From the IMG/VR virus record IMGVR_UViG_3300009149_000054, positions 1-48,225 of that record: a stretch of DNA of 48,225 nt. The stretch is one strand, 5' to 3'. The number at the start of each line of letters is the position of its first letter. Within the stretch, counting starts at the first letter, position 1. Origin of the DNA: a virus. Positions 1-48,225 of this stretch are shown here, piece after piece. The position numbers and the translations under genes are program-made. The notes below the pieces were generated by a model. It saw only the letters and a list, made by a program, of their open reading frames with translations. It ran no database searches and had not been told where the DNA came from.

Positions 1-713
1 CTGAAGACAAGCCCGTCGCCTACATCAACATTGTTACTAATTCCACCACCAAGATCGGTCAACGTTCCGGTCGCAACCACCGCGCTATCGCTATTTCTGA
101 CGCACTCATAAGTGCAACCCTCAACAGCTTCTCCGTCATCCGGATCCCCAGTGATAAGAAGGATATAGCTCTCGTCGAGACACCCGGTATAGTCATCGCT
201 TCCAGCAGTTCCTCCAGCAAAGTCGAGCGTGGCCGTTGTTGGACCATCAGTAGCCGATACACTCTGGTCGTTGTAGTCGATGTTCTCGACACCAGCGCCG
301 TGGAAAACATATGGACTATCCGCACTTACTTCGCGAAGAGTGATGCGTCCGAAATCAATGCCGGTGAAGATCGGTATCCGTGCCCACCCACTAACCCTGT
401 TTCCAGAGGTATCAATGCAGATGTCATCAAGTTCTTCCGCTTGACCGTCTTCGCATTCGACACCGACACGTACGATATAACACTGATTGCCGCGTTCCAT
501 ATAGGTCATTACGGCGTACATCATGTAGCTCTCAGGAAATGGTTCGCCGAACGTGTCTATGGCTTGTTGCGAGTTCGACACAAAGGTCGGTATATTCACC
601 GGACCCTTGCTTGCAGTGCCAATAAACACTGGGCGGAGCGGCCCAACATTACTTGGAACCAAGCTCAGATCAATTTCGCGAGGGAAAACACCTGGACTTA
701 GAAACGTTGGCAT
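1..713 (-). CDS. Contractile tail sheath protein, N-terminal part (cut by window edge)
   Basis: The frame is open from ATG at 713 to the window edge, about 237 codons with no stop. Being partial, the gene shows only as shadow ORFs if complete ORFs are demanded. The start MPTFLSPGVFPREIDLS, then VFIGTASKGPVNIPTF and a YMMYAVMTYMERG / CYIVRVG stretch, are the N-terminal hallmarks of T4 gp18-type sheath proteins, which polymerise around the tail tube and contract during DNA injection. A GGAG Shine-Dalgarno site lies just upstream (plus 721-724). This is the best evidence that the virus is a myovirus. The C-terminal assembly domain lies outside the window. Confidence 0.93.
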   Translation of the reverse strand, partial: MPTFLSPGVFPREIDLSLVPSNVGPLRPVFIGTASKGPVNIPTFVSNSQQAIDTFGEPFPESYMMYAVMTYMERGNQCYIVRVGVECEDGQAEELDDICIDTSGNRVSGWARIPIFTGIDFGRITLREVSADSPYVFHGAGVENIDYNDQSVSATDGPTTATLDFAGGTAGSDDYTGCLDESYILLITGDPDDGEAVEGCTYECVRNSDSAVVATGTLTDLGGGISNNVDVGDGLVF

Positions 714-793
714 GTCTATTCTCCGTTATGCAGCGCAAACTATGCTACAATAAATTTGATCTAAATGACAGTAAGGTAACTTGAAAAAATGGA

Positions 794-1087
794 TTACTTA
801 TCCCCTGCAACCTCACTGTCGTAAATCACCTGAATTTGCCTTCTCGCCTGCAAATTCCTAATCTGTGCAGAATTGATATGGCTCTTAGGCAGTTTGACTG
901 TTTGGCCGGGACGCAGATAAATTGTCTGCTCATGCAAGAAAAAGTCACCACCTGGCGGCTTGACCTGCAAAGAAATCAACTGCTTGCCTTTGTTGTAGAC
1001 ACGAACCACATGACCCTTATCGGGTATTGGTTGCGGAACTCTTTTTTGCCGTTTCTGTCTCCTACGCGCTACTGCTGCTCTAACCAT
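794..1087 (-). CDS. Small basic protein, probable virion component
   Basis: 97 codons from ATG 1087, which has GGAG seven bases upstream; a GTG one codon earlier is less likely. The N-terminus is strongly basic (VARRRQKRQKR). The rest looks like a compact beta domain with the pattern IYLRPGQTVKLP then QIRNLQARRQIQVI. A similar pattern (HIRRGKTIRLP, then a helix, then ISITHQ) opens the large glycosyltransferase encoded at 13770-16730, so this may be a shared small domain. The gene lies between a sheath-stabiliser-like gene and the sheath gene, which suggests a structural or neck role. No named family is recognised. Confidence 0.75.
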   Translation of the reverse strand: MVRAAVARRRQKRQKRVPQPIPDKGHVVRVYNKGKQLISLQVKPPGGDFFLHEQTIYLRPGQTVKLPKSHINSAQIRNLQARRQIQVIYDSEVAGDK

Positions 1088-1099
1088 CACAATCTCCGA

Positions 1100-1954
1100 T
1101 TACACTGGAGGCTCGAAATTGTTATAACTTCCACGAGAGGCCAATAATGGATCTCTCGATGGCAACTCACTTATTATCGTCGGCTGACCAAGAACAGTAG
1201 GCAATATTACCTCCGGCAACGGTAGCCATGCCTCAGCCGTCATCTTATACTCATAACGTACCTTGGCTTTCTGGTCGAACCCAGCTTCTTTTTCACTAGC
1301 ATCGGACGAGCCGCCATATCTGAGTTGTACATTACCGCTCAAATGGCCGTCGAACATAGTAAATTCAGCCAGCGGGTGAAACCTAGTTATTATTTGATAA
1401 AGAATATATTCTGCATCTCGCTTCCACACGCACCATACAGTAAGATTATAATTGACCAAGAACGGGACGGGCCGTCTTATCATAGCAACCCTATCCATCC
1501 TATTAGTAGTATACCTCTTCCGCATAGCCAGATAGGGAGGACTAAACTTATCCGGGTTAAACTCATGGTCCAGCCGGTTTATAGAAGCCACAGGCAGCCG
1601 AACACGACCGTCTTTGAGATCATCGTTCCAAAATAATACGCTCTTATCGCCACCAGCAATCTTGACCCTCATAAACCGAAACGAATCCTTGGTAGGTACG
1701 CGGATGCCAGACCAATATGATCTCATAGCGTCGTCTAGGGCTGTAAACCCCGGCATCGCATATTCCTCAATGTACTCTGGCATAGTGCCAGGAATATCAC
1801 CGAGAATCTTGGACCTGCCTTGCTGTGCATCACTCTGTTGCTTCAAAGCAGTTGGGTAAGCATGTATTTGTGGATTGGCCTCCGCCATCGGAGTTGGACA
1901 TATCGTCTGTAGTGGGCATGGAGAAAAATTGTGGCCGAATTCATAAAAAGCCAT
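1100..1954 (-). CDS. Putative tail completion / sheath stabiliser protein (T4 gp3/gp15-like)
   Basis: 284 codons; the start ATG overlaps the upstream stop in an ATGA. Residues about 165-200 read VPFLVNYNLTVWCVWKRDAE followed by YILYQIITRFHPLAEFTMF. This resembles the segment of T4 gp15/gp3-type sheath-terminating proteins in which a beta strand is followed by a helix of the form 'D.. QI...I...F.P.. '. Gene order supports it: in T4 the neck genes 13-15 precede the sheath gene, and here this gene follows neck-like genes and lies one gene before the sheath. Similarity is judged by eye, so the call is tentative; a structural protein is likely in any case. Confidence 0.5.
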   Translation of the reverse strand: MAFYEFGHNFSPCPLQTICPTPMAEANPQIHAYPTALKQQSDAQQGRSKILGDIPGTMPEYIEEYAMPGFTALDDAMRSYWSGIRVPTKDSFRFMRVKIAGGDKSVLFWNDDLKDGRVRLPVASINRLDHEFNPDKFSPPYLAMRKRYTTNRMDRVAMIRRPVPFLVNYNLTVWCVWKRDAEYILYQIITRFHPLAEFTMFDGHLSGNVQLRYGGSSDASEKEAGFDQKAKVRYEYKMTAEAWLPLPEVILPTVLGQPTIISELPSRDPLLASRGSYNNFEPPV

Positions 1955-2316
1955 CAGACGATACCTCCTCTAGACAGCATCGCCACAAGCCCAGGCTTTA
2001 TCGACCCAGCCATGGGCTGCCCAACAACCACAGCACCAATCCTGTCCATCAATGACTTGAATTCACGTTCCACAGCAGCGACAATCTCTGGTTCTAAGTC
2101 ATCTCGCAAGTTCACTTTGATCAAGGCTTTATTGTCGCCAACCTGAGTGACAGAAACATCAGAGGCGTTCATTCCACGAAGCCCACGTATCCGACTGCGC
2201 AACTCAGACGCAATTTCCACGCGCAAAGTGTTACCAACTTCACCAGATGCAGCACCTATATCAAGTGCCATCTGATTTATCAAGCTCGACGGGTCCGTAA
2301 ATCTGAGTTGCGGCAT
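1954..2316 (-). CDS. Hypothetical protein in virion gene cluster
   Basis: 120 codons, overlapping its upstream neighbour by one base (TAATG) and its downstream neighbour by four (ATGA), so it is translationally coupled inside the structural operon. It has a hydrophilic N-terminal half with a helix (TLRVEIASELRSRIRGLRG), a strand-rich middle and a Gly-rich tail. No signal peptide or membrane segment. Its position between gp14-like and gp15-like genes suggests a head-tail joining role, which is inference only. Confidence 0.7.
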   Translation of the reverse strand: MPQLRFTDPSSLINQMALDIGAASGEVGNTLRVEIASELRSRIRGLRGMNASDVSVTQVGDNKALIKVNLRDDLEPEIVAAVEREFKSLMDRIGAVVVGQPMAGSIKPGLVAMLSRGGIV

Positions 2317-2921
2317 TATTTTGGATTCGGATCTTCAAAGTCAATAGACTGTTCTGCGTCATCTTCTGCAGGACGTATATTAACATCGCCAGGGATGAGC
2401 GATGTTTGGCACTTCAGATACAACCACGTATATCTGAAGTTGCCAAACTCTTGCACATTATTCACATGATAATATTTTGGCTTATGCCTAGATACGCTAT
2501 TGTAGGGAAGCTCTATAAGATCACCAACCTGTAGCAGCCTATCGTTGAACTCCTCAGTAATATCACCAAGAAAAAAAACAACCTCAGATTGATTGTTCTC
2601 GACGTCAACGCCCCACCCTTTTAATTCCCACTCAAGCGGTTGCGGCGTGAAAAATGCTTTGAAATGTTTCGACGCCCAATATGTCGGGTCTGGATCTTCG
2701 TCGTGCTCTACGACAATATCAGAATTGTTCGTCCTCGGATGGACCTTGACAAGTGCCCCAGATATATGTATCATCTCGCGTGCTATGTGATGTACAGTGG
2801 CAATGTCAGCAGAGTCAATGTCATGAACCTGATAGAATGGATTCAAATCATCCATATCAGATCTAAAACCCAAATTCTGGGCAGGAACAACGCTGTCGCT
2901 CTGTGAAAACCTATGAATCAT
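2316..2921 (-). CDS. Putative neck protein (T4 gp14-like)
   Basis: 201 codons when started at the ATG that overlaps the upstream stop (TAATG at 2919-2923). A longer reading from 2999 would overlap the upstream gene by 79 bases and is less likely. The C-terminal half has VGDLIELPYNS followed by KYYHVNNVQEFGNFRYTWLY. This matches the plan of T4 gp14-family neck proteins: a beta domain with 'GDLIYFP', then a 'F.I.YV....F...G....Y.L.C' strand pair. The neighbours (gp13-like upstream at 5814, gp15-like downstream) fit the T4 order. Similarity is by eye and distant. Confidence 0.5.
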   Translation of the reverse strand: MIHRFSQSDSVVPAQNLGFRSDMDDLNPFYQVHDIDSADIATVHHIAREMIHISGALVKVHPRTNNSDIVVEHDEDPDPTYWASKHFKAFFTPQPLEWELKGWGVDVENNQSEVVFFLGDITEEFNDRLLQVGDLIELPYNSVSRHKPKYYHVNNVQEFGNFRYTWLYLKCQTSLIPGDVNIRPAEDDAEQSIDFEDPNPK

Positions 2922-3466
2922 TACCCTGAGACCGGCATGTCGCCGCCCTCTCCAAACGATGGCCCCCGAAATTGTTGGTCTGATGACCAGAGATCCCAAT
3001 CGACTGGATTGTTCATCGGATAAGGACTGATACCAAAATAGTTGCCTTCTTCTCTGTACGGCGAAACCGGTGGTACTTCTGCTGTCTCAAAATTTATCGG
3101 CGGACAGAAACCCTGGTCTAGCAACTGGCACTCGTCCTCCAGCAGATTCTCTTCTTCGTCTTCTTTTTTCGCAAGCTCTTTTAGAATTGCATATGAATCT
3201 AACATCGGAACACACGGACAGGTCAATTCATAAGGCGGTAATACAAGCCATCTCTTGCGCACACCATTCGACTCACCATTATTGATCTGATACTCCATGC
3301 TCGACCCAGGAATCGCCGCTAAGGCTTCATATAGATTGACTGTCGCTGCACCGCAATCAGAAAACCTCATCAACGTTGTCGAACTAAGTGCGCTAGTTGG
3401 TTCACAGCCAGGGACAATTACCCTGTCAGCCCCGATAACTTCCAGGCGATTTTGTATAACGATCAT
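2921..3466 (-). CDS. Hypothetical protein in virion gene cluster
   Basis: 181 codons, start in an ATGA overlap with the upstream gene. The N-terminal 95 residues look folded (ending LPPYELTCPCVPML), followed by an acidic helix (KKEDEEENLLEDE) and a Pro/Gly/Ser-rich C-terminal tail with little predicted structure. No membrane segment or catalytic motif. The tight coupling on both sides indicates co-production with neck proteins. Function not recognised. Confidence 0.72.
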   Translation of the reverse strand: MIVIQNRLEVIGADRVIVPGCEPTSALSSTTLMRFSDCGAATVNLYEALAAIPGSSMEYQINNGESNGVRKRWLVLPPYELTCPCVPMLDSYAILKELAKKEDEEENLLEDECQLLDQGFCPPINFETAEVPPVSPYREEGNYFGISPYPMNNPVDWDLWSSDQQFRGPSFGEGGDMPVSG

Positions 3467-3795
3467 TTGAAAATCTTCTGCAACTTTGCTATTACTTCTG
3501 CGGCCGAGCCTACCTTGTGGTAATCATTAACACCAAGAGAATCAGCTAAACCAGTCGATAATTGAATTTGTAGGTCATCGTCACTAACAACCCTAACCAT
3601 TATTGTTGTGCCAGGACGAACGTCAAAGTACAAAATAGAATCATCCGAAACATTGTACGATTCTTCGACACGAGGATTGCCAAAACCAAGTGTGCGAACC
3701 TCACCGGCAAGGGCAATGGCGAGATCGTTCTTGGTAGACACTATTTTACTTTGTGCGGCGGAAACGTCGCCTTCGGCTAAACCAATCAATCTCAT
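3463..3795 (-). CDS. Hypothetical small protein in virion gene cluster
   Basis: 110 codons from ATG 3795. The GGAGG ribosome site at 3818-3822 (minus strand) can pair with a CCTCC seven bases farther upstream, see the hairpin entry. Predicted mixed alpha/beta, hydrophilic, with a strand pattern ILYFDVRPGTTIMVRVV in the middle and a C-terminal helix (SAAEVIAKLQKIF). It is the first gene after the metallophosphoesterase and overlaps the next gene by four bases. Function not recognised. Confidence 0.72.
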   Translation of the reverse strand: MRLIGLAEGDVSAAQSKIVSTKNDLAIALAGEVRTLGFGNPRVEESYNVSDDSILYFDVRPGTTIMVRVVSDDDLQIQLSTGLADSLGVNDYHKVGSAAEVIAKLQKIFK

Positions 3796-3801
3796 TTATC
3801 A

Positions 3802-3822
3802 CCTCCAATTTATATTTGGAGG
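3802..3822 (-). promoter_or_regulatory. Hairpin occluding a Shine-Dalgarno site
   Basis: CCTCCAA (minus 3822-3816 complement) and TTGGAGG form a perfect 7-bp stem with a 7-base AT loop. The right arm is the GGAGG ribosome site of the gene starting at 3795. If it folds in mRNA, translation of that gene would be damped or made dependent on unfolding. The structure is visible; the regulatory role is inferred. Confidence 0.4.
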
Positions 3823-3830
3823 GCGGGAGT

Positions 3831-5207
3831 TCATCCCCCTGATCGACTAGGCCGATTCGCATCTATCTTTGCTACTTTTCCGTCAAGCATGTTAGCAGAG
3901 AAATGACCAGCATATCCAAAATCATAATCCCACAAATAGGCCTCCGCTGCTCTGGCACCCTTGACATATCCCTTTTTATAATGCCACGCATCAGTACCAC
4001 TCAAGCTAGGAAGAGTCCTAACGGTGACACCATTATATGTGTCACCAGCTAGGAATTTCATTTCCTTTCTTTTATGGATATGGCCAATATGCCATTCCTT
4101 GTGCCTGACAACGGCCCAATCCTCAGCAGCCTCTGTTGCCATAATTAGCGGCAAATCGTTCTGTGCTTCTTCGTTGCCGTGAGTAAATCCGATAAGGCAG
4201 GTGCCATATCGCTTGTATTTTCTCGAAGTTGGGCGGATATCGACAAATACATCCTTACATTTCTTATACCACGCTTTCAACACGTGGCATAAATATAGTG
4301 ATGTTTCTGGGTCGTGATTGCCTGGAACCCAAATGACCTCTACAGGCGCAATTGCAAGGCACTTGTCGATAGCACCAATCACGGCCATATACCCAGCTTC
4401 GAAAACTTTGGCAAGTCTACCGTCAGTATCTAACGGGTTATTGGCCTTTGGTGTTAAAAAATCGGCACTATTAATGTGAAAGAAATCTTGACCAACAGGC
4501 ATTAAAATCTTCTCTACACTTACACATGACGACATCGCTAGAAGCTGATTTACAGCGTCACTATAGATCCGCTCTGCAATCTTGAGGTCGTAATCGTGCC
4601 CTGTTTCTCTATGCCAAGCCAGTTTACCAAAGTGCACATCGAATAACGATATTTCCAGCATATGCGTGCCAGTAGGCTTTTTGATCCTTGTCGGATATTT
4701 CGGTGCGTGTGCGGCAATCCGCTTCTCAAGCAATTCAAGCGCAACTTCAATGAGTGGGTGCTGCTTGCGCTTGAGCCAGACCTTAACCTGCCACAATTCA
4801 GTTGCTGTAAGATCGTGTATCTGTATACTGCCTACCTGTCTACTGGTACTATTAGCAACAACGTCCCATTTGTTGATTATATATCGCTCAACTTCCCAAG
4901 TTTCCATATCAACCTTGGCAGATTCGAGCGCTGCGTCAAGATCACGTATGGTCTTCGACCTCATCGTCATCATGCCGACCATGCCGCCAAATCTCATATT
5001 CAGCATGGCACCATCGTCCTCCTCGTCGGACGTGGATTTACCAGGACGCGGTATTATGCCTAGATCCTTTTTGGCGACGGTATCTACATCGGCAAATGTG
5101 TACTTGCCCTTGAGTGCTCTATGAGCAGGTCTAATCTTATTGTCATTTGACGCTAAAGCTCGCGCAATGACCTCTTTGTCTCTTTTAGTCAAATCGTTAT
5201 ATGCCAT
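3831..5207 (-). CDS. Calcineurin-like metallophosphoesterase
   Basis: 458 codons. Residues 185-380 carry the metallophosphoesterase motif set: D190-x-H192, GQDFFH at 239-244, GNHD at 296-299, a histidine at H343 (FTHGN), and GHIH at 375-378. These are the ligands of a two-metal phosphodiesterase/phosphatase centre, as in the SbcD/Mre11 nuclease superfamily. The 180-residue N-terminal extension is helical and unrecognised; a coiled part lies around residues 80-115. Long phage versions of this type occur in structural or replication clusters and may act on nucleic acid, but the substrate cannot be read from the sequence. It overlaps no neighbour and is followed by a 35-bp gap. Confidence 0.85.
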   Translation of the reverse strand: MAYNDLTKRDKEVIARALASNDNKIRPAHRALKGKYTFADVDTVAKKDLGIIPRPGKSTSDEEDDGAMLNMRFGGMVGMMTMRSKTIRDLDAALESAKVDMETWEVERYIINKWDVVANSTSRQVGSIQIHDLTATELWQVKVWLKRKQHPLIEVALELLEKRIAAHAPKYPTRIKKPTGTHMLEISLFDVHFGKLAWHRETGHDYDLKIAERIYSDAVNQLLAMSSCVSVEKILMPVGQDFFHINSADFLTPKANNPLDTDGRLAKVFEAGYMAVIGAIDKCLAIAPVEVIWVPGNHDPETSLYLCHVLKAWYKKCKDVFVDIRPTSRKYKRYGTCLIGFTHGNEEAQNDLPLIMATEAAEDWAVVRHKEWHIGHIHKRKEMKFLAGDTYNGVTVRTLPSLSGTDAWHYKKGYVKGARAAEAYLWDYDFGYAGHFSANMLDGKVAKIDANRPSRSGG

Positions 5208-5215
5208 TTATCATC

Positions 5216-5548
5216 TCAATTCTTTGAGGCACAATCAGGACATAAAGTGATACAGTAACCACCGAGATTATACCTTTTGATATTTTCTACCTCACCGCAG
5301 TACTCGCAAACGTGCCACGATGCGTCCTCGGCACTTTGAATCATTTGATCCGTCTTTGTTGTCCTTGGGCTGGAGTAAACCTGCAAGCCGCCAAATTCTT
5401 GTTCGACATTTATGATTTTGACGTTTGATTTTTTCAGGTTTTTCAGTAGTTTCTTTAATATGCCGTACCAACCGTCGCCAACATTTACAGAACAACGTAG
5501 AACGTTAGGAAACTCCACATTCAATTGATCTACCAATTTCTTGCGCAT
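5216..5548 (-). CDS. Small zinc-ribbon protein
   Basis: 110 codons ending eight bases before the metallophosphoesterase. The N-terminal 70 residues are basic and look alpha/beta (LKKLLKNLKKSNVKIINVEQ). The C-terminus has CEYCGEVENI and then LCPDC, a four-cysteine zinc knuckle. No good ribosome site is seen before the ATG. Zinc ribbons of this kind bind nucleic acid or protein; no family is recognised. The gene is preceded by the largest gap of the left region (5549-5813). Confidence 0.68.
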   Translation of the reverse strand: MRKKLVDQLNVEFPNVLRCSVNVGDGWYGILKKLLKNLKKSNVKIINVEQEFGGLQVYSSPRTTKTDQMIQSAEDASWHVCEYCGEVENIKRYNLGGYCITLCPDCASKN

Positions 5549-5813
5549 AGGCTAGCTCAAAATAGTTATAGTGCTAAAAAGAATCGTTAGGATAACAGAA
5601 TGCCACGGCTCGTAATTGTTGAGCCTACTCGATGTGTTGTCAACCCAGATGACTATGCGTCTCACCTTTGCAAGTTCCTCGGGTTATCTTGATGTTCCCG
5701 ACATATCTTTTACGCAATATTTCACGAACAAACCATATAAATGTATATATGTTGCGATCTATTGCTAGCACTTAGCCACATTCTATTTGCGCGCAGATTA
5801 GCTGGTTGTTTTA
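5549..5813. other. 265-bp intergenic region between neck-like and zinc-ribbon genes
   Basis: The longest gap in the window. On the minus strand I see no promoter I can defend. On the plus strand there is a short ORF with a possible frameshifted continuation (see separate entry). The gap is flanked by a perfect inverted repeat just inside the 3' end of the gene at 5814-6629. Confidence 0.6.
5600..5768 (+). pseudogene. Possible small gene or remnant with a +1 frameshift
   Basis: ATG at 5600 opens MPRLVIVEPTRCVVNPDD, which ends at a TGA (5690-5692) after 30 codons. Skipping one base at the GGG of 5681-5683 continues naturally as GYLDVPDISFTQYFTNKPYK to a TAG at 5766-5768, giving about 55 residues of plausible protein. 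It runs against the surrounding minus-strand genes. It could be a decayed gene, a sequencing indel or chance; an AGGA lies 8 bases before the ATG. Confidence 0.28.
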
Positions 5814-6629
5814 TTATACAATATTTTGGATCACAGAACCGATCCAAAATATCAAAGGTAGCAACCAAGACCACTTATATACGCCAAGTGGCTCGCCAAG
5901 ATGGATTGCTTTCTCTATCAACGCTTCACGCTCTTCCTTACCTTCTGTAGCAAGAGCATCTCCATCGAGCGCTAAACTACCGCCGTCTGGAAGAGGAATC
6001 CCAGCAATCTTACGTCGCAAAGCACCAACCATCATCTTGGTCTCTGCTAGCATCATGTCGTAAGCGATAAGCTTAGCTTGCGGGCTACGAAAGTGTGTAA
6101 CGATCGGGTAATACAAAACAATAACGGGAAAAGCACCCTTTGGTGTCGGATATAATCTGATAAGCTGTTGACCAGGACCGCCATCGACTTCACCAAGAAC
6201 TTCCCAATGTCCTTCGGTACCCAAAATCTTTTGTGAAAATCGGCGATATGCTTGTAATAGATGATAATCGGTAAGAATATTTTGTATACCAGCGACATTC
6301 CCTATATTAAACAGAAAACTTTCTGCACCAAACACGTCATCAATCCTAGTCGTGACTGGGTCCCACGAGACTTCTTGAACCCAATAAGCATCTTCCGGCA
6401 TTGGATAAGTCGAGACTAGTGGCTGCGTATAGAATACAGCAAGTTTTTGCTCTCGTGGAAAGTAACCAGAGATAAAATCCCCAGTAATTCGTAAAACAGT
6501 CTCAAACTGATCCTCGCCTATCTCGACGTCGACGCCAGAATAACCAAGTTTCGACAATGCATATTTTTTAAGCGGATCACTACGCACTTTTAAAACAACT
6601 GGCAGATCTTGTGGCGCTATTATAGCCAT
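5814..6629 (-). CDS. Putative neck / head-completion protein (T4 gp13-like)
   Basis: 271 codons, start ATG overlapping the upstream TAA by one base. The N-terminal region YALSKLGYSGVDVEIGEDQF resembles the 'LG.P.i.VEl.d.Qi...I..a' signature of T4-like gp13 neck proteins. The middle (GQQLIRLYPTPKGAFPVIVLYY) also fits the family's C-terminal beta part. gp13 and gp14 close the head-tail vertex after packaging. The last 15 residues are hydrophobic, and the coding DNA there forms a perfect inverted repeat. The call rests on by-eye similarity plus gene order (gp13-, gp14-, gp15-, gp18-like). Confidence 0.55.
   Translation of the reverse strand: MAIIAPQDLPVVLKVRSDPLKKYALSKLGYSGVDVEIGEDQFETVLRITGDFISGYFPREQKLAVFYTQPLVSTYPMPEDAYWVQEVSWDPVTTRIDDVFGAESFLFNIGNVAGIQNILTDYHLLQAYRRFSQKILGTEGHWEVLGEVDGGPGQQLIRLYPTPKGAFPVIVLYYPIVTHFRSPQAKLIAYDMMLAETKMMVGALRRKIAGIPLPDGGSLALDGDALATEGKEEREALIEKAIHLGEPLGVYKWSWLLPLIFWIGSVIQNIV
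5821..5852. repeat. Perfect 12-bp inverted repeat at a gene end
   Basis: ATATTTTGGATC and GATCCAAAATAT are separated by 8 bases, lying in the last codons of the neck-like gene. On the minus strand it is followed by an AT-rich run including the stop. It may act as a transcription terminator overlapping the stop codon, although no long U tract follows. It could also be a protein site. Confidence 0.5.
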
Positions 6630-7255
6630 TAGTCCTCACCATAAACGTATTTGTCAACCAATTCGCGCCATCTTTTACTCTTCGTAGACAACCGACGTAT
6701 TTCTGCCTCGTCACCTTTCGTAATGACCCCCGTAAGCTGTCTCCTTTCCTTAGGCGTAAGCACATCTGTTTCGGCATAAGAATCGGGTGCTTGTCTTTTA
6801 TCTCTAGGCACAAACGGATCTGTTTCCTGACCTTCGTGTTTCTCGGGTTTGCTAGGCGGCTTTGCCTTGAGCGGCATCTCTCCAGCAGCATCTAAAAGGG
6901 CAGATAAGCTGTGCGATGTTTTGAGAATATGTTTGTTCTGTGTTGGTAAAGCGGCCGGACTCGTAATGTCTCCCCTAACCCATTTTGTTGGCCATCCTTT
7001 ATCGACATCTTTTGATACTTCGTCCGGAATCTTGATGAGTGCATAATATTCAAGATTGAGCTTTGGTTCTTTAATTTTTATGATGCCAACCCCGAGTGTC
7101 GCCCTGGCCAGAAATACCCACGGCTCAACGCCCTTTTTTGGCTCGTCGTATCCGAAGATATGTTGCTCATCATACTCAAGAATGGCTAGTATCCTATCAA
7201 ACAAATCCGGATGCTCCGTTAAACATTCGGCTAATAGGTCTGGATTTAGTGGCAT
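6629..7255 (-). CDS. Hypothetical protein, first gene of the virion operon
   Basis: 208 codons from ATG 7255 behind an excellent ribosome site (AAGGAGGTG, plus 7261-7269). N-terminal about 110 residues look globular (LAECLTEHPDLFDRILAIL). A Lys/Pro-rich linker follows, then a charged helical C-terminus (RRLSTKSKRWRELVDKY). It overlaps the gp13-like start by one base. No motif is recognised. The position upstream of head-tail joining genes suggests a role in virion assembly, which is inference. Confidence 0.75.
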   Translation of the reverse strand: MPLNPDLLAECLTEHPDLFDRILAILEYDEQHIFGYDEPKKGVEPWVFLARATLGVGIIKIKEPKLNLEYYALIKIPDEVSKDVDKGWPTKWVRGDITSPAALPTQNKHILKTSHSLSALLDAAGEMPLKAKPPSKPEKHEGQETDPFVPRDKRQAPDSYAETDVLTPKERRQLTGVITKGDEAEIRRLSTKSKRWRELVDKYVYGED

Positions 7256-7295
7256 AACAACACCTCCTTGTATATATTTTTGTTATGTGCATAGC

Positions 7296-7322
7296 GAAGG
7301 CCACTCCGCGAGAGTGGCCTTC
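7296..7322. terminator. GC-rich hairpin, possible terminator or processing site
   Basis: GAAGGCCACTC and GAGTGGCCTTC form a perfect 11-bp stem around a 5-base loop. It lies between the tRNA-like gene and the virion operon. On the minus strand the downstream bases are not U-rich, so a simple intrinsic terminator is unlikely; factor-dependent termination or RNA processing is possible. Confidence 0.4.
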
Positions 7323-7415
7323 TGCTAAGTGTAGTCAAACAAAACAAACTTCGTTTATATTATTCCAAAAGTTTATATTTGGTAGAAACATTACATTACT
7401 ATTCGCAAGCAATAA

Positions 7416-7484
7416 AGCGTCTTACAGGAATTGAACCTATTCTTCCATCTGGCAGACGGCGTGCTACCATTACACCAAAGACGC
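7416..7484 (-). tRNA. tRNA-Gly(GCC)-like gene
   Basis: The minus strand folds as a cloverleaf: acceptor stem GCGTCTT/AAGACGC (7 of 7 pairs), D arm with AATGGTA loop, anticodon loop CTGCCAG (U33, anticodon GCC, A37), and a T arm with loop TTCAATT on a 5-bp stem. Discriminator is U as usual for bacterial Gly. Oddities: base 26 seems absent, the variable loop is only 3 bases and one anticodon-stem pair is G.A. CCA is not encoded. The gene begins one base after the stop codon of the homing endonuclease at 7486-8988. Confidence 0.75.
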
Positions 7485-7485
7485 A

Positions 7486-8988
7486 TCATTTACATTTATA
7501 TACATACCTGAACTTTGGCATGCTCTTTATTTTTCTGTAACCATTTTTACGAGCATAATCACCTTCAGACATATGTGCTCGTTTCGCCCTGTTATAGAGA
7601 GTCTTCTTGTGTAAATGATCGATTCCGTCAAAATAACTATAGCTCGATTGTGTTATATGATCCATAACAAAGTTGGATGCTTTATAAATAGTACCGTCGT
7701 GCCCAAAAGACTGGTCAGAATAAGCTATTACACAGCGATATTGTGATGGCAATCGTTTAATACATCTTGCAACAAACCAACTAGCAAAATTGTGTTTTTG
7801 GTATTCTGGATGAATACATAATCTGGCCAATTCCGTCAATTCATTATAATTAAACCCAGCCACCGAAACATTCTGTCGAATAGGAGAAGTAAAACAAGCA
7901 ACTGCTATTAAAACATTATCTAAATAAGCACCAAAAACATAGCTTACAGGCCTACCAATCGAACCAGCATAGTGATACTTATCGAAAAAAGAATTGTATT
8001 CACAATTCGAAATGGTAACTTCGCCAAACGAAAATTCATTGACTTGTATGAGCCCAAGCCATTGTTTGAGAGTTAATCTAATATAATCTTCTCTATCAAA
8101 TTGATACTCCCACAGATACTTCAATCTATAGCCAGCAAGCTGTGATTTGACATAGTTCGCTTTCTGAATATCTCTTGCCACATTTTGTGGTAAAGAATGG
8201 TAATAATCACCCTGAACCTCGATAAGTAAAGTATAATCATCACGCGGCACAACACAATCAAATGACCAAGAACCAATCCGACATCCTGAATCATCGTCCC
8301 TATCATTATACTCGCGAAAATATTCCACACCAAACTCATCTAGAAATTCATAAAGCCGGTTTTGTATCCCGGATACTTTAGGTCGTGCGGCAAATATCTC
8401 AAACATTTTTGATCTATAATCGGGTTTGCGCCAATTATCTTCTTGAAGCCTCGAAATCTCTTTAGAACGTAACTTCATAGCATCTGATATCGATCTCAAT
8501 CTAATATCAAATTTAATCATCGCCTGCCGTACAGCACCATAACTCCAACCAACACATTTCCCAATATCATTGATTGACAAAAATTGTTTTATATAGTGCT
8601 CAGTAAGCCACTTCTTATTTGCCCATTTATCATATGGCACAACATCAATTTGCCTGTTAAGTGCTAACCTTCTAGATTGTGCTCTAGTCCGCATTTTAAC
8701 ATTATTTAGTTTCAATCTGTCAACCACAACCGACATGCTAATTCCCAATACCCGTGCCACAGCCTCAACTGACTCTCCGGCTTCATATAATTTTATGATC
8801 GTTTTAACGTCAACAAGATGTAGATTCCTTCTTTCTTCAGCAATAGTTCTGATAGGTATGTTATGCTCCCGCATTACCATACCAACATAGACATCAGATT
8901 TACTGACAAGCTTAGATATCTTCTTAATTGATAATTGTTGATTCACATAATGATCATATAACCATGAATAAGTTTTCCAATTTATCAT
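7486..8988 (-). CDS. Free-standing Vsr-like homing endonuclease with Mom-like C-terminal domain
   Basis: 500 codons. Order of domains: helix-turn-helix-like repeats (about 10-170, including ISKLVSKSDVYVGMVM and VARVLGISMSVVVD); a NUMOD-like 'NW.KPDYRSK' element near 187; a Vsr/PD-(D/E)XK-like nuclease (240-300) with SFD244 and IEVQG, E257; then a GNAT-like domain (330-445) with LARLCIHPEYQKHNFASW and YSDQSFGHDGTIYKASNF. The last block closely resembles Mu Mom-family DNA-modification acyltransferases. Such genes spread by cutting a cognate intergenic or genic site. It sits between a terminator and a tRNA-like gene and lacks a clear ribosome site. It looks AT-richer than its neighbours, consistent with recent arrival. 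Confidence 0.82.
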   Translation of the reverse strand: MINWKTYSWLYDHYVNQQLSIKKISKLVSKSDVYVGMVMREHNIPIRTIAEERRNLHLVDVKTIIKLYEAGESVEAVARVLGISMSVVVDRLKLNNVKMRTRAQSRRLALNRQIDVVPYDKWANKKWLTEHYIKQFLSINDIGKCVGWSYGAVRQAMIKFDIRLRSISDAMKLRSKEISRLQEDNWRKPDYRSKMFEIFAARPKVSGIQNRLYEFLDEFGVEYFREYNDRDDDSGCRIGSWSFDCVVPRDDYTLLIEVQGDYYHSLPQNVARDIQKANYVKSQLAGYRLKYLWEYQFDREDYIRLTLKQWLGLIQVNEFSFGEVTISNCEYNSFFDKYHYAGSIGRPVSYVFGAYLDNVLIAVACFTSPIRQNVSVAGFNYNELTELARLCIHPEYQKHNFASWFVARCIKRLPSQYRCVIAYSDQSFGHDGTIYKASNFVMDHITQSSYSYFDGIDHLHKKTLYNRAKRAHMSEGDYARKNGYRKIKSMPKFRYVYKCK

Positions 8989-9020
8989 AACTATTTGTTA
9001 ACGCAAAGTCAAAATATAAA

Positions 9021-9051
9021 AATTAAGGGCGGATTTTGTCCGCCCTTAATT
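9021..9051 (-). terminator. Intrinsic terminator
   Basis: AATTAAGGGCGGA and TCCGCCCTTAATT form a 13-bp stem with a 5-base loop. On the minus strand it is followed by a T-rich run (TTTTTATATTTTG). It sits 9 bases past the stop of the gene at 9061-9465, so it ends that transcript before the homing endonuclease. Confidence 0.85.
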
Positions 9052-9060
9052 ACACTTGTA

Positions 9061-9465
9061 TTACATACTCGGAACTTGAGCGTCGTCCCGAAGATCGCCT
9101 TGCAGATCATGATCTAGTGACCCAGTGTCATTCTGCAAGAACTTATCTCGCCCAATAGTAAATGCGAAGTCGACTCCCGTGATGCCCTCCTGAGCATCCG
9201 CAAACGACTTCTGTGGAAGCAGACCGATGACGATCGGAAATCCGCGTCCAGCGTCGTGACGGGCTTCACCCATATAGGCTGAGAAATCCTGAAGAGTTGT
9301 GTCGCGTGTCAACACGCCAGAAAGAATCTCCTCACCCGGAACACTCATCACCAATGGCCGCAAATGCTTGATGAGCGCCTCAACGCTCTCATGGCGATGA
9401 TCCTGGCGGAAAGACCGCACTCTCCGAAAGACATTGACGTCTGTGTTCGCGGGCTGGCTAGCCAT
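9061..9465 (-). CDS. Hypothetical protein, monocistronic, probably well expressed
   Basis: 134 codons from ATG 9465, chosen because AGGAG lies nine bases upstream; an extension to 9510 lacks such a site. Hydrophilic and acidic at the C-terminus, with RHESVEALIKHLRPLVMS as a likely amphipathic helix. Codon use looks GC-richer than in the adjacent endonuclease. The strong ribosome site and the terminator directly after the gene mark it as a separately transcribed unit, unusual in this tightly packed region. A structural or other abundant protein is possible, but nothing in the sequence names it. Confidence 0.75.
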   Translation of the reverse strand: MASQPANTDVNVFRRVRSFRQDHRHESVEALIKHLRPLVMSVPGEEILSGVLTRDTTLQDFSAYMGEARHDAGRGFPIVIGLLPQKSFADAQEGITGVDFAFTIGRDKFLQNDTGSLDHDLQGDLRDDAQVPSM

Positions 9466-9555
9466 TATTGAAATCTCCTGCGTTACGTGTGTTCTTGGCT
9501 CATTTTCCAAGCAGATATATTATTTTTGCATGGAGACGGCCATCACAAAGATATC

Positions 9556-10563
9556 TTATTCCATGCCTCTAGCACATACCGAAGAGCCATTACAGTATTC
9601 TAAGTCACTGTCGGCCATAAGCCTAGCTAAACCCTCAAATGTCGTCTCTGGCTCCCAACCCAACTTATCCCTAGACTTCGCCGGATTCCCACATAGAGCG
9701 TCAACCTCTGTGGGACGGTAATAGCGCGAATCGATCACATAATGATCATCAAACTTCAAACTAAAATGTTCGAAAACCAACTCGGCAAACTCCCGAACAG
9801 AATGTGTCTCACCAGTACAAACAATATAATCATCCGGTTTGTCCTGCTGTAGCATCAGCCACATAGCGCGAACATAATCGGCAGCATAACCCCAATCTCT
9901 CCTGGCATGTAAATTACCAAGATAGATCTTCTTTTGCAAACCAAGCTTAATTCTGGCTGCTGCCATCGTAATTTTCCGAGTCACAAATGTCTCGCCGCGC
10001 CGTTCCGACTCGTGATTGAAAAGTATCCCACAGCATCCGAAAACACCACGCCCTTCTCGATAAAGCCCAACTGCTTGGTGCGCGGCTACTTTAGCGATCC
10101 CATATGGACTCCTAGGACAGAACCTAGTACTTTCATCCTGCGGTGGCGGACTACTACCAAACATCTCACTTGACGATGCCTGATATAGCTTGATTGGCTT
10201 CTTAGATTGTCTTATCGCCTCAAGGATACTGACAACTGCAGTACCAGTAACGTCCATAGTGTAATCCGGTATGTCAAACGATACTCTAACATGGCTCATC
10301 GAAGCCAAGTTGTAAATCTCGTCGGGTTGTACTTCACTTATAATCCTGTTGATACTACTGCGATCCGAAAGATCGCCATAATGCAAAAACAAAGTTGCGT
10401 CTTGGCGATGCGGGTCCTGATAAATATGATCAATCCTAGTCGTATTGAACGTAGAGGATCGCCTTATCAGACCGTGTACTACATATCCTTTACCCAATAG
10501 AAACTCAGCAAGATAAGATCCGTCCTGACCAGATATACCAGTGATCAAAGCAATTTTATTCAT
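9556..10563 (-). CDS. gmd: GDP-mannose 4,6-dehydratase
   Basis: 335 codons, matching the usual 320-370. The start has the Rossmann NADP-binding motif [15 protein letters not shown], then the family signatures [20 protein letters not shown], a serine-rich SSSEMFG and the catalytic YxxxK in [29 protein letters not shown] and [15 protein letters not shown] are diagnostic of Gmd. The enzyme converts GDP-mannose to GDP-4-keto-6-deoxymannose, precursor of GDP-fucose, GDP-rhamnose and related sugars. The adjoining glycosyltransferases suggest that the sugar is used for a phage-directed modification of virion, DNA or host surface. The start is followed immediately by an unknown gene whose stop overlaps it. 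Confidence 0.96.
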
Positions 10564-10889
10564 TGTCGACCCTCTTTTCTAAGATCGGTGATAAGTATGT
10601 CAGTAATTCTATCACCATACTTATCACTAAAAGCTTCAAACAGCTTATTAGCTTCGTCGGACTTCTCAAACGATCGCGTTTCACAACTGACCCAACACAA
10701 ACACTTAGAATCAATGTCTATTGTGACGATTTCAAACACACCAATAGCTATAGGATCACCAAACCCAGGCAACTCAAAAACCAACCTATGGTCAGCGTTT
10801 GGCTCCAAAACAAACTTGAAATCAACTAGCGTAAATCTATACACTTTGTCGGGACTAACAAACTGGAATCTAACCGGCAATTTATGCAC
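10560..10889 (-). CDS. Hypothetical small protein in glycosylation cluster
   Basis: 109 codons beginning at a GTG (10889) with GGAG nine bases upstream inside the end of the preceding gene. Strand-rich ([31 protein letters not shown]), ending with a helix and a basic tail; no membrane segment or catalytic motif. It overlaps both neighbours by a few bases, so it belongs to the same operon as gmd. Function not recognised. Confidence 0.68.
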
Positions 10890-11850
10890 GTGATTTCTCC
10901 AGAACAGTCTCGATCATTGACTTCATTGACCAACCACACTTATAATCTAATGTTGCCTGATTGGCCAATTTACGCCAAACTTGCAAATCGAAACGATCGT
11001 CTATCTCTGACCACTCATCAACAACAATACAGTTATGGTTATTTACAAGCTTCGGATTGTACTCCGATAGCAACCTCTTCGTTATAATTGTTCTACCAAA
11101 TAACGCAGCCTCAGAAAATCTCATGCTCTTATCGCCATTGCCACGCAAATCAATAACACCTCTTCTCTCTAGAATCCAATTTATATAATTTATCGAACTA
11201 TCCGTCCTCGTCCAATTGAGGTCAACCCAAGCCGGAAATTCGTCTCTAACATTCCATCTGGTGTCATGTGGACGACTTGCGCCCATAAATCCAGCCATCC
11301 TTGTCTCGACAACATCGAAACTCGAGCGTATCATATCGACATCGTCCGTGATATAGGCATCGACCAATCCTAATTCCTCAAACAAGGCAAACATTCGAAC
11401 ATCAATCGGATGCGCGGCCGGGACAACTTTATAGCCCCACTCGTCCAATAACGATTTCGTATAGTTGCATGGCATGTATAAATCGCACCGTATCTGAACC
11501 GGCGTCCCTTTATGTTGCAAATATCTCTTATTTGATTCTCTAAAACAATAATCAGAATTGCACAGGCAGACCTTAAAAGCATCTAGACCGGAAATCTTTA
11601 ACCAATTTCTGTCTCTATAAAACGCATCTGCCTTAGCAATATAGATGTCTGGATTGCCATAAGCAAATTGCCATAAACGCTTTATCTTATTCATGCATGG
11701 GTGTTCAGCAAGATGCCTTTGTGACGTTACAGCCCTAACATCACAGCCAATTTTTTCGGCCGCAAGCGCAAGATAAATAAGCTGGTTTGTACACCTGCGC
11801 AGTCCATATGGGTAAGAAAGAAGAGAAAAATCGAAAACGATCGTCAGCAT
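10882..11850 (-). CDS. Putative glycosyltransferase (GT-B-like)
   Basis: 322 codons from ATG 11850, chosen because GAAGGAG lies five bases upstream; a longer reading to 11892 overlaps the next gene without a site. The N-terminal half looks like a nucleotide-free Rossmann domain (LTIVFDFSLLSYPYGLRRC). The C-terminal half has RGNGDKSMRFSEAALFGRTI followed by NNHNCIVVDEWSEI. That resembles the donor-binding 'E...G...I.....' region and the 'N.l.....' loop of GT-B enzymes. Neighbours are another GT-B-like gene and gmd. The exact family and acceptor are unknown. Confidence 0.6.
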   Translation of the reverse strand: MLTIVFDFSLLSYPYGLRRCTNQLIYLALAAEKIGCDVRAVTSQRHLAEHPCMNKIKRLWQFAYGNPDIYIAKADAFYRDRNWLKISGLDAFKVCLCNSDYCFRESNKRYLQHKGTPVQIRCDLYMPCNYTKSLLDEWGYKVVPAAHPIDVRMFALFEELGLVDAYITDDVDMIRSSFDVVETRMAGFMGASRPHDTRWNVRDEFPAWVDLNWTRTDSSINYINWILERRGVIDLRGNGDKSMRFSEAALFGRTIITKRLLSEYNPKLVNNHNCIVVDEWSEIDDRFDLQVWRKLANQATLDYKCGWSMKSMIETVLEKSRA

Positions 11851-11860
11851 ACATACTCCT

Positions 11861-12835
11861 TCAATGCCTTTTATGAATGCGGTTGATCGCATTCATCATT
11901 AGCTCTGATTCAGCAGTAAACCGAAGATGCTTGAGCAAATTGGCCAATCTGTGATGGTATGTGTGATTCCCAACGACATCTGCGAACTGACTTTCAGTCA
12001 ATATCTTGCGTTCACCGGGTGAAAGGCATAAAACTTCCTCTACTTTATTTGCGAACTCGATTGGACTGTGCGTAACAATCAAATTTGGCAGTTCTTTCAG
12101 AATCCCAGGAACCGGATCGTGAATTGCGACAAGTCCACTTAAAATGACCTTGAAAACTCGTTCCGGGATATCGATACCACTTTTACCCGTATGTGGCTCG
12201 CTAATGCACGGTCCAACCTTGCCGCTGGCGAGAAAAGCTTCTGCATCTTTCTCTTCTAAACCACCACCACACATGTCGTTTGGCCACTCACCCCAACCAC
12301 GAACGCAATAAGTCCGACGTGTGTTCTCAAGCATCGGAATCAGAAATTGATCCAAGCGCTTAGCTTTGTACTGCCATCTACCACCCAGATAGATAATGTC
12401 AAACTTGTCATGGCTTCCTGCTAATGGTGAATACTTCGTCGCATCACCACCACAAGCCATCGGTATCCACGGAATACCATAGGCATCCCACGTACTCCAA
12501 TAATGCCTGTCCCTTTCAAAGCCGTAACCAAACACAACATCTGGCGACTGGCTTAGAGTCCAATCTATAGCATCTGCTGTCTCATTTATGCCGGGTAGCG
12601 GTGTACCATACGGATTGACGTGGATAGCTATCTTACACCTACCACGTGTTTTCTTCGGGATTTTCTGCCTGTGGCCAGAACAGCCAAGATAAAGATCTGG
12701 AGCGAATTTCTCCCACGATGATCTGTCGCCGTCCCATCGTGCAGCCTTAAGACCAGCATGTTTCAGTGCGTTAATCCATCCGTCTGTAATATATCCAAAC
12801 GCAGCACCGACCCTTTTACATATCAGAATCTTCAT
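11861..12835 (-). CDS. Glycosyltransferase, GT-B fold (CgeB/GT1-like)
   Basis: 324 codons from ATG 12835 (start MKILICKRVGAAFGY), overlapping the end of the membrane-protein gene upstream. The C-terminal half contains GISDIPERVFK-type features (here KSGIDIPERVFKVILSGLVAIH), then VTHSPIEFANKVEEVL. This is the donor-sugar region of CgeB-like GT-B transferases, where an E-x7-E/G segment binds the nucleotide sugar. N-terminal Rossmann strands are evident (DLYLGCSGH, CKIAIHVNPYG). It acts in the cytoplasm on an unknown acceptor, plausibly using the sugar made by the neighbouring Gmd. Confidence 0.65.
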   Translation of the reverse strand: MKILICKRVGAAFGYITDGWINALKHAGLKAARWDGDRSSWEKFAPDLYLGCSGHRQKIPKKTRGRCKIAIHVNPYGTPLPGINETADAIDWTLSQSPDVVFGYGFERDRHYWSTWDAYGIPWIPMACGGDATKYSPLAGSHDKFDIIYLGGRWQYKAKRLDQFLIPMLENTRRTYCVRGWGEWPNDMCGGGLEEKDAEAFLASGKVGPCISEPHTGKSGIDIPERVFKVILSGLVAIHDPVPGILKELPNLIVTHSPIEFANKVEEVLCLSPGERKILTESQFADVVGNHTYHHRLANLLKHLRFTAESELMMNAINRIHKRH

Positions 12836-13283
12836 TGTTATCTGGCTTGTCTTCTTCAGACTCAGCCGCCTCGCCCGTGGCATTTGATTTGTGTAGTCGG
12901 TCCCAGATCTGTTCGATAATGAGTTTGTCCCAGATTAACCCAATAATCCACGCAAGTGCTGAAAATGGCCAGTAGATCGAATGAGTTAGCACGGATTTCA
13001 TATCGGCCTGCCATTTAGATATTACTAAATGAGCAACACTCCAAACGGCAATGCCGATCAGATAAATCCCGCACCCATAAACAATCTGCATCGGCTTCAG
13101 TAGTGTTTTTAAATACACTATTGTATCACCGAACACAATAAGTATACCCAAACCCAGCAATAAAATATATGTAGCGGCCTGGAGAGATTTGGCGCGTATC
13201 GCAAACGCCATTAGAATAGACAATATAACAACCAATATCCACCAAAGACTAGTTGCGGTCTCGAAATATTCAACTACCATCAT
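12816..13283 (-). CDS. Small polytopic membrane protein
   Basis: 155 codons, ATG 13283 behind GGAGG. Four hydrophobic helices are visible: about 13-30 (LWWILVVILSILMAFAI), 37-58, 66-88 and a weaker pair around 100-120 (WPFSALAWIIGLIW). The C-terminal 25 residues are very acidic (ATGEAAESEEDKPDNNEDSD) and probably cytoplasmic. Overlaps the SNase-like gene upstream and the glycosyltransferase downstream. The pairing with a membrane-anchored nuclease-like protein hints at a shared envelope function. No family recognised. Confidence 0.7.
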   Translation of the reverse strand: MMVVEYFETATSLWWILVVILSILMAFAIRAKSLQAATYILLLGLGILIVFGDTIVYLKTLLKPMQIVYGCGIYLIGIAVWSVAHLVISKWQADMKSVLTHSIYWPFSALAWIIGLIWDKLIIEQIWDRLHKSNATGEAAESEEDKPDNNEDSDM

Positions 13284-13761
13284 CGGCCTCCACTACTGAC
13301 CAGATACCAATTTGTTCATTGCGGGCTTTGGTTTCCAGTTCTTTTAATTCATCATTGTAGCTAGTCGCCGGATCCCACCATCCATATCCTTGTCGCAAAA
13401 CAACACCATTCAGTTCCTCGCCAGCATGTGCTCCCTCATCGAACCTGAGAATGCCATATTCTACATCACCGTCTACTGTAATCTTGGCCCACTGACAGTG
13501 CTGGTCATCAACAACTTCTTTGACAAACTTGTAAGACATGCTATAAAATGGCTGACCAGATTCCGGTGCATCAACACCCGCTAGTTTAGCGACAATCTTT
13601 TTATTATCGGCAGTAAGCACCATCATGTTGCCACTATAAACACTCTTTACTTTACAATCTTTCCATTTGGGGTCTGGTGTTAGATCGATCATCGAAATAG
13701 TACCGATAACGACGATAACCAATAACACCACAGATAACACAATAAACAGTACCTGGCGCAT
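13270..13761 (-). CDS. Membrane-anchored SNase-like (thermonuclease) domain protein
   Basis: 163 codons. Residues 4-26 are a signal anchor (LFIVLSVVLLVIVVIGTISM). The remainder is a staphylococcal-nuclease-like OB domain: KVKSVYSGNMMVL, then LAGVDAPESGQPF (the conserved 'L.GiDAPE'), a YGILRF strand in place of the usual 'YGR.LA', and GYGWWDPATSYNDELKELE near the end ('G.a.v.......e.y..lE..A+...GIW'). The Arg of the 'YGR' catalytic strand is not evident, so activity is uncertain. Membrane SNase proteins in phages have been linked to superinfection exclusion or DNA entry; that role is speculative here. Confidence 0.8.
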   Translation of the reverse strand: MRQVLFIVLSVVLLVIVVIGTISMIDLTPDPKWKDCKVKSVYSGNMMVLTADNKKIVAKLAGVDAPESGQPFYSMSYKFVKEVVDDQHCQWAKITVDGDVEYGILRFDEGAHAGEELNGVVLRQGYGWWDPATSYNDELKELETKARNEQIGIWSVVEADDGS

Positions 13762-13769
13762 AGCATGGC

Positions 13770-16730
13770 CTATTTGATGAACGATGAGTAGCTTGATTTC
13801 AAGGCGGCTCTCTGTTTAGTTACTCGTTCGTCTATACTCAACAAACTGAGTATCTTCTCGTATTCTCTATTGATATTGTGATACTGCACCCAACCATCAG
13901 TCCTATCATGCCATAAATGCAACAAAACAACGTTACGCCGCTCATCCCAAATTGTAGATTTAGATAGCCTAGCATAGAAATCACAGTCCTCACAATTATG
14001 AGCCACGATTCCGTGCACGCAATATGAGTGATCTTTATTCACATCGAAGTTGTATACCGGACCACTATATTTCCTAATTTGTATGCTGTAGATAAGCCCG
14101 AATTGCGACCGGCCGCATGAGCTAGATCCGACAAATTCGGGCCTTGGATATTTGCTGTTTATTAAATGCTCATACTCTCTGTTAACCGTAAGGTCATATG
14201 ACCACTTCTGGCTATTTTCAAAACCGCCGCCCTTGCGCCTCCCAAAAGAGTGGGCGATACCGAGTCTGCGCATCGCTGCGGAAATCAAAAAAGCTAAATT
14301 ATAACTGCTCGAATGATATACTAATCTTCTTTCTGAATTAAATTGATGGCCGCCATCCCCATCCATAGCACCGCCAAGCAAATAACTTATCGCTTCATCA
14401 CTAACTGCAGCCAAATATTCAGTAGACAAGATTTTATTTTTCGCTTTATGCTTACCAGCGTTAGCAAAAATCCACTTTGCAAAATAGGAGTTTGATACCA
14501 CTACATGTCTACAGGTATTCTTCACATAATCTGAATTTACGTGAATTCGCGGGTGCAATTGTGATATTAAGTCAGCAATGTGTGCGGCTAAGAATTGTTC
14601 ATCTTCATGCAGGAAGAAATATGTCGTCCTCAATTTTTTGGGATCCTGGATTACCCCCTCGGCAAGATACATTCCCATCAAATAAGCCAGCCCATTCTGG
14701 TTGCTAGCGATATCAAACTGGTTCGGTGACTTATCTGACCTAGCAAATTCCTCAAACGTGACACTCGGAGAGAGATCAGGCAATATATCAGTTTGAGCCA
14801 ACTCATCACCGACACGCAATTCGTTTGCTGCAATCCATTTAAATTGTTCCGTGCCGGATTTGGCCTGAGGGTCCTTCACGAGAAATGGATGCTCAGGAGT
14901 CACACCCCTGATCGGGAGTCTACCTGGTACAAATATGTCTAACACTGCACCAGAATAATCTCGGACCCGCATGCTTTGGTTCTGATAATCCCCAGCGTGC
15001 GTTAACAATTTATCAGAAGCCCTAACAGTCTCTATTGGAATATAACCACGTTGTGACGCTATCATATTACCCGGCGCAAAGCACCCATAACCCCAGAAAT
15101 TCTCAACAAATCCACCAACTCTCCAAAACACATCCGTCTTGCAGGCCAAAGAGCCACCCTCAAAATAAGTAACGATGCGATCACACGATATATCAGTGCC
15201 TACAACACCAACTTTATTTATGTGATCAGTCGATGTCTTGTCTGCATAAAAGACCTTATCACCAAAATGACATGCATCATTTCGGATCAAACTAGCAGCA
15301 ATTTCGTCAATATAATGCCCAGGCGCTAGCGTGTCAGCGTCATGCAAAACAACGATATCGTGCGACACCAACGATACACCCTTATTGAAAGCTTTACTTT
15401 TATTAAACGGCTTTCCAGAAGCAGTCTTTACTAAAACATGTCGCAGAACCCCATATTCTTCGGCACTCAGCATTGATTTTTGATCTTGTTCTGCCAAAAT
15501 AATTTCAATATTCGGGTATCGCTGCGCCCTAATATTATCTATGACAGTCAATATACATTCGCGCCTGCCAATATTGCGAAACGGTATAACACATGAAATG
15601 CTTGGTACGACAGATTTAGTAGATGCATCAACATATGATGCTCTTGTACCAATAACATCAAATCTGTTCTTAGCCGCTCTCAGATTCTGAACGCGATCTG
15701 GCACGGCAGATTTAGAGTCGTGTATTTTAAATAACTTACCTGAACCAACCACATCAAAATAACCACGGTCCTGGACTCCACTCAAAGAAAGCCTGGAAGA
15801 CCAATCAACATGCTCCATACCATAAAGACCAAACTCCTCATCAAAGAAACCGATTTTAGAAAACGCTTTTTCATCCATCGCCATAATAGCGCCATGTGGC
15901 TTGTCGTGTACAACCGACAGCATTTCGCCATTCTTGCGTACTGTTTTGCCTGATTTAGCACCGTAGACCCCAGGTTGTCTAAAACAAAAGTGATGAAAGC
16001 CTGTTTTAGACATGGCTTTAAAATAGAAACTCTCCCAGCCATTGCCCAAAATTTCGACATCATCATTCAGTAGGATCTTATGCGGAAATCTGGCTAAACA
16101 TCTAAGCAACCTATTAGAATTGCCAGCTATACCCAACCTAGTTCTATTCATCAAAATGACGAACGATTTGCAGTTAGCTAAATTAGAAAGATAGGCCAAC
16201 GTTCCCTTGTCATCACTACAATCATCGCTAATGAAAACGGTCGTTTTCCTAAGATCGGTATGATCCCTTATAGACTTGATCAGCCTCTTTAATGTAACAA
16301 CTCTGTTATATGACAAAATACCGACGCCAATATGGTTACTTACTGGGTACGACACTGCACCTAAAATCTGACGAAATTTATCGGACGCACCGTGCGAAAC
16401 ATGTCGACCAACAATCTTGTTATTACTTTTATTACTTTTTGTCCTAATTTTCCTTCGGTCAATCGCCCTTTGCCTAACTCGACGCCGCGCATTAGTTAAC
16501 GCACTTAACCCGGCTCTGGTTGTAGATACTCGGCCAGATTTCTTAAGTTTCAGACTATCTGGTGATTGATGCGTTATCGAAATATCTCCCGCCTTGCGCA
16601 GATATTGATCAATATATCTATCAAAAAACACTGGTAACCTTATTGTCTTACCTCGCCTTATATGAACCTTTCTACCATCGGCACCTGTTAAGTTCAAATC
16701 ATGTGGGTGCGGATTCACGTAGATAGGCAT
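13770..16730 (-). CDS. Bifunctional glycosyltransferase with N-terminal virion-like domain, interrupted by a LAGLIDADG intein
   Basis: 986 codons, about 623 after intein removal. Residues 1-55 form a small beta domain (HIRRGKTIRLP) like the virion-cluster protein at 794-1087, followed by a strongly basic linker (60-115). First GT-A domain, 133-330: GVGILSYNRVVTLKRLI, FISDDCSDD and a D-x-D-like LLNDDVEILG. Second GT-A domain from 376: SCVIPFRNIGRRECIL, VLHDADTLAPGHY with D-x-D at 464-466, and GGFVENFWGYG, whose 'GEDxDLxxRL'-type continuation resumes after the intein as CEDCDFYARL. This two-domain layout resembles chondroitin/polysaccharide-type GT2 enzymes. The intein sits in the second active site, so splicing should be needed for activity. 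Confidence 0.88.
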   Translation of the reverse strand: MPIYVNPHPHDLNLTGADGRKVHIRRGKTIRLPVFFDRYIDQYLRKAGDISITHQSPDSLKLKKSGRVSTTRAGLSALTNARRRVRQRAIDRRKIRTKSNKSNNKIVGRHVSHGASDKFRQILGAVSYPVSNHIGVGILSYNRVVTLKRLIKSIRDHTDLRKTTVFISDDCSDDKGTLAYLSNLANCKSFVILMNRTRLGIAGNSNRLLRCLARFPHKILLNDDVEILGNGWESFYFKAMSKTGFHHFCFRQPGVYGAKSGKTVRKNGEMLSVVHDKPHGAIMAMDEKAFSKIGFFDEEFGLYGMEHVDWSSRLSLSGVQDRGYFDVVGSGKLFKIHDSKSAVPDRVQNLRAAKNRFDVIGTRASYVDASTKSVVPSISCVIPFRNIGRRECILTVIDNIRAQRYPNIEIILAEQDQKSMLSAEEYGVLRHVLVKTASGKPFNKSKAFNKGVSLVSHDIVVLHDADTLAPGHYIDEIAASLIRNDACHFGDKVFYADKTSTDHINKVGVVGTDISCDRIVTYFEGGSLACKTDVFWRVGGFVENFWGYGCFAPGNMIASQRGYIPIETVRASDKLLTHAGDYQNQSMRVRDYSGAVLDIFVPGRLPIRGVTPEHPFLVKDPQAKSGTEQFKWIAANELRVGDELAQTDILPDLSPSVTFEEFARSDKSPNQFDIASNQNGLAYLMGMYLAEGVIQDPKKLRTTYFFLHEDEQFLAAHIADLISQLHPRIHVNSDYVKNTCRHVVVSNSYFAKWIFANAGKHKAKNKILSTEYLAAVSDEAISYLLGGAMDGDGGHQFNSERRLVYHSSSYNLAFLISAAMRRLGIAHSFGRRKGGGFENSQKWSYDLTVNREYEHLINSKYPRPEFVGSSSCGRSQFGLIYSIQIRKYSGPVYNFDVNKDHSYCVHGIVAHNCEDCDFYARLSKSTIWDERRNVVLLHLWHDRTDGWVQYHNINREYEKILSLLSIDERVTKQRAALKSSYSSFIK
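13995..15083 (-). mobile_element. Intein with LAGLIDADG homing endonuclease in the glycosyltransferase
   Basis: 363 residues, host residues 550-912. It starts with Cys (CFAPGNMIASQRG, block A), has block B at VTPEHPFLV (610-618), and two LAGLIDADG motifs: LAYLMGMYLAEG (about 671-682) and YLLGGAMDGDGG (about 773-784). It ends VYNFDVNKDHSYCVHGIVAHN followed by Cys as the +1 extein residue. All splicing residues (Cys1, His-Asn, Cys+1) are present, and the endonuclease acidic residues (E, D) are retained, so it looks active for both splicing and homing. Confidence 0.92.
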
Positions 16731-17242
16731 AATTTACCTCTAATAACTTCGACTTTTTTAACTAACATCTCTGTGTCAGAGTTATTGTCGATAACCAGCA
16801 AACTGCGACAGGACTTCCTATATTTTGGTAGTGAGGTTTTAATGTCTTCAATATAATTGGCGAAAATGTCGTCGCCGATCCAATTTTCACCCATACGATC
16901 CCGACATTTAAACGATTTAGCATTGACATACAATAATACAGTTTTGTGTCCAAGTTTGTTCGCCAATCTAATTGTGGGGTCTGCTGTATGATATTTAGCG
17001 TTCGCACAATCCAAAATAATTATCTCACTATCTGGCAGGTCCTTGACCAACTCCTGTGCTTTTTCGATACCGGTCTTCCAACATTGTATGCGATAGTCGC
17101 GCTCAAGCTGCGGTCCCAGTGTTTCAATGTTTTCGGGCATCCAGTCAGATGGCCTAACACAATCCGCATCAACTTCAGTAAGTAATAAGTCAACGACTTT
17201 CGACTTACCGCATCCTGGCGGACCACACATTATTATTAGCAC
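16715..17242 (-). CDS. P-loop kinase-like protein (AAA_33 / polynucleotide-kinase type)
   Basis: 175 codons starting at a GTG (17242) that overlaps the upstream TAG by one base. Residues 1-15 contain LIIMCGPPGCGKSK, a Walker A loop. A second feature is IIILDCANAKYHTADPTIRLA, comparable with the Walker-B-like strand of T4 polynucleotide-kinase-type P-loop enzymes. LLYVNAKSFKCRDRM contains the arginines expected of the lid. The likely reaction is phosphate transfer from ATP to a nucleic-acid or small-molecule hydroxyl; the substrate is not readable. It overlaps the start of the large glycosyltransferase, so the two are co-translated. Confidence 0.75.
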   Translation of the reverse strand: MLIIMCGPPGCGKSKVVDLLLTEVDADCVRPSDWMPENIETLGPQLERDYRIQCWKTGIEKAQELVKDLPDSEIIILDCANAKYHTADPTIRLANKLGHKTVLLYVNAKSFKCRDRMGENWIGDDIFANYIEDIKTSLPKYRKSCRSLLVIDNNSDTEMLVKKVEVIRGKLCLST

Positions 17243-17826
17243 TATCTGATGACCTCGACATATAATGGAATCAATGAACCATCAACTGAAGCCGACCTAA
17301 AACGGCTGGGCTTTAATATTAGGCTCCCAGAAAATTTATTGGTACCCGTCACTATCGAATCCATAATGTCATCATCTAAAACGTCAATACCTATCACTTC
17401 CTGCGTTTTGAAGACATTACCAAATACATCGCGCACCATGCCAGGACCGGCGAATTTGTTAAGACTCAACTGAACATCAACAAGAACAAAATTATCCCCA
17501 CTAAGCACAAAGAAAAATTGTGCTTGACTAATCCGTGCTGCTCTACATAATTCAATAATTGCTTCGCCTTGTGTAGTCAACAATTTTTTAGCAACAATAG
17601 TTTTGGCATCTTGATTGTGTAGATCTACGACATTCCCTTTCCAATCACCAACCAACAACCTAATGGCGTCGTCCTTTTTCGACAGCAAAACAGAAAAACC
17701 GATATCGCCATAATGGTCAAATGAGTAACAAAAAACACCGTGTATAGCATTACATACATCAAGCGGTATCAATGCTGGATATGGCAATAATGTAGGTAAA
17801 TCAGATAAACCAGACTGGTTGGCCAT
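17242..17826 (-). CDS. Hypothetical protein
   Basis: 194 codons, start inside the end of the upstream gene. Predicted alpha/beta with several hydrophobic strands (GDIGFSVLLSKKDD, AIRLLVGDWKGNVVDL, ISQAQFFFVLSGDNFVLVDV). No membrane helix, cysteine cluster or catalytic motif. It overlaps the P-loop kinase by one base and the upstream gene by 26 bases, so it is clearly part of the same operon. Function not recognised. Confidence 0.7.
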   Translation of the reverse strand: MANQSGLSDLPTLLPYPALIPLDVCNAIHGVFCYSFDHYGDIGFSVLLSKKDDAIRLLVGDWKGNVVDLHNQDAKTIVAKKLLTTQGEAIIELCRAARISQAQFFFVLSGDNFVLVDVQLSLNKFAGPGMVRDVFGNVFKTQEVIGIDVLDDDIMDSIVTGTNKFSGSLILKPSRFRSASVDGSLIPLYVEVIR

Positions 17827-18112
17827 CGACTATTTGCTGGACTGACCAGCTATTCCTTTTACTATTTTTTATGGTGTTAAGTTTAACCTTAAATGTGCTA
17901 TCTACCTGTTCATCCTCGTGCATAGTAAACAGCAACTTCGGCGTTCCTTCCATAACAATCGACACTACACCTGTAGCTGCATCGAAATCATTCACAACAC
18001 CAACCCAAGACCGAAACCATCCACATCGCATAACAAAATCTGCGAATCTCGGCGTGTAGTCTTGAAGACTGCGATAACTCGCGAGGCCTTGTGGCTCAAT
18101 CTTCTGCGGCAT
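17801..18112 (-). CDS. Hypothetical small protein
   Basis: 103 codons, overlapping both neighbours (17 and 26 bases). A beta-rich C-terminal part (GVVNDFDAATGVVSIVMEG, KLLFTMHEDEQ) suggests a small barrel or SH3-like fold. Trp-rich (five Trp). No motif recognised. Confidence 0.65.
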   Translation of the reverse strand: MPQKIEPQGLASYRSLQDYTPRFADFVMRCGWFRSWVGVVNDFDAATGVVSIVMEGTPKLLFTMHEDEQVDSTFKVKLNTIKNSKRNSWSVQQIVDGQPVWFI

Positions 18113-18638
18113 TTCTTTCGACCCTACTCAGTTTGTGCGTGGAAATATCATATCTGTACGTATACCCATCGGCCAAATCCCAACATATCAACTCATTATC
18201 TCTATAAGCACCCAATAGACGATTAATTATCGGATCAATAGACAGCGCACCGCTCTGACCTATTACCTTTGGTGGAACCATAGCAACATCATCAACAATA
18301 ACTGGCATCTCTTTGTTCGCTATCTCGCCAGCCGCCGCGTTCCGATCCCTAACCATTTGCAAACCGCGCAAAATAATCTCGCGATATGATTGATCTAAAC
18401 TCGTAGCATTTACACTAAAATTATAAGACTTGTCCTCAGAACCTGTCCCACGAACATCAGTCGACATATTGACTACACCAGAACCCTTATTTAACCGGTG
18501 GTTTGGGTCCAACTGTGCAAGCACACGTTGAATATCCTGCACAGTTTCCACGATAACTTCAACAAAAGCATCCTCCTTGCGTTCTGTCTGATATCGCCGC
18601 TGGCGTGCATGTTCTAATCTTTCAAGTGGCGAATCCAT
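18096..18638 (-). CDS. Hypothetical protein
   Basis: 180 codons from ATG 18638, chosen over a GTG six bases earlier because AAGGGGGTG is correctly spaced only for the ATG. The N-terminal 60 residues are a charged helical region (ERLEHARQRRYQTERKED, then VETVQDIQRVLAQL). A middle strand region (SYNFSVNATSLDQSYREIIL) follows, and a compact C-terminus (NELICWDLADGYTYRYDI). Operon position shows co-expression with the membrane and zinc-ribbon proteins upstream. Function not recognised. Confidence 0.7.
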   Translation of the reverse strand: MDSPLERLEHARQRRYQTERKEDAFVEVIVETVQDIQRVLAQLDPNHRLNKGSGVVNMSTDVRGTGSEDKSYNFSVNATSLDQSYREIILRGLQMVRDRNAAAGEIANKEMPVIVDDVAMVPPKVIGQSGALSIDPIINRLLGAYRDNELICWDLADGYTYRYDISTHKLSRVERNAAED

Positions 18639-19110
18639 CTTCACCCCCTTCTATCACTTCCTTTTCTACACCATTATTTATCACAATCTCATGCCTAATA
18701 TCGATAACCCTTTGCCTACCGCGATGGACGATTCTGAACACTGCATGCCAAAAATTCGCCAACCCAACCAAACAAAATATCTTGACTATATAAGTCTCGA
18801 TAGGCCATAACTCGCCAGACACAATTGACCAATGACTGCCCGGTAGAAATAACGAAAAGAACGCAGATGTCCAAACACTAGTACACCAACCACAAGTTAT
18901 CAAGCTAAAAAACCATAGTACAACACCACCACCAATTTTGGCCGCTTTGTGATCATATGGTATACTTGGTAGTGCTATCCTACCTATAGCATTTCTAAAT
19001 GGTGCAAATAGCTTAGAGTCGGCTATTATTTCGGCAGTTCTCTCGGCCGCAATAGCACAAGCGACCCACATACCGATTATAGAACATAAATCTGACCACA
19101 TCTGGCACAT
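18622..19110 (-). CDS. Integral membrane protein, DUF1360-like
   Basis: 162 codons with AGGAG before ATG 19110. Hydrophobic segments at about 8-24, 60-77, 82-98 and 108-125. The motif SLITCGWCTSVWTSAFFSLF resembles the 'L.CPWC.gvWva' helix of DUF1360 membrane proteins, and the preceding ERTAEIIADSKLFAPFRNAIG resembles their 'R.t...D.if.PlR' start. The C-terminus is charged and cytoplasmic. This family is common in phages and plasmids with no known function. Similarity is by eye. Confidence 0.65.
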   Translation of the reverse strand: MCQMWSDLCSIIGMWVACAIAAERTAEIIADSKLFAPFRNAIGRIALPSIPYDHKAAKIGGGVVLWFFSLITCGWCTSVWTSAFFSLFLPGSHWSIVSGELWPIETYIVKIFCLVGLANFWHAVFRIVHRGRQRVIDIRHEIVINNGVEKEVIEGGEDGFAT

Positions 19111-19376
19111 TCACTCCTTCTACGTGCACCAGACCCAGACATTACGAGTTTTAATGGTGCACCACAAACCGGACAAATTCTCACGGCAGCGGCTCTTTTC
19201 TTTGCACTAACCGTTGTACTACGATTAAATACCGGTTTTCGCTCCGCCGCAGCAATTATTTTCTTTGTCGGACTAGGGCGCAGAATCGGCGTAACACGTG
19301 CTCTCGCCGGTTTAATAGTTGTTGGCCTTTTATCAACTTTTATAGTATCACCACCACCGCAACCGCCGCAAGGCAT
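19077..19376 (-). CDS. Small zinc-ribbon protein (MPCGGCGGG type)
   Basis: 99 codons from ATG 19376, preceded by AGGGGATAGGAAT. The N-terminus MPCGGCGGGD is typical of small phage proteins of unknown role. A basic, low-complexity middle (TIKPARARVTPILRPSPTKK) leads to a four-cysteine zinc ribbon, CPVCGAPL then CARCGQIYVL. Basic charge plus a zinc ribbon suggests nucleic-acid binding. Overlaps the membrane-protein gene by 34 bases. It resembles the 57-residue gene directly upstream in its CGG start and Lys/Arg/Pro-rich body, so the two may be related. Confidence 0.7.
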   Translation of the reverse strand: MPCGGCGGGDTIKVDKRPTTIKPARARVTPILRPSPTKKIIAAAERKPVFNRSTTVSAKKRAAAVRICPVCGAPLKLVMSGSGARRRSECARCGQIYVL

Positions 19377-19380
19377 ATTC

Positions 19381-19554
19381 CTATCCCCTATCAGATCGTG
19401 CACACTGGACACCGCTGCGCGTGCGCTTGCGCGGCTTAACAGTATATGGGCGTTCTACGGCAATAGACTTTTTCTTAATAATTGTTGCCGACTTAGCCTT
19501 TGAAACAGTAGATCTTGCTACTCTGACTGGTCCTTTTGAGCCTCCGCAACACAT
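19381..19554 (-). CDS. Small basic Cys/Gly-start protein
   Basis: 57 codons, ATG at 19554, TAG at 19381-19383, ending five bases before the next start, whose ribosome site lies inside this gene's last codons. The product begins MCCGGSKGPVRVAR and is very basic (KAKSATIIKKKSIAVE, KPRKRTRSG). The N-terminal CCGG and the Lys/Arg-rich body echo the zinc-ribbon protein downstream, but no second cysteine pair is present. The frame and tight coupling support a real gene; function unknown. Confidence 0.6.
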   Translation of the reverse strand: MCCGGSKGPVRVARSTVSKAKSATIIKKKSIAVERPYTVKPRKRTRSGVQCARSDRG

Positions 19555-19677
19555 GTGTCACCCAAATGGAAGAATGATTGTGGGTCGACGCGCTCTGCAC
19601 CTTATTCTTATTATTTTTGGCGTGAAATGTATTGTATTCACAAATTCACATAGCGGTGGCACAATTAAATATAATAC
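19555..19677. promoter_or_regulatory. Divergent intergenic region
   Basis: 123 bp between the minus-strand small basic protein gene and the plus-strand HNH endonuclease. It must hold start signals in both directions, but I see no consensus promoter; it is AT-rich near the HNH start (AATTAAATATAATACATG). Confidence 0.35.
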
Positions 19678-20925
19678 ATGCTAAACTTGGTCGGATTAAA
19701 AACCGGAAAATTGTCTGTTTTAGCATTTTCTCATATACAAAACAGACATAGCAAATGGCTTTGTAGATGCGATTGCGGAAACGAAAAAATTATATTCGGG
19801 TCTCATTTAAAAAATGGTACTACAAAGAGTTGCGGATGCCTAATAATCAAAAAATTAATAGAACGTAATACGAAACACAACCAAAGGCCGCGTGGCACAA
19901 AATCGCCGGAGTATATTAGTTGGATAGCGATGAAGCAACGCTGTTACAACCCAAAACACATATACTTTCATAGATATGGTGGGCGCGGCATAGCGGTATG
20001 CGACCAATGGCGCAATTCATTTTCAACATTCCTATCCGATCTTGGAACCAGATCGGCCGGATATACACTTGGCAGAATTGATAACAAGCAAGGATATAAA
20101 AAAGACAATTGTAAATGGATGTCACAAAACGAGCAGAATACAAATAAAAACAACTCACACCTAATCACAATCGATAATACAACAAAAACAATAAGCGAAT
20201 GGTGTAGATGTAATAATATGAAACTTGGTACAGCTATTGCCCGACTAAAACGTGGTTGGTCTCCAAAAAAAGCCATATCAATACCGGTAAGGAAACAAAA
20301 AATGAGCACTAAACAATCGCAAATTGGTAAGTCGAACGTGCGTAGGGCAAAAACACACGAGAGCAGAGTCGCTAAACTATTGTCGGAATGGTCTGGCGTG
20401 GAATTTAGACGTCGCAGAGTTGAAGGTCGGGATAGGTCAACTGTCGCCAGAGAGTCTACTTCCGACGTAATTGCCGTCGACCGTATATTCAAATTCTCCG
20501 TGGAAGCCAAGTGTGGAAAAGGATTCAGTATAGATGCCCTACTAGCATCGCCGGATACAGCTATATTCACATCGTGGTGGTTTCAGACGTCATATGATGC
20601 AGAATTATTGTCTAATTTTTTAAAGCAACCAATCGCTCCAATGTTATTCTTTAAACCAGAGCCAAACTTTGATTGGATAGCAATACCAATTAGTTCATTG
20701 AAGTCTTTTGGGATCTCATATGCAGCAATTGAATCCGAATCTAAGTGTTTGCGCTGCATATTATATCATTACAATACAACAGTAAATCACGATATATCAC
20801 ATAGCAAAAACAAGCATATAATACAAAGACAGCTTGAATCAGTCGCAATATGCCGATGGAAAAATTTTGCGGCATGTGTTGATCCAGCAGCATGTTTTTA
20901 CAGTAATGACTATATATGCCACTGA
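19678..20925 (+). CDS. HNH/AP2-type homing endonuclease fused in frame to a PD-(D/E)XK nuclease
   Basis: 415 codons on the opposite strand to its surroundings. Residues 25-55: a zinc-binding CRCDCGNEK ... SCGC element. 75-160: the phage HNH variant with WIAMKQRCYNPKH, HRYGGRGIAVCDQW, LGRIDNKQGYKKDNCKW and a closing NEQNTNKNN; 161-205: a DNA-binding tail with TISEW. From Met209 a second protein begins (MSTKQSQIGKSNVRRAKTHE) with SDVIAVDR and FSVEAKCGKGF, a D...ExK nuclease core. Met209 has its own ribosome site, so the second part was probably an independent gene into which, or in front of which, the HNH element inserted. Confidence 0.8.
   Translation: MLNLVGLKTGKLSVLAFSHIQNRHSKWLCRCDCGNEKIIFGSHLKNGTTKSCGCLIIKKLIERNTKHNQRPRGTKSPEYISWIAMKQRCYNPKHIYFHRYGGRGIAVCDQWRNSFSTFLSDLGTRSAGYTLGRIDNKQGYKKDNCKWMSQNEQNTNKNNSHLITIDNTTKTISEWCRCNNMKLGTAIARLKRGWSPKKAISIPVRKQKMSTKQSQIGKSNVRRAKTHESRVAKLLSEWSGVEFRRRRVEGRDRSTVARESTSDVIAVDRIFKFSVEAKCGKGFSIDALLASPDTAIFTSWWFQTSYDAELLSNFLKQPIAPMLFFKPEPNFDWIAIPISSLKSFGISYAAIESESKCLRCILYHYNTTVNHDISHSKNKHIIQRQLESVAICRWKNFAACVDPAACFYSNDYICH
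20302..20925 (+). CDS. PD-(D/E)XK nuclease-like protein with own start inside the HNH fusion
   Basis: 207 codons from ATG 20302 with AAGGA eight bases upstream, in the same frame as the HNH ORF. The core reads KTHESRVAKLLSEWSGVEFR, then SDVIAVDRIFKFSVEAKCGK, then a hydrophobic FTSWWFQTSYDAELL. The Asp of SDV and the E-x-K of VEAKC fit a Holliday-resolvase-like or restriction-type fold. It could be made both as a fusion and as a free protein. The last 16 bases overlap the convergent glycosyltransferase gene. Target and role unknown. Confidence 0.6.
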   Translation: MSTKQSQIGKSNVRRAKTHESRVAKLLSEWSGVEFRRRRVEGRDRSTVARESTSDVIAVDRIFKFSVEAKCGKGFSIDALLASPDTAIFTSWWFQTSYDAELLSNFLKQPIAPMLFFKPEPNFDWIAIPISSLKSFGISYAAIESESKCLRCILYHYNTTVNHDISHSKNKHIIQRQLESVAICRWKNFAACVDPAACFYSNDYICH

Positions 20926-21545
20926 TCTGATACACGTCCGTTCCAATTCATCCCTGGGCTGCCTAGATGTAGTACTGTCATGCCCGGAATATACATCATT
21001 TGATCTGGCGTCCAATTCTTACAAAATTCCAGGTCATATGAATTAGCGCTCGGAAATCGAATAGGAAATTTAACCGGCCTTACGCGAAGACACCATAACT
21101 GCAGATAGCCAAGGAGAACTTCATTAGTTCTATCAGTACGGAAGGCAGACATATTATTATGTTTAAAGTGCTCGTTATACTGCTCCATAGTATAACACAT
21201 TTTGCGCTTTGCAGAGTATAGCGGCCCAGGTTCTAGTGGCCTTATCCTTGCGGCGAAGTCACTTGGTAATATTATATCAGCATCGAGAGAGCAAATCCAG
21301 TCGACGCCATTTAAAAGCCCGAGTGCTTCATTCAACGCACGCCCTTTGTTGAAAGCCGCACCGCCGCTATACCATTCGTCAGTGCAAAGACATGGTATGG
21401 TATGCTTCTTACAGCATTTGCGCGTAGGCAGATCGGCGTCCGTTGTAACAACCAACACACTATCAAAGTGCTGTTTGGTTTGCGGAAGAGTGATATCTAG
21501 AAAATCGTCGTAACCGACACATGGAATAATGCAGTCTACCTGCAT
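20910..21545 (-). CDS. Glycosyltransferase, GT-A fold (GT2-like)
   Basis: 211 codons. N-terminal strand VDCIIPCVGYDDFLDITLP, then VLVVTTDADLPTRK; AAFNKGRALNEALGLL matches the 'a.NkG...A' helix of GT2 enzymes; ICSLDADIILP supplies the D-x-D metal site. C-terminal LEFCKNWTPDQMMYIPGM then VLHLGSP fits the acceptor side, and the 'HLG' recalls galactosyltransferase-like ends. It lies apart from the gmd cluster, with the plus-strand HNH gene between them. Acceptor unknown. Confidence 0.78.
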   Translation of the reverse strand: MQVDCIIPCVGYDDFLDITLPQTKQHFDSVLVVTTDADLPTRKCCKKHTIPCLCTDEWYSGGAAFNKGRALNEALGLLNGVDWICSLDADIILPSDFAARIRPLEPGPLYSAKRKMCYTMEQYNEHFKHNNMSAFRTDRTNEVLLGYLQLWCLRVRPVKFPIRFPSANSYDLEFCKNWTPDQMMYIPGMTVLHLGSPGMNWNGRVSDQWHI

Positions 21546-21547
21546 CG

Positions 21548-21799
21548 CTACTCTTCGTAGGTAATGATCACATTCTGGTCAAGATGATATAATACAAAAT
21601 CAGCACTAGCTTCCAACTCAAGATAATTTTTGACAGTTGGGAAGCTTGCAGTATTCGGCATTGCTGGATCTGCAAGTACGCGGTCCTCGGTCGTCGCCGT
21701 CATCATTTCCTTGACAGATGCTTCGTTCTTATCAAGAACCGTGCCTGCTGGCGTTATGGGCTTTTGACCGATTCTAGTTATATGGATGTTCTTCGCCAT
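21548..21799 (-). CDS. Hypothetical small protein
   Basis: 83 codons behind GGAGG, ending two bases before the glycosyltransferase start. Begins with a strand-like MAKNIHITRIGQKPI and ends FVLYHLDQNVIITYEE. The middle is polar. No motif recognised. Its position suggests co-expression with the glycosyltransferase. Confidence 0.65.
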   Translation of the reverse strand: MAKNIHITRIGQKPITPAGTVLDKNEASVKEMMTATTEDRVLADPAMPNTASFPTVKNYLELEASADFVLYHLDQNVIITYEE

Positions 21800-21825
21800 T
21801 TTTATTCCTCCACTATTATTTTTGC

Positions 21826-22188
21826 CTATTTCTCGAGGATTAACTTGAATGGCGTGATTATTCTACTAAATTCAGTGGCAAGACCTGTTACGTGATGCTT
21901 TTTGGCCTCATTAAATACTTCCTTTTTATCGAACAACGTTTTCTTGCATAAGATGTTCTCGACATATAGATCGTTCTTAAGTAATTCTGGGCATAGAGAT
22001 AAATCAACCAACAACACATTCCTGATAAACTTTCTTCGCCCATTCTCGGTCAAAAACGCTTGCCTTTCCTGTAAAGAGCGGGCCATTTTCGCGCTCTTTA
22101 CGGGCCCTATACCCACATAGCCATCAATTTTGTCTGTTTTATCACCGGCAAGAGCCTTAGCAACTACCGGGTTGTGGTCTGGAGCATC
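21826..22188 (-). CDS. C-terminal part of 5'-3' exonuclease (FEN), downstream of an in-frame stop
   Basis: Reading continues in the same frame after a TAA at 22189-22191: DAPDHNPVVAKALAGDKTDK, then IDGYVGIGPVKSAKMARSL. The 'GDK.DKI.G..GIGP..A' is the helix-3-turn-helix that lets FEN-type nucleases bind DNA. A start at GTG 22116 (96 codons) would remove half of this motif, so independent translation from there is doubtful. Likely outcomes are suppression of the stop, loss of the C-terminal domain, or an error in the sequence. Confidence 0.6.
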   Translation of the reverse strand, partial: DAPDHNPVVAKALAGDKTDKIDGYVGIGPVKSAKMARSLQERQAFLTENGRRKFIRNVLLVDLSLCPELLKNDLYVENILCKKTLFDKKEVFNEAKKHHVTGLATEFSRIITPFKLILEK

Positions 22189-22671
22189 TTAAAATTTTGT
22201 GTTCTGTGGATCGAATAACCTGACATTCTGCATCCTCCAGACGATTTGCAGATAGTCATTATCTGTTGAGCATATAATTATCGGACATGGCGACAATACT
22301 CTGCATGCTGAATAGATGAGATCGTCGGCCTCCATACGGTCTTTCTTAAATTGATGCACACCCATGTGCTTGAAGACAGCTATTGCGGCAGACTGTGTGT
22401 AGATAAGTTCTTCGCCAATGTCCTCTCTGTGCTCATCCTCCTCTCTACGCTTGTAGCCATCAAACACTTTACGCCGCCAAACATTGTCTCTCTTAGAATC
22501 CCAAAAGATGTTGATGCTGGATGGTTTAAACTTATCGACCCACTGCCAGATAAACCTCAACATAACAGTAAAGTGATGATATCGTTTCTGACTTCCGCCT
22601 CTATTAGCGAAAATAGCGCGATACATCAAGTTTTTAGCGTCGACCAATAAAATGGGTCGTAATTCATCCAT
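22189..22671 (-). CDS. 5'-3' exonuclease (FEN / T4 RNase H-like), N-terminal nuclease part
   Basis: 160 codons ending in TAA. ILLVDAKNLMYRAIFANRGG gives the first metal Asp; SINIFWDSKRDNVWRRKVFDGYKRRE matches the helical arch with its Arg/Lys; RMEADDLIYSACRVL gives the 'EADD' pair and ICSTDNDYLQIV the 'S.D.D' pair of the metal site. Phage FENs remove RNA primers and flaps on the lagging strand. The protein stops just before the helix-3-turn-helix, which follows in the same frame after one TAA, so the gene appears interrupted by a single nonsense codon (possibly CAA to TAA). Confidence 0.8.
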   Translation of the reverse strand: MDELRPILLVDAKNLMYRAIFANRGGSQKRYHHFTVMLRFIWQWVDKFKPSSINIFWDSKRDNVWRRKVFDGYKRREEDEHREDIGEELIYTQSAAIAVFKHMGVHQFKKDRMEADDLIYSACRVLSPCPIIICSTDNDYLQIVWRMQNVRLFDPQNTKF

Positions 22672-22678
22672 AATTACA

Positions 22679-22737
22679 GGCGTGTATCAGCATGGTAACG
22701 TTTGAACGGACACCCCCAATAGCCAGTGTCCCACGCC
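22679..22737. ncRNA. Possible structured RNA element (three-helix fold) between SSB and FEN genes
   Basis: GGCGTG (22679-22684) pairs with CACGCC (22732-22737). Directly stacked on it, GGACAC (22708-22713) pairs with GTGTCC (22726-22731). The 23-base side segment can itself form CGTT/AACG. The 6+6 bp of contiguous pairing across non-coding DNA is more than expected by chance. It would lie in the leader of the FEN mRNA. It could be a terminator, processing site or regulatory fold. Confidence 0.4.
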
Positions 22738-22766
22738 CTCTCCTAGCTAGGATCTGCTTAGAAATT

Positions 22767-23918
22767 CTAGTCGTCGTCGCCGTCGACAAGCTGATCTAAT
22801 AGGTCGTCAACTTCAGCGTCGTCATTCGAGTCGTTGTCGACAACTTCGTCGCCACTCTTTTCATCACCTTCCTCAAATGGTGCCTCATCGGCAATGTCGT
22901 CGTCATCAACAACGTCATCGTCTTCGTCGATCACTTCATCGTCTTCGTCTTTTTTGACCTTGGTGTCTTTCTTGGCCTTAGTATCCTTAGCCTTTTTAGC
23001 CTTGGCCTTTTCGGCCTTTTCCTTTTTGGCTTTTGCGTCCTTGTCCTTCTGGTCCTTGTCCTTCTGGTCCTTGTCCTTCTGGTCCTTAGTCTCGTCTTTG
23101 TCGAAACCACCGCCGTCACTGTCCTCGGCACCACCAGACAAATTCGAGGCAAGACGACTCAGTTCTGCCATGTTTATGTCGGGCAGCTTAGCCCAAAGGT
23201 TATGCCTTTTGGCCATAATCTCGGCGATCTTCTCCTCATCAATTTTCTTGTCTTTTTTGGCAATCGGAATTGTACCCTTCGTGGCAAGAAACTTGCTTTC
23301 CTCGTAACTATTGCCAAGTCCCTTTTGCTTCACGTGAAGCTGAAAGACATAAGATGATAATTCGTCAAAAAAGACACCGTGAGCTTCCGGCTCATCTGGA
23401 TCACCGCCATCATCATCGCGACACAGACACTCCCACCACTTGTCGAACACTGTTTTTGGTGAGTTAAACCACATCACCCTTCCAACGAGTTCGTCTGGCG
23501 TAGGATTGTTCTTATGCGGAAGGAAGTAAATGTTAACTTTGTAATATTGTGAAGCCAACAACTTCTTCGCGATTTCACTGCGCTTAGCCTTGTCGTCAGT
23601 TTCGCTCATAAGATCGAAACCATACTCGCACACCTCGCAGTTGTCATCGTTAATTGCCCTAGGACAACCAAACCGCTTACCTTCGAGATAGTGAGCACCA
23701 TCAGTAATGAAAAATTCTTCCATCGTCTGGTCAGCTTTTTCACCATCGGCGATCATATCACCAGCCTCAATCGGGCCGAGCACTATAAACCTATACTTGT
23801 AGGTCTTGTTGCCCTCTGCTTTGGCCGGTCTGAACTCGTTGGGATCACGTTCTTTGTGAAGCTTCTTCTTGATTTGCTTGCGAATCTTCCTGAGATCGTA
23901 ACGATCGCGCGCTGCCAT
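22767..23918 (-). CDS. Single-stranded DNA-binding protein, T4 gp32-like
   Basis: 383 codons with AGGAG before the ATG. A basic N-terminus (RKIRKQIKKKLHKERD) fits the cooperativity region of gp32. Zinc ligands H76, C85, C94 and C97 follow the gp32 order (His-Cys-Cys-Cys). The core extends to about residue 270 with aromatic-rich strands (YKYRFIVLG, YYKVNIYFL). The C-terminal 110 residues are a low-complexity Lys/Asp linker with three KDQKD repeats and then a very acidic tail (Asp/Glu-rich to the end), the standard partner-binding tail of SSBs. It coats ssDNA at the fork and recruits helicase loaders, polymerase and recombinase. At 383 residues it is longer than T4 gp32 (301) because of the tail. 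Confidence 0.88.
   Translation of the reverse strand: MAARDRYDLRKIRKQIKKKLHKERDPNEFRPAKAEGNKTYKYRFIVLGPIEAGDMIADGEKADQTMEEFFITDGAHYLEGKRFGCPRAINDDNCEVCEYGFDLMSETDDKAKRSEIAKKLLASQYYKVNIYFLPHKNNPTPDELVGRVMWFNSPKTVFDKWWECLCRDDDGGDPDEPEAHGVFFDELSSYVFQLHVKQKGLGNSYEESKFLATKGTIPIAKKDKKIDEEKIAEIMAKRHNLWAKLPDINMAELSRLASNLSGGAEDSDGGGFDKDETKDQKDKDQKDKDQKDKDAKAKKEKAEKAKAKKAKDTKAKKDTKVKKDEDDEVIDEDDDVVDDDDIADEAPFEEGDEKSGDEVVDNDSNDDAEVDDLLDQLVDGDDD
23041..23085 (-). repeat. Three tandem 15-bp repeats in the SSB gene
   Basis: TTGTCCTTCTGGTCC occurs three times without change, encoding three KDQKD pentapeptides in the linker before the acidic tail. Exact identity at DNA level suggests recent slippage expansion. 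Confidence 0.9.
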
Positions 23919-23927
23919 GGTATACTC

Positions 23928-24449
23928 CTAGGTCTGTTGACCGGCTTGATCTCTCTCCTGCCTTTTAAATCCGGCTAGAGATCTACAATGTTCTGATCGG
24001 ATACGTATTGCTTCTACCATGTGGTAGACTTTTCCAGTTTGTTTCTGCGCGATGAGCAGTGCGGCATCTAACTTGAGCAGCTTCTCGTCAGCACCTATGA
24101 CATTAATCAACTGCTTGTCGGTAAGCTTTATCTCGTTTTCTTTGAACCGCTCAAGAGTTGCCTTGGTAATGATAGCCCTTCTAGTCTCAATCTTCTTCTC
24201 CAATACACCGACCTTGCTCTTGAGTTCGCTGTAGATCGCAGCCCAATAAACATACTGGGCCGGTATCTCCTCAAGGTGCTCTTCAAGGTTCTCAAAATCG
24301 ATGTCGATATCATCTGTGAGATTGACCTTTAGCGACTGATCCTTCGTTAACTGGAACTGAAATACAAACAGCGAACTGTCGAGCACAGCCTCAGGCACAC
24401 GATCTTTCAGCCACTTCGGCACTCTATACTTGGACTTTGGTTTGCTCAT
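23928..24449 (-). CDS. UvsY-like recombination mediator (putative)
   Basis: 173 codons. The C-terminal 110 residues run AAIYSELKSKVGVLEKKIE ... LINVIGADEKLLKLDAALLI and then KVYHMVEAIRIRSEHCRSL. This follows T4 UvsY (KW.......K....A..K......, then 'VLSADKDVLKVDTSL' and a final helix 'A.KSRG..IKHI'). UvsY displaces SSB and loads the UvsX recombinase. Here the neighbouring recombinase is a bacterial-type RecA, so the partner combination is unusual. The gene lies 9 bases upstream of the SSB gene, its natural functional partner. Similarity is by eye. Confidence 0.6.
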   Translation of the reverse strand: MSKPKSKYRVPKWLKDRVPEAVLDSSLFVFQFQLTKDQSLKVNLTDDIDIDFENLEEHLEEIPAQYVYWAAIYSELKSKVGVLEKKIETRRAIITKATLERFKENEIKLTDKQLINVIGADEKLLKLDAALLIAQKQTGKVYHMVEAIRIRSEHCRSLAGFKRQERDQAGQQT

Positions 24450-24495
24450 GTTTCTTCGAATACAGTATGGTTACTGCAACACAATTTCCAATATA

Positions 24496-25695
24496 TCATT
24501 GGCCAGAATATATTTCATGCTCTTTCCAATTCCTCCAGGCAGTACCAACACTGACTCGCACCGGAAACATAGGATTACTATCCAGCACTCCACTAAACGG
24601 ATGGCACATAATATCAGCCACTTGGTCGATAGTAGACTGCATAGACGCCTTCGTTCTATCGCACGTCACAACCATCGAGTCATGGACCTCGGCCAATAAT
24701 CTATCGCCAACCTCTTCCCAAACCCGCCTAATAGATATCTGTATTGCATGAGCAATAGAACCCTGCATCGTTGCGTTGAAGATACTAAGCGGCTTCTTTC
24801 CTTTTACAAGTACAAATTTCCTACCTAGTATGCTATATAATGGCTCACCAGCGTTTAGCTTCGTCCGTGAAGCAGCTATCCACTTTCGGAGTTTTGGAAA
24901 TAGGTCAAGGATGAGCAAGTCGGTATTCATCGAGTTGATCGCTTTGAGCAACGCTATCTTACATTCATTCCTCGTCACACCATTTGCTGCACCACCCTGA
25001 TTCAATCTGTCAGCTATTGTTTGATAGGGATCATACTTCTCAGATAAAGCAAGAAGCCTACTATCACCACACAACAAAGACGCAATCCTGATATCCGCAC
25101 CACGCCAATCAAAATGAATAAAAGCATCATCTGGTGTTCCAGCGGGGTTCGTAATTTGGTCTGCCTCTACCGTACCCTGCAAGTTATATACCATCGTCTT
25201 ACTTCTGCCGCTATATGTCCGTTGCGACCAAACTGGATATTGTGGTACAGTACCAGCCATTATGCCGCGATTCTCTAGACTCTGATACACAACAGCAGCG
25301 TTGGCAGAATATTGCTGCCATGGTTGCGGCTTCATCTTTGCCATCTTAGGCAGAAACTTCTTCAACAGCCGACTGGCTTTACTCAGAGAATTCGGCGGCT
25401 TTATTTGTGGCAGGAACAGATCATATACTTCCAGCTTTTCTTTGGCAATAGGAAAACCGAAAGCATATAAATAGTCCTTGAAATCTGATAGGACTAGTCT
25501 ATAGCCACGCACAAGCAGGCGTTCAAGCAGTAGAACAATTTTCGCCTTATCGTCGTCAATCTCAAATATGGACTTACCAGTACCTGGTATGTGCAGAGGA
25601 AAGATCCGAGTCTTGCTAGTTGATGGGTTATACAACCCTATGATAAGAGGCTTTCTATCCTTGTCGAACAGTGTATGAACATAAACCGACTTCAT
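24496..25695 (-). CDS. Small family A DNA polymerase-like protein
   Basis: 399 codons from ATG 25695 (a GTG six bases earlier is also possible). The palm is recognisable: motif A FIHFDWRGADIRIASLLCGD (catalytic D, with 'DYSQIELR' changed to DWRGADIRI) and motif C LLAEVHDSMVV (HDE changed to HDS). FNATMQGSIAHAIQISI matches the helix before motif C. Motif B keeps R and K (RNECK) but lacks the following Tyr-Gly. The N-terminal 100 residues look like a decayed 3'-5' exonuclease fold. It may be a specialised or repair polymerase beside the pol III-type replicase. Compared with Pol I (928) and T7 (704) it is very short. Confidence 0.78.
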   Translation of the reverse strand: MKSVYVHTLFDKDRKPLIIGLYNPSTSKTRIFPLHIPGTGKSIFEIDDDKAKIVLLLERLLVRGYRLVLSDFKDYLYAFGFPIAKEKLEVYDLFLPQIKPPNSLSKASRLLKKFLPKMAKMKPQPWQQYSANAAVVYQSLENRGIMAGTVPQYPVWSQRTYSGRSKTMVYNLQGTVEADQITNPAGTPDDAFIHFDWRGADIRIASLLCGDSRLLALSEKYDPYQTIADRLNQGGAANGVTRNECKIALLKAINSMNTDLLILDLFPKLRKWIAASRTKLNAGEPLYSILGRKFVLVKGKKPLSIFNATMQGSIAHAIQISIRRVWEEVGDRLLAEVHDSMVVTCDRTKASMQSTIDQVADIMCHPFSGVLDSNPMFPVRVSVGTAWRNWKEHEIYSGQ

Positions 25696-25715
25696 TGTCA
25701 CTCACGGTGTTTTTA

Positions 25716-26156
25716 CTAAAAACCAGAGCTAGACCCAGACCCAGATTTGCCCATATCGAAATGAATCCGACCAGGATCTTTCTTACCACCCGTTTCCAGC
25801 CTATGCGCCAAATCGTCTGCCTCACCGGATTCTCTCATGCCGGAATACGGATCGTTCTGCTTTAGCTGGTGCAACGCCATATCGCGCCGCAACGCTGCAG
25901 AATTTTCCTTCCTGAATTGCTGCCAATCGTGCCCTCGAACAAAACAGTGTATGTCTACGTCAAGCATTGTGCGCTTTGTGTTATGCCCATCACAGAACGG
26001 GCATCCCGTTAGTTCGTGAATCTCTTCGGGAGTAGCAACGATACTGTGCCGTGCTTCAAACAACAAAATGCGCATGTCGTCATTCGTAAGCTCTCTGTCG
26101 AGTTCCTTCTCAGCATAAGCAACGCAATCACTACAAATATAATTATAATACGGCAT
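25716..26156 (-). CDS. Zinc-ribbon protein (FmdB-like start)
   Basis: 146 codons from ATG 26156; a longer frame to 26246 only overlaps the co-chaperonin gene. It starts MPYYNYICSDCVAYAEKEL, similar to the MPxYxYxCxxC of FmdB-type regulators. A second pair, GCPFCDGHNTKR, completes a zinc site. The C-terminus is Gly/Ser-rich (GKSGSGSSSGF). It lies between the GroES-like and polymerase genes. A DNA- or protein-binding role is likely, details unknown. Confidence 0.68.
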   Translation of the reverse strand: MPYYNYICSDCVAYAEKELDRELTNDDMRILLFEARHSIVATPEEIHELTGCPFCDGHNTKRTMLDVDIHCFVRGHDWQQFRKENSAALRRDMALHQLKQNDPYSGMRESGEADDLAHRLETGGKKDPGRIHFDMGKSGSGSSSGF

Positions 26157-26595
26157 CGCTCGTCGGTCCTGTTTTCTGATCGATAGTAAGCCCATATTTG
26201 ACTGGCGGAAGAATTGCGAAGATATTGCTGACACGAATGACAACAATCAGAGCATCGCCATAGTGAGGATAGTGGCTAGTCAGCACAGTGTTGACATGCT
26301 TGCCAGAATACTTAACCAGCGTACCAATAGGTATCCCGCAACTCTCGCAGTAACTCAAAACAATACCAACATCAGGTATTCCATGAGAGTCTTGCGGGAT
26401 GATAATGCCACCAGCCGATATCGTCTCCGGCTGCAACGGTGCAACCGCCACGTATTCGCCGCACGTAACAATTGGTTGTATTTTGAAAACGCCGTCATCT
26501 GCTTGGAAAAACTTGGATGCGTCGGACTCGTCCCGACGATCAAGAGACGATTTTTTGTGCTTTTCTTCTTCAACTAGTGCGGCTGTCTGTTTCAT
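26143..26595 (-). CDS. GroES-like co-chaperonin (T4 gp31 analogue)
   Basis: 150 codons behind AGGAG. Residues 47-145 fit the cpn10 fold: YVAVAPLQPETISAGGIIIP ('V.V.P...E..T.GGI..P'), DVGIVLSYCESCGIPIGTLV ('G.V...G......G..V'), YGDALIVVIRVSNIFAIL ('.....v.. .dI.a...'). A 45-residue charged N-terminal extension precedes it. The segment ETISAGGII is the mobile loop that contacts GroEL. T4 uses gp31 with host GroEL to fold its capsid protein; this is the probable role here. Confidence 0.8.
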   Translation of the reverse strand: MKQTAALVEEEKHKKSSLDRRDESDASKFFQADDGVFKIQPIVTCGEYVAVAPLQPETISAGGIIIPQDSHGIPDVGIVLSYCESCGIPIGTLVKYSGKHVNTVLTSHYPHYGDALIVVIRVSNIFAILPPVKYGLTIDQKTGPTSDAVL

Positions 26596-26605
26596 CGGAT
26601 AGCTC

Positions 26606-27742
26606 CTAGGTTGGTTCTGAGATTGTCATTGTGTTATAAAATACATTGGTTTCGATAGACTCAAACTTAGGACCGTTTCTATTCTTTGCTATCCACAGTC
26701 TAATAATTGACGGACCGGACTCTGGTCTATACTCACACTCACGCTGGTTCAAACTGATAACATAATCGACTGGCATCGCCTTACCAAAACTCTCAGCGGC
26801 CTTGTCAAGCCCCAAATGTCCCGGAGCAGTCTGCTGATCTCCATGTCTCACACCAGTTTCGAGACTAGATCTATTGCCCTGAGTCGCCGTGAAAATAAGT
26901 ACGTTCTCGTTTCTGGCCAGACCACGCAATTCTGTGGCAATAGCTTTTTGTCGAGTATAATCACCACGCTCATTGTCGTACTTACGTCTAGCCAACATCA
27001 ATTCTAGGTAATCTAGGACAACTACCTTCGGCTGCCATCCCTTCATCTTTCTGTTATTATCCATGATCGCATAAATATCATTGACGCTGCATTCATCCGG
27101 TGGCAACTCATAGATAACTAATTTAGCGTCATGCCGCTTGAACTTGAGGACTTTTTTCTTAACAGCCTTTTGGCGTATTCTGAGGTCGCTCAACTCACTC
27201 TGGTTCAATTCCTCAACATTTGGCCTGATGAATTTATTGAGTTCGGCATCCGCAATACTACTAACGAGCCTGAGGCCAGTCATCATTTTGGACAACTCAA
27301 ACGTGACAAACATCACGTCATGTCCCTGTTTCATAGCGGCTATGGTATTATTGCCAAGCATAAGACTATTATGACTCAGAATACCAGAAGTGTAGTACCA
27401 ATGCGGTGCTTGGATTTCTATATCGTAAAAATCAACGAGTGGGCCGTCAAACAGAACAAATGAAACTTCTGAGTCACCGTATCCCAATAACTTATCGTTC
27501 GATTTAAGATCTTTAACGCGCTTCGGCCCGTCTTTAGTCGCCAAAATATGACCAGGATCGCAAATCAATTCTTCGCCATTACTTAATTCAAGCCTGACAG
27601 ATTTGCCACGTTTTATCATATCAAATGCCAAAACACGCTGAAAGCCCATCGGAGTATAGACATGGGCTTCAGAACGAGTCTTTAAAGAACCAAACGTTAC
27701 GTGCTTGAATTCATTCGTCGGTGTTATCTTTTTGACTCGCAT
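26606..27742 (-). CDS. Replicative DnaB-type helicase, C-terminal piece, carrying C-terminal half of a split intein
   Basis: 378 codons. The first 125 are intein; the extein begins SLMLGNNTIAAMKQGHDVMF and supplies the Ser of Walker A. It continues with VVVLDYLELMLARRK (Walker B), IFTATQGNRSS (the H3/sensor 'Q.NR') and IAKNRNGP ('KnR.G'). This is the RecA-like motor of phage hexameric helicases (T4 gp41 type), which unwinds DNA ahead of the fork. Activity requires joining to the N-terminal piece encoded at 27785-28594, because the Walker A loop is shared between the two genes. 42 bp separate the ORFs. Confidence 0.9.
   Translation of the reverse strand: MRVKKITPTNEFKHVTFGSLKTRSEAHVYTPMGFQRVLAFDMIKRGKSVRLELSNGEELICDPGHILATKDGPKRVKDLKSNDKLLGYGDSEVSFVLFDGPLVDFYDIEIQAPHWYYTSGILSHNSLMLGNNTIAAMKQGHDVMFVTFELSKMMTGLRLVSSIADAELNKFIRPNVEELNQSELSDLRIRQKAVKKKVLKFKRHDAKLVIYELPPDECSVNDIYAIMDNNRKMKGWQPKVVVLDYLELMLARRKYDNERGDYTRQKAIATELRGLARNENVLIFTATQGNRSSLETGVRHGDQQTAPGHLGLDKAAESFGKAMPVDYVISLNQRECEYRPESGPSIIRLWIAKNRNGPKFESIETNVFYNTMTISEPT
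27368..27742 (-). mobile_element. Split intein, C-terminal half (DnaB-type helicase), atypically long
   Basis: 125 residues from the ATG to the Asn before Ser+1. It contains VYTPMGFQRVLAF, a block-B-like NGEELICDPGHILATKDG, block F VDFYDIEIQAPHWYYTSG and block G ILSHN. Canonical split inteins have a C half of about 35-40 residues. A long C half holding block B is the atypical layout known from the AceL-TerL/VidaL type, and the alignment with AceL-TerL by eye is good. The 27 residues before VYTP have no intein motif. Confidence 0.82.
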
Positions 27743-27784
27743 ATTCTATTATTTTATCTAATGCAGTGCCTGTATCAAAAAATC

Positions 27785-28594
27785 TTACAAGTGTAAGTCT
27801 CCGACATCTTGTATAACTGATATACTAGCAATATCATCGTCTTCGACAAGATCACAGATTTTAATTCTTCCACGTGATGTCTGTACTTCTCTAAATCCTG
27901 CAAGTTTGATAACCTGGCCATCGTCAAACTCCAATTCATAGATACGAGAGAGGTTTCTCTCTATTACCTTCGATTGAAGCGAATGACATTTACCAACATT
28001 CGTCGGTGCAAGCCATATAAGAACTTCAGATGGCGATGGTCCTCCATCGTTCAAAAACTTATCGAGTTTAGGAAAGCCGGTACTGATATGCTCTACCGCG
28101 TGATCGACAAATAACTCATCAAGCTGATCGAGAAGCCAGAATCCAGGTGTCCCAACTGACGCTATTCGCGTGGCGTCGTCGAATATCTTAGTCAAAAACT
28201 CATAGTCGCCCTGTTGGTGCGCCATAAGGGCTTCATCTGAGTAAAGCTGATCGTAGATCTTATATTCGGCCCATTGCCTGAGTGTCTTTCGTAGCATTGG
28301 GACTTCGCGCGGATTTGACTCACGCTTAACAATGCGCAAGATTTCCTCATAAGGATCTTCGACAGTTAGAGCTTTCGATAACCGGTCATATAACAACCCA
28401 CGTGTTGGTACTGTACCGTGGCTGTCGAAATCCTGCCAAATCGACGCTATGATATACTGGACTTCCGGTCGTGCAAATAGCTCTGGTTGCAGATATTTGG
28501 CAAGTGAAGCATATAACTCTGGAAAATCCAGAATTAACGAAACTACTGCTTCCTCTTCGTAATTGCCAAACGGGGTATCTTGATTGTCAGCCAT
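27785..28594 (-). CDS. Replicative DnaB-type helicase, N-terminal piece, carrying N-terminal half of a split intein
   Basis: 269 codons. Residues 1-202 cover the helical N-terminal domain (EEEAVVSLILDFPELYASL, start of the DnaB/gp41 N-domain), linker, and the motor up to VLIWLAPTNVGK, which is Walker A without its Ser/Thr. Intein sequence begins at Cys203 and runs to the stop. The start overlaps the stop of the upstream gene (TAATG-type). The piece alone cannot bind ATP. It lies directly upstream of the C-terminal piece, so both would be made from one mRNA. Confidence 0.9.
   Translation of the reverse strand: MADNQDTPFGNYEEEAVVSLILDFPELYASLAKYLQPELFARPEVQYIIASIWQDFDSHGTVPTRGLLYDRLSKALTVEDPYEEILRIVKRESNPREVPMLRKTLRQWAEYKIYDQLYSDEALMAHQQGDYEFLTKIFDDATRIASVGTPGFWLLDQLDELFVDHAVEHISTGFPKLDKFLNDGGPSPSEVLIWLAPTNVGKCHSLQSKVIERNLSRIYELEFDDGQVIKLAGFREVQTSRGRIKICDLVEDDDIASISVIQDVGDLHL
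27788..27988 (-). mobile_element. Split intein, N-terminal half (DnaB-type helicase)
   Basis: 67 residues from Cys after GK. It opens CHSLQSKVIERN and then has IYELEFDDGQVIKL / VQTSRGRIKICDLVEDDD. The second stretch looks like a block B region with its His lost (AGFREVQT where 'T..H....T' is expected). The N half is shorter than the canonical ~90-110 residues, and the C half has its own block B, so the pair carries two B-like segments. Confidence 0.78.
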
Positions 28595-28953
28595 TAGTCA
28601 GTGCCTACTGGTCCATCGGTACCGTCATCGATACAGTTGTGGGCCAGTTGCATTGATTCTATATTATCGAGTTGAACAGTTAGGCTAGCGGCTGCAAGCC
28701 TAAGAGCCTCACACATGTCGATAAGATTCGACTCTATAAATTCAATTGGTAAAAGCCGCTGGCCGGTTACCCTATCACCTACTGATTGTGCGACATTCGG
28801 CGGCTTGAGCGAACCCACTAATTTGTATGTTGGGACACCGTCTTGGTTATAGCGAATGCTTTCCACGGCATATGCCTCGATAAAACCAAGAGCCGCAGAT
28901 TCTCTTATATAGACAACATTGCCTATAGAATAAAGTGGTGCTGAAAATGGCAT
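28594..28953 (-). CDS. Hypothetical protein between RecA and helicase
   Basis: 119 codons. N-terminal strand-rich part (LYSIGNVVYIRESAALGFIE, TYKLVGSLKPP) suggests a small beta barrel. The C-terminal half is a helix (NLIDMCEALRLAAASLTVQL). It begins three bases after the recA stop and overlaps the helicase start by one base, so it is tightly coupled to replication genes. A loader or accessory role is possible, not shown. Confidence 0.7.
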   Translation of the reverse strand: MPFSAPLYSIGNVVYIRESAALGFIEAYAVESIRYNQDGVPTYKLVGSLKPPNVAQSVGDRVTGQRLLPIEFIESNLIDMCEALRLAAASLTVQLDNIESMQLAHNCIDDGTDGPVGTD

Positions 28954-28956
28954 TGG

Positions 28957-30153
28957 TCATTCATCTGTGTCAATGAGTTCGTCTAGTATGACGTCGCTCT
29001 CGTCGCTCTCGTCGTCGTTTACGTTATCTTTTATATCTTTGGATTCATCCGATGGTTTCATTGGCGGCTCGTTCGACGGCTTGATCGCTGCATAGACAGC
29101 ATCAGTAACAGCAGAACGTAGATCATCATCTTTCCTAAGCTTGGCATATGCTGCTTCTTTGCCGTTCGCTATCTTTTTTCTGCCGAAATAATAATTACTA
29201 CCCTTAATCGTGATGATATCAAGCTCTTTTGCTGCCGGTACCAAGGTATCAGTTACGTCAATACCGTAAATCCTATCTGGATCTTGATACTTACTACCGA
29301 AATAAATCGAAAAAGTTGCACTCCTAAACGGTGGTGATACCTTACTTTTTACAATCTTCGCGGAAGCCTCGGCACCTATCGACCTTTCCTTGTGTTTGCC
29401 TGTTCCTTTTATGAGACCTTTTCTGCGTATCTCAATCCTAATAGATGAATAGAACTTCAGAGCCCTGCCGCCAGGAGTTGATTCTGGTTTTTTAAAACCC
29501 GCCGTAAAGCCACCAATAACATCCCGAAGTTGATTGATAAAGACTATAGCAGTATTAGTCTTCAACGCCTTACCGGCAAGCCTGCGCATTGCTTTAGACA
29601 TCAGACGTGCCTGAGCACCAATATTATAATCTTCAACCTCACCTTCAAGCTCTTCTTTTGGAACGAGTGCAGCAACAGAATCAATGACAATGAGATCTAT
29701 GATGCTATGACTAATCATGATATCAATCATCTTAATGGCATCGTCACCACTGTCTGGTTGCGACAAAAGAAGTTTGGTAATATCGACGCCTTGATGTTCA
29801 GCCCACGTAAGGTCGAGCGCGTGCTCAGCATCAATAAACGCAACGATACCGCCTTTCCGCTGGCAGCTAGCTATTGTTTTTAGGCTGAACGTTGTCTTGC
29901 CGCTCGACTCATTACCGTACACCTCAATTATCCTACCTCTAGGCAAACCGCCTACACCAAGCGCAAGATCGACGTTTGCCATACCTGTCGGCACAACACC
30001 GACGTCCACAAAAATACCACTGCCATACTGGACCGAACCAGTACCAAACTCTCTCTCGAGTTCCGCTATAGCAGCATCTAGTGGATCAAGTTCCGGATTT
30101 TCTTGATCCTCTTTCCTTCTCTTCGCCCTTTTTACTGATTTTTTTTCTGCCAT
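28957..30153 (-). CDS. recA: RecA recombinase (bacterial type)
   Basis: 398 codons. Walker A GNESSGKT at 80-87; IVAFIDAEHALD; Walker B LIVIDSVAALVPKEELEGE; loop L1 near YNIGAQARLMSKAMR; loop L2 AIVFINQLRDVIGG then PGGRALKFYSSIRIEIRR; C-terminal domain with GIDVTDTLVPAAKELDII. These are full bacterial RecA features rather than UvsX. The protein forms ssDNA filaments for strand exchange and recombination-dependent replication. The last 40 residues are acidic, as in RecA. The N-terminal extension of about 30 basic residues is unusual. The recA start lies inside the preceding ORF (68-base overlap). Confidence 0.96.
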   Translation of the reverse strand: MAEKKSVKRAKRRKEDQENPELDPLDAAIAELEREFGTGSVQYGSGIFVDVGVVPTGMANVDLALGVGGLPRGRIIEVYGNESSGKTTFSLKTIASCQRKGGIVAFIDAEHALDLTWAEHQGVDITKLLLSQPDSGDDAIKMIDIMISHSIIDLIVIDSVAALVPKEELEGEVEDYNIGAQARLMSKAMRRLAGKALKTNTAIVFINQLRDVIGGFTAGFKKPESTPGGRALKFYSSIRIEIRRKGLIKGTGKHKERSIGAEASAKIVKSKVSPPFRSATFSIYFGSKYQDPDRIYGIDVTDTLVPAAKELDIITIKGSNYYFGRKKIANGKEAAYAKLRKDDDLRSAVTDAVYAAIKPSNEPPMKPSDESKDIKDNVNDDESDESDVILDELIDTDE

Positions 30154-30418
30154 CGATCATACTCCTAAGTTGACCAAGAACATTGTCGGAACTGTAACTG
30201 CTAACTTTTTTAATATCGTTCAATGGAATACGTATAAGAGCACTCTCTTTAGCTATTAATGCTTGCCCGTCAACCAAACCGACAACGCTCCAGATACCAT
30301 GCGGGCTAGGAGCGTGCCCAGGCTTGTCCGATAAATAACTAACCCTCCGTGTAGTAAGTAACTCTACTTGGTCAAACTGCCTGATAATAGGGGCATTTCT
30401 ATCTTCGGTATCGCTCAT
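30086..30418 (-). CDS. Hypothetical small protein overlapping recA
   Basis: 110 codons from ATG 30418 (the longer frame starts at a TTG). Strand-rich core (FDQVELLTTRRVSYL, GIWSVVGLVDGQALIA, ALIRIPLNDIKKVSSY) suggests a small barrel, followed by a very basic tail (GRKKISKKGEEKERGSRKSG). It overlaps recA by 68 bases in another frame, a long overlap that argues for coupled translation. It is the first gene of the leftward replication operon. Function not recognised. Confidence 0.62.
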   Translation of the reverse strand: MSDTEDRNAPIIRQFDQVELLTTRRVSYLSDKPGHAPSPHGIWSVVGLVDGQALIAKESALIRIPLNDIKKVSSYSSDNVLGQLRSMIDGRKKISKKGEEKERGSRKSGT

Positions 30419-30453
30419 GGTCAATCAAAAATTATTGTAAGGAGGCCGACAAA

Positions 30454-30894
30454 ATGAAAAAAGGCGAAAAACTACTCACCGAAGCCGTTGACACATACCT
30501 CAGACACTCCATAGAACTCGGCATTCCTGATCTGCCAAAGGACTACAAAAAGGACGAGGAGCACTCATTCCAATACCTACATGAGCAAATCAATACGATG
30601 TTCGAAGCGAAAACCGTCGACTTAACGCACTTCGACGGCGTCAACGCCGCATTCAAAAAGGTCCACAACTATAAATATATTACAGATCCAGCATTCCTTA
30701 TAGCAGTAGAAAAGGAAATGTCAGCCCAAGGAATACCCAAGGAAGATCAGTCGAAAGCCCTCAACGCCATACCGGCCATCGTTGAGAAGATCTCTAAAGA
30801 GGACAAGGAATGGGCAGAACAAGATGCTGGATTCCATCCAAATCTCGATGAAATTATCAAGGTCAGTCAACCAGGGATGGTAAAAGAAAGTTGA
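30454..30894 (+). CDS. Hypothetical protein, plus strand
   Basis: 146 codons with a strong AGGAGG seven bases before ATG 30454. Entirely soluble and helical (KLLTEAVDTYLRHSIELGI, HEQINTMFEAKTVDL, AFLIAVEKEMSAQGI). Lys/Glu-rich. It starts 35 bp from the divergent minus-strand gene at 30418, so a divergent promoter lies between. No family recognised. Confidence 0.75.
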   Translation: MKKGEKLLTEAVDTYLRHSIELGIPDLPKDYKKDEEHSFQYLHEQINTMFEAKTVDLTHFDGVNAAFKKVHNYKYITDPAFLIAVEKEMSAQGIPKEDQSKALNAIPAIVEKISKEDKEWAEQDAGFHPNLDEIIKVSQPGMVKES

Positions 30895-30903
30895 GAATTT
30901 CAT

Positions 30904-31128
30904 ATGAAATTGCGACTTTTAATCGAAGACGATCTACTAACTGCTATCCAGAGATCCGTTGGTAAATCTTATGGGCTGCGGCCACGAGTACACGCCCAAA
31001 CTCCATATAGCTCAGCACGTGGCCTAGATATGGCGTCGAGATCAGCCGGAACGACAATACAACCAATGGGCGTGCCGAATAAGCCACGGCATAGGCGGTT
31101 CTTCTCGATCACGCCACCGGGCGTCTAA
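30904..31128 (+). CDS. Hypothetical small basic protein
   Basis: 74 codons, nine bases after the preceding stop. MKLRLLIEDDLLTAIQRSVG begins a short helix; the rest is Arg/Pro/Ser-rich and probably disordered (PRHRRFFSITPPGV). The ribosome site is weak. It overlaps the convergent gene by four bases. Coding status is moderate, supported by coupling and lack of an alternative on the other strand. Confidence 0.5.
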   Translation: MKLRLLIEDDLLTAIQRSVGKSYGLRPRVHAQTPYSSARGLDMASRSAGTTIQPMGVPNKPRHRRFFSITPPGV

Positions 31129-31901
31129 GCAGTACCAAACATACCAGAGCCCTTACATCTTGGACACTTAATTATTTCGTGTTTAGTTTTCTTAATCACA
31201 CCACTACCCTTACACATCGTACATTCATGATGTGCATATCCAGTAGCAAAACTGTGTACATTTGCGCCATCTTTATCGGTTGAACCAGCATTGTCCTTAA
31301 ATCTTCGTTGCAACTCGGCGTCAGAACCGCCTTTCGTAAGTGAAATTCGCGTAGTTCCAAGACCATCCTGCCTGATTTCTGGAATAGCTACTGCTTGACC
31401 TGCTCTTCCCTCAGCCAACCCCATTCTGACCCTGCCATCACGTGCTCCTTCTGGCAACTTAGATTCTAAGATATTCTCCGGCACATATGCAGCATGTGAT
31501 TCTGCTGAATAACCACCACCAAGATTGCCACCAACACCTTGAACACGATTTTGCATCACATTGTCTACAACAGACGTTGGTAGAACATCGTCACCTTCGA
31601 GTGTTGGTACGCTGAAATGCGGTTTTTGTGATTGCTTTGGTTGGTCTTTCTGCGTTGCGGTCACCAGACCTGATTTGCTTGGCATTGATATATCAAGGCC
31701 GAGCGCTTTGGCTTGTACAATTATTGCGTCGATTTGCCTCTTTTTCTCGTCATATAATTCCTTGGCATGACGAGGAGTCATGTCGTCAGCATGCTCATCA
31801 CATATTTTAACAGTAACCTTTTTATCATCGACAACCAGGTTCAACTCTGTATTTAAATTGTCAGAAGAACCACAAACGATACAAGCGTCTAAATTTATCA
31901 T
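31125..31901 (-). CDS. Zinc-finger protein with DnaJ-type CxxCxGxG-like motifs
   Basis: 258 codons from ATG 31901, chosen because GGGAG is correctly spaced; the upstream extension to 32114 is hydrophobic antisense of the divergent gene. The N-terminus has CIVCGSSDNL and VTVKICDEHADD. The C-terminus has CTMCKGSGVIKK and CPRCKGSGMFG, the paired CxxCxGxG repeats of DnaJ-type zinc domains. The middle 130 residues are Gly/Gln-rich and probably flexible. Such domains bind unfolded protein or RNA; the role here is unknown. Confidence 0.75.
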   Translation of the reverse strand: MINLDACIVCGSSDNLNTELNLVVDDKKVTVKICDEHADDMTPRHAKELYDEKKRQIDAIIVQAKALGLDISMPSKSGLVTATQKDQPKQSQKPHFSVPTLEGDDVLPTSVVDNVMQNRVQGVGGNLGGGYSAESHAAYVPENILESKLPEGARDGRVRMGLAEGRAGQAVAIPEIRQDGLGTTRISLTKGGSDAELQRRFKDNAGSTDKDGANVHSFATGYAHHECTMCKGSGVIKKTKHEIIKCPRCKGSGMFGTA

Positions 31902-31913
31902 TAAAGGGCTCCC

Positions 31914-32372
31914 ATGGCCAAAATGACAATCATCGACGTTGATCTCAGCAAAAACATTGGTGAGATCATATCGGACGACGTCAGAGAACTTACACAACAA
32001 AACAAAGACGAAATCCAGAAAGCCATCGACGAAAAGAAAGAAGTTGTAGAACGCAAACAAGCACGCAACCAACAAGAGCAAAACAAAATAGATGCCCTGG
32101 AAACAGCATACCAATTACTACTAATAGGGCATAAAGAAAACAAGCCGATATCAATAGATAGTCTGTTAGAAGCAGTACATCCAATCATCACGAATAACTC
32201 CGCCCTAATAGCAAGACTGAAAAATTATCTGCGAAAACAAAAAGGCAACGAGTACATTATCTCAAGACGCAAACTTGGCGGGAAGCCAGTTTACGAACTC
32301 AACCCATACAATACTCGAGAAAGTAACGAGCAAATTTTACCGCCAGAAAAAAGGAATTGTTGCCGCACATAA
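31914..32372 (+). CDS. Hypothetical coiled-coil / winged-helix-like protein
   Basis: 152 codons starting 13 bp from the divergent minus-strand start. Residues 25-60 are a charged coiled coil (QNKDEIQKAIDEKKEVVERK, QARNQQEQNK). The C-terminal part (ISIDSLLEAVHP, then IARLKNYLRKQKGNEYIISR) resembles a small winged-helix unit ending in 'G.P.Y.L', so DNA binding is possible. The last 36 bases overlap the convergent gene at 32337. Function unknown. Confidence 0.65.
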   Translation: MAKMTIIDVDLSKNIGEIISDDVRELTQQNKDEIQKAIDEKKEVVERKQARNQQEQNKIDALETAYQLLLIGHKENKPISIDSLLEAVHPIITNNSALIARLKNYLRKQKGNEYIISRRKLGGKPVYELNPYNTRESNEQILPPEKRNCCRT

Positions 32373-32801
32373 AGCAGCAACAGACATAATCATAGTCCCA
32401 ATAAATGCGATGATCCCAACCACTAAATGGGTTTTGCCTATCATCTTACCTTCAGCAATTCTGTCATGATCGCCGATGTGTTCCTTGAGACCAACATTTA
32501 ATCCCTCAATGGTCTCCCCAATTGCTGCGAACTGCATGCTAATTTGAGCAACCTGAGTGACTAATGGTGCCTGCCCGTTCCCATGAATGACTGTCTTCTT
32601 AATCTCCGATATCTGTTTACCTATATGGCGACACTGTATGTCGAGAGCAATTATGTGCTCGCCATTATGCTGCATAGTTCCGCGCATATTACTAATTTCA
32701 CAGTTCATTCTCTCGACCTGATTGGTCAATGCATCAAGCGCACCGGCCAAACGACCGAGATCCTGCTCGTGTAATCTGTCGTTTTCATTTTCATTACCCA
32801 T
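32337..32801 (-). CDS. Coiled-coil protein with C-terminal membrane anchor (XhlA-like)
   Basis: 154 codons from ATG 32801 (MGNENENDRLHEQD), with a GGAG upstream; the extension to 32909 overlaps the neighbouring gene. Residues 10-115 are a long amphipathic helix region (GRLAGALDALTNQVERMNCE, QISMQFAAIGETIEGLN). Residues 128-152 are one membrane helix (LVVGIIAFIGTMIMSVAALC). A coiled coil plus C-terminal anchor is the plan of XhlA-type hemolysin/lysis helper proteins, which could place it in host lysis; this is a guess from topology. It overlaps the membrane-protein gene upstream by eight bases. Confidence 0.65.
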   Translation of the reverse strand: MGNENENDRLHEQDLGRLAGALDALTNQVERMNCEISNMRGTMQHNGEHIIALDIQCRHIGKQISEIKKTVIHGNGQAPLVTQVAQISMQFAAIGETIEGLNVGLKEHIGDHDRIAEGKMIGKTHLVVGIIAFIGTMIMSVAALCAATIPFFWR

Positions 32802-33576
32802 TGAAGGCACTCCACCTACCTTTAATTTCTTGGCAAACACTACGTACGTTAGCAAGTTCCTGTAATGACGCTCCCTTTGATTCCATAAGCTTAACGTAGC
32901 CGTTGCCATTCATGTGTTTTGCAGCAAATTCTTCACAGACACACGCAAGAGCAAGTGTGCTATATTCAGCCAGTTTAATCACGTGTGCTAAAAAGAACGC
33001 CGGGTCCAACGCATGTTTAGATCCAACAGCAAAAACAACATGAGAGAACATACCAAGCAATAAGAATATTTTAAATGATCCGGGCATCTGCACACAAGCA
33101 GACGGAATAAACAAAAAACAGAGAAATAAAATAAACCACGTTATAGCCAAACTGCCGTCTATTGGTCTTACGAGATAACTATCTAGATTGATTGCCTCAC
33201 ATTTGACATAGAACGAACACCATATTAGAAAGACAGTTAGGCACATCACAACAGTCGGTATCCAAAACTTCGCGTTCTTCGGTATCCGATGCCACGCACC
33301 GAACATGGCACCCGCAAGCAACGTGGCTAGTAATATACGATTGAGTACTCCAAACCATGTCGCCCAATATTCACATAAAGATGGTTCGGCCAACGCACCA
33401 GTCGCCTGAATAAAATCGCCTACTCCAACAGCCATAAATGCCCAAAACCATACAATATTAAACGCAGACTTGATCTCCTTATATCGCGTGTAAGCATAAT
33501 AAGCTATTAAGAAGGCCAGAAGCGAGTTTAAATATTCCATTCCTGAATGGATAGTATTCAATACTTCATAGTCCAT
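32794..33576 (-). CDS. Polytopic membrane protein (about seven helices)
   Basis: 260 codons from ATG 33576, where GGAG is nine bases upstream; an ATG two codons earlier is too close to that site. About seven hydrophobic segments: LLAFLIAYYAYT, NIVWFWAFMAVGVGDF, ILLATLLAGAMFGAW, WIPTVVMCLTVFLIWCSFYV, LAITWFILFLCFLFI, FKIFLLLGMFSHVVFA and a last weak one. The layout recalls sensor-type 7-helix membrane domains, but no catalytic or receiver part follows. Function unknown. Confidence 0.68.
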   Translation of the reverse strand: MDYEVLNTIHSGMEYLNSLLAFLIAYYAYTRYKEIKSAFNIVWFWAFMAVGVGDFIQATGALAEPSLCEYWATWFGVLNRILLATLLAGAMFGAWHRIPKNAKFWIPTVVMCLTVFLIWCSFYVKCEAINLDSYLVRPIDGSLAITWFILFLCFLFIPSACVQMPGSFKIFLLLGMFSHVVFAVGSKHALDPAFFLAHVIKLAEYSTLALACVCEEFAAKHMNGNGYVKLMESKGASLQELANVRSVCQEIKGRWSAFNG

Positions 33577-33621
33577 GCGCATAACTCCAGATGCTTATAT
33601 TTATCTTTGAGTATCTGGGAA

Positions 33622-34386
33622 TTATTCCGGGTTCTTCTCTTGGAACCTACTCCGGAACTTCTTGATAAGATTGCATAGGGTTGCTATCTGGCTCTGAAAA
33701 GCTGCGCGCGTACCGGCATGATTTATATTGAGCGGAGACGGATGATAGACAGCAAAAACTTTGACACCATAAATACTGCTATTAGATAGTTTCTTCAGCC
33801 CTTCTGAGTACACAACACCTGGGCAAAGAGCACCAAACGAAACAGCCCCAAGTGTAACGACAAAGTGCGGCCTGATAAGATTTATTTCCATTTGCAAAAA
33901 CGGACTACACCGCTGCACATGCTTGTAATCTGGCTTTGCGTTACCAGGAGTCCAACATTTTACAATATTGGTAATATAGAAATCCGCGCGCGACATTCCA
34001 TGTTTTGCAATCTCGTTGTCGAAATTCTTACCAGCCGCACCAATAAATGGTTTTCGGTACTCCAACTCGTTCCAGCCTGGGTTTTGCCCAACAACCACCA
34101 CCCTAACTGGATTCATGTTACTGAGAACGTGAGGGTCGCGACACACATCGTTCCTACACGCTTCCTTACGACCCAACTCACACATCGTACAGGCTTGACA
34201 CACTAGACTAAGTTGCCTCAGCATCCTCATCCGTCTGTCATAATTGCTTTCACCCATTTCTACGTCCCACAGAGTAATAACTTCTCGTTTAAAAATAGAC
34301 TGCGGTTCTAAACTGTCCGTAGACCAATCAAATTCATCAATACATGGTTTAGCAAACCGCGCGTATTTTTCTTGTAAATGGGGCAT
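33622..34386 (-). CDS. Uracil-DNA glycosylase, family 4-like
   Basis: 254 codons. Fe-S ligands: CQACTMCELGRKE (two Cys of the cluster) and the later VQRCSPF Cys. Motif 1 VVVVGQNPGWNELEYRKPFIGAAGK ('GE.PG..ED..G.PFVG.AG') is present in a varied form as GQNPGWNE and PFIGAAGK; YITNIVKCWTPGNAKP matches 'Y.tN.vKc.pp.NR.P'; motif 2 AVYHPSPLN matches 'tyHPs.ll'. It removes uracil from DNA at the start of base excision repair. A 90-residue N-terminal extension is unrecognised. The start lies 15 bp from a divergent gene. Confidence 0.86.
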   Translation of the reverse strand: MPHLQEKYARFAKPCIDEFDWSTDSLEPQSIFKREVITLWDVEMGESNYDRRMRMLRQLSLVCQACTMCELGRKEACRNDVCRDPHVLSNMNPVRVVVVGQNPGWNELEYRKPFIGAAGKNFDNEIAKHGMSRADFYITNIVKCWTPGNAKPDYKHVQRCSPFLQMEINLIRPHFVVTLGAVSFGALCPGVVYSEGLKKLSNSSIYGVKVFAVYHPSPLNINHAGTRAAFQSQIATLCNLIKKFRSRFQEKNPE

Positions 34387-34391
34387 TAGTA

Positions 34392-34415
34392 AATAACAAT
34401 ATGTTATTAAATAAC
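34392..34415. promoter_or_regulatory. Alternating GTTATT half-sites in a divergent intergenic region
   Basis: AATAAC, GTTATT and AATAAC occur in a row (spacers 5 and 1), forming two overlapping perfect palindromes over the start of the plus-strand gene at 34401 and next to the divergent UDG start. It could be an operator for both genes; AT-richness makes chance possible. Confidence 0.35.
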
Positions 34416-34961
34416 AAAACAGGCATCAGATGTGATAGATGCAATTCAGCACACCAAAATGATTTCGTATATTACTCATACGATATGTACATCATAGAGG
34501 TGCGTAGCAATATAATACCACAATTCCGTAAACAAAGCAAGCCTGCATTTTCACTTGACATTTGCCAAACGTGCATGGACGACATTGGTGAAGTCGTTAA
34601 AAAGACACATAAACCACCAAAAATGATACCAGGTCGCAAATGTCCGAAAGGCATTTACTGCGATTTATCTGGCGAGAACTTGAAAGACAACTACAACTTC
34701 ATCTGGTGCCCAATCAGTAGAGTTCAAGTACAACTAACTGGAAGATCAATCACATGTAAATCGTGCGGGCATGACAACACAGACGAGTCAAAGCCGTGCG
34801 AAAAGTGCGGCCATACGGAACTGCAGCAACAGGCAGATATGGCAATCGACGATCAATTTTTAGAATTGTGGATCTCAGAAAAGACCTATAAGAAATTGCG
34901 CAACAGAGCCATAGAACTTCGAACAACGGAGGCAGCAGAATGGTCAATGAAGCCAGAGTAA
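34401..34961 (+). CDS. Multi-zinc-finger protein
   Basis: 186 codons. Three cysteine sets: CDRCNSAHQN with a later CQTCMDDIG; CPKGIYCDLS with WCPIS; and CKSCGHDN with CEKCGHTE, the last a clear zinc ribbon. The remainder is hydrophilic. It overlaps the next gene (start inside its last codons), and together with that gene and the flavoprotein-like gene forms a short plus-strand operon. No ribosome site is visible, so it may be leaderless. Probably binds nucleic acid; family not recognised. Confidence 0.72.
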   Translation: MLLNNKTGIRCDRCNSAHQNDFVYYSYDMYIIEVRSNIIPQFRKQSKPAFSLDICQTCMDDIGEVVKKTHKPPKMIPGRKCPKGIYCDLSGENLKDNYNFIWCPISRVQVQLTGRSITCKSCGHDNTDESKPCEKCGHTELQQQADMAIDDQFLELWISEKTYKKLRNRAIELRTTEAAEWSMKPE

Positions 34962-35374
34962 ACATCAAATCTGACCAAGACACCACACAATACGACCTGA
35001 TTGAGGTATTCATATCAGATGCTAGTGGAAAACCAGACCAAGAACACAAGGTACACGCTAGGCCGTACGAGTTCTTCGGCGACCAAGCAGCCAGGTACAG
35101 TTCTACATGCCCACATTGCGGGCAGGGAATGTTCTTTGGTGCAGAAGAAGTCGTGACCAAGCACGGCCACAATTTCGTTGGGTGCAAAGAATGCGGAATT
35201 GGGCAAAGCAGCGACGAGATACCGATGTTTGAAGATCCGTTTATGAATCCGATCCAGGAAGGAAAAATAGATGAGCAAAAACTAGACCCAGATCTCGTCG
35301 ACACACTATCAGGCCTGGAAGACGACGGCAGAAGCGTTGCCGACAGAATGGCGGATAAAGAATGCGAGGAGTAA
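34940..35374 (+). CDS. Zinc-ribbon protein
   Basis: 144 codons with GGAGG eight bases before the ATG, inside the preceding gene. A CPHCGQGMFFG / CKECGIGQ pair at about residues 57-85 forms a zinc ribbon. The C-terminal 50 residues are acidic (LSGLEDDGRSVADRM, DKECEE). The stop overlaps the next start by 13 bases. Function unknown, but coupling to a flavoprotein-like gene suggests joint action. Confidence 0.72.
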   Translation: MVNEARVNIKSDQDTTQYDLIEVFISDASGKPDQEHKVHARPYEFFGDQAARYSSTCPHCGQGMFFGAEEVVTKHGHNFVGCKECGIGQSSDEIPMFEDPFMNPIQEGKIDEQKLDPDLVDTLSGLEDDGRSVADRMADKECEE

Positions 35375-36282
35375 TCTTTGGTAGTGGATTGGTCGGGCTC
35401 ATCGCCAAAAAAATGCTTGGTGACAACTGGACTGTCATACCTTTCAGTAGGTCACGTTTCTTCAGCTTTCGTCCCGCACTGAATGATAACTTCCTGATCC
35501 ATGATGAGAGAACAGATGACTTCGTTGGCCACTTGGGCGGGAAATTAAGCTTTATCTATAAAGTCCTCTATTCGCTCAATGGAGGACTGTTCGAGTATCA
35601 AAACACGCTCAGCGATACGTGGTTAGCAAAAGTCTTCGGTACCGACATACCGCCACACTCGGACGCCTATCTTTCACAACGCAAAAACTTCTTTGTATAT
35701 GACTTGAAGCTAAACGCACTATACGAGTCTCTTCAAAAAGAATATTTAGGGTACCTTATTGACCAAAGCAAAATGGGGAAAGTCACAGAGATAGGCGACC
35801 ATTATGCAATGGTCGGCAATCAAAGAATCGAATTCGACAAGGCAGTAAGCACAATACCACTCAATTTATTGTGCCAACTATCAAAACAGAACAGATGTCA
35901 GTTGCCGTCACAACAGATTTGGTACTTCCATATCGAAACCAAAGACCTCGACTTCGAGGGTGCTAATCAGGTTCTTGTTGTGGACCCTGAGTTCGACTTC
36001 TTCAAGGTAGCAAATATCGCCAATAATAGATATCTGTTTTATTGCAAGTCAGATATTCAGATGCCTGGTGCCTACTTCATGCAGTTTATGCGGAAATTCG
36101 ATTTGCTAGATGGTACCACAATAGAAAGCGCGATACCGAAAGGACCTACCCCAAAACTAGATGCCTTCGAAAAAATGGGCATCTACTGTGTCGGTAACAA
36201 CGCACAATGGGATTGGTGCATGGACATCAGTAGCTGCATCCTTAGGCTTCTAAAAATAAAGCCTAACCTAGTCAGCGTCTAG
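35362..36282 (+). CDS. FAD-binding oxidoreductase-like protein (amine oxidase / UDP-galactopyranose mutase-like)
   Basis: 306 codons. The N-terminal VIFGSGLVGLIAKKML is a GxGxxG Rossmann dinucleotide-binding loop. The C-terminal GIYCVGNNAQWDWCMDISSCI resembles the second flavin contact ('vGR.a.W.y..mdd.i') found in amine-oxidase and UDP-galactopyranose mutase families. Intermediate strands (FDKAVSTIPLNLLCQL, with the 'D.vi.tiPl..l' pattern) also fit. It could act on a nucleotide sugar, in line with the glycosylation genes, or on another substrate. The last 15 bases overlap the convergent replicase gene. Confidence 0.66.
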   Translation: MRGVIFGSGLVGLIAKKMLGDNWTVIPFSRSRFFSFRPALNDNFLIHDERTDDFVGHLGGKLSFIYKVLYSLNGGLFEYQNTLSDTWLAKVFGTDIPPHSDAYLSQRKNFFVYDLKLNALYESLQKEYLGYLIDQSKMGKVTEIGDHYAMVGNQRIEFDKAVSTIPLNLLCQLSKQNRCQLPSQQIWYFHIETKDLDFEGANQVLVVDPEFDFFKVANIANNRYLFYCKSDIQMPGAYFMQFMRKFDLLDGTTIESAIPKGPTPKLDAFEKMGIYCVGNNAQWDWCMDISSCILRLLKIKPNLVSV

Positions 36283-37560
36283 ATCACCTTCTCTGAATTT
36301 CTCCCAGCCCTTCTTGGACCAGAGCTTGCTAAGTAGCGTCCCACGCTGAAGAGTGAACGAACCGCGATCTTCATCGTAGTTGACTCTAAGACGAACACCC
36401 GTATCAGTATCAAATGTGTCGCCAGGTTGAGCCCGTATCGCGTCTTCCCACAAGATGACGAGACATTCTTGATGACCGTCAGTGATAATGAGTTTGAGCA
36501 TAGGACGATCATTTCTCGTCTTGCCTTCAAACTTCTTAGTTATAACACCCTCGAGCCTACCAGTTAGCTTGGCGTGCTCAATATCTGCGTCGGGTGATAT
36601 GTTGTATAAATCACACGGCGAATGCCAATGATAGCCTAAAAATTCCTTTTCAAATTCAAGTATCTCTGTAAGCTCGTAATCGTCATCATATAGAGACATT
36701 ACTCGCTCAGCAGTATCGTTTGGATTGGGCTGCCAGTTTACTACTTTTTTTGGTATATTCTTCCTCTTCGGATAGAGCTTCTTATATTCATCTACCTGCC
36801 TTTTACGCTCTGCCTCAATAGATTCTTTGCTCCACCCATCTCTTTGTAACAACAAAATGCGGTGGTGCTCTTTTAGCTGCGTTATAAGAATCTTCTCGGA
36901 TGGGTCTGTATACTTATTTTCGACAAAGTTTCCGTTTTCGTTTCGCTTCATCAGAGGATCGGTACCAGTCTCTCTAACACGAACTATACGGCCGGTGCAA
37001 TATTTGTGCAGGTACCACCTCCAAGTGGCTTTGATGTTTTGATGAATATTCTTGAACGCCCCTAATTTTATAAGCCGTTCCAACAGCACTTTGTGTTTGC
37101 CCTTTTCCTTAACAAAATCGTCAATCGAATCGTGATCGTGTGTTGCATCATCTGCGTCGGCAAATTCAGTCGACAGGCTATCACCAACATTCTTCAGGCT
37201 GATTAAACCAAGAGCAACATGTGGATGGTCACCGGTCTGATTGGTCCCAGCGTGGGCAACAGGTCTAATCGTTAATCTATTAATATCGACTTCACCAAAT
37301 CTAATGCCCTCTGCCCTGGCAGCACTCATGTATCGTTCCAGCTTATCCTGATTACAATTACCCAGAACGCTGGCCCACCACTCCTCTGGATAGTGTGCTT
37401 TTAGCCACAAACACCTATATGCCCACAAACAGTACGATACAGCATGGGAGTTTCTGTGTACAGCACCAGACTGAGCGGTAATATAATTATGCTGCGTACT
37501 GGCCATCTCTGGAGAGTATGTATCTACAACCCCAATATGTCTGGCTTTTTTAATCTTCAT
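36268..37560 (-). CDS. DNA polymerase III alpha-type replicase, piece 3 (C-terminal), with C-terminal half of a split intein
   Basis: 430 codons; residues 1-37 are intein. The extein opens SHAVSYCLWAYRCLWLKAHYP, matching bacterial PolC/DnaE 'FNKSHA.aY....y.taylKahyP'. It continues with the C-terminal alpha pattern: GIRFGEVDINRLT, ALGLISLKNVGDS, FVKEKGKHKVLLERLIKLGA (helix-hairpin-helix type), and a C-terminal OB-fold from about residue 330 (AKLTGRLEGVITKKFEGKTR ... LKLIITDGHQECLVILW). This part contacts the template and other replisome proteins. It must be joined to piece 2 (38982-40967) by trans-splicing. Confidence 0.9.
   Translation of the reverse strand: MKIKKARHIGVVDTYSPEMASTQHNYITAQSGAVHRNSHAVSYCLWAYRCLWLKAHYPEEWWASVLGNCNQDKLERYMSAARAEGIRFGEVDINRLTIRPVAHAGTNQTGDHPHVALGLISLKNVGDSLSTEFADADDATHDHDSIDDFVKEKGKHKVLLERLIKLGAFKNIHQNIKATWRWYLHKYCTGRIVRVRETGTDPLMKRNENGNFVENKYTDPSEKILITQLKEHHRILLLQRDGWSKESIEAERKRQVDEYKKLYPKRKNIPKKVVNWQPNPNDTAERVMSLYDDDYELTEILEFEKEFLGYHWHSPCDLYNISPDADIEHAKLTGRLEGVITKKFEGKTRNDRPMLKLIITDGHQECLVILWEDAIRAQPGDTFDTDTGVRLRVNYDEDRGSFTLQRGTLLSKLWSKKGWEKFREGDLDAD
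37450..37560 (-). mobile_element. Split intein, C-terminal half (replicase)
   Basis: 37 residues, a canonical length: MKIKKARHIGVVDTYSPEMA then HNYITAQSGAVHRN before Ser+1. Block F (VVDTYSPE...HNYIT) is clear. The usual penultimate His is replaced by Arg (HRN), which may slow Asn cyclisation. Confidence 0.85.
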
Positions 37561-39049
37561 TGAAGTATTTTATCATTCTGTGGTGTCCGGCATCCCATAT
37601 CCTTCTATATCCATTCAAAAACATGTTCTCGGATTCTGTTTTGGATTGATCGAACTTAGTCAACACACCTGCTAGTTTGTGCTTTTGAAACTTAAGTCGA
37701 CTATAATATCTGTTGTTCCTCCAATACATATAACCGGGTTTCGTAATGCCGCAATGAAAAAAACCACAAGAAGTATAGCCACGCGCGAGATGTGAATACC
37801 TTCTGTCAGCGTAAGATAATAATCGCTCGATGCCAAGTTCTCGCGCCGCATTGCATATTAGCTTAGATAAACCACCAATAACAGTATGGCCAATAACATT
37901 GGCGAACCTAATCAATTCGTGTCCGCACCCATTTTTTGATATCGATATTGCAGCGACTATTACATTGTCGCACACGAGACCGTAATGAAATGACGCATTT
38001 CTATTACCACAAAGGTGGTTGATATTAAAAAAATGCCTCGCCTCATCAGATGACAGAACAACCATCTTGCACCGTCTAGCGTAAATCCTCTCCGACAACC
38101 CCAGCCTACTTTGTATCATTGATTTTACAATGTCCGCACGCATATTCCACTCATTGTCAAGTACCTGCAAAAGAACGATATTGTTGTCTTCGGCGGCAGA
38201 TGCTTTGTTGTGGTGCTTCTTGCGTTGTGCAGTAGTTTCAAGTCTGTCAAAAGAATGCCAAAAACCTCCATTGTACTCTATGGCAATTCTTTTCGCAGGA
38301 ACATAAATGTCCAATTCTAAACCAGAAAGAACAGATCTGTCATTATCAATAACATCAAAACCAAGGCTATACAACCAGGTCTTTATTTCAAGTTGTGGTC
38401 TTGATATGTCTTCCCGACAATTTGGACACCCATTAGCATAATGAACATGATGACTTGGTCTCTGACTAAATTGGCCGTGCTTTGAACATATAATGATCAC
38501 CTTGGTTTTAGAGTTAACATAATTGACGAGACTATAATCGTACTTGTTACCATGTACTTTATTCGACGCCTCTATAAAATCATCTAGACTCAGGAGTCTT
38601 GATTCTCTATACTTTTTATCGTCCCAATATGATTTCCTGGCTTTTTTAACTTTAGCCACATAACTGTCGTCTCTAAATTTCTTTGCTATTGACTCAGAAA
38701 CTTTTAATTTAAACTCAGAAGATTTGGATAAATTGGCATGGTTGACTCGCATTTTAGCGCGATAATCATCGTTTCGCCATAATTTTTTCGATCTTTCAGA
38801 CGAACCGTATGTAATCTTAGATTTGGCCAATATAGACCTGGCTCTACACTCTTCAATATATTTAGGATGATTTCTAAAACATTTCGGACATAAATAGAAA
38901 CCAGAGTATCTCAGGTGTGTATTTGTCGCATTTATGACGCATTTAAACGTTTTACAATCCACGGTCCCGCATTGTCCACACTTAACACGAACTATATCTC
39001 TCACTTTCGGTTGTTTTTCCTGTCCGACAAGACCAAATATTGGCGACAT
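37550..39049 (-). CDS. Free-standing Vsr-like homing endonuclease lying between the replicase split-intein genes
   Basis: About 499 codons from ATG 39049 (AAGGA upstream); the frame stays open to an ATG at 39094. Its 5' end lies inside the N-intein ORF and its last bases overlap the C-intein ORF. Order: zinc finger (VKCGQCG ... FYLCPKC); NUMOD-like repeats (LWRNDDYRAKM, KFRDDSYVAKV, YWDDKKYRES); one DUF723-like unit (HGNKYDYSLVNYVN ... ICSKHGQFSQRP ... CPNC); Vsr-like nuclease with LELDIYVPAKRIAIEYNGGF; C-terminal GNAT-like domain (HELIRFANVIGHTVIGGLSK, LLSYADRRYSH, TKPGYMYW). An endonuclease gene between intein halves is the published 'fractured gene' layout, where it presumably mobilises the whole insertion. 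Confidence 0.85.
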   Translation of the reverse strand: MSPIFGLVGQEKQPKVRDIVRVKCGQCGTVDCKTFKCVINATNTHLRYSGFYLCPKCFRNHPKYIEECRARSILAKSKITYGSSERSKKLWRNDDYRAKMRVNHANLSKSSEFKLKVSESIAKKFRDDSYVAKVKKARKSYWDDKKYRESRLLSLDDFIEASNKVHGNKYDYSLVNYVNSKTKVIIICSKHGQFSQRPSHHVHYANGCPNCREDISRPQLEIKTWLYSLGFDVIDNDRSVLSGLELDIYVPAKRIAIEYNGGFWHSFDRLETTAQRKKHHNKASAAEDNNIVLLQVLDNEWNMRADIVKSMIQSRLGLSERIYARRCKMVVLSSDEARHFFNINHLCGNRNASFHYGLVCDNVIVAAISISKNGCGHELIRFANVIGHTVIGGLSKLICNAARELGIERLLSYADRRYSHLARGYTSCGFFHCGITKPGYMYWRNNRYYSRLKFQKHKLAGVLTKFDQSKTESENMFLNGYRRIWDAGHHRMIKYFNED

Positions 39050-40967
39050 CCAATCCTTCGTCGATAATTTCCTTAACCTCATGGTATCGCCCATCTTCGC
39101 ACAAAAACTGGTGGGTTAATGTAACAGTTTCAAAAGTACCATCGTCAAACTCAATTTCGTAAACGTCCAAAGGACCATTATTGTGAATCCGAATACATTC
39201 GTCAACAACCACATTGCCACCTTCATCGACAGAATTAATATAAAAACCGCCAAATTCATACCACTCTTCTATGGTTTTTCTATCACCAGTTAGAGCATCC
39301 TCTATTATTGTATCTTTGCTGAGACATTTATTGAAAGCATATCGGCCGAACGTCTCCATCCTGTCATCCCACCACTCGGTAGCAACAGCTTCGCCAAGAA
39401 ACCTGCTGGCACCATCGATCCATCGTTGCCGTACCGGCTTTAGCTGGTCCTTCCATTTCTTGGCCACAGCCTTACGAGCATGTTGTGATTCAGGGCCGGT
39501 AAACCCAGCAATCCGCTGCCACAACTCTGTCAACTGCTCCTGGTAGACAATGACACCGTGAGTACTACCAAGTATATCGATAATCTGCTCGTCTTCATTG
39601 TCTCGCCACGACTGTGTTGGGTCGTCGCGGCGTTCAACATATTCTGGTATCATAGCCATAGGGCCTGGGTGCCCCATCGCATTGAAAATTAGTAAATCCC
39701 AGAAACTGCGTACGCCATTAGATAGAATGCGCTTCGCTAGATCAGTATCAAATTGGAAGACAGCGTCCGTTTTTTGTGCATTGGCTAGTTCCAAAGCCTT
39801 CTTATCATGCAGCGGTATCCTGTACTTCTTACCGTTCTTCCAGTAAACACCGGCCTGTTCTTTCTCAGGGTCGAGCTCCTCAAGACCCTCAAGCACATCA
39901 CCAAATGATATGCCGTGATTGGTCTCAATCATCTTGCAACATTCATAGATATATTGCAGATTCTTAAGGCCAAGTATGTCCCATTTATTATAACCAAACT
40001 TCGATAATTGTGTGCTCCTGCCCTCTGTCCAAGTACTAATCCATTGCTTGGAATCATTATTATATATCATTGGCACGTTGCCAAATAGACTCCTATCAGC
40101 TATAATAATTGCACCGGCATGCTTACCGGGATTTCTGATGCAGCCCACGAGCCTAGAAGCCACTTGGATGACCTTCTTGTGGCCTTCTCGCTCCTCTAAA
40201 AACTCCCTAAGCTCCTTATAATCTTTAATCAATCGTGCAAGAGTGGGTGTTTCTGTGTCCTCCGATCCGCATGACGGGCAGGTAATTTTATTATGCTTCG
40301 TGCCACATTCTTTCTCTACCCCATCGTCAACAACTTTGCCCTTACATATACCATAACCGCCTTCCTTCATCTCGTTAACATCGTCCGGCAGATTAGTTGT
40401 AAGATCAATTGCTTTATTGTAACGAATAGTGCCACCACCAGTATCACCATCTTGAGCAGCAAAACCGAGGGCTCTATAAGCATCTTGAATCGCGTTCTTG
40501 AATAGGTATGTGCTCCAAGTCCCGACACTAGCAACGTTATCGCTACCATACCGCTGGGATGCGTACTCTTTTATCTTGTCGCGAGCTTCAGGAAGGCAGT
40601 CGATATCGATGTCTGGCACATCAGCGTCGCGGATCATGTCGGATGGTAACTTACCACTCTGTTCAATAATTTTCGCGATAGCGGCATGATTAGAAGTTGT
40701 TGTCAGCGGGTCCGTACGATTCTCGATAGGATCTACGTCCGCTTTGCCGGACAACCTACCTAACAGCCATGGCAATAAAAGATGGTTCTTGTTTGAATCG
40801 AACTTCTTGCCAGAAATTACAATATCCGCCCAATATCTGTTGGCACCCTGCTTCTCTACCTCATTCAACTCATACTCCAGCCTCTTTTCATATATGCCAT
40901 TCAACTTCCTCTTCTTCAGAGAATCGCGCGCTGTCTCCTTAATGAGATCCCAGGTAATCTCTTTCAT
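38982..40967 (-). CDS. DNA polymerase III alpha-type replicase, piece 2 (catalytic), with N-terminal half of a split intein
   Basis: 661 codons. VPDIDIDCLPEARDKIKEYA carries the catalytic pair of Asp ('PDFDIDF'), SVGTWSTYLFKNAIQDAYRAL follows as in DnaE, RNPGKHAGAIIIA matches 'rn.g.HaaGvvi', and YNKWDILGLKNLQYI supplies the third Asp ('.kfDfLGL..L'). GVIVYQEQLTELWQRIAGFT matches 'vYQEQvm..a..iaGf..'. A cysteine cluster (ICKGKVV ... CGTKHNKITCPSCG) is inserted. The first ~100 residues include YEKRLEYELNEVEKQGANRY, which echoes the end of the PHP region in piece 1. The extein ends GRYAFNK; intein follows from Cys. Start overlaps the upstream stop (ATGA). Confidence 0.92.
   Translation of the reverse strand: MKEITWDLIKETARDSLKKRKLNGIYEKRLEYELNEVEKQGANRYWADIVISGKKFDSNKNHLLLPWLLGRLSGKADVDPIENRTDPLTTTSNHAAIAKIIEQSGKLPSDMIRDADVPDIDIDCLPEARDKIKEYASQRYGSDNVASVGTWSTYLFKNAIQDAYRALGFAAQDGDTGGGTIRYNKAIDLTTNLPDDVNEMKEGGYGICKGKVVDDGVEKECGTKHNKITCPSCGSEDTETPTLARLIKDYKELREFLEEREGHKKVIQVASRLVGCIRNPGKHAGAIIIADRSLFGNVPMIYNNDSKQWISTWTEGRSTQLSKFGYNKWDILGLKNLQYIYECCKMIETNHGISFGDVLEGLEELDPEKEQAGVYWKNGKKYRIPLHDKKALELANAQKTDAVFQFDTDLAKRILSNGVRSFWDLLIFNAMGHPGPMAMIPEYVERRDDPTQSWRDNEDEQIIDILGSTHGVIVYQEQLTELWQRIAGFTGPESQHARKAVAKKWKDQLKPVRQRWIDGASRFLGEAVATEWWDDRMETFGRYAFNKCLSKDTIIEDALTGDRKTIEEWYEFGGFYINSVDEGGNVVVDECIRIHNNGPLDVYEIEFDDGTFETVTLTHQFLCEDGRYHEVKEIIDEGLDVANIWSCRTGKTTESERYSSC
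38985..39326 (-). mobile_element. Split intein, N-terminal half (replicase)
   Basis: 114 residues from Cys after FNK. Block A CLSKDTIIEDALTGDRKTIE, block B DVYEIEFDDGTFETVTLTHQ then FLCEDGRYHEV. Length and motifs are canonical. The last ~38 residues are polar and Ser-rich. The matching C half lies 1.4 kb downstream in the transcript, beyond the endonuclease gene. Confidence 0.88.
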
Positions 40968-41431
40968 ACAGTCACTCTAGTCCCAGTATCACTGGCTTTT
41001 TGGGTGTCGGCACATTCCTTGGCAAGATTTAGGCACCTAGTAAGATCCTCCTTGCTAGCAGCTACTGCTCGTAGGTTATCAAAATACGATACCCACAATC
41101 TGAGTTCGGCGACTTCGTCGGGATTCTTTTTGGGCGACGATTTGTAATTACCATCCTCGACAGTCTCCAGCAGACCAGCAATATACTGTGGAACATGGAG
41201 TACGACTTCGCAACTCTTCCTAAATTTTTTGCGCGATATCGACATAAGACCATAGGTAGCCGCCATGATTTCGGCACGTGGCTTTGTGGAGCCACCAACC
41301 GGTTGACAAATCACCCTATCAGCAGTTCTGTCGTAGTCGTCGCTATAATCCAACAGAACAGCACATCCAGCACGCTGATCTGGTTTACCGTTGTTGAAAC
41401 AATAACCGGCGCAAGTCATACTTATTTTCAT
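40964..41431 (-). CDS. RNase H-fold protein, probably catalytically inactive
   Basis: 155 codons, ATGA overlaps on both sides. The pattern CAGYCFNNGKPDQRAGCAVLL, then GGSTKPRAEIMAATYGLMSI, then SCEVVLHVPQYIAGLLE matches RNase HI ('D.G...N.....ag.a.v', 'TnnrAEl.A...aL', 'v.i.tDS.Yv'). However, the first Asp reads Ala (TCAG) and the 'TDS' Asp is absent (HVPQ), leaving only the Glu of RAE. It probably binds nucleic acid or serves as a scaffold rather than cutting RNA. It lies between two replicase pieces. Confidence 0.6.
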   Translation of the reverse strand: MKISMTCAGYCFNNGKPDQRAGCAVLLDYSDDYDRTADRVICQPVGGSTKPRAEIMAATYGLMSISRKKFRKSCEVVLHVPQYIAGLLETVEDGNYKSSPKKNPDEVAELRLWVSYFDNLRAVAASKEDLTRCLNLAKECADTQKASDTGTRVTV

Positions 41432-41826
41432 AGCTCGTTCCCTTCCAAATCGGTTATTGGTGGATAATCGACACCTGTTATGATCTTGAGTTCATGCAAC
41501 GCAATAGCAATACCACGCAAACACCGATATTTCTCGACCAAAGGCTCATCGTTATGGTGACACAATTCACTCTCTAAGTTCATACGAATGATCGATGCAT
41601 GCGGGTGAGCACCCTCTATGCAGTTAAGCCTCTCTATCAGTGCGTTCGCCGCCACGCGCACAACAATTAAAGCAATCTTGTCCATCTCGGGACCGGGGTC
41701 TTTCCCAACTAAAGCATCGTCGATGCAGTCAATAAGCTTTATAGATATTGCGCCTAGATCGGGCGTCGGGGTGCCAGATATAGATAGGTATACTAAGATT
41801 GAATGTTTTAATTCCGCCGTTCTCAT
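41428..41826 (-). CDS. Hypothetical helical protein in replicase locus
   Basis: 132 codons ending in an ATGA overlap with the RNase H-like gene. All-helical in appearance (GAISIKLIDCIDDALVG, MDKIALIVVRVAANALIERL, YRCLRGIAIALHELKII). It lies 7 bp after the stop of the homing endonuclease at 41834. No motif recognised. It may be a pre-existing replicase-operon gene displaced from piece 1 by the endonuclease. Confidence 0.68.
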   Translation of the reverse strand: MRTAELKHSILVYLSISGTPTPDLGAISIKLIDCIDDALVGKDPGPEMDKIALIVVRVAANALIERLNCIEGAHPHASIIRMNLESELCHHNDEPLVEKYRCLRGIAIALHELKIITGVDYPPITDLEGNEL

Positions 41827-41833
41827 TCCATAC

Positions 41834-43402
41834 TCACTTTAAATGCCGCACAAATTTGTGCCGAGGTTTAACTTTTATCTTAACCAAACCAAATCGTAAA
41901 GCATAATCGAACTCACTCATAGAATTTCGTTTGGCAGCGTCCCAAACAGTTTTTTTGTGAATACGAAAACCGTCTAAATCACGATATTCGTAATCCGACG
42001 ACCTCGTCGATCCAAGACACCTAAAACCAGACGCAACATAAATTGTGCCAATGTGTGTAGATGTATCAGAAAACGCAATTACAGCCAATCGATTATTGTT
42101 TTTAGCCCATCTACACAGACGTGATATTGTCCACGATGCTAGATTCTTTATCTGATATCTTGGATGAATAATAAATCGAGATATTTCTATAACATCAGGC
42201 GGATTATATCCGATCGAAGTAGCCACTTCCAATCTATGAACAGGCGACAAAATTGCCGCAGCTATCACCTCATTATCATGTCGCACAGCAAAATATCGCC
42301 CATCACGATTCGGTTTACCAAGATAGTGAAATGCTGAAAATAAACCTATAACGCAATCACGCACACACTGCTCAAACTGCAAATCATCAAAGCTAATTCT
42401 TTCTAACGGAGCCGATTTTTCAAATAACGACCTTAGTTTAAACTCGGCCAATAAATCCGACTCTTCGATCACCAATAATTTGTAATCCGTATGCCTATGA
42501 ACATAGGTACGTTTAGCTTTATCAAGACTTTTACGTCTATCGTGCCAATAAAGACCATTAACCTCAATCAACGTGTTAGAATCCTGCAGCAAATAGTCGA
42601 ATACCCACGGGCCAACGACGGCTTGACTCACATATTTTATATCATAAGCATCAAGAACATAACCAACAAGCCTCTCCCACTGACTAATCATACATCTGTT
42701 TGACCTAGCCAAAGCACATTTGCGTCTATAATCTTCATCTTGCCATTTCTCTGTAATAGTCTCGGACAACTTATCTCTATTTCCCCTTATACTCCAGTAA
42801 TCAAACGCCCTTTCAGACATCATGGCACGTAATTCTGGATTACTATATATTGAAACAAGTTTGGCGGTTATCCGTTCCCTGTAATCGCCCCGATCCCACA
42901 AACTGCGGGACTGCTCAGACATCATAATTCTATATTCAGCATCGTTCGCCCATTTGTCTTTCAAAATAACAGAAATGGCGCTTGTGGCCAACCCTCGATT
43001 AACGTCGAGATTCGAGCAAGCTTTTTCTCTATTGAAATTAGCAAAAAACTTTCTCTTATACTCTGGATCTTGCCATAGTTCTAGCGCTCGCTGCCTTGCC
43101 AATTCCTTCGTAGAGCTATTGTGTGTGCGGGACTCCTGTTTAGCTCTATACTCCTTGTCTTGCCACTTTTTCTTTATAGCCTTTGATGATGTCTCCGACC
43201 TTAAATAATCGGCGCACTTCTTACAGCGGTAGAACCCATTCCGGCGCAAAGCCCTATAATGGTAATGCTTCGTGGCATGTTTCTCATTACCACAAATATC
43301 ACAAATTATAATAACTTTTTGATATTTAGATATTCTGTCAGATTCAGAAAAACCATAAACCTGTTCTGTACGATACCAATCAATCATAGCGTATTTTTGC
43401 AT
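41834..43402 (-). CDS. Free-standing Vsr-like homing endonuclease with Mom-like C-terminal domain, at replicase break 1
   Basis: 522 codons. N-terminal zinc finger (C34-x2-C37 ... C60-x2-C63); seven NUMOD-like 'W.D.eYr.k' repeats between residues 75 and 230 (KKWQDKEYRAK, LWQDPEYKRK, KWANDAEYR, LWDRGDYRER, others); Vsr-like nuclease with VFD269 and LIEVNGLYWH, E280; GNAT/Mom-like domain with ISRFIIHPRYQIKNLASW and FSDTSTHIGTIYVASGF. Same architecture class as the gene at 7486-8988. It starts 13 bp after the stop of replicase piece 1. No intein half is visible on either side of this break. Confidence 0.85.
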   Translation of the reverse strand: MQKYAMIDWYRTEQVYGFSESDRISKYQKVIIICDICGNEKHATKHYHYRALRRNGFYRCKKCADYLRSETSSKAIKKKWQDKEYRAKQESRTHNSSTKELARQRALELWQDPEYKRKFFANFNREKACSNLDVNRGLATSAISVILKDKWANDAEYRIMMSEQSRSLWDRGDYRERITAKLVSIYSNPELRAMMSERAFDYWSIRGNRDKLSETITEKWQDEDYRRKCALARSNRCMISQWERLVGYVLDAYDIKYVSQAVVGPWVFDYLLQDSNTLIEVNGLYWHDRRKSLDKAKRTYVHRHTDYKLLVIEESDLLAEFKLRSLFEKSAPLERISFDDLQFEQCVRDCVIGLFSAFHYLGKPNRDGRYFAVRHDNEVIAAAILSPVHRLEVATSIGYNPPDVIEISRFIIHPRYQIKNLASWTISRLCRWAKNNNRLAVIAFSDTSTHIGTIYVASGFRCLGSTRSSDYEYRDLDGFRIHKKTVWDAAKRNSMSEFDYALRFGLVKIKVKPRHKFVRHLK

Positions 43403-43415
43403 TCATTATATGGAC

Positions 43416-45368
43416 CTACTCCATGCTCACTTTCAGCATATAGCCACCGCGAGACGACGCCATAAACCGGTCAAACGACAAACCCCATTTCAGCGGATCA
43501 ATACAATGGATACCAAGCAAAAAACAGACTAACGAACCACCAGCAGAATTGGAACTGAAAACCCCATTTAATCTATAAGTGTTCGTGACGCTAACCTGCA
43601 GGTCGTATACCTTACCGACATGTTGCCTTCTCGACATTCTTTTTATCCTTAGTCTCTCTACGGAACTTGCTGAGACCAACTTCTGCAATTCGCTGATGTT
43701 TTGGATCTGTGAAGGCAACAACTGCTTCATCGTATATCTGCCCGCGTATTCCAGATCAGTCTGCATTCTACTTTCATCGGCACGGATGTCTCCTTGGTCC
43801 GAGAGGTTACCAATGATCTCGTCAGCATCTATGATCTCGGATGCTCGAAGAAGCATCACTATCTCGCCTCTGATAATATAGAGCTTGTGGTCGCCAGTCA
43901 CTTCTATGATTCGATCATCCAACTCGAAAATATATAACTCCTCCGCTATGTCATAAACAAACTTGTTTTCGACGGTTCTGTCATTACCAAATCCGTCTAT
44001 AATTGAATCACCAATCTGGATATCCTCAATTGCTTTCAGTTCAGAACCAGAGATATTAATCAATGCGCCAGATGTTGTACACCCACGAGGTCCGAAAGGC
44101 CAGCCCCTACGCCTACCGTATTGAATTAGATCTTGCGTAATCAGAAAGTAGCTGGCAAATCCTTTGCTGATAAACCGCTCAAGCTCTATAGCAGTCTGCT
44201 CGATATAAGTGACCTCACGGCCATCAACCGGATATCTCTTCTTCACTTTATGAAGTTTTCGCTTGACAAGTTCGTCACGAGCAATTCTCCTCAATTCCTT
44301 ACCGGCATCCATACCTGGCTCAACAGATGCCCAATCAGGGATCTTTGGGCTAACATCTGGCGTAAAAACATCGCAACGTTCAGCGATTTCAAGTGTTGTA
44401 TCGCATATTTCAGCAAATCTCTGCTCACTAACCCTGGCAGAATATTTATTATTGACAAATGTGGCCCACAAATCTGCTCTTGTCTTGAAGAATTGCTCGT
44501 CGCTGTTGGACGCAAACAAATTCGGGTCATCAACCGTAACCTTCTGATCCACCGCCATCATGACACATTGCAGATAAAAATCGTCTCTCGTCAGATAGTG
44601 TGAGTCATTCGTCAACACAGCTTTTATGTTAAGTTTGTCAGCAAGTTGCAGTATGGTCCAGAAAATCTTATGGTCGTGCAAATCCGGCAAAAGCGGCATC
44701 TGGACTTCCAAAACAAAATCGTCGCCGAACTCTTTTTGGAACATCTTGGCATATTGAATAGCAGTCTTGTCACGACCTTTTACCCTCTCATGCCGTTTAC
44801 CTGTTTCCTCGAAGCTTTGGAAATCAAGATATAGTTCGTGCGAAACAGGGCCATTCCAGCAGCCAGACAAGATAATCAGGCCCTCTTTATACTCGCACAG
44901 CTTATCAAACCACACCCTAGGCTTGTAAAAAAAACCAAACTTATACGCAAGCGTAGAAAGTTTGATAAGATTGTGAAATCCAATTTCGTTTTTCGCAAGA
45001 ACAGTCAGATGCCTATTACGCATAATACGTCTATGCAAATTAAGATCGTCTTCCTTAAGCTGCATCATCTTACCTTGCTCGGCAACAAACTTCTGGCGAA
45101 TAGGCTCGTAATCATTGTAGTAAAGCTCGCAACCCGAAATAAATTTTAGACCGCGCTTCTTGAATGCGAAATGCATATCCGGTACAGATGCCATGTTGCC
45201 GTGCTCTGTTGCCGACATACCTACATAACTGCGCTTTTCACACTCCTCAGCGTATTGTTCAGGTGTGGCCACTCCATCAAGCGGCGAGAAGACGGTATGG
45301 CAATGAAGATGCACAAATTCGGTAGGACCGTTGAATTGTGAAGGCAAAGATAAATTAGAATTACTCAT
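43416..45368 (-). CDS. DNA polymerase III alpha-type replicase, piece 1 (PHP domain), containing a complete mini-intein
   Basis: 650 codons from ATG 45368 (MSNSNLSLPSQFN); the frame extends to 45479 inside the divergent endonuclease gene. EFVHLHCHTVFSPLDGVATP is the PHP-domain opening of DnaE, with SATEHGNMASV and FISGCELYYND following. Later SKGFASYFLITQDLIQYGRR then GPRG leads to the intein; the extein resumes SAGGSLVCFLLGIHCIDPLK and LSFDRFMASSRGGYML, i.e. the 'GPGRGSAAGSLV..LLgIt..DPl...llFeRFl' block. The ORF then stops (KVSME), before the catalytic PDIDID, which is in piece 2. Confidence 0.92.
   Translation of the reverse strand: MSNSNLSLPSQFNGPTEFVHLHCHTVFSPLDGVATPEQYAEECEKRSYVGMSATEHGNMASVPDMHFAFKKRGLKFISGCELYYNDYEPIRQKFVAEQGKMMQLKEDDLNLHRRIMRNRHLTVLAKNEIGFHNLIKLSTLAYKFGFFYKPRVWFDKLCEYKEGLIILSGCWNGPVSHELYLDFQSFEETGKRHERVKGRDKTAIQYAKMFQKEFGDDFVLEVQMPLLPDLHDHKIFWTILQLADKLNIKAVLTNDSHYLTRDDFYLQCVMMAVDQKVTVDDPNLFASNSDEQFFKTRADLWATFVNNKYSARVSEQRFAEICDTTLEIAERCDVFTPDVSPKIPDWASVEPGMDAGKELRRIARDELVKRKLHKVKKRYPVDGREVTYIEQTAIELERFISKGFASYFLITQDLIQYGRRRGWPFGPRGCTTSGALINISGSELKAIEDIQIGDSIIDGFGNDRTVENKFVYDIAEELYIFELDDRIIEVTGDHKLYIIRGEIVMLLRASEIIDADEIIGNLSDQGDIRADESRMQTDLEYAGRYTMKQLLPSQIQNISELQKLVSASSVERLRIKRMSRRQHVGKVYDLQVSVTNTYRLNGVFSSNSAGGSLVCFLLGIHCIDPLKWGLSFDRFMASSRGGYMLKVSME
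43548..44081 (-). mobile_element. Mini-intein in replicase piece 1
   Basis: 178 residues from Cys after GPRG to Asn before SAGGS. Block A CTTSGALINISGSELKAIED, block B IIEVTGDHKLYIIRG, block F VGKVYDLQVSVTNTYRLNG, block G VFSSN. No endonuclease domain. The penultimate residue is Ser instead of His, so splicing efficiency is uncertain. Confidence 0.9.
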
Positions 45369-45377
45369 AGGTATATC

Positions 45378-47198
45378 ATGAGGCGAAAAACACAAGACGA
45401 AGTAATCAACGAATTTAAAAATACACACGGCTCTCGCTACGATTATAGTAACGTTATTTACAAAAACGCATATACACACGTTAAAATTATCTGCCGTCTA
45501 CACGGTCCGTTCAAGCAACAACCTAGGGCACACAAAAATGGACAAGGATGTCCAAAATGTACACAATCAAATAAATGGGTGCCATATAGGGACACTGCCA
45601 GCTTCATAAAAAGAGCCAAAGAAGTACATGGTGACCAGTACGACTATTCGAACACCGAATATATAAAGACGATGGAGAAAGTTACTATTACATGCAAAAT
45701 ACATGGTCCATTTCAGCAATTGGCCAATAGTCATCTCAACGGGCGCGGATGTAGACAATGCGCCAACAATCAACGTAAAACAACAGAATTATTTATAAAA
45801 CAGGCGCAGATCGTGCATTGTGACAGGTATGATTACTCATGTGTTGAGTACGTATCTGCTGCAAATAGAGTTATCATAATATGTAGAAAACACGGAGCGT
45901 TCGAACAAAAACCAAGTTGCCATTTATCTGGACAAGGATGCCCGAAATGTGGTATAGACAGTATGAGAACACGACTGTCAAAACCTGAAAGAGACTTTAT
46001 AAAAGAATGTGCTATAATTCACAATAAGAAATATGACTACACGAACACAAGATATCGGGGTAGGTCATCGTTAATAACTATAATCTGCCCAATACACGGC
46101 GAATTTGAGCAACGTGCGTCGGAACATTTGCGAGGATATGGATGTCCACAATGCGCCGGAAATCAACCATTATCAACCGACGAGTTTATATATAAAGCTA
46201 AAAATGTTCACGGTAATAGATATAATTATCCAGGTTTAATCTATACCAGATCAAAAGATGTTGTAGAGGTTGAATGCCAACAGCATGGGCGCTTCAAAAT
46301 TGTTGCGGGATACCATTTACATGGCGGCGGATGTCCAATCTGCACTATTTCAACCGACCAAAATTCAATAGCCGAATTTGTGTCGAGCTTAGTGAATGTT
46401 GAAATAAATAACAGAGCAGTAATACATCCATATGAACTTGATATATTCGTTCCACAGAAACTATTTGCTGTTGAATTTAACGGCAACTATTGGCACTCAT
46501 ATAACACAACAGAATCGAGCTACGAGCGCAATAGACATAAAATCAAAGCCGACTTAGCACAGAAGTCAGGAATCAAACTACTTCAAATAAATTCTCATGA
46601 GTGGCACGCTAAAAAACCAATAGTCCAATCAATGATTAGACATCAATTACAATTATCAAACAACAGATTGTACGCTAGAAATTGTGACATCATTAGAGTA
46701 AACAACTCTGAAGTTTCAACATTCTTTGGTCTAAATCACATATCTGGGCACCGCCAGGCTAAAATAAACTACGGGCTATATCACGATGGCAAATTAACAT
46801 CGGCCATAAACTTCATTAAAAATAACGATACTTGGGAAATTATCAGATATGCAACGTTGTTAAACACTGTTGTCGTTGGAGGATTGGGAAAATTAATGGC
46901 GAAATTTATCCGCGATGAGAGGCCGGAAACCATCACAACTTTTGCAGACAATAGATATGGTGATGGTGCCGCATATTTAAAGGTTGGATTTAAAAAACTA
47001 GTAACGACAAAACCAGGATATATCTACCTAGATAGTAACTGCAATCCTGCCGGGTCTAGAGTAAAATTTCAAAAGCACAAACTTGAAAAACTACTAACCT
47101 TTTTCGACTCGAAGCTTACCGAAGCCGAAAACATGTTTGCAAATGGTTATAGAAGAATGTGGGACGCTGGTCACAAAATGTTTGTTTTAAAGTTATGA
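45378..47198 (+). CDS. Free-standing Vsr-like homing endonuclease with five DUF723-like zinc repeats
   Basis: 606 codons on the opposite strand to the replicase, starting 9 bp from the piece 1 start. Five repeats of about 63 residues occupy 1-320, each with 'F.....hG.rYDYs.v.Y......v.I.C..HG.F.q....H..G.GCp.C' (for example HGSRYDYSNVIY ... ICRLHGPFKQQP ... CPKC). A Vsr-like nuclease follows (YELDIFVPQKLFAVEFNGNY), then a GNAT-like domain (WEIIRYATLLNTVVVGGLGK, TTFADNRYGDGAAY, TKPGYIYL) and the C-terminal TEAENMFANGYRRMWDAGHK, nearly identical in pattern to the endonuclease at 37550. The zinc repeats probably bind DNA along the target. It separates the replicase from its upstream operon gene. 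Confidence 0.85.
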   Translation: MRRKTQDEVINEFKNTHGSRYDYSNVIYKNAYTHVKIICRLHGPFKQQPRAHKNGQGCPKCTQSNKWVPYRDTASFIKRAKEVHGDQYDYSNTEYIKTMEKVTITCKIHGPFQQLANSHLNGRGCRQCANNQRKTTELFIKQAQIVHCDRYDYSCVEYVSAANRVIIICRKHGAFEQKPSCHLSGQGCPKCGIDSMRTRLSKPERDFIKECAIIHNKKYDYTNTRYRGRSSLITIICPIHGEFEQRASEHLRGYGCPQCAGNQPLSTDEFIYKAKNVHGNRYNYPGLIYTRSKDVVEVECQQHGRFKIVAGYHLHGGGCPICTISTDQNSIAEFVSSLVNVEINNRAVIHPYELDIFVPQKLFAVEFNGNYWHSYNTTESSYERNRHKIKADLAQKSGIKLLQINSHEWHAKKPIVQSMIRHQLQLSNNRLYARNCDIIRVNNSEVSTFFGLNHISGHRQAKINYGLYHDGKLTSAINFIKNNDTWEIIRYATLLNTVVVGGLGKLMAKFIRDERPETITTFADNRYGDGAAYLKVGFKKLVTTKPGYIYLDSNCNPAGSRVKFQKHKLEKLLTFFDSKLTEAENMFANGYRRMWDAGHKMFVLKL

Positions 47199-47843
47199 CC
47201 CATCTGCAAAATCTGGTTTTTGATGTTTTGTAAATCGTTTACGGATTTCTACTTGCATCAATCGTCTCAATACAAGGTCAGTTGCCGGTGTTTTTCTCGA
47301 TTCTGATGGAACGTCATCAAATTTCTCTAACTCTAGAAGTTTTTCCCAAGACGATGACAACTCGTGCCATCCATTCTTCGTACAAACAGTTACAAACCTA
47401 TTGATACTTTCTATGTCTAACCCTTGTAGTTTCCCACTTGTCACCTGTCGTAATTTATTCTTGATTGCCGACATCGGCATACATTCTATAGTACATATAC
47501 CAGCATATTGGCTAGCCATACCATCTACAAATAACTTATGTCTCAGAATTTGAAATGCCAACTCGCTACAAGCAATTATATCATCAATAGTATATGCTTT
47601 AGCGTAACCATTAGCGAAAGACTCAGACATAGCCTTCAGAGTATCGAAGGAATACCGGCCATGCGTCTTCAATGCCAGCCATTCGTTGATGTTAGCCGTT
47701 TTGATAGAACCGTTACCGACATGGATAAGGGTAAACGGAATCCTTACGGCAGATGCCTCATACTGCAGAACATAGAGGTCGTCGTCAATACGGAATACAA
47801 TTAAAACTGGCGGTTCGGCATATTCTATGCTGAGATCATACAT
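47193..47843 (-). CDS. Hypothetical protein upstream of the replicase
   Basis: 216 codons. N-terminal beta-rich part (PPVLIVFRIDDDLYVLQYEA, RIPFTLIHVG), helical remainder (YTIDDIIACSELAFQILRHK). A GGAGG exists about 20 bases before the ATG, so the start is not certain. The last six bases overlap the convergent endonuclease gene at 45378. It was probably directly upstream of the replicase before that insertion. Function unknown. Confidence 0.7.
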   Translation of the reverse strand: MYDLSIEYAEPPVLIVFRIDDDLYVLQYEASAVRIPFTLIHVGNGSIKTANINEWLALKTHGRYSFDTLKAMSESFANGYAKAYTIDDIIACSELAFQILRHKLFVDGMASQYAGICTIECMPMSAIKNKLRQVTSGKLQGLDIESINRFVTVCTKNGWHELSSSWEKLLELEKFDDVPSESRKTPATDLVLRRLMQVEIRKRFTKHQKPDFADGS

Positions 47844-47912
47844 AACAACATTGTAATACTAATATCCTCCACGCCACGTGCTGCTGGTTGCAGTGTCTAG
47901 CCGGACCATATA

Positions 47913-48182
47913 TCATTTTTTCGTCCGCACAACTACACACCGGCATACCGCAGCTTGCAACTTGCATAGCTGTTCTAGCATATACCGGTGTCCACATTCG
48001 ACGTACATCACTTGATGGTCATCGTCAGGCACCTGATCCCGGATAATAGTCAGCAGCGTGATTGTGTCGTTTAGCACTTCCCGCAATTCCGAGTTAGTTG
48101 TATTCCTCTCAGCGCATTGGCCCGCAGCCATCGCAGGAACAGCAAAACACAACAGCAACGCAACAATTAATAGGAATCTCAT
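47913..48182 (-). CDS. Small exported cysteine-containing protein
   Basis: 89 codons with CGGAGG before the ATG. Residues 1-19 form a signal peptide (RFLLIVALLLCFAVPAMAA) with an AMA-A cleavage site. The mature 70 residues hold five cysteines (AGQCAERN, VECGHRYMLEQLCKLQ, VCRCVVV), suggesting disulfides in the periplasm. A role in lysis, superinfection exclusion or an envelope function is possible; nothing specific is recognised. Confidence 0.75.
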   Translation of the reverse strand: MRFLLIVALLLCFAVPAMAAGQCAERNTTNSELREVLNDTITLLTIIRDQVPDDDHQVMYVECGHRYMLEQLCKLQAAVCRCVVVRTKK

Positions 48183-48225
48183 GGTTTTCCTCCGGTTTGG
48201 TTGAACTAAATGTTTCTATATATTA

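Follow-up and report, generated by a model that had tools for sequence, protein, structure and literature searches.

A predicted class 1 LAGLIDADG intein in a catalytic motif of a two-domain phage glycosyltransferase

An in-frame insert in a glycosyltransferase gene

From sequence comparison and structure modelling, we consider it highly probable that a two-domain GT-A glycosyltransferase of a large tailed phage carries, in frame, a class 1 LAGLIDADG homing intein, and that the 986-aa precursor self-splices. The gene lies on a 48,225-base metagenomic virus contig (IMG/VR record IMGVR_UViG_3300009149_000054), the whole of which is referred to here as the window. Its minus-strand open reading frame (16730-13770) encodes 986 aa with no internal stop. 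The intein occupies protein residues 550-912 (363 aa, window positions 15083-13995, minus strand), between ...ENFWGYG on the N side and CEDCDFYARL... on the C side, and the exteins joined without it amount to 623 aa. The original prediction had placed a LAGLIDADG intein in this gene (13770-16730), with an excised protein of 363 residues and a ligated enzyme of about 623; the intein is borne out by comparison, fold and motifs, and both lengths match to the residue.

In the numbering of the 986-aa protein, the splicing residues are C550, T611-H614 (the block B T-x-x-H), H911-N912 and C913. Cys1 is found in CFAPGN, block B reads TPEH, block F reads VYNFDV, and the intein ends in HGIVAHN, followed by Cys+1. 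Of the two LAGLIDADG motifs, YLMGMYLAEG supplies the acid E142, in intein numbering, and LLGGAMDGDG the acid D243. The features of the gene are as follows.

15084..16730, minus strand: N-extein, residues 1-549, comprising a short N-terminal domain, the first GT-A domain and the start of the second to ...FWGYG; open frame, Pfam and PHROGs glycosyltransferase matches, pLDDT mostly >90, homologous to 28 intein-free relatives.
15633..16340, minus strand: first GT-A domain, residues 131-366, with NDDVE and YGMEHVDW; phrog_2456 at 1.4e-22, VIA Z up to 18.6 against solved GT-A enzymes, motifs kept in 31 sequences.
15084..15605, minus strand: pre-intein part of the second GT-A domain, residues 376-549, with HDAD; PF00535 at 1.1e-18 over 379-499 and PF02709 over 521-549.
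13995..15083, minus strand: predicted intein, Cys1 to Asn363; boundaries from the empty alleles and from end-to-end alignment with other phage inteins, Hint fold at Z ~18.
15081..15083, minus strand: Cys1 codon, putative block A nucleophile; invariant in ten aligned inteins.
14127..14729, minus strand: putative LAGLIDADG endonuclease insert, intein residues 119-319; a gap in the L004 mini-intein, weak PF14528 in the window and L003 copies, fold match to PI-SceI and other endonuclease-bearing inteins.
14658..14660, minus strand: E142 of the intein, first LAGLIDADG acid; D/E at this position in L003 and in most phage inteins.
14355..14357, minus strand: D243 of the intein, second LAGLIDADG acid; D in all aligned endonuclease-bearing inteins.
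13995..14000, minus strand: intein C-terminal His-Asn, block G; invariant in ten aligned inteins.
13770..13994, minus strand: C-extein, residues 913-986 (74 aa), Cys+1 then EDCDFYARL... to the stop; PDB profile alignment to the beta-1,4-galactosyltransferase motif, contiguous with the N-extein in 28 relatives.

The same site in relatives

The decisive evidence for the identity of the insert is comparative and comes from relatives in which the site is empty together with two, L003 and L004, in which it is occupied. A search with the joined exteins found 41 viral loci and one genome contig, and 28 distinct genes remained after near-copies and fragments were removed. All 28 have an uninterrupted site GYG^xED (^ marks the junction here and below), at which no residue has been added or removed. 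At +1, 18 of these intein-free relatives have Cys and the remainder V, N, Y, I, M or S, and because of this prevalence of Cys in the empty alleles the splicing Cys+1 is regarded as native to the host enzyme.

Viral contigs were scanned for more such genes, and two were found in which an insert occupies the identical codon; this is the outcome of the search of related glycosyltransferases that the original prediction had proposed. The L003 intein is 358 aa long and has the endonuclease. L004 carries a mini-intein of 159 aa from which the endonuclease is absent and in which both splicing ends are kept. An intein-profile scan of the viral contigs with the three copies returned L003 and L004 only, and scans with the DNA patterns HN^CEDC(D/E) and GYG^CFxPG gave no new carrier, the other matches being in unrelated frames. 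Among plasmid records there were just three weak intein matches, two of them in DNA methyltransferases. The source is a metagenomic virus record, and an assembly artefact might fuse genes of two phages; given two other contigs with the intein at the same codon, and a base composition common to intein and exteins, we regard such a fusion as extremely improbable.

Two observations on individual relatives are recorded here. A close intein-free relative, L046, lies on one contig of a metagenome bin labelled Lokiarchaeota; we did not accept it as a case of archaeal carriage of the gene, as it is a single binned contig, probably phage, that may be misbinned. In L029 and L036 (4947-7934) the glycosyltransferase open reading frame reaches 996 aa and runs on for ~340 aa past the usual C-terminal end.

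Family scores, fold and splicing residues

With the Pfam Intein_splicing model (cut-off 35.8 bits) the window copy scored 20.6 bits, L003 36.0 and L004 38.1, and the L003 and L004 copies also exceeded the cut-off of the NCBIfam intein C-terminal model. For the endonuclease part, PF14528 scores were weak and below cut-off in the window and L003 copies. A phmmer search with the window intein matched no intein among PDB sequences, so that a fold comparison was needed. The splicing half was modelled at pLDDT ~80-90. Its Hint fold matched solved inteins, namely those of Mtu RecA, Ssp DnaB and GyrA, with Z of 17-18 and 1.7-2.5 A across 125-144 residues, and residues 1 and 363 of the model were the end points of the alignment. 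The best full-length Foldseek matches of the intein were PI-SceI and other endonuclease-bearing inteins. The endonuclease part itself was poorly modelled, with pLDDT mostly <50, and the intein-only model left it unresolved.

Searching phage records by tblastn with the insert gave 52 records, 11 of them covering at least 80% of it, and the annotated host genes of the matches were DNA methyltransferase, thymidylate synthase, terminase and tRNA synthetase. Among the matches are seven public phage inteins that can be aligned with the window intein from Cys1 to HN and then Cys+1, and the splicing residues (Cys1, block B T-x-x-H, HN and Cys+1) are common to these seven and to the three carriers. The empty alleles, the recurrence in L003 and L004 and these seven alignments together exceed chance by a wide margin. 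Cys1, HN and Cys+1 had all been named beforehand, as had two endonuclease motifs with acidic residues, and E142 and D243 do align with acids of other phage inteins. One terminase intein in this comparison, that of crAss-like phage cr131_1 (L060, 1501-2559), is broken by four in-frame stops when read with the standard code, and a different code may apply; the stops are consistent with the stop-codon reassignment reported for crAss-like phages.

Fold similarity does not by itself separate inteins from other Hint proteins: in the comparison, hedgehog and bacterial intein-like (BIL) structures reached scores equal to those of inteins, and there were weak PT-HINT and Hint_2 matches. A non-intein autoprocessing domain of one of these types would cleave the glycosyltransferase without ligation. 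Three observations make this very unlikely, namely the conserved 74-aa C-extein that holds the catalytic ED residues and is contiguous with the N-extein in 28 relatives, the C-terminal HN and Cys+1 in all three carriers, and a LAGLIDADG endonuclease nested in its usual place. Database evidence against intein identity did not turn up. Sequence comparison thus confirms the predicted insert as an ordinary class 1 (Cys1, Cys+1) LAGLIDADG intein in an unusual host protein.

The host enzyme and the interrupted motif

Both extein halves were identified as glycosyltransferase by Pfam and PHROGs matches. The full-protein model had a mean pLDDT of 74, with the exteins mostly >90, and contained a small N-terminal domain followed by two GT-A domains. 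Foldseek ranked chondroitin polymerase K4CP and heparosan synthase 2 at the top for the host protein, and the first GT-A domain matched polypeptide GalNAc-transferases, TarP and others at Z ~18. Motifs of the D-x-D type together with ED/EH motifs were found in each domain (NDDVE and YGMEHVD in domain 1, HDAD and GYGCEDCDF in domain 2) and are kept in 31 sequences, in agreement with the bifunctional enzyme that had been proposed. K4CP (chondroitin) and PmHS2 (heparosan) polymerases likewise have two GT-A domains per chain; they are without intein, and the window enzyme is only 12-15% identical to the solved polymerases, the likeness being one of domain fold and motifs. For the mycobacteriophage Omega protein gp16, too, a pair of catalytic domains like that of chondroitin synthase has been described, with no intein mentioned (PMC3706429).

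In the extein profile, nedywGyGcedcdfyarl aligns with the YWGWGGEDDDIYNRL motif of beta-1,4-galactosyltransferase, and WGWGGEDDD is named as a motif conserved in that family (PMC7501111). WGYGCEDCDFYARL aligns with WGWGGEDDDIYNRL, and Pfam Glyco_transf_7C is shared, although the beta-1,4-galactosyltransferases are single-domain animal enzymes, unlike the two-domain window enzyme. Because the insertion site aligns with this motif, at WGWG^GEDDD, the intein interrupts the second GT-A domain in its catalytic motif. The proposed split of WGYG^CEDCDFYARL in that domain agrees with this alignment and with the seamless junction in the 28 intein-free relatives.

Several features of the enzyme and its surroundings were also seen. 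Its N-terminal domain of ~45 aa (MPxYxNP...GPDG..., 16590-16730, minus strand) is confidently modelled, present in nearly all relatives and without a Pfam name. Near the gene are a GDP-mannose dehydratase and another glycosyltransferase. A PDDEXK gene (19678-20925, plus strand) is fused to an HNH-like N-terminal half and lies on the strand opposite to its neighbours; the L003 and L004 version is without the HNH part and co-oriented with the glycosyltransferase.

Proposed splicing and homing

Splicing would begin with an N-to-S shift at Cys550, followed by transfer to Cys913. Cyclisation of Asn912 would then release the 363-aa intein and join GYG to CED, giving the 623-aa enzyme. In the unspliced precursor, domain 2 has its catalytic ED motif 363 residues away from the rest of its active site, and for this reason we infer that domain 2 should be inactive until splicing has occurred. 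The endonuclease would cut intein-free copies of the gene in co-infecting phages at the DNA for WGYGCEDCDF, and repair of the cut site would copy the intein in. In L004 the endonuclease has been lost and the splicing part retained.

Having Cys at either junction and lying inside a catalytic motif, the intein would also suit a conditional splicing switch that delays the glycosyltransferase until a cue such as a redox change, and conditional splicing is reported for other inteins (PMC6195587, PMC7360933). Such a switch would add to splicing and not replace it. The present data indicate no cue, and a patchy distribution in which 28 relatives are without the intein fits a mobile element, so that we think a switch unlikely. 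By the same measure, there is only a slight chance that the intein is retained because it delays or conditions a glycan-building enzyme, in a host class not previously known for inteins.

Evolution and selection

The extein tree was built from 31 sequences including the three intein carriers. The carriers were not grouped on it, and its starred branches force at least two changes. Holding the carriers together was rejected by the AU test (p = 0.013), which, with L004 being a long branch, is good but imperfect evidence. The splicing domains of the carriers are 52-60% identical versus 40-47% for their exteins. G+C contents of intein versus own genome are 44 versus 41% in the window, 52 versus 57% in L003 and 29 versus 28% in L004. 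Because the intein follows the composition of its own genome, any transfers would be old, and this argues against a very recent one. As many as 22 of the 24 bases around the insertion point are the same in empty relatives, a conservation explained by the fixed protein motif that it encodes.

Between the window and L003, pN was 0.38 and pS 0.89 in the endonuclease part, and pN 0.33 and pS 0.85 in the splicing part; these are given in place of dN/dS because silent sites are saturated. As judged from these values, both parts are under purifying selection. This bears on whether the intein has decayed, so that it no longer splices or its endonuclease is dead, with the second GT domain left inactive in the former event. 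The weak endonuclease domain scores would be in line with decay, and splicing is here predicted from the sequence. Nevertheless, no splicing residue and neither of the endonuclease acids has been lost, the reading frame has stayed open and purifying selection is indicated for both parts, and we therefore judge decay improbable. Taken together, phylogeny, identity and selection fit a homing intein with later losses. Repeated loss of one old intein may be an alternative history, which three carriers do not distinguish from homing.

Other apparent inteins and endonuclease-like genes in the carriers

Three more sites, in DnaB and DNA polymerase III, are interrupted in the window phage, which is intein-rich. 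On G001, the contig of L003, seven places match the splicing model, including DNA polymerase III, helicase and adenylosuccinate synthetase genes, and no such match occurs in 13 of the 16 related contigs whose glycosyltransferase site is empty. Judging from these matches, the well-covered carriers are intein-rich.

The window DnaB helicase (26606-28594, minus strand) is in two in-frame open reading frames, with an apparent split intein at the P-loop. Its junctions read APTNVGK^C... and ...GILSHN^SLMLGNN, four stops occur in the short gap between the pieces, and the N piece of ~66 aa and C piece of ~125 aa imply an unusual split point. DnaB is uninterrupted (...GK^S) in all 15 related contigs. 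A second DNA polymerase III alpha gene (36268-40967, minus strand) is halved by another apparent split intein with junctions AFNK^CLSKDT... and ...SGAVHRN^SHAVSYC, and between the halves is a Vsr/HNH-like homing endonuclease gene (37550-39094). Relatives have open reading frames of ~900 aa over the same part of the polymerase, and G001 matches it past residue 548 and may carry the same intein. A PHP-domain DNA polymerase III gene (43416-45479, minus strand) has a mini-intein with no endonuclease (GPRG^CTTSGAL... ...NGVFSSN^SAGGSLV). There are also three free-standing endonuclease-like genes (41834-43402 and 7486-8988, minus strand; 45378-47198, plus strand), two of which pair, oddly, a restriction-endonuclease-like part with a Mom/GNAT-like C-terminal domain.

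Known systems and significance

The inteins of the Aeromonas phage PS1 thymidylate synthase, the crAss-like cr131_1 terminase and the Lactobacillus phage Nyseid DNA methyltransferase resemble the window intein in Cys1, TxxH, a nested two-motif LAGLIDADG endonuclease, the VYN block F, HN and Cys+1. They align with it end to end but at 22-25% identity, and the hosts of these class 1 phage inteins are DNA or nucleotide enzymes, terminase and tRNA synthetase, whereas the window host is a glycosyltransferase. Mycobacteriophage inteins, of which the terminase ones have been assayed for splicing and endonuclease activity, are similar in their placement in active-site motifs of host proteins (PMC5050341). 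Their hosts are terminase, portal, RDF, TOPRIM, thymidylate synthase, methyltransferase and similar proteins, with no glycosyltransferase intein in that survey (PMC5050341). The Haloferax glycosylation-island endonucleases (PMC5867893) are free-standing and not inteins.

We found no glycosyltransferase intein in the open-access literature searched, whose coverage is incomplete and leaves the major intein surveys outside it, and none outside this family among the phage and plasmid records searched. The description of the host as unusual, made at the outset, holds as far as these literature, phage and plasmid searches extend. The kind of element is already known, and the glycosyltransferase host class appears to be new. 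The usual rule of insertion in the most conserved catalytic motif would thereby be extended outside DNA metabolism. One site in three states (full intein, mini-intein, and empty with the native Cys) would form a natural set for tests of homing and loss, in which L004 would provide a naturally compact 159-aa Cys/Cys mini-intein with full-length relatives.

What the first reader, a model, noticed from the sequence alone, without database searches (positions are those of the whole stretch)
27368..27988. Atypical split intein inside Walker A of the helicase, with block-B-like segments in both halves
Seen: N piece ends at APTNVGK^C..., C piece ..SHN^SLMLG, so ligation recreates GKS. The C half is 125 residues and contains its own 'DPGHILAT' block B; the N half (67 residues) has a second, His-less B-like stretch. 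Known: long C halves define the AceL-TerL/VidaL type. Inference: this may be a chimera of a canonical and an atypical split intein, or a new split position.
Basis: partly seen in the sequence, partly recalled or inferred. Interest (0 to 1): 0.85.

Follow-up and report, generated by a model that had tools for sequence, protein, structure and literature searches.

The report
Hybrid split intein in phage helicase
A phage replicative helicase is encoded in two pieces that appear to be stitched together by a hybrid self-splicing protein, whose small half carries a catalytically blank recognition lobe apparently borrowed from a different kind of split intein; three phage lineages share this layout, which may let nature combine 'docking' and 'splicing' parts from different inteins.

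Summary
On the minus strand a DnaB-like helicase is cut at Walker A: ...APTNVGK|C (67-aa intein N half) and (125-aa intein C half) SHN|SLMLG. The halves lie in adjacent genes in the same frame, 42 bases apart, with in-frame stops between. The layout recurs in two other phage lineages (60%/48% identity for the N half, 50%/44% for the C half). One of them has a DUF559/Vsr-like endonuclease gene in the break.

The C half is an atypical (VidaL/TerL-like) C-intein with all C-side catalytic residues, including the block-B His. The 'second B' in the N half is not chance and not a copy of the C half's own B. Residues 14-59 match the second (N2, block-B) lobe of canonical phage N-inteins such as T4-like UvsW (hhalign E 4.6e-12). 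Both block-B catalytic residues are replaced (T to A, H to R) in all three lineages. This lobe is the most conserved segment compared. The C half also starts with a basic strand (MKIKSI-like) typical of canonical C-inteins.

Best reading: an atypical intein in whose first hairpin a canonical 'capture' pair is nested, with the break inside that pair. Splicing, docking and a ~13-residue N core are inferred. AlphaFold did not resolve the N half.

The parts
27989..28594 (-). N-extein: DnaB-like helicase N part, 202 aa, ends ..APTNVGK
   Evidence: phrog_19 DnaB-like replicative helicase, E 2.4e-13
27788..27988 (-). Intein N half, 67 aa, Cys1
   Evidence: conserved in L026 (60%) and L002 (48%)
27950..27988 (-). 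Residues 1-13 CHSLQSKVIERNL: putative minimal IntN (first strand/hairpin arm)
   Evidence: inferred by elimination and by comparison with VidaL CLPKEAVVQIRLTKKG; profile test gave no support
27821..27949 (-). Residues 14-56: canonical N2-type (block-B) lobe
   Evidence: hhalign to canonical N-inteins, residues 14-59 vs 51-96, E 4.6e-12; shuffle Z 14-21 vs UvsW N-inteins (lowest single value 12.5); most conserved segment
27890..27901 (-). Residues 30-33 AGFR: block-B T..H replaced by A..R, invariant in three lineages
   Evidence: ungapped register with S16 UvsW T70/H73
27788..27853 (-). Residues 46-67: acidic tail of the N half (7 D/E, 0 K/R)
   Evidence: 8:1 in L026, 12:1 in L002
27743..27787 (-). 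Stop codon of N gene and 42-base spacer, same frame as C gene, in-frame TAA/TAG/TAA/TAG
27368..27742 (-). Intein C half, 125 aa
   Evidence: PF14890 Intein_splicing 1.7e-5; TIGR01443 intein_Cterm
27719..27742 (-). Residues 1-8 MRVKKITP: basic strand resembling the start of canonical split C-inteins
   Evidence: only 1 of 320 background ORF starts scores as high, and that one is itself a split DnaE C-intein
27368..27718 (-). Residues 9-125: atypical (S1-type) C-intein body from just before 'V.F..L' to the end
27548..27562 (-). Block B of the C half, CDPGH (catalytic His65)
27389..27433 (-). Block F, DFYDIEIQAPHWYYT
27368..27388 (-). Block G, SGILSHN; followed by Ser+1
26606..27367 (-). C-extein: helicase C part (starts with the S of GKS) and stop codon
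   Evidence: (PF03796 DnaB_C 2.4e-10)

Best explanation
A trans-splicing, class-1 (Cys1/Ser+1) split intein that rebuilds the Walker A of a phage DnaB-like helicase and is itself a natural chimera. The catalytic body is an atypical intein: nearly the whole Hint domain is in the C half, and the N half supplies Cys1 and the first strand (about 13 residues). A canonical split-intein 'capture' pair is nested in the first hairpin (S1 site): the N half continues into an acidic N2-type lobe whose block-B T and H are lost, and the C half begins with the basic first strand of a canonical C-intein. The gene break lies inside this nested pair, at its canonical break point. Proposed working: the acidic lobe and the basic strand of the C half find each other; this holds the short Cys1 segment next to the C half, where it completes the Hint fold; His65 of the C-half block B and the block F/G residues then run ordinary splicing, giving APTNVGK-SLMLG. 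Shown: two genes, boundaries, catalytic residues, conservation, kinship of each segment, loss of T and H in the N lobe. Inferred: splicing, docking by the nested pair, sufficiency of ~13 N residues.
For: C half: Intein_splicing and intein_Cterm domains; PDB profile hits gp41-1 7.6e-7, VidaL 1.9e-5, CatC 2.1e-5; phage TerL inteins; Hint fold in the AF2 model, VidaL rmsd 2.9 A over 100 columns. N lobe: hhalign 97.6%, E 4.6e-12, residues 14-59 vs 51-96 of canonical N-inteins; tblastn of the N half hits only block-B regions of inteins; shuffle Z 12-21 vs UvsW N-inteins but only 0-6 vs the C halves' own B. Same lobe, with A..R in place of T..H, in three lineages; most conserved segment (63%/56% vs exteins 45-47%, C-intein body 47-52%). 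C-half start like canonical C-inteins (the only better background start is itself a split C-intein). Charge: N tail 7:0, 8:1, 12:1 acidic:basic, first ten C residues 0:3 in all three, as in the published canonical mechanism where opposite charges map to the N2 lobe and IntC (PMC11923092). Empty sites.
Against: No splicing data. AF2 of the read-through fusion left residues 1-14 and 33-81 below pLDDT 50, so docking of the lobe and placement of Cys1 are not shown. A profile of contiguous atypical inteins gave residues 1-13 no score above shuffles. The C-half start match is only six residues and is one evolutionary event, since the three lineages are homologous. No contiguous version of this chimera was found.
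Confidence: 0.55

Rival explanations
1. The N half is a canonical N-intein whose first (A, N1) lobe was deleted, leaving Cys1 joined to the N2 lobe; the lobe now sits in the Hint core in place of the first lobe, using the pseudo-two-fold symmetry of the Hint domain.
For: MAFFT places a single gap between Cys1 and the B lobe when aligned with canonical N-inteins. The lobe's VQT.RG..K..DL resembles the V.T..G.I.I.DL arm of AceL-type N pieces (from memory).
Against: The C half already carries the rest of the first lobe (V.F..L helix and V.TP.GF strand) and a complete second lobe with His, so another lobe would be redundant. The lobe's possible first strand lies about 35 residues from Cys1.
Confidence: 0.15
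2. An ordinary S1-type (VidaL-like) split intein whose N half carries a functionless tail, a fossil of a recombination event with a canonical intein gene.
For: The C half alone is a complete S1-type C-intein; the catalytic T and H of the tail are lost.
Against: The tail is the most conserved segment of the two genes across three lineages (63%/56%). Its acidic tail and the basic start of the C half are conserved together.
Confidence: 0.17
3. A decayed, non-splicing relic: the helicase works as two subunits or not at all.
For: Unusual N half; no activity data.
Against: Cys1, block-B His, block F D/H, block G HN and Ser+1 are all kept in three lineages. The break is inside Walker A, so an unspliced helicase would lack a P-loop.
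Confidence: 0.08

Closest known systems
VidaL (UvsX) atypical split intein, S1 split site (PDB 6vgv)
   Same: Cys1; long IntC holding nearly the whole Hint domain with block-B His; profile match E 1.9e-5 and fold match; P-loop insertion; an endonuclease-like ORF in the break in one copy, L064
   Different: VidaL IntN is 16 aa and ends there; here it is 67 aa with an extra N2-type lobe, and IntC has an extra basic lead strand of about 8 aa
AceL-TerL / GOS-TerL / Cat atypical split inteins, S2 split site (PDB 6dsl)
   Same: Short-N/long-C layout, block B in the C half
   Different: Break after helix 1 there; here the C half itself contains the helix-1 segment (V.F..L). IntN 25-37 aa, no extra lobe
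Canonical split inteins of T4-like UvsW (Salmonella phage S16, Proteus phage PM2, Lak phages)
   Same: The N2/block-B lobe (16-19 of 39 identical to S16) and the MKIKSI-type start of the C half; further ORF in the break
   Different: Those have a full A lobe in the N half and a C half of about 37 aa; their block-B T and H are intact
gp41-1 canonical split intein (phage DnaB-type helicase)
   Same: Host gene class; best PDB match of the C half (7.6e-7)
   Different: Split at the canonical position (IntN 88 / IntC 37, from memory); no second block-B lobe
Phage TerL contiguous inteins (Vibrio phages Kuja and VP-1, Serratia phage 3M, Campylobacter phage CPt10)
   Same: Same C-half family, P-loop insertion in several
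   Different: One chain, no nested lobe

Membership tests
Class-1 intein | Cys/Ser1, block-B His, block F, block G His-Asn, Ser/Thr/Cys+1 | tested here: met
   Cys1; CDPGH; DFYDIEIQAPHWYYT; SHN; Ser+1, kept in L026 and L002
Class-1 intein | Splicing activity | not testable with these tools
   needs co-expression
Split intein | Two separate genes that together hold one intein and one host protein | tested here: met
   also in L026 and L002
Atypical split intein, S1 type (VidaL, PolB16) | C half holds the Hint domain from about helix 1 onward, with block B | tested here: met
Atypical split intein, S1 type (VidaL, PolB16) | Natural IntN of about 15-16 aa ending after strand 2 | tested here: not met
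   67 aa with an extra lobe; sizes from PMC13014065
Atypical split intein, S1 type (VidaL, PolB16) | Residues 1-13 recognisable as the first strand by profile | tested here: inconclusive
   no gain over shuffled sequence
Atypical split intein, S2 type (AceL-TerL) | Break after helix 1, IntN 25-37 aa | tested here: not met
   C half contains the helix-1 segment; IntN 67 aa
Canonical split intein | N half with A and B lobes, C half of 35-50 aa with F and G only | tested here: not met
   no A lobe aligned; C half 125 aa with its own B
Canonical split intein N2 lobe (residues 14-59 of the N half) | Block-B lobe homology | tested here: met
   hhalign E 4.6e-12
Canonical split intein N2 lobe (residues 14-59 of the N half) | Catalytic T..H of block B | tested here: not met
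   A..R in all three lineages: a homologous lobe, not an active block B
Fractured gene with homing endonuclease (Dassa type) | Free endonuclease gene in the break | tested here: inconclusive
   absent in the window and L026, present in the L002 group (DUF559, E 7.7e-8)

The most novel reading that the evidence does not exclude
A natural modular split intein: recognition and catalysis come from different intein classes. A dead canonical N2 lobe plus a canonical IntC strand, nested in the first hairpin of an atypical intein, act as a private docking pair that recruits an ultra-short catalytic N segment. This would be, as far as I could find, the first split intein with a dedicated, catalytically blank docking domain.
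Probability: 0.45. Interest if true: 0.82.

Novelty: new variant of a known kind. Interest (0 to 1): 0.68.

Why it matters
Known natural atypical split inteins have bare N pieces of 15-37 residues (PMC13014065). Fragment affinity is linked to splicing rate, and several short-N inteins are slower or low-affinity (PMC11766414). Here nature seems to have grafted the electrostatic capture parts of canonical split inteins onto an atypical one. If true, it shows that docking and catalysis are separable modules, gives a design for fast split inteins with very short catalytic tags, and suggests how the gene break of a split intein can arise inside an invading fragment. The claim is directly testable by deletion and swap of one 43-residue lobe.

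Tried and rejected
Self-duplication of the C half's own block B: rejected (hhalign A7 vs A6 finds nothing, E 0.068 over 9 columns; shuffle Z 0-6). Frameshift or sequencing error of a contiguous intein: rejected for the window (four in-frame stops across the gap) and because the split recurs with 88 bases or an endonuclease gene in the gap. Direct PDB search with the N half: no intein hit, best 0.035 to an unrelated demethylase; only the comparison with phage N-inteins showed the kinship. AF2 with 5 rows (pLDDT 51) and with 11 rows (59): C half usable, N half not. Profile test for residues 1-13: negative. Endonuclease kinship to trace the donor: the L002 endonuclease has no significant match to the UvsW or VidaL ones (best E 0.095), so the donor is not identified this way. 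Genome-contig scan: one hit, 35% over residues 11-56, in a Leuconostoc contig, not followed. Vibrio phage 2.275.O hit: annotated as an uninterrupted DnaB-like helicase of normal length, so the intein part of the match was judged chance.

Full report
WHAT IS THERE. The window (a 48,225-base IMG/VR virus record) encodes on the minus strand a DnaB-like replicative helicase in two genes. The N gene (28594..27785) ends APTNVGK and runs into 67 intein residues that begin with Cys. The C gene (27742..26606) begins with 125 intein residues that end SGILSHN, followed by Ser+1 and the rest of the helicase (PHROG and Pfam helicase domains on both exteins). Joined, the exteins read APTNVGKSLMLG, an intact Walker A. 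Two intein-less homologues, L018 and L025, have a continuous GKS at that point. N stop and C start share a frame; four stop codons lie in frame between them.

IT IS A CONSERVED ARRANGEMENT. Three lineages have it: the window; a 256.5-kb contig (L026, N half 60%, C half 50% identical, genes 88 bases apart); and a group of near-identical contigs (L002, L017 and others; 48%/44%) with a 349-aa DUF559/Vsr-like endonuclease ORF in the break. Per-segment identity to the window: N extein 46%/45%; IntN residues 13-55 63%/56%; IntC body 52%/47%; C extein 46%/47%. The odd segment of the N half is therefore the best conserved of the longer segments. Between the close contigs L002 and L017 the N-intein has no change at all, while the N extein has 13 silent and 1 replacement change.

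WHAT THE C HALF IS. It is an atypical-type C-intein. It matches PF14890 and TIGR01443 (PF14890 below its curated cut-off), gp41-1, VidaL and CatC in the PDB (7.6e-7, 1.9e-5, 2.1e-5), and phage TerL inteins. It carries block B with His65 (CDPGH), block F, block G (SHN), and the segment V.F..L that in VidaL (VTVQELRE) and in contiguous TerL inteins follows the first hairpin. So the Hint core in the C half starts at the S1-type position, after strand 2, as in VidaL and PolB16 (PMC13014065). The AF2 model of the C half has the Hint fold (pLDDT about 74-88 from residue 111 to 190 of the fusion; Foldseek prob 1.00 to many inteins, VidaL rmsd 2.9 A over 100 columns).

WHAT THE N HALF IS. Residues 14-59 are a canonical N2 (block-B) lobe. 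Profile comparison with canonical phage N-inteins aligns 14-59 to 51-96 with E 4.6e-12. tblastn of the N half alone finds UvsW split N-inteins of S16-like phages (E 2e-4) and other inteins, always at their block-B region. Shuffle Z scores are 12-21 against S16 and L030 UvsW N-inteins, 14-16 against Lak UvsW and GXN1, but only 0-6 against the C halves' own block B. In ungapped register with S16, 16-19 of 39 residues agree, and the two block-B catalytic residues T70 and H73 are A30 and R33, invariant in all three lineages.

BOTH SIDES OF THE BREAK. The C half begins MRVKKITP, MKIKSINK and MKIRSIKP in the three lineages. Canonical split C-inteins of the UvsW type begin MRLKSIKE, MKIKAMRI, MKIKSIKK, MKIKNIRV. 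A score matrix built from five canonical starts, tested on 320 other ORF starts, ranks L026 and L002 above all and the window below only one. That one, MKIKKARHIG, proved to be the C half of a canonically split DnaE intein in this same window. VidaL and SCTP-2 C halves score low. So the segments on both sides of the break look like the two partners that meet in a canonical split intein. The charge pattern fits as well: N-half tail 7:0, 8:1, 12:1 acidic to basic, first ten residues of the C half 0:3 in all. In canonical split inteins association starts with oppositely charged disordered regions, mapped in Npu DnaE to the N2 lobe of IntN and to IntC (PMC11923092; also PMC11766414).

HOW IT MOST LIKELY WORKS. 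The acidic N2-type lobe and the basic first strand capture each other. The tethered Cys1 segment (about 13 residues) completes the atypical Hint domain of the C half. Splicing follows the ordinary class-1 route with His65, block F and Asn125. Steps shown: gene layout, residues, kinship, conservation, charge pattern. Steps inferred: capture, sufficiency of 13 residues, splicing. The weakest link is residues 1-13: they fit the pattern C-x-x-x-x-[ST]-x-[VIM] of a first strand by eye, but a profile test gave no support, and AF2 left them and most of the lobe unresolved.

KNOWN OR NEW. It works like an atypical split intein, but fails that type's N-half criterion (15-37 aa, no further domain), and it fails the canonical criterion on both halves. 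The literature searches held here returned no description of a split intein with an extra non-catalytic lobe; subscription papers (including the VidaL paper and Dassa 2009) could not be read, so absence is not proven. Verdict: a new variant of a known kind, strongly supported as a chimera by sequence, mechanism untested.

Noticed in passing
window 36268-45479, minus strand: The phage DnaE polymerase gene is fractured into three genes: 45479..43416 (with a contiguous intein CTTSG...FSSN), 40967..38982 (ends in a canonical split N-intein CLSKDTII...), and 37560..36268 (C-intein MKIKKARHIG...HRN). A large endonuclease-like ORF lies in each gap (43402..41834; 39094..37550).
   Followed up: partly
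window 43416-45479 versus L049: The DnaE intein that is contiguous in the window is split with an endonuclease-like ORF between its halves in the genome of L002, so the same intein occurs split and unsplit in related phages.
   Followed up: partly
window 43416-43430 and 40967: The first DnaE break (..SSRGGYMLKVSME stop / MKEITWDLIK..PDIDIDCL) shows no intein on either side; L002's genome seems to break at a similar place. Rfam finds no intron there. It may be a true two-subunit DnaE.
   Followed up: no
window 28957-30153 versus L002:3451-5673 and L026:2859-5024: RecA is intein-free in the window, but both relatives carry an intein with a large endonuclease-like insert at the same RecA site (..GVMFG|CLHAD).
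   Followed up: no
L068:2019-2438: A contiguous relative of the split VidaL UvsX intein (57% identical), useful as the unsplit reference of the S1 type; L064 has an endonuclease-like ORF in the VidaL break.
   Followed up: partly
window 45378-47198, plus strand: A 606-aa ORF with several zinc-knuckle-like repeats (C..HG.F.Q..H..G.GC..C) and a nuclease-like core (EFNGNYWHS), resembling the free-standing ORFs in the DnaE gaps.
   Followed up: no
window 24496-25701: A very short family-A-like DNA polymerase (401 aa, motif-like HFDWRGADIRIAS and LAEVHDSMVV) in a phage that also has a DnaE-type polymerase.
   Followed up: no
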